Shown here piece after piece: positions 1 through 25,908 of a stretch of 25,908 bases of DNA. The stretch is from the NCBI GenBank assembly GCA_934691925.1, contig CAKUTI010000028.1:1-25908 (forward strand), in the 5' to 3' direction. How positions within the stretch are numbered: the first letter of the stretch is position 1; each line of letters starts with the position of its first letter. The position numbers and the translations under genes are program-made. The DNA is from an uncultured Treponema sp. Lineage in GTDB: Bacteria; Spirochaetota; Spirochaetia; Treponematales; Treponemataceae. The notes beneath the pieces were generated by a model. The model was not told where the DNA came from and searched no databases. It worked only from the letters and a program-made list of their open reading frames with translations.

Positions 1-83
1 AGTGTTGTCTTACCATGGTCTACGTGACCAATAGTACCAACGTTCATGTGAGGTTTAGTTCTAACGAACTTCTCCTTAGCCAT
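1..83 (-). CDS. tuf: Elongation factor Tu, N-terminal fragment
   Basis: EF-Tu is the GTPase that carries aminoacyl-tRNA to the ribosome. Only the first 27 codons lie in the window; the rest runs off the left edge. The translation starts [20 protein letters not shown] and continues with VDHGKTT, the EF-Tu P-loop. The ATG is preceded by a good ribosome binding site (AAAGGAG, 6-7 nt upstream). It lies on the same strand as rpsG but is cut off from it by an intrinsic terminator and about 470 bp, so it is probably transcribed from its own promoter, perhaps as the first gene of the S10 ribosomal operon as in T. pallidum. The downstream neighbour cannot be seen. Confidence 0.95.
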
Positions 84-96
84 GTGTTTCTCCTTT

Positions 97-114
97 GCCG
101 AACTCTTGTCCGGC
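97..114 (-). promoter_or_regulatory. Compact hairpin immediately upstream of the tuf ribosome binding site
   Basis: On the minus strand GCCGGAC, a 4-nt loop AAGA, then GTTCGGC: seven pairs including one G-U. The stem ends next to the AAAGGAG ribosome binding site of tuf, so it could affect ribosome access or protect the mRNA 5' end. No T-run follows it, so it is not a terminator. The function is inferred. Confidence 0.45.
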
Positions 115-137
115 GAAAAAAATTGTTTATGTGTTGC

Positions 138-165
138 ACTTTAAGCCAGAATACTTGCCTTTCAA
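138..165 (-). promoter_or_regulatory. Candidate tuf promoter
   Basis: On the minus strand TTGAAA, a 16-bp spacer, then TAAAGT; both boxes match consensus only partly. Initiation would fall near 131 and give a leader of about 50 nt that includes the hairpin at 97-114. Other AT-rich -10-like words exist around 195-205. Confidence 0.35.
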
Positions 166-554
166 CTGAAAAACTCATATTCGCAGACACACTGTTTTAT
201 ATATTATTTGATTTTAAGCGACAGATAGGAAATGAGAGCTTATTCAACTCGTCATAAAAGCGTTTTATCAAATTCAAAACACTTTTCCGGAACCACCGCA
301 AAAGCACAAATAATCAAGTTTAACGGTTTGAAATCCAGAAAAATCGGGAGTCTCAAGCCTCGTCTTTAAGGTTTTGAGATGCGGCAACCTGAAAATGACA
401 AGCATTAACTTTACGGCGTCGCCAGACTTAATAAAATTGAAGTCCGCCCAATATCTCAAAGAACATACTTAACCAAACTACGGTCAATAATCAGTTCAAT
501 ATTTATACAATATTTAAAAACAAATTGCAATAGCAAAAAATCTAAAAATGCAAT

Positions 555-589
555 AAAAAAAAGGACTTTGGCATAAAAACCAAAGTCCT
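555..589 (-). terminator. Intrinsic terminator after rpsG
   Basis: Minus-strand AGGACTTTGG, an 8-nt loop, then CCAAAGTCCT (10 perfect pairs), followed directly by a run of eight T. It lies about 17 bp past the rpsG stop codon. It should end the long beta/str transcription unit and separate it from tuf. Confidence 0.93.
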
Positions 590-606
590 CGTCATTAAAA
601 AGAAAA

Positions 607-1077
607 CTACCAGCGATAGTGAGCAAAAGCCTTGTTAGCTTCAGCCATCTTATGTGTGTCTTCCTTCTTCTTGTAAGCAGAGCCAGTGTTGTTGAATGCG
701 TCAAGCAACTCAGCAGCAAGAGTGTCAGCCATGCCATGTCCAGAGCGAGAACGAGCAGCCGCAATAATCCAGCGCATAGCAAGAGCTTCTTTGCGGACAT
801 CTCTGATTTCTACAGGAACCTGATAAGTCGCACCACCGACGCGGCGAGACTTAACTTCTACAGCAGGCTTTACGTTTTCAAGAGCTTTAAGGAATACTTC
901 AAGAGGATCTTTGTCAGTCTTTGTCTTGAGTTGTTCCATTGCCTTGTAAACGATTTTTGTACATGTATCTTTTTTTCCGTCGAGCATCATGCGCGCAACG
1001 AATTTTGTAACAACCGGGCTATTGTATTTTGTATCAGGTACAATAGGACGATTTACGGATTTCTTATGTCTTCCCAT
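607..1077 (-). CDS. rpsG: 30S ribosomal protein S7
   Basis: S7 nucleates assembly of the 30S head by binding the 3' domain of 16S rRNA. The 156-residue product matches the usual bacterial length and begins [20 protein letters not shown]. It has the conserved [19 protein letters not shown] core and the [12 protein letters not shown] segment. The ATG has AAAGGAG about 8 nt upstream. It follows rpsL after 20 bp, the normal str-operon order, and is the last gene before the terminator at 555-589. In E. coli S7 represses translation from the rpsL-rpsG spacer; at 20 bp that spacer is probably too short here for the same structure. Confidence 0.97.
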
Positions 1078-1097
1078 AGTAATTCTCCTTTATACCA

Positions 1098-1472
1098 TTA
1101 AGCCTTTGGTCTCTTAGCACCATACTTTGAACGACCACGTTTGCGGCCATCAACGCCGAGAGTATCTTTTGTACCACGAATAATGTGATAGCGTACACCA
1201 GGAAGATCCTTTACACGACCACCACGGATAAGAACAACTGAGTGTTCCTGCAAGTTGTGGCCAATTCCTGGAATGTATGCAGTTACTTCAATTCCATTTG
1301 ACAAGCGAACACGAGCCACCTTTCGGAGAGCTGAGTTTGGTTTTTTAGGTGTTACAGTCATTACACGTGTGCAAACGCCACGTTTCTGCGGGCAAGACTC
1401 AAGCGCGGGAGCTTTTGTCGCATTAGCCACTGACTTTCTACCCTTTCTAACAAGTTGGTTAATTGTAGGCAT
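1098..1472 (-). CDS. rpsL: 30S ribosomal protein S12
   Basis: S12 sits at the decoding centre of the 30S subunit and controls accuracy. At 124 residues it has the standard bacterial length. Conserved blocks are [22 protein letters not shown] and [13 protein letters not shown]. The lysines at which streptomycin-resistance substitutions usually occur (PKKPNS and GGRVKD motifs) are the wild-type residues. The start has AGGAG about 9 nt upstream. It precedes rpsG and follows rpoC after a 113-bp spacer that holds a long hairpin. Confidence 0.97.
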
Positions 1473-1522
1473 CGCCTATTTCTCCTATATAAATCCGGCC
1501 AGCACTCCGGATGAAATGCAAT

Positions 1523-1570
1523 AAATCACCTTTCAAGATAGGTCTAAATAGATTACTTGAAAGGCGATTT
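1523..1570 (-). promoter_or_regulatory. Long hairpin in the rpoC-rpsL spacer
   Basis: On the minus strand AAATCGCCTTTCAAG, an 18-nt loop, then CTTGAAAGGTGATTT: fifteen pairs with a single G-U. What follows is TATTGCATTTC, a weak T-run, so it is a poor intrinsic terminator. A stem of this length between rpoC and rpsL could be an RNase III processing site or an mRNA stabiliser separating polymerase from ribosomal-protein messages. The role is inferred. Confidence 0.6.
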
Positions 1571-1585
1571 TCTGTCAATTAGTCT

Positions 1586-4500
1586 TTATTCAGTCTTGTC
1601 GTCAGAAGACATCGAGTCAAAAGCAGAATCATCCATTACAGACTCAAGAGCTTTTTCCTCCTGACGCTTGCGCAAGATTTCTTCCATCTGCTCGTCAAGG
1701 TCTTCATCAGAAGTATCGAAAAGTTTTACATCTCTGTAATCTCTGATACCAGTTCCGGCAGGAATCATACGTCCGATGATTACGTTCTCTTTCAAGCCGT
1801 GCAGCGGGTCTGTTGAGCCTTGAATTGCAGCGTTTGTAAGAACACGGGTTGTCTCCTGGAATGAAGAAGCTGAGATAAACGAGTCTGTGGCAAGAGCCGC
1901 TTTTGTGATTCCCTGGAACATAGGGCGTGCAACTGCCGGCTGGCCGCCTTCCGCAACAACACGCGCGTTTTCCTCATGGAAATGATACTTGTCAACCTGC
2001 TGACCAAAGATAAATCTTGTGTCTCCGACAGAAACAACCTCAACCTTGCGGAGCATCTGGCGAACGATAACACCGATGTGCTTGTCATCAATAGATACGC
2101 CCTGCGCAGAGTATACCGACTGAATCTCGTTCATCAAATAATCCATAAGAGCGTTTTCGCCGAGGATTGCAAGAATGTCATGCGCGCTTGGCGAGCCGTC
2201 GCAAAGCTGCTCGCCTGCCTCAACTGTGTCTCCGTCGCGGACAAGCATACGTCTCGTCATTGGAACGAGATGCTCATATTCTTTTCCGTACTCGTCCTCA
2301 ACAATTACAGTGCGCTTTCCTTTTGAAACATTGCCGAATTTGACAAGTCCCGAAATCTGGGCGAGAACGCACGGAGTCTTTGGCTTGCGCGCCTCAAACA
2401 ATTCAGATACCCGAGGAAGACCACCAGTAATATCGTTTGTTTTCGCAGCCGCAACAGGAAGACGCGCGAGAGTCTCGCCGGCCTTAATCTGCTGCTTGTC
2501 GTCAACGTCAAGAACGGCGTCCGCAGGCAAGAAGTAAGATCCAAGGTTGTTTCCAGCCTCATCAGTAATCAGGATGCGCGGCTGTTTTTCTCCCAAGTGC
2601 AAGTCGGAGATGTGGCGCTCGATGTTTCCGTTGTCGAGGACTTTCTCTTCCAAAGTTACACCCGGAATAACGTCCTCAAAGTGAACATATCCTGAAACTT
2701 CGGCGATGATAGGCTCTTTTGACGGATCGAATGTTCCGAGAACCTGCTCAGCCTCGCAGACATCGCCCTCTTTCGCAGTGATTGTGGAACCGTTGACGAT
2801 TTCAATCTTCTGCTCGTTGCCCAAGAGATAAAGCTTGTTGTCCTTAATCTGAATGTGTCCGTTCTCTTTTGCAACAAAGTCTCCGCCCTTTCTTTCGATA
2901 AGAACGCCGCCTTTGAGAATACGTCCGCCATCAGAAACCGCAAGCTTGTCGCCGTTTCCGATTTCAGCAGAATCGATGATTCTTGTGACCATCATATAGC
3001 CCTTACGTGTGAAGAGCTTGTTTCCATCGTCTGTAGGAACGTTTGTTCCATTGATAGAGCCGATGATGATTGGATATTTAAGCAAGATACGGTTGTCTTC
3101 TGTCGCTTTTGACGCAGTACCGCCGACGTGGAAAGTACGCATTGTAAGCTGTGTACCAGGCTGTCCGATTGACTGCGCCGCGATGATTCCGACCGCCTCG
3201 CCGATTTCAACGAGCTTGTTGCGGGCAAGGTTCTTTCCGTAGCATTTTACGCAAACGCCGTGCTCAGCCTCGCAAGTAAGAACTGTGCGGAGCTTGACTT
3301 TCTCAACGCCAGCTTCCTCGATTTTCTTTGCAAGCTCGTCAGTGATGTACTCGTTCACATCGCAGAGAAGCTCTCCAGTAACCGGGTGAATCACGCGCTC
3401 AATTGTGAAGTGTCCGGCAATTCTTGCAGAAAGCGGAGTAATAATCTCGTCTCCGTTCTTGATTGCTGTGTAGTCGATACCGTTGATTGTGCCACAGTCG
3501 TCCTCATTTACAACGACATCCTGCGCAACATCGACAAGTCGTCTTGTCATGTAACCAGCGTCAGCAGTCTTCAAAGCAGTATCGGTAAGACCTTTTCGCG
3601 CACCGTTTGAAGAAATGAAGTATTCGATAACCGAAAGTCCTTCCTTGAAGTTTGAGCGGACAGGAAGCTCGATGATGTCTCCGTTAGGCTTAGCCATCAA
3701 ACCACGCATCGCTGCCAGCTGTGAAATCTGCTTCTTAGAACCGCGGGCTCCGGAGTCAGCCATCATATAAATTGTGTTGAATCCGTCTTTGTCCGCGCGG
3801 AACTGGTCCATCATTATGTCGGTGAGCTTTTCGTTTGTTCTCTGCCAAACGTCAGTTACCTTGTTGTATCTTTCCTCGGCAGTGATAGTTCCCTTTGAAT
3901 ACTGTCCTACGATGCCTTCAACAATCTTGTTCGCCTCGTCAACCATCTCTTTCTTCTCAGGAGGAATAAGAATATCGTCCATAGAAAGAGTCGCGCCAAA
4001 GAATGTAGCGTTGTGGTAGCCGACAGCCTTGATTGCGTCGAGCATACGGATTGTAATCCACGGTCCCTGCAAGTGATATACATTTGTAATCATTGACTTG
4101 AGCTTTTTGTCGCCCATTTGCTCGTTCACGTATCCGACTTCCTCTGGCATTTCTGCGTTGAAGCGGATCCTTCCGGCAGTTGTGACAATCAAATCGCCTT
4201 TCTTGAAGTCGCCGGCCTTGAAAGAATCTTTCGGAGCCGGAAGCTTGATTTCAGCCTGCCATTCGATGTATCCGTCTTCCGCCGCTGTAAAAGCCTCGTC
4301 CGCAGAAGAGAATCTCTTGTAGCGAATCTGACCGTCTTCCATTTTCGGGCCGCCTTTCGCGTGTGGTTTTACAGCAGTCATATAGTAGATTCCAAGAACC
4401 ATGTCCTGTGACGGAAGAACAATCGGGTTTCCGTTTGCAGGGTCAAGCAAGTTTCTTGCAGAAAGCATCAAAGTCCAACATTCCATCTGTGCAGCCTGCG

Positions 4501-5890
4501 TAAGAGGAACGTGGATAGCCATCTGGTCTCCGTCGAAGTCGGCGTTGAAAGCCTTGCATGCGAGCGGATGAAGCTTAAGAGCCTTTCCCTCAACGAGAAC
4601 CGGCTCGAAAGCCTGAATTCCCAAGCGGTGCAAAGTAGGAGCGCGGTTTAGCATTACAGGATGCTCGCGCACAACTTCGTCCAAAATCGCGTAAACTTCA
4701 GGAGATTCCTGCTCAACAAGCATTTTCGCCTTTTTAATATTGAAGACAACGTCCTTGTCAACAAGCTTCTTCATAATGAACGGCTTGAAAAGCTCCAGAG
4801 CCATCTTTGTAGGAAGACCGCACTGCCAAAGCTTAAGCTCAGGTCCGACAACGATTACAGAACGTCCAGAGTAGTCAACACGTTTTCCGAGAAGATTCTG
4901 GCGGAAACGTCCCTGCTTTCCTTTGAGCATATCTGAAATTGACTTGAGCGGGCGGCTTGAAGCGCCTTTTACTGTGTGGTTGCGGTTTGAGTTGTCAAAC
5001 AAAGCGTCAACAGCTTCCTGCAACATTCTCTTCTCATTTCTGATGATGATGTCAGGAGCAGAAAGAGACATAAGCCTCTTCAAGCGATTGTTTCTGTTGA
5101 TGACGCGTCTGTACAAGTCGTTAAGGTCAGATGTGGCGAAGCGGCCTCCGTCAAGCTGAACCATAGGTCGCAAATCCGGCGGAATTACCGGAATCACATC
5201 CATAATCATCCAGGAAGCCTTGTTTCCAGAATTTCTGAAATCCTCCACAATCTGAATTCTCTTAAGGAGACGCTTGTCAGACTTTGTGCCTTTCTCAATC
5301 ATTTTTGCACGAAGCTCAGCGGCAAGCTCATCAAGGTCGAGCTGCTCAAGCAAAGTCTTGATTGCCTCGGCTCCCATTCCTGCAACGAACGACTGTCCGC
5401 GCTCGAGTGCCTCGTTGTACTCGTCTTCTGTGAGAAGCTGCATTTTCTTGAGGTCTGTGTCGCCCGGGTCGATTACGATATATTTCTCGTAGTACAAGAC
5501 AGCCTTGAGAGACGCAACCTGCAAGTCGAGCAAAAGTCCCATTCGGCTTGGAACGGAACGGTAATACCAGATGTGGCTTACAGGAGCGGCAAGCTCGATA
5601 TGTCCTGCGCGCTCGCGGCGAACCTTGAAATGTGTGACTTCAACGCCACAGCGGTCGCAAATCACGCCCTTGTAGCGGATTGACTTGAATTTTCCGCAGT
5701 AACATTCCCATTCCTTTGTAGTTCCGAAAATGCGCTCGCAGAAAAGTCCGTCCCTCTCCGGCCGAAGAGTGCGGTAGTTGATTGTCTCTGGCTTTTTTAC
5801 CTCGCCATAAGACAGCGCGCGGATTCTTTCCGGAGAAGCAAGCTTTATATTGATAGAATCAAAATCTTTCTCTTCGCGATTATTCTGCAT
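1586..5890 (-). CDS. rpoC: DNA-directed RNA polymerase subunit beta'
   Basis: Largest subunit of RNA polymerase, holding the catalytic Mg. The 1434-residue product has the N-terminal zinc ribbon (Cys63, 65, 78, 81), the catalytic [12 protein letters not shown] motif (449-460), and the second zinc site (DDCGT, then [11 protein letters not shown]). The C-terminus is acidic and ends in DDKTE. I chose the ATG at 5890 ([10 protein letters not shown]) because an AGGAG lies 7 nt upstream; an upstream ATG six bases away would put the ribosome binding site too close, and longer extensions run deeper into rpoB. The start overlaps the rpoB stop by 11 nt, which suggests translational coupling. Confidence 0.97.
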
Positions 5891-8800
5891 CCTCATTCTC
5901 CTCATTTCCGAAATCAGAACTAGCTTTGTCAATCAATTCCTGATCACGTTCTGTCAATGCGACAGGTTTTCCTTTTGCATCATAAATTGTGAAGTCAAGT
6001 CCAAGTCCGCGAAGCTCCTGAACCATTACGTTGAATGATTCCGGCACTCCAATCGGAGACTGCGGGTCGCCCTTTACAATCGACTCGTAAATCTTCGAGC
6101 GTCCGTTCATATCGTCAGACTTGATTGTCATCATTTCCTGCAGTGTGTTTGCGGCTCCGTATGCTTCCAAAGCCCAAACTTCCATTTCTCCAAGACGCTG
6201 GCCTCCAAACTGAGCTTTTCCTCCGAGAGGCTGCTGAGTAACGAGAGAGTAAGGTCCTGTAGAACGTGCGTGCATCTTGTCATCAACAAGGTGATGCAGC
6301 TTAAGATAATAGATAACGCCGACGAAAATCGGGTTCACAAACGGCTCGCCGGTGCGTCCGTCGCGTACAATCTGCTTAGAATCGGGGCTAAGGCCTGCTT
6401 CCTTGAGTTTTTCCGCAATCATTTCCTGAGAAGGAGTCTGGAATGCAGGACACTCAAAATACTGATTAAGGTAACGTCCGGCAATTCCAAGCTCCGATTC
6501 CATAATCTGTCCGATGTTCATGCGGGAAGGTACACCAAGCGGGTTCAAGCAGACATCAAGCGGAGTTCCGTCTTCAAGGAACGGCATATCCTCTTCCGGA
6601 AGAATTCTAGCGACAACACCTTTGTTTCCGTGTCGTCCAGCCATTTTGTCGCCTTCGCGGAGCTTTCTTTTGTTCGCGATAAGAACTTTTACAACTTCGT
6701 CAACTCCAGGGCTAAGGTCGTCGCCTTCAGTTCTCTTCATTCGCTGAACGTCGATTACAACGCCTTCAACTCCATGAGGAACGCGCAAAGAAGAATCTCT
6801 TACTTCCTTCGCCTTTTCACCGAAGATTGAGTTCAAAAGCTTGAATTCAGGAGTTGTCTCTGTCTCTGACTTAGGAGTGACTTTTCCGACAAGAATATCG
6901 CCTGAGCGGACTTTAGCTCCGACTCTTACGATTCCCTCTGCGTCAAGATTGTCCAAAGACTTCTCTGATGTGTTCGGAATATCGCGTGTGATTTTCTCAG
7001 GTCCGAGCTTTGTCTCTCTGATTTCAATCGGGAATTCCTTGATATGGATAGAAGTGTACATATCTTCCTTGACTACGCGGCGGCTGATAAGAACAGCGTC
7101 CTCATAGTTGTATCCATTCCACGGAACGAATCCGACAAGCAAGTTGCGTCCGAGAGAAAGCTCTCCGTTGAATGTCGCAGGACCGTCTCCAAGAACATCG
7201 CCTTTCTTGACTTTTTCTCCGACCTGAACAGTCGGTCTCTGATGATAGCAAGTGTCCTGGTTTGTTCTCTGGTATTTCATAAGCGGATATTCATCGATTC
7301 CGTCAGAATCATCGCGCTTAATCTTAATCAAATCGCTTGCAACGAAGATAACTTCGCCGTCGTGCTTTGCCTTGATAAGAACGCCAGAATCGTAAGCGGC
7401 TTTCTTTTCCATTCCGGTTCCAACAAAAGGAGGCTCCGGAAAAAGAAGAGGAACGCCCTGACGCTGCATGTTGCAGCCCATCAAAGCGCGGTTAGCGTCA
7501 TCATGCTCAAGGAAAGGAACGAGAGATGCGGAAACGGAGATAACCTGACGCGGAGAAACGTCCATGTACTGAATATCCTTTACAGAACGTGTCGTGTAGT
7601 CTCCCTGATGGCGGCAAGAAACCATTTCTGTCGGGAACGAGCCGTCAGCCTTCATGCCTTCAGCAACCTGTCCGACGTAGTATCTGTCCTCGTCCATCGC
7701 AGAAAGATAGTCAATCTGGTCTGTCGCTTTTCCGTTCTCAACCTTGCGGTACGGAGTCTCCAGGAATCCATAGTCGTTCACTCTTGTGTAAATAGCGAGA
7801 GAGACAATCAAACCGATGTTCGGTCCTTCAGGAGTCTCAATCGGGCACATCCGTCCGTAGTGAGTGTAATGTACATCGCGAACCTCGAATCCAGCGCGGT
7901 CGCGTGAAAGTCCGCCAGGTCCCAAAGCGTTAAGACGGCGCTTGTGAGTAAGCTCAGAAAGAGGGTTTACCTGATCCATGAACTGAGAAAGCTGTGAAGA
8001 GCCGAAGAATTCCTTGATTGCGGCAACAATCGGCTTGATAGAAATCAAGTCCTGAGGCTTCATAGTCTCAGTCTCTTTGAGGTTCATTCTTTCTTTTGCG
8101 ATTCGCTCCATGCGGCTGAAAGCAGTCTTGATTGCGTTTGTCATCAGCTCGCCAACAGAACGGATTCGGCGGTTTCCAAGGTGATCAATATCATCTGTCT
8201 TTTCGTTTCCAATGTAAACGTTGATAAGGCGTTTCATTGTCTGGATAATATCTTCCTTTACCAAAGTGAAATCGTCGTAAGGATTCTCGTAGTTGAACTT
8301 CTTGTTCAGCATATAGCGTCCGACACGTCCCAAATCGTAGCGGCGGATGCTGAAGAACATTGAGTTCAGGTCTTTTTCTGCGTTCTCAACTGTGATTGGC
8401 TCGCCAGGCATAAGAATCGCGTAAACGGCAGCCAAAGCGTCTTCTTTTGTCGGCTCCTCGTTTTCCGCGCCTTCCTTAGCGTATTTGATGTCCTCGCGCT
8501 CAAAGCAGTTGATAATCATGTCGCTGTCGAGAGAAGGATTCTGCTCTTCCTTGTCGCCCGGGCGGTTTCTCGCGTCAAATTTAATCACATTGATTTCTTT
8601 GATGTTCTGTGCGAGAAGGTCGTCGATGTCGTGAGGATGAAGCTTTGTTCCCGCACGGAAAAGAATTTTCTCGTTTCCGTCGTCATCTTTCACAAAGATT
8701 GCTTTTGCGAGAACTTTGTCAACGAGAGAATCTTTCACAGCTTCTGAAACTTCGATGTTTTCTGTTTTATAGAAGCAAGAGATGATTTCCTCGCGTGAGT

Positions 8801-9425
8801 TGTAGCCGAGCGCTCTAAGGAAAATTGTCGCAAGGATTTTCTTTTTGCGGTCAATCTTCGCGTATATGAGATTTTTTTTCTGGTCGATTTCAAATTCAAG
8901 CCAAGAGCCACGGTAAGGAATGATTCTTGAAGAATAAACGCCCTTGTCGTGCTGGAAAATAACTCCAGGCGAACGGTGAATCTGCGAGACAACAACGCGT
9001 TCCGCGCCGTTTATGATGAATGTTCCGCGGTCTGTCATAAGCGGGATGTCGCCGAGATAAATATCCTTCTGCAAAATCGCGCCTGACTTCAAGAAATTCA
9101 GGTTGATTCTTGCCTTGAGCGGAACTGCGAAAGTCTGCCCTTTCTGCTTGCATTCAAGCTCGGAGAATTTGATGTTCTTCTCGTCAAGCTCGTAGAATTC
9201 GTACTCAAGAGACATTTCTCCATCCGCGCTTTCAATAGGGAAAGTTGATGTGAATGCTTCCTGCAAGCCCTTGTTTTCAAGCGGCTCGCCTTTGTCTAGT
9301 TTGTCTTTCTGAAGGAAATTTTCGTAAGACGATGTCTGAATGTCGATAAGATTCGGAATCTCCATGAAATTCTGAATGTTCTTACCGTAATACTGACGGT
9401 TGATTGTTCTGCTTTTCGCGAACAT
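5880..9425 (-). CDS. rpoB: DNA-directed RNA polymerase subunit beta
   Basis: Catalytic partner of RpoC and target of rifamycins. The product is 1181 residues from the ATG at 9425 ([10 protein letters not shown]), which has AGGAGG 6 nt upstream; a GTG six bases earlier would lie against the ribosome binding site. Rif cluster I is at about 474-505 ([11 protein letters not shown], then [15 protein letters not shown]). The residue equal to E. coli Ser531 is Asn499, the change associated with intrinsic rifampicin resistance in spirochaetes. Other conserved blocks are [20 protein letters not shown] and [12 protein letters not shown]. It is about the length of short beta subunits lacking the large gammaproteobacterial insertions. 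It overlaps rpoC by 11 nt and follows rplL after about 300 bp of structured spacer. Confidence 0.98.
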
Positions 9426-9727
9426 CAGCACCCTCCTGGGGAATCATTGCCCGTTCTGTTTGCTACATGCAAGGATTGCCCGCAAAACTTGCGGAAATAA
9501 AAGCACAGCACAAAGCAGCCGGACTGCGGGGAAGCTTTTTTTTTAGAAAAAAGCGAAAACTATCGGATTGCTCCGCAAAAACGCGGCAGCAACAAATTGC
9601 TACTGTAGACACGTAAAGCTTACGTGCAAAACAAAGCTGCCTTACACGTAAGCTCAACGAAAATTGATTCTAACTTATCTTAGAATTCGGATTATTTTCC
9701 AGAAAATTTCTATTCACTGGGAAATAA
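9426..9727 (-). promoter_or_regulatory. Structured rplL-rpoB spacer, attenuator-like
   Basis: No gene is visible in about 300 bp. In transcription order there are several inverted repeats: TTCTAA/TTAGAA (9668-9685), a three-arm element (9610-9654), GCAA/TTGC followed by CCGC/GCGG near 9570-9600, and CCGCAA/TTGCGG (9480-9494) about 45 nt before the rpoB ribosome binding site. In E. coli the same spacer holds a partial terminator and an RNase III site that set the ratio of L7/L12 to polymerase. A similar role is inferred from position and structure only. Confidence 0.55.
9610..9654 (-). promoter_or_regulatory. Three-arm, mutually exclusive stem element between rplL and rpoB
   Basis: In minus-strand order the arms are A (AGCTTACGTG, 9654-9645), B (CACGTAAGCT, 9626-9617) and C (TTACGTG, 9616-9610). 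A and B pair perfectly over 10 bp with an 18-nt loop. B's CACGTAA can also pair with C over 7 bp with a 3-nt loop. The two stems share arm B and cannot coexist, the layout of an attenuator or anti-attenuator. No strong T-run follows, so the output may be RNA processing or pausing. Confidence 0.5.
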
Positions 9728-10105
9728 TTATTTTTTAGAAGCCTTTCCACCAGCTGCTTCGATTTTCTTGATGATTTCATCAGCATCTGCCTTAGAAACA
9801 GCTTCCTTGAGAACTTTTGGAGCGCCTTCAACGAGAGCTTTTGCTTCTCCAAGTCCAAGACCTGTGATTTCACGAACTGCCTTGATAACTGGGATTTTTT
9901 TAGCTGCATCGAATGAATCCAAAGAAACATTGAATTCAGACTGCTCTTCAGCTGCGGCTGCACCACCAGCTGCTGGACCTGCTGCAACAGCAACAGCTGC
10001 TGTTACTCCGAATTTTTCTTCCATTGCTTTTACGAGTTCTGAAGCTTCGAGAACTGTCATAGAAGCGATTGCATCAAGAATCTGATCATTTGTGAGAGCT
10101 GCCAT
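9728..10105 (-). CDS. rplL: 50S ribosomal protein L7/L12
   Basis: L7/L12 forms the multicopy stalk that recruits translation GTPases. The 125-residue product has an N-terminal dimerisation helix (to about 35), an Ala/Gly hinge ([20 protein letters not shown]) and a C-terminal domain with the factor-binding [20 protein letters not shown] helix. The ATG has TAGGAGAAG 6-8 nt upstream. It follows rplJ after an unusually long 159-bp gap containing alternative hairpins, and precedes rpoB after about 300 bp. Confidence 0.97.
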
Positions 10106-10161
10106 ATTATCTTCTCCTAAATTGGCACGTCTGAATCATTTCGAAACAGACAAAAAAGTTT

Positions 10162-10196
10162 CTGCGGACGGAACAAACTGAACCGCTGTTCCGCAG
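10162..10196 (-). promoter_or_regulatory. Alternative hairpins in the rplJ-rplL spacer
   Basis: The minus-strand 5' segment CTGCGGAACA can pair in two exclusive ways: CTGCGGA with TCCGCAG (outer, 7 bp) or CGGAACA with TGTTCCG (inner, 7 bp). The element lies in the gap between rplJ and rplL. L7/L12 is needed at about four times the level of L10, so a stabilising or translation-boosting structure is plausible here. Function is inferred. Confidence 0.45.
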
Positions 10197-10264
10197 TTTA
10201 TATTTTTGCAAGGACAGTCGACAGCTATGAAGCCTGACCTTGCTTCACAAGCACGGCAAACTGA

Positions 10265-10810
10265 TTACTCAGCTTTTGCTTCTTCAGCTGGAGCTTCTGC
10301 TCCGCCTTCCTGTGATTTTTTATCCACATAAGCCTGCAATGTAGCGGCGAGTTTCTGAACTGGACCGTTGATAGCAGACATGAGCATTGCGATAAGCTGT
10401 TTTTTGCCAGGAACTTTTGAATAAGCTTCCATTTTCTCAGCATCGTAAATCTCGTTCTGGATATATCCGCCCTTGATTTTAAGAGCGTTGTTGTCTTTTG
10501 CGAAGTCAAAAAGAACTTTTGCTGCCTCGTTGCTGTCTTCTTTAGCCATTACAACCGCTGTAGGGCCTTTGAGATAGTCAGCAACGTTGTCGATTTTCAT
10601 CTCTTCAAATGCGACACGCGCAAAGTTGTTCTTCAAAACCTTCATTGGAGCTTCATGCTCACGAAGCTTTCTGCGCAAGCTTGTAATCTGCTCTACAGTC
10701 AAGCCGCGGAATTCAGTAAAGATGAAGTCATTGTAATCAGAAAGCGTTTTTTTAGTCGCTTCGATAGCCGCTGTCTTAGCAGGCTGGAGTGCTTTTGCTC
10801 TAATTGCCAT
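10265..10810 (-). CDS. rplJ: 50S ribosomal protein L10
   Basis: L10 anchors L7/L12 dimers to 23S rRNA at the stalk base. The 181-residue product has the family's FRGLTVEQITSLRRKLRE segment and KVLKNNFARVA block; the C-terminal helix carries the L7/L12 sites and the protein ends in an acidic Ala/Glu tail. The ATG has GGAGGAGG about 8 nt upstream, inside the end of rplA, and the gap to the rplA stop is only 3 nt. No L10-leader-type spacer fits between rplA and rplJ, so any L10 autoregulation would have to act elsewhere. Confidence 0.96.
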   Translation of the reverse strand: MAIRAKALQPAKTAAIEATKKTLSDYNDFIFTEFRGLTVEQITSLRRKLREHEAPMKVLKNNFARVAFEEMKIDNVADYLKGPTAVVMAKEDSNEAAKVLFDFAKDNNALKIKGGYIQNEIYDAEKMEAYSKVPGKKQLIAMLMSAINGPVQKLAATLQAYVDKKSQEGGAEAPAEEAKAE

Positions 10811-10813
10811 AGG

Positions 10814-11494
10814 TTATGCCTCCTCCTTAACTGAAATCCAAACACCAGGTCCCATAGACGAGCTTACTGAAACAGAGCGGATAAAGTCTGCCTTAGCGTC
10901 AACCGGCTTTTTGCGGTCAAGCTCAGCAAGGAGAGTGTTTACGTTCTCAGCAACTTTAGCAGAATCCATAGAAACTTTTCCTACAGCAATATGGATAATT
11001 CCAGTCTTGTCTGCGCGGAATTCTGTACGTCCCTTTTTAAGCTCGCTGATTGCAGAAACGATGTCATTTGTTACAGTTCCTGTCTTTGGGTTTGGCATAA
11101 GACCTTTGCGTCCCAAAACCATACCAAGACGACCAACATCTTTCATCATGTCTGGAGTTGCAACAGCAACATCAAAGTCAAGCCAGCCAGCCTTTACTTT
11201 GTCGATATACTCTTTTGAGCCAGCGTAAGCCGCGCCTGCGTCAAGAGCTTCTTTTGCTCTCTCGTCAGAACAGAACACGAGAACTTTCTTCTCAGCTGTG
11301 AACTGGTTTGGGAAAACCAATGTGTCACGAACTGTCTGGCTTTTTCCGAGGTTAAGAGCAACGTGCAGCTCTACAGTCTCGTCGAATTTTACAAAGTGCA
11401 CGTCTTTTACGATTGCGCAAGCCTTGTCAACTGGGTAGCTCTGAAGCGGATCATATTTTTTGAGAGCATCAGTATATTTCTTTCCGTGTTTCAT
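10814..11494 (-). CDS. rplA: 50S ribosomal protein L1
   Basis: L1 forms the mobile stalk near the E-site and is a classic translational repressor of its own operon. The 226-residue product has the signature region PNPKTGTVTND, then KKGRTEFRADKTGIIH, in the usual place. The start is 1 nt after the rplK stop, with GGAGG 6-7 nt upstream inside the rplK end, so the two genes are probably translationally coupled. A leader hairpin upstream of rplK (11977-12007) is a candidate L1 target. Confidence 0.97.
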   Translation of the reverse strand: MKHGKKYTDALKKYDPLQSYPVDKACAIVKDVHFVKFDETVELHVALNLGKSQTVRDTLVFPNQFTAEKKVLVFCSDERAKEALDAGAAYAGSKEYIDKVKAGWLDFDVAVATPDMMKDVGRLGMVLGRKGLMPNPKTGTVTNDIVSAISELKKGRTEFRADKTGIIHIAVGKVSMDSAKVAENVNTLLAELDRKKPVDAKADFIRSVSVSSSMGPGVWISVKEEA

Positions 11495-11495
11495 T

Positions 11496-11927
11496 TTATG
11501 CCTCCACCTCTACACCCATACTGCGGGCTGTTCCAGCAACGATTTTCTTTGCAGCTTCCAAATCGTTCGCGTTTACATCAGGAAGCTTTGTCTTTGCGAT
11601 TTCCTCAAGCTGTGCTTTTGTAAGCTTTCCAACTTTGTTAAGAAGAGGATTTCCTGAACCTTTGTCAAGCTTGAGCGCTTTCTTGATAAGCACTGCAGCT
11701 GGCGGAGTTTTGAGGATGAAAGTGAATGACTTGTCTGAATAAACTGTGATTACAGCAGGAACAACAAGCCCTTTCTCCATGCTCTTTGTGCGTTCATTGA
11801 ACTGCTGGCAGAACTGAGGCGCAGAAACACCTTTTGGTCCCAAAGCAGGTCCGATTGGCGGGGCAGGAGTAGCAGCTCCAGCTGGTGCCTGAATCTTGAA
11901 CACTTCAACAACTTTTTTTGCAGCCAT
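11496..11927 (-). CDS. rplK: 50S ribosomal protein L11
   Basis: L11 binds the GTPase-associated region of 23S rRNA and is required for stringent factor activation in many bacteria. The 143-residue product has the N-terminal [20 protein letters not shown] proline-rich motif and ends in the conserved [10 protein letters not shown]. The start has AAGGAG about 8 nt upstream. The leader is about 140 bp and carries a strong terminator hairpin and then another hairpin, so transcription into rplK looks regulated separately from nusG. Confidence 0.97.
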
Positions 11928-11976
11928 TTTAATAGCTCCTTATATTGGTATGAGACTCCAAAACGAAATCTCTAGC

Positions 11977-12007
11977 GGAACGCCTATGTCCGACGGACTT
12001 ACGCTCC
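11977..12007 (-). promoter_or_regulatory. Two-helix leader hairpin upstream of rplK, candidate L1 operator
   Basis: On the minus strand GGAGCG, TAA, GTCC, loop GTC, GGAC, ATAGG, CGTTCC: two helices separated by an asymmetric 3 x 5 internal loop. Two helices around an asymmetric loop is the general form of L1-binding sites in 23S rRNA and in rplK-rplA leaders. I could not match the conserved loop bases from memory, so the L1 assignment is tentative; the fold itself is visible. Confidence 0.4.
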
Positions 12008-12011
12008 TCCC

Positions 12012-12050
12012 AAAAAAACAAGCGATTTCTATAAATTATAAAAACCGCTT
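12012..12050 (-). terminator. Intrinsic terminator or attenuator between nusG and rplK
   Basis: On the minus strand a 31-nt element starts AAGCGG and ends TCGCTT. It forms fourteen consecutive pairs (two G-U) around a 3-nt loop and is followed by G and seven T. It begins about 20 bp after the nusG stop. In form it is a canonical terminator, yet rplK-rplA-rplJ-rplL-rpoBC lie downstream on the same strand. So it is either a partial attenuator or a boundary requiring another promoter for rplK. Confidence 0.8.
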
Positions 12051-12062
12051 CAATTTTTTCTA
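12035..12062 (-). promoter_or_regulatory. Possible rplK promoter overlapping the terminator
   Basis: A perfect TATAAT is preceded 16 bp upstream by TAGAAA on the minus strand. The -10 word sits in the AT-rich apex of the terminator hairpin, so the match may be incidental. If real, it would restart transcription for rplK and downstream genes. Confidence 0.22.
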
Positions 12063-12071
12063 AAACTAATT

Positions 12072-12635
12072 TTACTGGACAAGCTTCTCAACTTGTGTAA
12101 GATCAACTTCAACCGGTGTTGCCCGGCCAAAAATCTGAACCGTCACGCGAAGCTTAGCCTTGTCCGCATAAACTTCATCAACCGCTCCGCTGAACGAAGC
12201 GAAAGGTCCTTCGTTGATTTTAACCTGATCACCGACAGAATAAATCTGCTTGACGCGAACAGCCTTATCGCCTTTGATGTCTCCAGAACGCTGAAGAATA
12301 TTTTTAACCTGATCATTTGGAATCGGACGAGGACGCTCATTCGGTTTTGTTCCAACAAAACCGCCGACCCCCTGTGTAGAACGAATCTCCGAACAGACAT
12401 CCTTCCAGCCGATTTCAGGAAGGTCCATTTCAAGCATTATATATCCCGGAAGAATAAGATTTTTTCTTGATTTTTTCTTTCCGTCTTTAATCTCAACAAC
12501 TTCTTCGACAGGAACTTTTACATCTGAAACAATATTTGAGTCAAGAACACCTTCATCAAGTTTCTGATGAAGAATTCTTTCAATCTTCTTCTCGTATCCT
12601 ACGTAGCTCTGAACAATATACCAGCTTTTTGCCAT
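12072..12635 (-). CDS. nusG: Transcription termination/antitermination protein NusG
   Basis: NusG binds the RNA polymerase clamp and links it to Rho or ribosomal S10. The 187-residue product has the NGN domain (MAKSWYIVQSYVGYEKKIE, then LILPGYIMLEM) and a C-terminal KOW domain (VGDQVKINEGPFASFSGAVDEV region). It lacks an inserted domain II; a separate NusG-domain-II protein lies elsewhere in the window at 14622-14963. The start has AAGGG about 7 nt upstream. It follows secE by 24 nt in the standard order and is followed at once by a strong terminator hairpin. Confidence 0.97.
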   Translation of the reverse strand: MAKSWYIVQSYVGYEKKIERILHQKLDEGVLDSNIVSDVKVPVEEVVEIKDGKKKSRKNLILPGYIMLEMDLPEIGWKDVCSEIRSTQGVGGFVGTKPNERPRPIPNDQVKNILQRSGDIKGDKAVRVKQIYSVGDQVKINEGPFASFSGAVDEVYADKAKLRVTVQIFGRATPVEVDLTQVEKLVQ

Positions 12636-12659
12636 CTGCTTACCCTTATTAAAAAAAAA

Positions 12660-12839
12660 CTAGAAAGCCAAGCTCATGCCGTAGCTGAAAAGAATATCCA
12701 AGAGACCGAGAACTGCTGCAATAATGATTGTAGAAACAATTACAACTTTTACCGATGAGACAACATCATCGCGTGTAGGCCAGACAACTTTTTTAAGTTC
12801 CGCCCCGCACTCTTTAAAAAATCCAAAAATCTTTCCCAT
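12660..12839 (-). CDS. secE: Preprotein translocase subunit SecE
   Basis: SecE clamps SecY in the inner-membrane translocon. The 59-residue product has the short single-span form: an amphipathic N-terminal helix, the conserved ELKKVVWPTRDD hinge, and one membrane span (about residues 30-50). I chose the ATG at 12839 (MGKIFGFFKE), which has AGAGGA about 9 nt upstream. The longer open frame would read through the tRNA-Trp gene and is not credible. It lies between tRNA-Trp and nusG, the common bacterial arrangement. Confidence 0.95.
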   Translation of the reverse strand: MGKIFGFFKECGAELKKVVWPTRDDVVSSVKVVIVSTIIIAAVLGLLDILFSYGMSLAF

Positions 12840-12856
12840 AGCAGCAAATCCTCTAT

Positions 12857-12885
12857 AAAAAAATTGAAACAGATTTCTCTGTTTC
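12857..12885 (-). terminator. Terminator-like hairpin between tRNA-Trp and secE
   Basis: On the minus strand GAAACAG, a 6-nt loop, CTGTTTC (7 pairs), then AA and seven T. It lies between the tRNA-Trp 3' end and the secE ribosome binding site. The stem is weak (three G-C pairs), so it probably terminates only part of the transcripts and would raise tRNA output relative to secE-nusG. Confidence 0.55.
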
Positions 12886-12895
12886 GCTCTAAGTA

Positions 12896-12968
12896 CAGGC
12901 CCGGCAAGACTCGAACTCGCGACACTCGGTTTTGGAGACCGATGCTCTACCAACTGAACTACAGGCCT
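12896..12968 (-). tRNA. tRNA-Trp (CCA anticodon)
   Basis: Folds as a full 73-nt cloverleaf: acceptor AGGCCTG/CGGGCCT (one G-U), D stem GTTC/GAGC, anticodon stem TCGGT/ACCGA with loop CTCCAAA, and T arm GCGAG-TTCGAGT-CTTGC. The anticodon CCA reads UGG. The discriminator base is G and no 3' CCA is encoded, so it must be added enzymatically. It lies in the spacer between rpmG and secE, as in many bacteria. Confidence 0.96.
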
Positions 12969-13014
12969 AAAAATCTATATCAAGCTGCCACATTCAAGCG
13001 GCAGCCTAACCAGC

Positions 13015-13191
13015 TTATTTTGCTTTTGTTTCTTTATGCAAAATTTCCTTGCGACAGAATGGACAATACTTGTTTTTTTCAAGTTTTCCCTGAATATTTT
13101 TGCGGTTTTTTGTTGTTGTGTAATTCTTTCTCTTACACTCTGTGCACTGAAGAGCAATAATATCGATTGATGTCTTCTTCTTGCTACCCAT
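13015..13191 (-). CDS. rpmG: 50S ribosomal protein L33, zinc-binding form
   Basis: Small 58-residue ribosomal protein of the 50S subunit. The sequence begins [20 protein letters not shown] and has CTEC (Cys16, Cys19) and CPFC (Cys43, Cys46), the four-cysteine zinc ribbon of the C+ L33 form; zinc-free paralogues lack these. The conserved NYTTTKNR segment is present. The start has AGGAG about 9 nt upstream. It sits between tRNA-Thr and tRNA-Trp. A 6-bp hairpin (GCTGCC/GGCAGC, 12984-13005) follows the stop and may help release the tRNA. Confidence 0.96.
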
Positions 13192-13227
13192 TTTTATATT
13201 CTCCTAAAATAATTTTAAATTTCTAGC

Positions 13228-13300
13228 AGCTCCCGAACGGAATTGAACCGTTGACCTCAGCACTACCAATGCTGTGCTCTACCAACTGAGCTACAAGAGC
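13228..13300 (-). tRNA. tRNA-Thr (GGT anticodon)
   Basis: A 73-nt cloverleaf: acceptor GCTCTTG/CGGGAGC (two G-U), D arm GCTC/GAGC, anticodon stem CAGCA/TGCTG with loop TTGGTAG, and T arm AACGG-TTCAATT-CCGTT. The anticodon GGT reads ACC and ACU. The discriminator base is T and CCA is not encoded. It is the first transcribed element of the unit, about 18 bp below the predicted start of transcription. Confidence 0.96.
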
Positions 13301-13324
13301 AAGTCAGTTCTGACGTGTCCTAAC

Positions 13325-13353
13325 AATATACAGACTGGCAGATTTTGTGTCAA
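13325..13353 (-). promoter_or_regulatory. Strong sigma-70-type promoter of the tRNA-Thr/rpmG/secE/nusG unit
   Basis: On the minus strand a perfect TTGACA, a 17-bp spacer, then TATATT (5 of 6). Initiation is expected near 13318, just upstream of tRNA-Thr. The -35 box lies within a perfect inverted repeat (13345-13364). Confidence 0.85.
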
Positions 13354-13364
13354 GGGAGACACAA
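13345..13364. promoter_or_regulatory. Palindrome overlapping the -35 box, possible operator
   Basis: TTGTGTC, a 6-bp spacer AAGGGA, then GACACAA: perfect 7-bp arms. One arm covers most of the TTGACA -35 box of the minus-strand promoter. A dimeric regulator bound here would compete with polymerase. It is also about 100 bp upstream of cysE on the other strand. The regulator is unknown. Confidence 0.45.
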
Positions 13365-13463
13365 TCAAAAAGATGTCTTATTCTAGTATTTTCCACGTTT
13401 TTATGCTAGTTTTTTACAAAAGATTTTTAAACTTTTTTTGATTTTTTTATTTCGAGGAAAACA

Positions 13464-14315
13464 ATGAACATAGACGGACTTGTGGACAACATCTTAAAAT
13501 CTTACGAGACAGACGGCGGAATCAACAGAGCCGGCGCGGAGAACTTTCCGAACAGGGAAAACGTGGTCGCGGTTCTCCATGAAATTCAGTGTCTGATTTT
13601 TCCGGGCTACAAGACAAACGAGGAAGTCGATGACGACAACCTTCGCTACACGACCGGCCAGCGCGTGAACAAAATAATCTGCGTTCTCACAAAGGAAATT
13701 CAAAAAGCGATTGTCTACGAGACAAGCCGAAACAATCCGGAATCAAATTTCAGCTGCGGACACTGTTTTGAGGAAGCGGAAGGAATTTCGCTCGCTTTGA
13801 TTGAAGAAATTCCTGAAATCAGGCGGCTCGTGCGGCTGGACACAATCGCGGCCTACAATGGAGATCCGGCGGCAAAAAGCGGAGACGAAGTTATCGTCTC
13901 TTATCCGGGACTTGAAGCTATAATCGTCTACAGAATCGCGCATTTTCTTCATTTAAAGAACGTGCCTGTAATTCCAAGAATAATGAGCGAGTACGTCCAC
14001 GGAAAAACCGGAATCGACATTCATCCGGGCGCGACAATCGGCGAAAGCTTCTTTATTGACCACGGAACAGGCGTTGTAGTCGGCGAGACAACAATAATCG
14101 GCGACAACGTGAAAATTTATCAGGGAGTGACGCTCGGAGCGTTGAGCGTGAAAAAGTCCCTCCAGAACAAAAAACGCCACCCGACAATCGAAGACAACGT
14201 TACAATCTACGCGAATGCGACAATTCTCGGCGGAGAAACCGTAATCGGAAAAGGCTCGGTAATCGGCGGAAACAGCTGGATAACAGAATCAGTTTCAAAC
14301 GGAAAAAAGAATTAG
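13464..14315 (+). CDS. cysE: Serine O-acetyltransferase
   Basis: Transfers acetyl from acetyl-CoA to L-serine, the first step of cysteine synthesis, in the cytoplasm. The 283-residue product has an N-terminal helical domain (to about 170) and a C-terminal left-handed beta helix of hexapeptide repeats. The family's catalytic pair is visible: Asp185 in DIHPGATIG and His200 in [11 protein letters not shown], aligning with E. coli Asp143 and His158. The start has GAGGA 6 nt upstream. It is divergent from the tRNA-Thr promoter. No cysK is adjacent. I see no plus-strand terminator after it; the hairpin there is oriented for the opposite strand. It could also be labelled EpsC-like. Confidence 0.92.
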
Positions 14316-14317
14316 AC

Positions 14318-14362
14318 AAAAAAAACAGCGTTTCGAGTAAGTAACACTTCCAAGAAACGCTG
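14318..14362 (-). terminator. Intrinsic terminator of the candidate small RNA
   Basis: On the minus strand CAGCGTTTC, a 19-nt loop, GAAACGCTG (9 perfect pairs), then eight T. The loop contains an inner AAGT/ACTT mini-stem. On the plus strand the hairpin is followed by CCGTCC, so it is not a terminator for cysE. No annotated minus-strand gene lies upstream, so the small RNA is its only evident client. Confidence 0.8.
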
Positions 14363-14415
14363 CCGTCCAGCAAGCTGGACATCGGAGAGAGTTTATCAGC
14401 TTATTACAAGCTGGT
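14318..14415 (-). ncRNA. Candidate small RNA with exposed CUCUCUCC motif
   Basis: A self-contained unit on the strand opposite cysE: promoter at 14420-14449, about 95 nt of RNA, intrinsic terminator. Structure in order: stem CAGCTT/AAGCTG with a 5-nt loop (14413-14397); an unpaired linker containing CTCTCTCC (14391-14384); stem GTCCAG/CTGGAC with a CTTG loop (14380-14365); terminator stem CAGCGTTTC/GAAACGCTG then eight T. The linker is complementary to GGAGAGAG-type Shine-Dalgarno sequences, as in C-rich antisense small RNAs of other bacteria. I recognise no known RNA family. The frame starting at 14382 has no ribosome binding site, so a coding role is unlikely. Transcription is unproven. Confidence 0.68.
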
Positions 14416-14419
14416 TAAT

Positions 14420-14449
14420 AAGATAGCTTATGAGATAATGTTTTGTCAA
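14420..14449 (-). promoter_or_regulatory. Promoter of the candidate small RNA
   Basis: On the minus strand a perfect TTGACA, an 18-bp spacer, then TATCTT (4 of 6). Initiation is expected near 14412-14416, at the start of the first hairpin, so almost the whole transcript is structured. Confidence 0.65.
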
Positions 14450-14621
14450 TAATCTTTCCTATAAGAAATCTCTAAATTCTCCAATCGATGAAATCTTGCC
14501 GAATTTGCCATTTTTTTAGAATATATCTGATGAAGAATTTTCCGCGGATTTTTCTGATTTTTTTCAATTAAAATCTAAAATCGGATGAAATTTGCGGCAA
14601 TCTTTGGGAAGTTTGCAGATT

Positions 14622-14963
14622 ATGAAGAATATTTTTAAGCCATTTGACTTTCTGTTTATTTTAGCCTCGCTTTCGGCGGTCGTCTTTTCATTTTTGACTT
14701 TGCGGAACAAAAATTCTGAAAAGGAAGCGCGTCTGATAATCGACGGCGGAGGAAAAGAATTCGTTTATCCTCTGAGCGAAAATCTGGAGCTTAATATTGA
14801 AGGCGACATCGGAATTTCTGTAATCAAAATCGAGGACGGAAAAGCCTTTTTTGAGGACTCGCCCTGCCCGAACAAACTTTGCGTGGAAATGGCTCCAGTC
14901 AGGGAAAATAACGACTGGGCAGCCTGCATGCCGAACGAAGTCTTCATAAGAGTTGAAAAATAA
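14622..14963 (+). CDS. Membrane-anchored NusG domain II family protein
   Basis: A 113-residue protein with one N-terminal membrane span (about residues 8-27), then a small beta-rich domain facing away from the cytoplasm. The C-terminal half (ISVIKIEDGKAFFEDSPCPN, KLC, then WAACMPNEVFIRVE) matches the NusG domain II family, found either as an insertion in some NusG proteins or alone in Firmicutes, Thermotogae and spirochaetes. Cys82, 87 and 102 are conserved-type cysteines. Its function is unknown; it is not a transcription factor by this evidence. I chose the ATG at 14622, which puts the span at the start; an upstream TTG at 14592 is less likely. The ribosome binding site is weak. radA follows after 96 bp with no evident gene between. 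Confidence 0.75.
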   Translation: MKNIFKPFDFLFILASLSAVVFSFLTLRNKNSEKEARLIIDGGGKEFVYPLSENLELNIEGDIGISVIKIEDGKAFFEDSPCPNKLCVEMAPVRENNDWAACMPNEVFIRVEK

Positions 14964-15059
14964 ATTCTAAAAGGGGCGCGGCGCGAAGATTTTCCATCTA
15001 AAAAAAATGTGATTTTTTGCCTAAAAACGCGTCAAAACTTTTATTCACAAGGAGATTTT

Positions 15060-16412
15060 ATGGCGAAATCAAAGAATTCGATTGTCTACAAATGCACAGA
15101 ATGTGGATATTCACAGCCGAAATGGCTTGGCCGCTGCCCTTCATGCGGAGCGTGGAACACGCTCGAGGAAGCAATTCTCGACCCGAACTCAAACGCGGCG
15201 GCTTTCGGAAACGCTGCGACGGAAAAAATAAAGCCTGTTCCGCTTGCAAAGGTGAGCGCGCAGGAAAACACAAGAATCACAACGGGAATAGAAGAATTTG
15301 ACAGGGTTTTAGGCGGCGGAGCAATGATTCGCTCGGCGATTCTGATTGGCGGAGAGCCTGGAATCGGAAAATCGACGCTGATGATTCAAGTTTCAAGCGC
15401 GATTCACAAGAATTTTAAACAGAAAATTCTTTACGTTTCAGGAGAAGAAAGCGCAGCCCAAATTAAAAACCGCGCTGACCGGCTAAATCTTGACACAGAC
15501 GGAATCGAAATCCTATGCACAATGCGGCTTGAAGACATAAAAGACGCGCTTTCCGCGCTGAATCCAGTGTTTGTCGTGATTGACTCGATTCAGACAGTTT
15601 ACTCGGTTGAGGCGGGAATTGTTCCGGGAACGATGAACCAGCTGAAATTCTGCGCGAACGAGCTGATTGGCTGGGCAAAAAGCCGTGACGCAGTTCTCGT
15701 GATGTCGGCGCACGTCACAAAAGAAGGCTCGATTGCAGGCCCGAAAAGCCTTGAACATATGGTTGACACAGTTGTCTCTTTTGAAAGGAACGATGACGAA
15801 GTCCGATTCTTGCGCGCGATAAAAAACCGTTTCGGCTCGGTTGACGAGCTTGGAATTTTCGCGATGACAGAAAAAGGACTTGAAGGCGTCGGAGACCCAA
15901 GCTCCATGTTCATCACAAAGCGGAACGGCGCAACTCCTGCCGGAATCGCAAATTCCTGCGTTTTTGAGGGAAGCAGGGCGTTTCTGGTGGAAATTCAGGC
16001 GCTCACAGTTCCGGCAAAATCGAGCATAAGCCGGGTTTACTCGGAAAAAATCGATGCGGGCCGAGTCGCGCGGGTGGCAGCGGTTCTTGAAAAACGAACT
16101 AGAATGAAATTCAGCGACCAGGACATTTACGTGAACGTGGCCGGCGGAGTCCGCTTGTCTGAAAGCGCGATTGACGCGGCTCTGGCGGCGGCTCTTTACT
16201 CGGCAAGGACAGACATCGCGGTTACAGACGAGACAGTCATAATCGGAGAATTAAGTCTCGCAGGCGAAATCCGTCCGGTCGCAAGGCTAAAGCAGCGGGT
16301 AAAAACCGCAAAGGAGCTCGGATTCAGCAACATTTTCGCCCCGGAAAGCGAGACAGGAGCAAAAAAAATCTCTTCAATAAAAGAGCTTGTAAAAACGACT
16401 TTCGGAAAATAA
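15060..16412 (+). CDS. radA: DNA repair protein RadA
   Basis: RadA is a RecA-like ATPase and branch-migration helicase that processes recombination intermediates. The 450-residue product has a four-cysteine zinc finger (Cys12, 15, 26, 29), Walker A GGEPGIGKST (97-106), a Walker B strand (VFVVIDSIQT, about 170-179), the RadA-specific KNRFG motif (255-259) and a C-terminal Lon-protease-like domain that lacks the catalytic function. The ATG at 15060 has AAGGAG 5 nt upstream; the upstream GTG has none. Length is usual. It lies downstream of the NusG-domain-II gene and is convergent with the TraB-family gene; the 176-bp gap between them has no clear terminator. Confidence 0.97.
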   Translation: MAKSKNSIVYKCTECGYSQPKWLGRCPSCGAWNTLEEAILDPNSNAAAFGNAATEKIKPVPLAKVSAQENTRITTGIEEFDRVLGGGAMIRSAILIGGEPGIGKSTLMIQVSSAIHKNFKQKILYVSGEESAAQIKNRADRLNLDTDGIEILCTMRLEDIKDALSALNPVFVVIDSIQTVYSVEAGIVPGTMNQLKFCANELIGWAKSRDAVLVMSAHVTKEGSIAGPKSLEHMVDTVVSFERNDDEVRFLRAIKNRFGSVDELGIFAMTEKGLEGVGDPSSMFITKRNGATPAGIANSCVFEGSRAFLVEIQALTVPAKSSISRVYSEKIDAGRVARVAAVLEKRTRMKFSDQDIYVNVAGGVRLSESAIDAALAAALYSARTDIAVTDETVIIGELSLAGEIRPVARLKQRVKTAKELGFSNIFAPESETGAKKISSIKELVKTTFGK

Positions 16413-16588
16413 AAATCAAGAAGATTTCTGTCAAAATGAACGCATGAAGCTCGAAACGCAAACGGGACGCTCTGGCAAAAAACAGAATCTTCTTGAAAAG
16501 CGGGAACGGCGCGATTCCCAAATCTGAAAATCGCAATTACATTCTAGATTCTTGCAAAAAAAATCTTAATCCGCTTTTATTTTATCGT

Positions 16589-17794
16589 TTACTTCGCAAA
16601 AAGATTTTTGAAGAAAGACGCGACGCTCACAACGATTGTGCTTCCGCCGATAAAAGTTCCGACGCTCGAGCCAAGCGAGCTTAAGAAAAACACGAGAAGA
16701 ACGCGCAAGAGCCGGTTTCTGTAGAATCCTTTCACACTGATGTCGTTCTGAACATTCTCCAAATCCTTGACTTTCGGCTTGCAGACAACCGCCTGAACAA
16801 TTCCGGCGAACATTCCGACTCCGACAAACGGACAAAGGCTCGTGAACGGCGCGCCAACTGCGGAAACCAAAATTGTAAGCAGATGGCCTCCAGCTAAAAG
16901 CGCGCCAGCTGCGGCAAGCCCTGCATTCCAGAAAACCCACGAGCCGACGAGATTCAAGCCCTTCGTCATTCCACCGTAGACAAAGCCCGCCGCAATCAAA
17001 GCGAGAATCAAAACTGGAATCGACCATCCTGCAATTTTCGAGCCGGCTTTTTTTTCAGGAAGACGGCTGATTTCTTCCGTGTCGCAAGATTTTTTTCCAG
17101 CCGAAATTTCCTCAAGATTTTTCTGAACGCCCGGAAGATGACCAGCACCAAGAACCGCCACAACGCTTTTTCTCGGGCCTTTCTGAACGGCTTTCCAGAT
17201 GTGCGCCGCAAGATAAAAATCGCGCTCGTCAATAAGAACTTTTTTGACGGCAGGCATATAGTCGGAAAGCTCTGACATCATTCCGTCCATCTCGCTTTTT
17301 TCTTTTAGATTTTCAATCTCTTTCTCGCCGACTTCTTCCTTGTCAAACGCGCTCGCAATAAGCGCGCTCAAAAGTTTTATCTTTCCGATTCCAGAATTCA
17401 TTCCCCAGGCGCGGCGGAGCGTCGTCTGAATCGGGCGGTCAACCATCTCGCACGGAATTCCAAGAGATTTCGCGGTCTCAATTCCAGCCCTCATCTCGTC
17501 TCCCGGCTTGACTCCGACATTTGCGCCCATTTTCCGCTGGAAATTCGCCATAACAAGATTCGCAAGGAGCAAAAACCCCTTTTTCTCTTTCAGGACTTTT
17601 ATTATGTCAAGATTTTTCCAGCCGTCGCGGTCGTTCAACGAAGCGTAACGCTGCTCATCAAGCTCAATCGCAACGCAGTCAGGCTTTTTCCCGCTGATTA
17701 CCGTCTTCACTTCCTCGCAGCTTTCACGGGAAACGTGCGCCGTTCCAAGCAAGACAATATTTTTATCATTTAAAGTAAGATTTATTTGCGCCAT
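16589..17794 (-). CDS. TraB/PrgY family membrane protein
   Basis: A 401-residue protein with an N-terminal TraB domain and a C-terminal membrane region. The domain shows GTAHVS (17-22), AIELDEQRY (42-50) and GAGHLPG (216-222), the conserved motifs of the TraB/PrgY/Tiki group, whose metal-dependent hydrolase fold degrades or sequesters peptides. PrgY inactivates a pheromone in Enterococcus. Four to five hydrophobic spans lie at about 257-275, 285-312, 318-337 and 361-395. The ATG at 17794 has AAGGA about 8 nt upstream; the longer frame adds a Lys-rich stretch without a site. It is convergent with radA and downstream of the TPR gene on the same strand. A peptidase role here is inferred from the family. 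Confidence 0.85.
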   Translation of the reverse strand: MAQINLTLNDKNIVLLGTAHVSRESCEEVKTVISGKKPDCVAIELDEQRYASLNDRDGWKNLDIIKVLKEKKGFLLLANLVMANFQRKMGANVGVKPGDEMRAGIETAKSLGIPCEMVDRPIQTTLRRAWGMNSGIGKIKLLSALIASAFDKEEVGEKEIENLKEKSEMDGMMSELSDYMPAVKKVLIDERDFYLAAHIWKAVQKGPRKSVVAVLGAGHLPGVQKNLEEISAGKKSCDTEEISRLPEKKAGSKIAGWSIPVLILALIAAGFVYGGMTKGLNLVGSWVFWNAGLAAAGALLAGGHLLTILVSAVGAPFTSLCPFVGVGMFAGIVQAVVCKPKVKDLENVQNDISVKGFYRNRLLRVLLVFFLSSLGSSVGTFIGGSTIVVSVASFFKNLFAK

Positions 17795-17958
17795 ATTTTT
17801 TCCTTTTTTTGCATTTCGTTTTTTAAAATGAAACAAAAACGCGATTTTCAGACAAATTGGATAAATCGGATAAAATCACGAGAATTTTTCAAGACCGCGA
17901 TTTTTCCAAAATTCCGAAAAAATTTCAAAATGATTTTTATTCTTCAATCCAAAAAATT

Positions 17959-19299
17959 CTATTTCAAAGTTTTCCATTGAGCCAATCTTGACTCAAAGAA
18001 CATAGCGCCCTGCATTTCCGCGACTGTGTTGTAATATTTCATCGCAAGGCTGTCGTTTCCTTTTATCTCCCAGTACAAGCCAAGGTAGAAAGTGTATTTT
18101 CCTTTTTTGTTCCGGCTTTTCTCCTCGTTGACTTTCATCGTCACAGAAGAGTCTCCTCCGAGTTCCGAGAACATTCTCACAAAAAGATAGTCAAGAGAAT
18201 TTCTGTCCATATTCTTCATAACCGTAGCGGCGTATTTTTTAGCGTCCTGAAACTTCTTGTCTTTCTCAAATCCCGCAATGACCATGAGCGCGTAAGAAAC
18301 GTTGTCAGGCATCGCTTCTCTCGCCTTCATAAAATACGAGCGCGACTCTTCCCAGTTTTGCTTGTCCCAAGCCAACATTCCAAGCGACTCGTAAGCGTAA
18401 TAATATTTCGGATTTTTCTCGATAACTTTCTTGTAGTAGTTGTAAGCCTCTTCACGGTTGTTCTGCTCGTCATAAAGACCTGCAAGATAAGCGTATCCAA
18501 GAAAATATTCCGGGTCTTTCTGAACCGCGATTTTCCAGTATTTTTCAGCGTCATCGTATTTTCCGATGTATCGGCTGTAATTTCCCAAGTCAAAATAATG
18601 GTCGGCGTTGTCCGGGTCTGCCTCAATCGCCTTGCTAACATATTCAATCGCCTTTTTGTACTGATGGCTTTCCGCCGCCATTTTTCCAAGATAAGCCAGC
18701 GGCTGAGGATTTGAAGGATTCATCTTCAGGAGACGGTTGAAAATATTTTTCGCCTCGTCATCCTTTTCCATATAATAGCACATCTTTCCGTAGCCGAACA
18801 AAGCCTCCTCATTTTCAGGCTCAGACATAACGGCCTTTCTGTAATAGTCGCGCGCGTTCCTGTAGCTGTGCTTAAGCTCCTGCTCGCTTGCAAGCTCTAT
18901 GTTCGCCGCCGCGTTGTTCGGCTCAACCGCAAGAATCTGCTTGATGAACTGGGATTTTTTCGCACTGTTTCCGCGTTCTTTCGCAATCGTGAAATTCAAA
19001 GTGAGAATGTCGATATTTTTCGGGTCGCGGGAAAGCAAGTCCGCGGCAAGCTTTTCAGCTTCCGCGCCTCGTCCGGCAGAAACCAGAAGCGAAGCCTTCA
19101 AGGAAAGCAAATCCGTGCTTTCAGCTTTTTCAGGCGGAAGAGAATCAAAAAGCGAAAGAGCGTCGTTCAAAGAACCTTTTTCAAGCGCGTCGCTAAGCTG
19201 CCGCACAAAATTCGCGTTGTCAAACTGATTCTGCGCAAAAACCGCCGCGCCAAAAATCAAAACAACCGCCGCAAAAACATTTTTCATCCTGCTTCTCAT
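17959..19299 (-). CDS. Exported TPR-repeat protein
   Basis: A 446-residue protein with an N-terminal signal sequence (hydrophobic MKNVFAAVVLIFGAAVFAQN region, likely cleaved near Ala-Gln) and about eight tetratricopeptide repeats over residues 60-345, recognisable by repeated Y..LG......Y..A..Y...A....P units such as HYFDLGNYSRYIGKYDDAEK. TPR arrays are protein-binding scaffolds, so this is probably a periplasmic adaptor; the partner is unknown. The signal has no lipobox Cys. I chose the ATG at 19299, with AGGA 7 nt upstream; the internal ATG four codons later is possible. It is divergent from the gene at 19348 across 48 bp, which suggests shared control and possibly shared function. Confidence 0.8.
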   Translation of the reverse strand: MRSRMKNVFAAVVLIFGAAVFAQNQFDNANFVRQLSDALEKGSLNDALSLFDSLPPEKAESTDLLSLKASLLVSAGRGAEAEKLAADLLSRDPKNIDILTLNFTIAKERGNSAKKSQFIKQILAVEPNNAAANIELASEQELKHSYRNARDYYRKAVMSEPENEEALFGYGKMCYYMEKDDEAKNIFNRLLKMNPSNPQPLAYLGKMAAESHQYKKAIEYVSKAIEADPDNADHYFDLGNYSRYIGKYDDAEKYWKIAVQKDPEYFLGYAYLAGLYDEQNNREEAYNYYKKVIEKNPKYYYAYESLGMLAWDKQNWEESRSYFMKAREAMPDNVSYALMVIAGFEKDKKFQDAKKYAATVMKNMDRNSLDYLFVRMFSELGGDSSVTMKVNEEKSRNKKGKYTFYLGLYWEIKGNDSLAMKYYNTVAEMQGAMFFESRLAQWKTLK

Positions 19300-19331
19300 T
19301 ATTAAATCCTATTTTCTATTTTTTCACGCTT

Positions 19332-19340
19332 TGGTAAAAT
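19332..19340 (+). promoter_or_regulatory. Extended -10 promoter giving a near-leaderless mRNA
   Basis: TGGTAAAAT is an extended -10 element (TGnTAAAAT) whose last base is 7 bp before the ATG at 19348. No good -35 box is seen. Transcription would start at or within a few bases of the start codon, which fits the lack of a ribosome binding site there. Confidence 0.35.
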
Positions 19341-19347
19341 CAGCGTT

Positions 19348-21264
19348 ATGTCAAAATCTCCAGTCAGAAAGACAATCGGTCTTGTAGCTCTCTACTCCAT
19401 TATTATTATCGGAATATTTGTTCTTCAATTTAGAAACGAATCTGTATTATCCAAGAATACGGGATTGCTTTCAATCTCTCTTGCACAGTCCCAGGCCGAA
19501 GACGGAACGACATCTTTAAAGAACACTCTCGCCGTAAATTTCAAGGGAATCTCATTTTTTTCCGATGAAGTCCATCCGGCTTATGTAAACTACAACGGAA
19601 AAAATTCCGCGCTTATTCTTGAATCTTACGAGCAGCCGACAAATCTCTCATACAAATTCAACTTTTCTGACGACACTTCGCTTACATTCGCGGTAAGCGA
19701 TGCAACCTCGGACGCGGAGCTTTCAATTTCAGCCTCGCTTCCAAAAGACGCGACAGGGCTCTCTCTTTACTACAAGCCTGCGGCAGGATTTTCTGTTACA
19801 GACAAGACAAGGACAAAGCTCCAGCTCAACTCAAAAAATCTCTCGTACATTTTCACAGCGGCGCAGATTTCAGACGAGGAGATAACTTTCACGCCAAGAA
19901 ACACGCTCGCGTACTACAATATTTACGACCCGACAATCGCGTTCTCGTTCGCGTCAATCGAATCTGACATAGCGATTTCGCAAAAATCGACTTACGACGA
20001 GAATATAAGACAGTTCAAGAACAATCTTGTCTCTTCTGTGGCGGACGCAATCCAAAATTCTCAGAGCCTCTCGGAAAAAACTTACATTGCTTACGTTGCG
20101 GAGCTTGCCTCGCGCGGCCGTTTTGCGGAAGCTGTAAAATACGTTCCTGACTCTTTCAAGAGAGGAAGCCAGCGAACTTATCTTTCCGCGCCTTATTTCA
20201 ACAACTTGCAGGCGATGTATCCGAGCCTTGCGATGCACAACGACAATATGTCGAACATGATTTCAAACGCGATTTCGTCAAAGTCGCTCAGCATTTTCAC
20301 GGCGGAAAATCTTGCGGAATACATAAACATTCTCTCAGACGCGCAAAAAGTCAATAATCTTCTTTCTATTCCTCAGCAGATTCTCTCTCAGGAAGAAAAC
20401 AGAACGACGGCAGAACCAGCGATGACGCTTTCGCAGGCGGTGGGAATCCTAAATGTCTACGTTAAGCTTTCGCTTCTTCATTCAAGCGCGGCGGAAATTC
20501 TCTCGTCTGCAATCGAAAAATGCCTTGAAGTCATTCAGGAATCCTGCGTTTTAAACGACTCGACTCTCACTTTGCACGACAAAGACTCGCTCGCCACAGC
20601 CCAGCTTTCGCTTGAAACTGGAAACGCGCTTCTCCAGCTCGGAGAATTCAACTCTTCAGACGACTACAAACGCGCGGGCTACGCCTTAATAAACACCGTT
20701 CTTTCAGGAACTCAGCTCGACGCGAACGCTCTCGGAAACGCCTACCCTGTCCTTGTGAGCAATCCGGCTTATCCTCATTACGCAGTTCTCCAAAGAACCG
20801 CCTCAAAAACAATCTGGGCTTGGACTTGCGCGCAAAACATCGGCTACGCGACGAGCGCAAACGCAAATTCCGCGACAATCTCGGTCAAATTTGACAAGGG
20901 AGAATCGCACTACGTGATTTTCAGCGGAATTCCGTCTTTCACAGAAATCGAAATCTACGGACTTTCATACCATTCCGACCCGCGTTTTGAAAGCTACAAC
21001 TCGTCAGGATTCATCTACCGCGAAAGCACAAGCACGCTTTTCTTAAAGTCAAGGCAAAAATCGGAGACAGAAACAATCCGGCTCACATTCGGAAGAAACG
21101 CTCCGAGACCAGCCCAGACAACGAGAAGCGCAGCTGCGCAGACGCAAAATGCGCAAAATTCAGACTCTGCGAATGCAACAACAAATTCGGCCGCGGAAAA
21201 TTCTGGAAACGCAGAAAACGCTGCGGCGCAAAACGTTTCATCAGAGTCGCAGAGCGCGCAGTAA
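19348..21264 (+). CDS. Membrane-anchored envelope protein of unknown function
   Basis: A 638-residue protein I do not recognise. It has one N-terminal hydrophobic segment (about 9-28, KTIGLVALYSIIIIGIFVLQ) that acts as an anchor or uncleaved signal, followed by a beta-rich region (about 50-225), a helical middle (about 225-470) and another beta-rich part. It ends in a low-complexity Ala/Asn/Gln/Ser tail of about 50 residues. Most of it is probably periplasmic. There is no clear ribosome binding site before the ATG; the start is supported by the promoter-like word just upstream and by the position of the hydrophobic segment. It is divergent from the exported TPR gene and precedes the MGH1-like hydrolase by 99 bp. 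It is probably spirochaete-specific; I cannot assign a function. Confidence 0.7.
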   Translation: MSKSPVRKTIGLVALYSIIIIGIFVLQFRNESVLSKNTGLLSISLAQSQAEDGTTSLKNTLAVNFKGISFFSDEVHPAYVNYNGKNSALILESYEQPTNLSYKFNFSDDTSLTFAVSDATSDAELSISASLPKDATGLSLYYKPAAGFSVTDKTRTKLQLNSKNLSYIFTAAQISDEEITFTPRNTLAYYNIYDPTIAFSFASIESDIAISQKSTYDENIRQFKNNLVSSVADAIQNSQSLSEKTYIAYVAELASRGRFAEAVKYVPDSFKRGSQRTYLSAPYFNNLQAMYPSLAMHNDNMSNMISNAISSKSLSIFTAENLAEYINILSDAQKVNNLLSIPQQILSQEENRTTAEPAMTLSQAVGILNVYVKLSLLHSSAAEILSSAIEKCLEVIQESCVLNDSTLTLHDKDSLATAQLSLETGNALLQLGEFNSSDDYKRAGYALINTVLSGTQLDANALGNAYPVLVSNPAYPHYAVLQRTASKTIWAWTCAQNIGYATSANANSATISVKFDKGESHYVIFSGIPSFTEIEIYGLSYHSDPRFESYNSSGFIYRESTSTLFLKSRQKSETETIRLTFGRNAPRPAQTTRSAAAQTQNAQNSDSANATTNSAAENSGNAENAAAQNVSSESQSAQ

Positions 21265-21332
21265 AGCACATTTTTCTCATTAAAATTTTAATTTTCTACA
21301 ATTTTTTTAGAAATTATGTTATATTTATATCT

Positions 21333-21350
21333 AGGCGTTAATTAACGTCT
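21333..21350 (+). promoter_or_regulatory. Hairpin with short T-run next to the ribosome binding site of the hydrolase gene
   Basis: AGGCGTT, loop AATT, AACGTCT (7 pairs, one G-U), then TTTT and GGAG, the ribosome binding site of the GTG start at 21364. It could act as a weak terminator for the upstream gene or as a translational switch. AT-rich -10-like words (TATATT) lie about 10-20 bp upstream, so transcription may begin at its 5' edge. Confidence 0.35.
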
Positions 21351-21363
21351 TTTTGGAGTTTTT

Positions 21364-22785
21364 GTGAATAAGAAAGATTTTCCTAAAATCCACTTTTATG
21401 ATCAGGATTTTGTAGACATCTATGATAAAACTTGGAGCTGGCTCGCTTCCTCTTGGATAGACCCGAAAACCAAAGAAGTTTCATCATCTGGCTATTTCGT
21501 GCATCCTGACGAGCAGCTGATTTTGACACAGGCTGAGTCAATTTTCTCATCATTTTTTCTCGTGTACTCAAACAAAAATTACGCCGCGGAAACAAATCTC
21601 AATTATCTTTACGCAAGGCAGGAAAAATCCGGCGCAATCCGCTGGAAATATGACCTGTCGGCAAACGCTCCTGTTTATGAAGACTCAAATCCGGAGGGAA
21701 TCGGGCTTCCGCTTTTCGCATGGGCAGAATTCAACTACTACCATAAATCTGCAAACAAACGCCGTGTAAAGGAAGTGATGCCGATTCTCCAAAAATATAT
21801 GGAATGGCTCGACACTTTCAAGCAGGAAAACGGACTTTACGCAGTTCCGGCAAGCTGCTGCATGCTCGACACATCTGCAAGAAAAGATTCGTATTATCCT
21901 GTTGACTTCAACACAGCGGTCGCAATCAATGTGCTGAACATGAGCGCGCTCGGCGACATTCTGAACGACAAGGAAATAAGCTTCCAGTACAAACGGCAGT
22001 ATTTCAGCCTAAAGACAAGAATCAACTCGATGATGTGGGATTCTGATACAGGACTTTATCACGACTTGGACAAAGACGGAAACAGGACATCCTCAAAAAC
22101 TCTGGCTGGATTCTGGCCTCTTCTCGCAGAAATTCCAAACGCGGACAAGGCGGACATCTTAATCGAACATCTTTCAAATCCGAACACATTCGGAACAGAC
22201 CATCCGTTTCCTTCAATCAGCGCGGATTCCCCAGAATTCAGCAAGGAAGGCGACGGCTACAACGGCTCGGTTTTCCCCGCGCTGAACTTCATGGTCGTGA
22301 AAGGCCTTGAAAAATACCAGAGATACGACCTTGCGCGCGAATGTGCAATCCGCCACCTGTATTTTATTCTTGAAGCTCTACAGCCGGCAGACGGAAGCAA
22401 AGGCGACTTGTACGAAGCTTACAAGCCTTGCAGCGAGGGCGCGGCAGTTTCAGGCGACGGAAAGGCTTTCCCGAGAAAGCACTATATGCTCACAATCGGG
22501 CTTTCGACAATCGCGCTTATGATAGAAAACGTTATCGGACTTTCAATCAGCCTGCCGCGAAAGACAGTTGACTGGATTATTCCGAACCTTGAAATCATGG
22601 GAATCGAGAAACTTTCGCTAAAGAGGAATCTCATCACAATTTTGAGCAACAAGACAACGCGCGGCTGGGAAATTCAGATGGAAAGCGAGAAGCTCTACTA
22701 CTTCACAATCAACATCTTGAACCAGAAGAAAAAGACTCTGCCGATTCCGTCAGGAAAATGCTCAATGCTGATTGACAAGCTGTAA
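21364..22785 (+). CDS. MGH1/GH63-like glycoside hydrolase, (alpha/alpha)6 barrel
   Basis: A 473-residue protein with no signal peptide, so cytoplasmic. It resembles the mannosylglycerate-hydrolase MGH1-like/GH63/trehalase superfamily, shown by MMWDSDTGLYHDLD, KTLAGFWPLLAEIP, FGTDHPFPSISADSPEF, GYNGSVFPALNFMVVKGLEK and YEAYKPCSEGAA. Members remove glucose or mannose from small or oligomeric alpha-glycosides; the substrate here cannot be told. The last 70 residues form a short beta domain. The start is GTG with TTGGAG 5 nt upstream. It ends at a bidirectional terminator facing the phosphofructokinase gene. It could feed hexose to glycolysis, but that is inference. Confidence 0.65.
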   Translation: MNKKDFPKIHFYDQDFVDIYDKTWSWLASSWIDPKTKEVSSSGYFVHPDEQLILTQAESIFSSFFLVYSNKNYAAETNLNYLYARQEKSGAIRWKYDLSANAPVYEDSNPEGIGLPLFAWAEFNYYHKSANKRRVKEVMPILQKYMEWLDTFKQENGLYAVPASCCMLDTSARKDSYYPVDFNTAVAINVLNMSALGDILNDKEISFQYKRQYFSLKTRINSMMWDSDTGLYHDLDKDGNRTSSKTLAGFWPLLAEIPNADKADILIEHLSNPNTFGTDHPFPSISADSPEFSKEGDGYNGSVFPALNFMVVKGLEKYQRYDLARECAIRHLYFILEALQPADGSKGDLYEAYKPCSEGAAVSGDGKAFPRKHYMLTIGLSTIALMIENVIGLSISLPRKTVDWIIPNLEIMGIEKLSLKRNLITILSNKTTRGWEIQMESEKLYYFTINILNQKKKTLPIPSGKCSMLIDKL

Positions 22786-22825
22786 ACCTGTAAACGGCAT
22801 TTTTTATATTTCAGACAACAACAGC

Positions 22826-22870
22826 AAAAAAAGGCTTCCAACCGCAAGTTCGGACTGGAAGCCTTTTTTA
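22826..22870. terminator. Bidirectional intrinsic terminator between convergent genes
   Basis: AGGCTTCCA, a 15-nt loop, TGGAAGCCT (9 perfect pairs), with an A-run on the left and a T-run on the right, so it works on both strands. It ends both the hydrolase gene (stop at 22785) and the phosphofructokinase gene (stop at 22872). Confidence 0.93.
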
Positions 22871-22871
22871 T

Positions 22872-24275
22872 TTATTTTGCAGCTTTCTCAGAGGCTCTTT
22901 TTTCCTCTTCCTCGGCAGCTTTTTTCATATGCTCGATTACAGACTGGATATTGTTCACCATCAGAATCGGCTGGCCTGTCGCGTCAAGAGCGTCGCGCCA
23001 AAGCGCGCCTTCAGGGTCAACCTTGTTGCGCTTTCTTGTCGCCATCGATGTCGGAATTATTACGTATTTGTCATGCACAAGGCCGACAACGCATTTTGTC
23101 TTTCCTGCCATCGCCGCATGAACCGCATTGTTTCCGAGCCGCTCGCAATAAATTGAGTCGTTCGCTGTTGTAACAGAAGAGCGGACCTGATAGCTCGGGT
23201 CAACGTACTTCAAGTTGATGTGGATATTCTTGTTCGCGAAATATTCCTTGATTTTGTCGCAAAGAAAAACGCCGATGTCCGACAATTTCTTGTTTCCGGA
23301 AGCGTCCTTCTCGCTTGTCGCCTGCATATGCTCCTGACCCGCGCCTTCCGCAACAACGATTACAGCGTGTCCGCGGTTCGCAAGCCTGCGCTCAAGATGA
23401 GTCAAAAATCCGTTCGGACCGTCCATATCAAAAGGAACTTCAGGAATAAGGCAGAAATTTGTCTCGTGGCTGGCAAGAGCCGCCGCCGTAGCGATAAAAC
23501 CTGACTCGCGTCCCATAAGCTTTACAACGCCGATTCCGTTCACCTGAGACTGCGCCTCCATATGAATCGCGTTCACAGCCTCGCGCGCGTTCTCAACTGC
23601 GGTCTCGAATCCAAAGGAGCGGTCGATAAATTCAAGGTCGTTGTCAACAGTTTTCGGAATTCCGACTACAGCGACTTTAAGCCCGCGCCTTTCAAGCTCG
23701 TTCGCAATGTCAAGCGCGCCGCGCTGAGTTCCGTCACCGCCAATAACAAAAAGCATATTTATGCTAAGCGACTCAATAGCGTCAACAATGTCTGAAACGC
23801 GGTTTCCGCCGCCGCGGCTTGTTCCCAAGAAAGAGCCGCCGTTCTTGTGGATGTCATCGACAACTTTAGGACTCAAGTCGATTGTCTCATAGCCTGACTC
23901 GGCAAAAAATCCCTTGAATCCGAATCGGAATCCTTTGATTCTCTTTACGCCGTAGCGAAGCCAAAGACAGCGCACAACCGAGCGGATAACATCGTTCAAG
24001 CCCGGACAGATTCCGCCGCAAGTGCAAATTCCTGCCGTAACGTGAGCCGGATTAAAATAGATAAATTCGCGCGGACCTGCTTTCTGCATCAAGTTAGTTT
24101 TTGTACATTCATCGCCTGCGTTTTCAGCGTCAAAAACATTGACTCTGTATCTCACATAGGAAGAATCGCGCACATAGTTCGCGCGGAATTCGCCATGCTC
24201 TTTTGAAAGCTCAATCGGAGAAGGAACTTTACATTCTCCAAGCTGCTCCACAGTAAAATCAAATTTCTCTTCCAT
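22872..24275 (-). CDS. pfkA: 6-phosphofructokinase, long type, probably ATP-dependent
   Basis: Phosphorylates fructose 6-phosphate to the 1,6-bisphosphate, the committed step of glycolysis. The 467-residue product has GGICPGLN (87-94), GGDGT (179-183), PKTVDNDL (207-214, catalytic Asp211) and MGRESG (254-259). Gly182 (E. coli Gly104) predicts ATP use, while Lys208 (E. coli Gly124) is typical of PPi enzymes. This Gly/Lys pair marks the long 'clade X' enzymes of trypanosomes, plants and spirochaetes, which are mostly ATP-dependent. A 75-residue N-terminal extension precedes the fold, and the C-terminus is a Lys/Glu-rich helix. The start has GAGGTGA 6-8 nt upstream. It begins 15 nt after the stop of the outer-membrane protein gene, so the two are probably cotranscribed. 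Confidence 0.9.
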
Positions 24276-24290
24276 AATTTCACCTCGGAA

Positions 24291-25526
24291 TTAGAAAGTA
24301 TATTTCCAGTAGCAAGGGAAGCAGACTTTGTAGTTTCTGTCAAAATAATCAACTGAAACTGAAGCCTCAACCTCGCTGTGCTTTGTGAGCCGTGAGTTAA
24401 GCTTGAACTGAGCCGCGTAGATGTTTGAAAGCCATTCGTCGCCGTCCTGTTTCACCAAGTCTGTAACGAGCTTTCCGACAACCTCGCCTGTCACAGTCTT
24501 TGAAATCCAGAATTTAGCCGAGCCTGCGACATACAAATCCCAGCCGCCCCATTTCCAAGACTCATAGCTTTGATGATGAAAGTTTCTGAAACCTTTCTCG
24601 TTCATGTTCCAGACGAATTCCGCATTCACGTCAACATTGCCGTCATAAGTCAAATATCCGCTAAGAAGATTCTTTCCGTTCACACCGCCGAATTCTGTGT
24701 AGTCATCAAAACTCGCCGAATTGTCATAATTGTAAACTCCCCAGTATTCAGAATGAGCGTATCCGCCGCCGACTGTAACTTTCTTGCTCATGCCGAAAAG
24801 TGTCGGAAGATTTATGTAAGCTCCAACGCGCCGCTCATCGCCGTCAAAAATGTCCTGAATTGAAACGCCAACCTGGAACAAGTCGATTGTGTAAATCGCG
24901 CCGAGACCAACATCAAAAATGTCGTCTCCAACTTTAGAGTCGCTGCTTTTGTTATAATCGTCCTCGTCAGCATAAATCCAGTTTGTGTTTGTTGTGAAAG
25001 GAGCAGTTGCCGCAAGACGAAGCGCGCCTTTCAATACAGCCGGCCGGTAAACCGCAGTAATGCCCTCAGAGCCGATATTTCCCGAATAAAGGTTGTCGTC
25101 ATAAATAGGAAGATAAGAGCCGTCCATATAGATTCCGTCGTGAAATCCCAAAGTCAGATAATTCCATGGACGGTACTCAACAAACCAGTCGTCAACATAT
25201 CCAGTCCACTTGAAGCCGTAATCGCTGTCGTTCGTCCAGTCCTTGAAGCCTAAAGTCGCCTTTATCATCGCGTCAGTCTTATCGGTCTTGAATTCTGCGT
25301 AAACGCGGTTGTAGATTCCCAAAAAGCTGAAATCCGTGTAGGAATCTTTTTTCTCCTTGCCATATTCATTCAACTTAAAATCAAGGTCTGTTTTTAGATA
25401 ATCTTTGTCAACATGATGAACAGTCAGCGTGTCAGAAAAAATTTTATTGTAAAAGCGATAAGAAACTTCTGAAAACGCAGAAAATCCGAGCAAAAATGCG
25501 GCCGCAGCAGTCAAAACCTTTTTCAT
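24291..25526 (-). CDS. Outer-membrane beta-barrel (porin-like) protein
   Basis: A 411-residue protein with a clear signal peptide (MKKVLTAAAAFLLGFSAFSE, cleavage near residue 19) and a mature part of alternating hydrophobic and polar strands rich in Tyr, Trp, Gly and Asp. It ends in an aromatic C-terminal strand (WKYTF), the BamA recognition pattern for outer-membrane barrels. I recognise no named family; treponemal outer-membrane porin-like proteins are the nearest analogy. The only two cysteines form CFPC (402-405) in that last strand. The start has AAGGA about 8 nt upstream. It is upstream of phosphofructokinase with a 15-nt gap. The 382-bp region before it has repeats that may regulate it. 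Confidence 0.78.
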   Translation of the reverse strand: MKKVLTAAAAFLLGFSAFSEVSYRFYNKIFSDTLTVHHVDKDYLKTDLDFKLNEYGKEKKDSYTDFSFLGIYNRVYAEFKTDKTDAMIKATLGFKDWTNDSDYGFKWTGYVDDWFVEYRPWNYLTLGFHDGIYMDGSYLPIYDDNLYSGNIGSEGITAVYRPAVLKGALRLAATAPFTTNTNWIYADEDDYNKSSDSKVGDDIFDVGLGAIYTIDLFQVGVSIQDIFDGDERRVGAYINLPTLFGMSKKVTVGGGYAHSEYWGVYNYDNSASFDDYTEFGGVNGKNLLSGYLTYDGNVDVNAEFVWNMNEKGFRNFHHQSYESWKWGGWDLYVAGSAKFWISKTVTGEVVGKLVTDLVKQDGDEWLSNIYAAQFKLNSRLTKHSEVEASVSVDYFDRNYKVCFPCYWKYTF

Positions 25527-25618
25527 TTTGGTCTTCCTTTTTGATGATTTTTTATTTTCTTCAATATAAATGAGAAATTATGATTTGTAGATTATTACTT
25601 TTTTATCACAAATTCAAT

Positions 25619-25640
25619 GGGAAGAGATGGGCTGGGAGGG
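25619..25640 (+). other. G-quadruplex-type motif
   Basis: Four GGG runs separated by 7, 2 and 1 bases, fitting the standard G3+N1-7 pattern, within a purine-rich stretch (25619-25680) that contains two more G-runs. It lies about 95 bp upstream of the barrel gene, on the strand opposite to it. Confidence 0.6.
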
Positions 25641-25689
25641 ATACGGCGTGAGGGGACAAGGGAAGAGAGAAACGAAAATGAATTCAGAG

Positions 25690-25744
25690 ATTAAATGAAA
25701 CGTTTAAAGTCATTAAACAAAAAATTTAATGATATTAAATGAAA
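25690..25744. repeat. Cluster of AT-rich direct and inverted repeats
   Basis: ATTAAATGAAA occurs twice (25690-25700 and 25734-25744). Between the copies are two perfect inverted repeats: GTTTAA-5-TTAAAC (25702-25718) and TTTAAT-3-ATTAAA (25725-25739). The shared ATTAAA core suggests a multi-site operator for a regulator of the barrel gene or of an unseen gene to the right. Confidence 0.5.
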
Positions 25745-25908
25745 AATTTAGAATCTTGGCTCTTCTGCTCACGGAATTTTCTTTTCCAAGCTGTCCTGAC
25801 AAGAGCCTGAAAGAACTTATTGTGTCCACAGCCCCTTGTCTTGAATATTTCGCAAAATCTCCAATTTTTCCGCAGCGGAAAAGTGCAAATCCGGATTTTT
25901 CGGAATTC

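Follow-up and report, generated by a model that had tools for sequence, protein, structure and literature searches.

A conserved small RNA of the Treponema family with a constant, exposed linker and complementary sites in phages

Members of the Treponema family carry a small RNA gene of about 96 nt with one linker that is predicted to stay unpaired and whose core is constant in every copy read. We describe it from the window, the whole stretch of 25,908 nt of Treponema DNA that was analyzed. We regard it as nearly certain that the gene encodes a real, family-wide small RNA. This RNA has no Rfam match, has a defined seed and belongs to bacteria in which Hfq was not found.

We propose that the RNA is a trans-acting sRNA, expressed from a stand-alone gene and base pairing through its linker seed, which we consider probable. 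Three stem-loops, the last of them the terminator, would hold one linker open, with AAACUCUCUCC as the seed. In mRNA leaders the linker would pair with GGAGAGAGUUU-like sequences located at a ribosome-binding site or a short way before it. Such pairing would change translation or stability, and would do so without Hfq. Gene anatomy, strand, secondary structure, the invariance and exposure of the seed and the complementary sites in phages are supported by sequence comparison. Transcription, pairing in cells, the host mRNAs bound and the choice between repression and activation are steps that we infer from it.

The gene and its parts

The gene consists of the following parts, all on the minus strand:

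14444..14449, minus strand: -35 element TTGACA, from the sequence and a promoter scan
14420..14425, minus strand: -10 element TATCTT, with an 18-nt spacer to the -35 element in the window
14318..14413, minus strand: small RNA gene, about 96 nt, its start placed from the -10 box and homologs
14398..14412, minus strand: hairpin 1 (AGCUU/AAGCU), almost invariant in near relatives, with other paired sequences in divergent copies
14381..14396, minus strand: unpaired linker AUAAACUCUCUCCGAU, the proposed seed, whose complement is found between phage genes
14394-14384, minus strand: invariant core AAACUCUCUCC within the linker, present in 44/44 sequences of alignment A5
14391-14384, minus strand: exposed stretch CUCUCUCC, predicted to be unpaired
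14365..14380, minus strand: hairpin 2 (GUCCAG/CUGGAC), with compensatory change in 6/6 pairs
14326..14362, minus strand: terminator stem with a small inner hairpin, with compensatory change in 9/9 outer and 4/4 inner pairs
14318..14325, minus strand: T8 tail, an intrinsic terminator, read from the sequence

An earlier note on this DNA had proposed a complete, stand-alone small RNA gene on the minus strand. Promoter, 96-nt fold, T8 tail, family-wide conservation and covariation all bear this out. The note was mistaken, however, in placing the gene opposite cysE. cysE occupies 13464-14315, and the RNA gene lies just past its stop codon; 2 nt separate this codon from the T tail, and the two genes converge. 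The note had put no protein gene on the minus strand here, and among the listed open reading frames none of at least 80 aa lies there over 14318-14449.

The RNA folds stably (z = -4.25), and none of 200 shuffled sequences is equally stable. The C/U-rich tract that the note had called exposed is exposed by prediction: the mean unpaired probability of CUCUCUCC in the window RNA is 0.975, a value reached by 2 of 300 sequences with shuffled flanks, and the tract is under extreme constraint among relatives. The inner terminator loop of the window RNA and of many homologs keeps a G-U-U motif (GUGUUAC / GCGUUGC), possibly a second contact.

The near-consensus promoter, TTGACA-18-TATCTT, reads as the note gave it and matches the consensus at 10 of 12 positions. 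A scan of 8000-20000 returned 27 promoter-like sites against 14.1 expected by chance, one of them with 11/12. Since such sites are common in window DNA, the promoter alone does not prove a gene; conservation does. Another promoter-like sequence, TTGACA-17-TATATT, lies at 13325-13353 (minus strand), directly before the stretch of tRNA-Thr, tRNA-Trp, secE and nusG.

Conservation of structure, strand and promoter

The structure was assessed in three alignments. A2, a MAFFT alignment of 13 sequences that was not fitted to the model, supports one structure: 99.0% of cells are paired, and 13 of the 24 pairs have changed on both sides. On four of five measures none of 500 shuffles did as well; on the fifth, a count of further pair types, 131/500 did. 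The other two alignments are model-fitted and thus lean towards the model. In the first (51 matches, 43 distinct sequences) 99.7% of cells pair and 18/24 pairs covary. In the second, which holds 44 distinct sequences including divergent ones, 98.5% of 993 cells are paired, compensatory change is seen in 22/24 pairs, 237 cells have changed on both sides, and 0/500 shuffles do as well on any of the five measures. Slid controls in this alignment are 32-46% paired.

The 44-sequence alignment also fixes the strand, because its G-U cells (46) outnumber its A-C cells (5). A promoter matching the consensus at 9/12 positions or better lies upstream in 44/44 aligned sequences, the window included, compared to 17% of shuffled sequences. 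The spacer is 17 nt long in 40 of the 44, and the promoter is kept in every one although the gene neighbors vary. Could promoter, hairpins and terminator nonetheless have come together by chance, with no gene at all? Promoter-like sites are indeed common in the window. Yet covariation, family-wide conservation and the controls contradict a chance origin, and we give it practically no credence.

Distribution in the Treponema family

The note had recognized no known RNA family, and Rfam 15 agrees: two tRNAs are the only matches in the window, and the sRNA gene has no match at gathering score. At E≤10 the region 14250-14520 gives three weak, unrelated matches and nothing else.

A protein scan with cysE led to 80 loci. 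The same RNA element adjoins cysE in many Treponema loci; in one arrangement it follows cysE and is on the opposite strand, in the other it precedes cysE and shares its strand. A covariance model (R1) was run first on 16 genomes and then on 274 family genomes (E≤0.01). It matched in 13 of the 16, one of these matches, in G005, being terminator-like and without the seed. In the family set it matched in 194/274 genomes, with two or more matches in 36 (counted by hand from the match table, E≤0.01). The window itself scores 109.4 bits (E 2.6e-19), being part of the model seed. A covariance search of relatives had been suggested in the earlier note for stems and linker, and both turn out to be conserved.

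Every match in the phylum and control searches fell inside the Treponema family. Among 392 genomes of the phylum 56 match, all within the family set. A second model, R2, matches 58 at E≤0.05, again all within the family set; among these, the G263 match (0.04) has no seed where it was read. The 32 genomes reached from more distant cysE loci gave a single match, in a Treponema MAG (G022) belonging to the family set as well. Genomes with a species name and a match include those of T. ruminis, T. berlinense, T. parvum and a MAG labeled T. brennaborense, whereas T. saccharophilum (G005) has no such RNA by model and seed reading. Of the 80 genomes in which R1 had no match, 77 were also searched with R2 (G271-G273 left out), which added G255, read as L309. 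Individual copies were read for part of the model and pattern matches, among the matches listed.

Where copies were read, the exact seed is missing from the weak model matches in G005, G035, G045, G048, G049, G053, G056 and G263 and from weak extra matches in G254 and G112; a further weak match lies in G270. G046 (1.1 Mb) matches neither the 19-mer AAGCTGATAAACTCTCTCC nor R2. For a family or phylum genome, absence of the RNA may be a gap, as genome completeness is not given. Short matches occur in 27 plasmid records, none covering 80%.

A constant linker between changing hairpins

In near relatives hairpin 1 and the linker are both almost unchanging. Hence near relatives alone cannot tell them apart. 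In divergent copies hairpin 1 takes other forms (AGATTG/CAATCT, AGTCAC/GTGACT, AACCA/TGGTT, GACCGC/GCGGTC, GCCAC/GTGGC). Hairpin 2 and the terminator are also replaced, or hairpin 2 is lost, and AAACTCTCTCC is kept. The short variants L095 (1501-1570), L294 and L319 have no hairpin 2; hairpin 1, seed and terminator are present, a minimal form of the RNA. The unpaired AAACUCUCUCC is kept in every copy read. The models used to find divergent copies contain the seed, however, so that copies with a mutated seed are harder to detect and its invariance may be overestimated.

The 19-mer is present within 2 mismatches in 187 of the 194 model-positive genomes. This number is the 188 pattern-positive genomes less G019, which has a 2-mismatch match and no model match (genome lists were compared by handle). 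Reading the remaining seven (G028, G164, G195, G220, G247, G250, G254) showed AAACTCTCTCC in each, despite a different hairpin 1 or 2. The reversed 19-mer, as a control, matches 4/274 genomes. Over 43 sequences each position of CUCUCUCC has a mean unpaired probability of at least 0.915. With one exposed, constant seed amid replaced hairpins, the RNA looks like a base-pairing sRNA. Translation of a small peptide starting at AUGUCC is unlikely, since L017, L285 and L288 lack the AUG.

Position relative to cysE

Genomic context was read at 43 model-found loci among L081-L124 that hold the core; these are mostly top-scoring loci and so a biased sample. cysE lies beside the RNA in 29 of the 43, which is what one would expect if the RNA were a cis-acting leader, attenuator or antisense RNA of cysE. 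However, in 26 of the 29 loci cysE is on the opposite strand, and the remaining 14/43 have no cysE in the DNA examined. The RNA is found on either side of cysE and does not overlap it in the window. Copies unlinked to cysE already contradict a cis-acting role, which we consider very improbable. Four copies away from cysE (L096, L107, L112, L113) follow a homologous lipoprotein-like gene with SCATLQQD near its start.

Targets in host genomes

Several ribosome-binding sites in the window (rpsG, rpsL, rplL, tuf) had been pointed out in the note as containing GGAGA, complementary to part of the linker. GGAGA does precede rpsG, rpsL and rplL (and also radA), but it is common; in T. ruminis AGGAGA alone precedes 177 of 2271 crude gene starts. 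Targeting of rpsG, rpsL and rplL through GGAGA is not supported, with a match of 5 nt and duplexes of -8.0 to -8.5 kcal/mol. Hence the idea of ribosomal-protein targets has no support. The region before rplL in the window is 10106-10264; a Treponema structured RNA, HMP2_2105, has been listed upstream of L7/L12 (PMC8040213).

Target prediction with the linker, also proposed in the note, brought out no host target in T. ruminis (2.8 of 2.9 Mb searched). GGAGAGAG occurs at 41 sites in this genome and precedes 1/2271 starts, rank 171/256 among GGAGNNNN words. Against a third of the 2271 start regions the linker gives a mean of -7.52, compared to -7.04 ± 0.54 for 40 shuffled linkers, and it reaches -12 or below in 42 start regions, where shuffled linkers do so in 29 on average and in 80 at most. 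The start regions therefore pair with the linker no better than with shuffled linkers. For this reason the two top duplexes (-17.8 and -17.6 kcal/mol), at what we take to be cobS-like and hemW-like genes, were rejected. Apart from the RNA gene itself, the longest chromosomal complements in T. ruminis are 14 nt, about chance.

Across 118 genomes the pattern GGAGAGAGTTN{0,10}ATG occurs in 49; it gives 64 rows, compared to 33 when the pattern is reversed as a control. Twenty GGAGAGAGTT...ATG sites were fetched. They front different genes or very short frames, and no gene recurs among them except for one pair, the same site in two near-identical genomes. GGAGAGAGTTTATC followed by GGAG is found in one of 205 host genomes (G151:C52:15130-15156, minus strand). 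Short, imperfect pairing with host mRNAs, or few host targets, is possible. The Hfq profile PF17209 matches 0/16 family genomes (8 with the RNA, 8 without) and 5/14 control genomes. Absence of Hfq is reported for Borrelia burgdorferi (PMC11607428).

A constant partner would explain a constant seed, and rRNA is constant. Close to its 5' end, 16S rRNA contains GAGAGUUU, to which AAACUCUC is complementary, and T. ruminis has ATGGAGAGTTTGATCC at this end, giving 8 nt plus one G-U pair (G001:C1 ~703238). The RNA could then act in rRNA maturation. The best duplex in the 16S region lies elsewhere, however, and 43% of 300 shuffled linkers do as well. Pairing with rRNA also leaves the UCC end of the seed unexplained, and the phage sites described below match better. 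We see a slim chance for it at most.

Complementary sites in phages

Complements of the linker were found between phage genes. Viral contig L321 holds the 19-mer three times (9376-9394, 9915-9933, 11204-11222), and at each site it is the strand of the neighboring genes that could pair with the sRNA. By eye, these sites show no promoter or terminator of the sRNA type. Four terminase relatives were found without using the site. Three of them (L328, L329, L330) carry GGAGAGAGTTTATC between genes, L329 with an additional one-mismatch site, while L331 has no site in the DNA examined; about 0.0006 exact matches are expected by chance in the 77.9 kb of these four relatives. Scanning the viral collection with GGAGAGAGTTTATCN{5,25}AAGGAG returned five contigs: these three, L321 and L336. 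L336 has a different terminase family and no protein similarity to the other four in the DNA examined. It shares 41 bp with L329 at 95% identity, 20 of these positions being fixed by the search pattern.

The five contigs, from two terminase lineages, hold eight sites, seven exact and one with a mismatch. Each of the eight starts 8-15 nt past a stop codon that closes an ORF of 67-162 aa on the same strand. In 7/8 an ATG with AAGGAG ahead of it follows 34-45 nt downstream; the first L321 site has no close ATG. Five of these seven ATGs open ORFs of 46-137 aa, and two open just 7-codon frames. These two, MRMPQAP and MYWPTAP (L321 11247-11270 and the second L329 site), are of similar make and are perhaps leader peptides. 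Other possible frames, of 115 and 68 codons, also run across the L328 and L336 sites. A stop-to-stop frame measure gives 24-153 for the eight real sites and so does not by itself separate them from the 15 rejected loci described below, whereas neighboring ORFs do.

The linker duplex reaches -24.4 to -24.9 kcal/mol at the six exact sites folded and -18.0 at the mismatched site; for comparison, the best among 2271 T. ruminis start regions is -17.8 kcal/mol. Of the seven sites folded, four have a hairpin that separates the complement from the ribosome-binding site, with three different stems among them. These phage sites are candidate partners of the sRNA.

One of 195 family genomes (G102) has a related terminase, at 38% identity, with the neighboring portal gene. 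This suggests a Treponema host for the phages without proving it; known phages give equally distant relatives (37%). Annotated phage records contain just one 19-nt match, in an Enterococcus phage, and among 28 loci of the L336 terminase lineage the site is in L336's own contig only. Loci L365-L368 look by eye like coding or chance sites and were set aside. The complement of the AAAA linker variant and a looser pattern gave 15 new loci in viral contigs (excluding L321, L333 and L334, which are contigs already known); their sites lie inside frames of 73-994 codons, no cassette was seen, and they too were rejected.

Might the linker be a protein site instead? The C/U-rich linker would then be bound by an RNA-binding protein, the stems would just present it, and the RNA would act as a protein-binding or decoy RNA. 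Candidate binders are proteins of the KH or cold-shock type, and also Rho, with its preference for YC steps. The family-wide constancy of the seed, which exceeds that usual for mRNA-pairing seeds, speaks for a protein site, as does the lack of a host target in our searches. But a protein site does not predict that phages carry the complement of the unpaired linker rather than the tract. We consider a protein site unlikely, though it is the alternative that we take most seriously.

Discussion

The features of a trans-encoded, base-pairing sRNA are found in this RNA to different degrees. Its own promoter (44/44) and an intrinsic terminator with a covarying stem are present, as is a conserved unpaired seed. 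Complementary sites are present in phages; conserved host targets were not found in the genomes searched. The trans-acting regulator that the note had envisaged gains complements of its linker between genes, but these lie in phages.

The RNA could be a node between Treponema and its phages. We treat an antagonistic or exploitative link as a serious possibility, although one we stop short of favoring. If it were true, the phages would carry a portable cassette, made of the linker complement, often a hairpin, and then a ribosome-binding site. Up to three cassettes per contig would dock the host sRNA. The phage would either soak up the RNA or use it as a switch for its own genes. Phage pressure would also help to hold the seed constant while the rest of the RNA drifts.

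Among the matches listed in the open literature, no title or abstract opening describes a Treponema sRNA. According to a review, Spirochaetes have 6 annotated sRNAs, and sRNAs have not been examined in a set of species, T. pallidum among them (PMC9029176).

The Treponema RNA differs from RoxS/RsaE of Firmicutes in sequence, structure and lineage. In RoxS/RsaE, C-rich single-stranded regions pair with ribosome-binding sites and are conserved across the lineage. Rfam holds an LhrC model and an RsaE model, and the window RNA has no Rfam match to the LhrC or the RoxS/RsaE family.

AbcR1 of rhizobia resembles the Treponema RNA in having an anti-Shine-Dalgarno region and in addressing several mRNAs (PMC6234868). 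It belongs to another lineage and its targets are known, whereas no host target was found for the Treponema RNA. The two also differ in sequence.

AgvB, a phage-encoded anti-sRNA of E. coli (PMC4104026), offers a likeness on the phage side. It is reportedly a phage RNA complementary to a host sRNA. The Treponema sRNA has its complement in the gaps between phage genes, and a search of 16 family genomes turned up no Hfq. AgvB, in contrast, is reportedly a separate small RNA studied with Hfq.

LhrC of Listeria is alike in several ways: an exposed CU-rich motif is predicted to block the Shine-Dalgarno sequence, several copies occur per genome, and target binding does not need Hfq (PMC4132741). CU-rich motifs number three in LhrC, redundant with one another and spread over two loops and a linker (PMC4132741). 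The Treponema RNA, from another phylum, has instead one constant ACUCUCUCC in one linker, as judged by eye in the window RNA.
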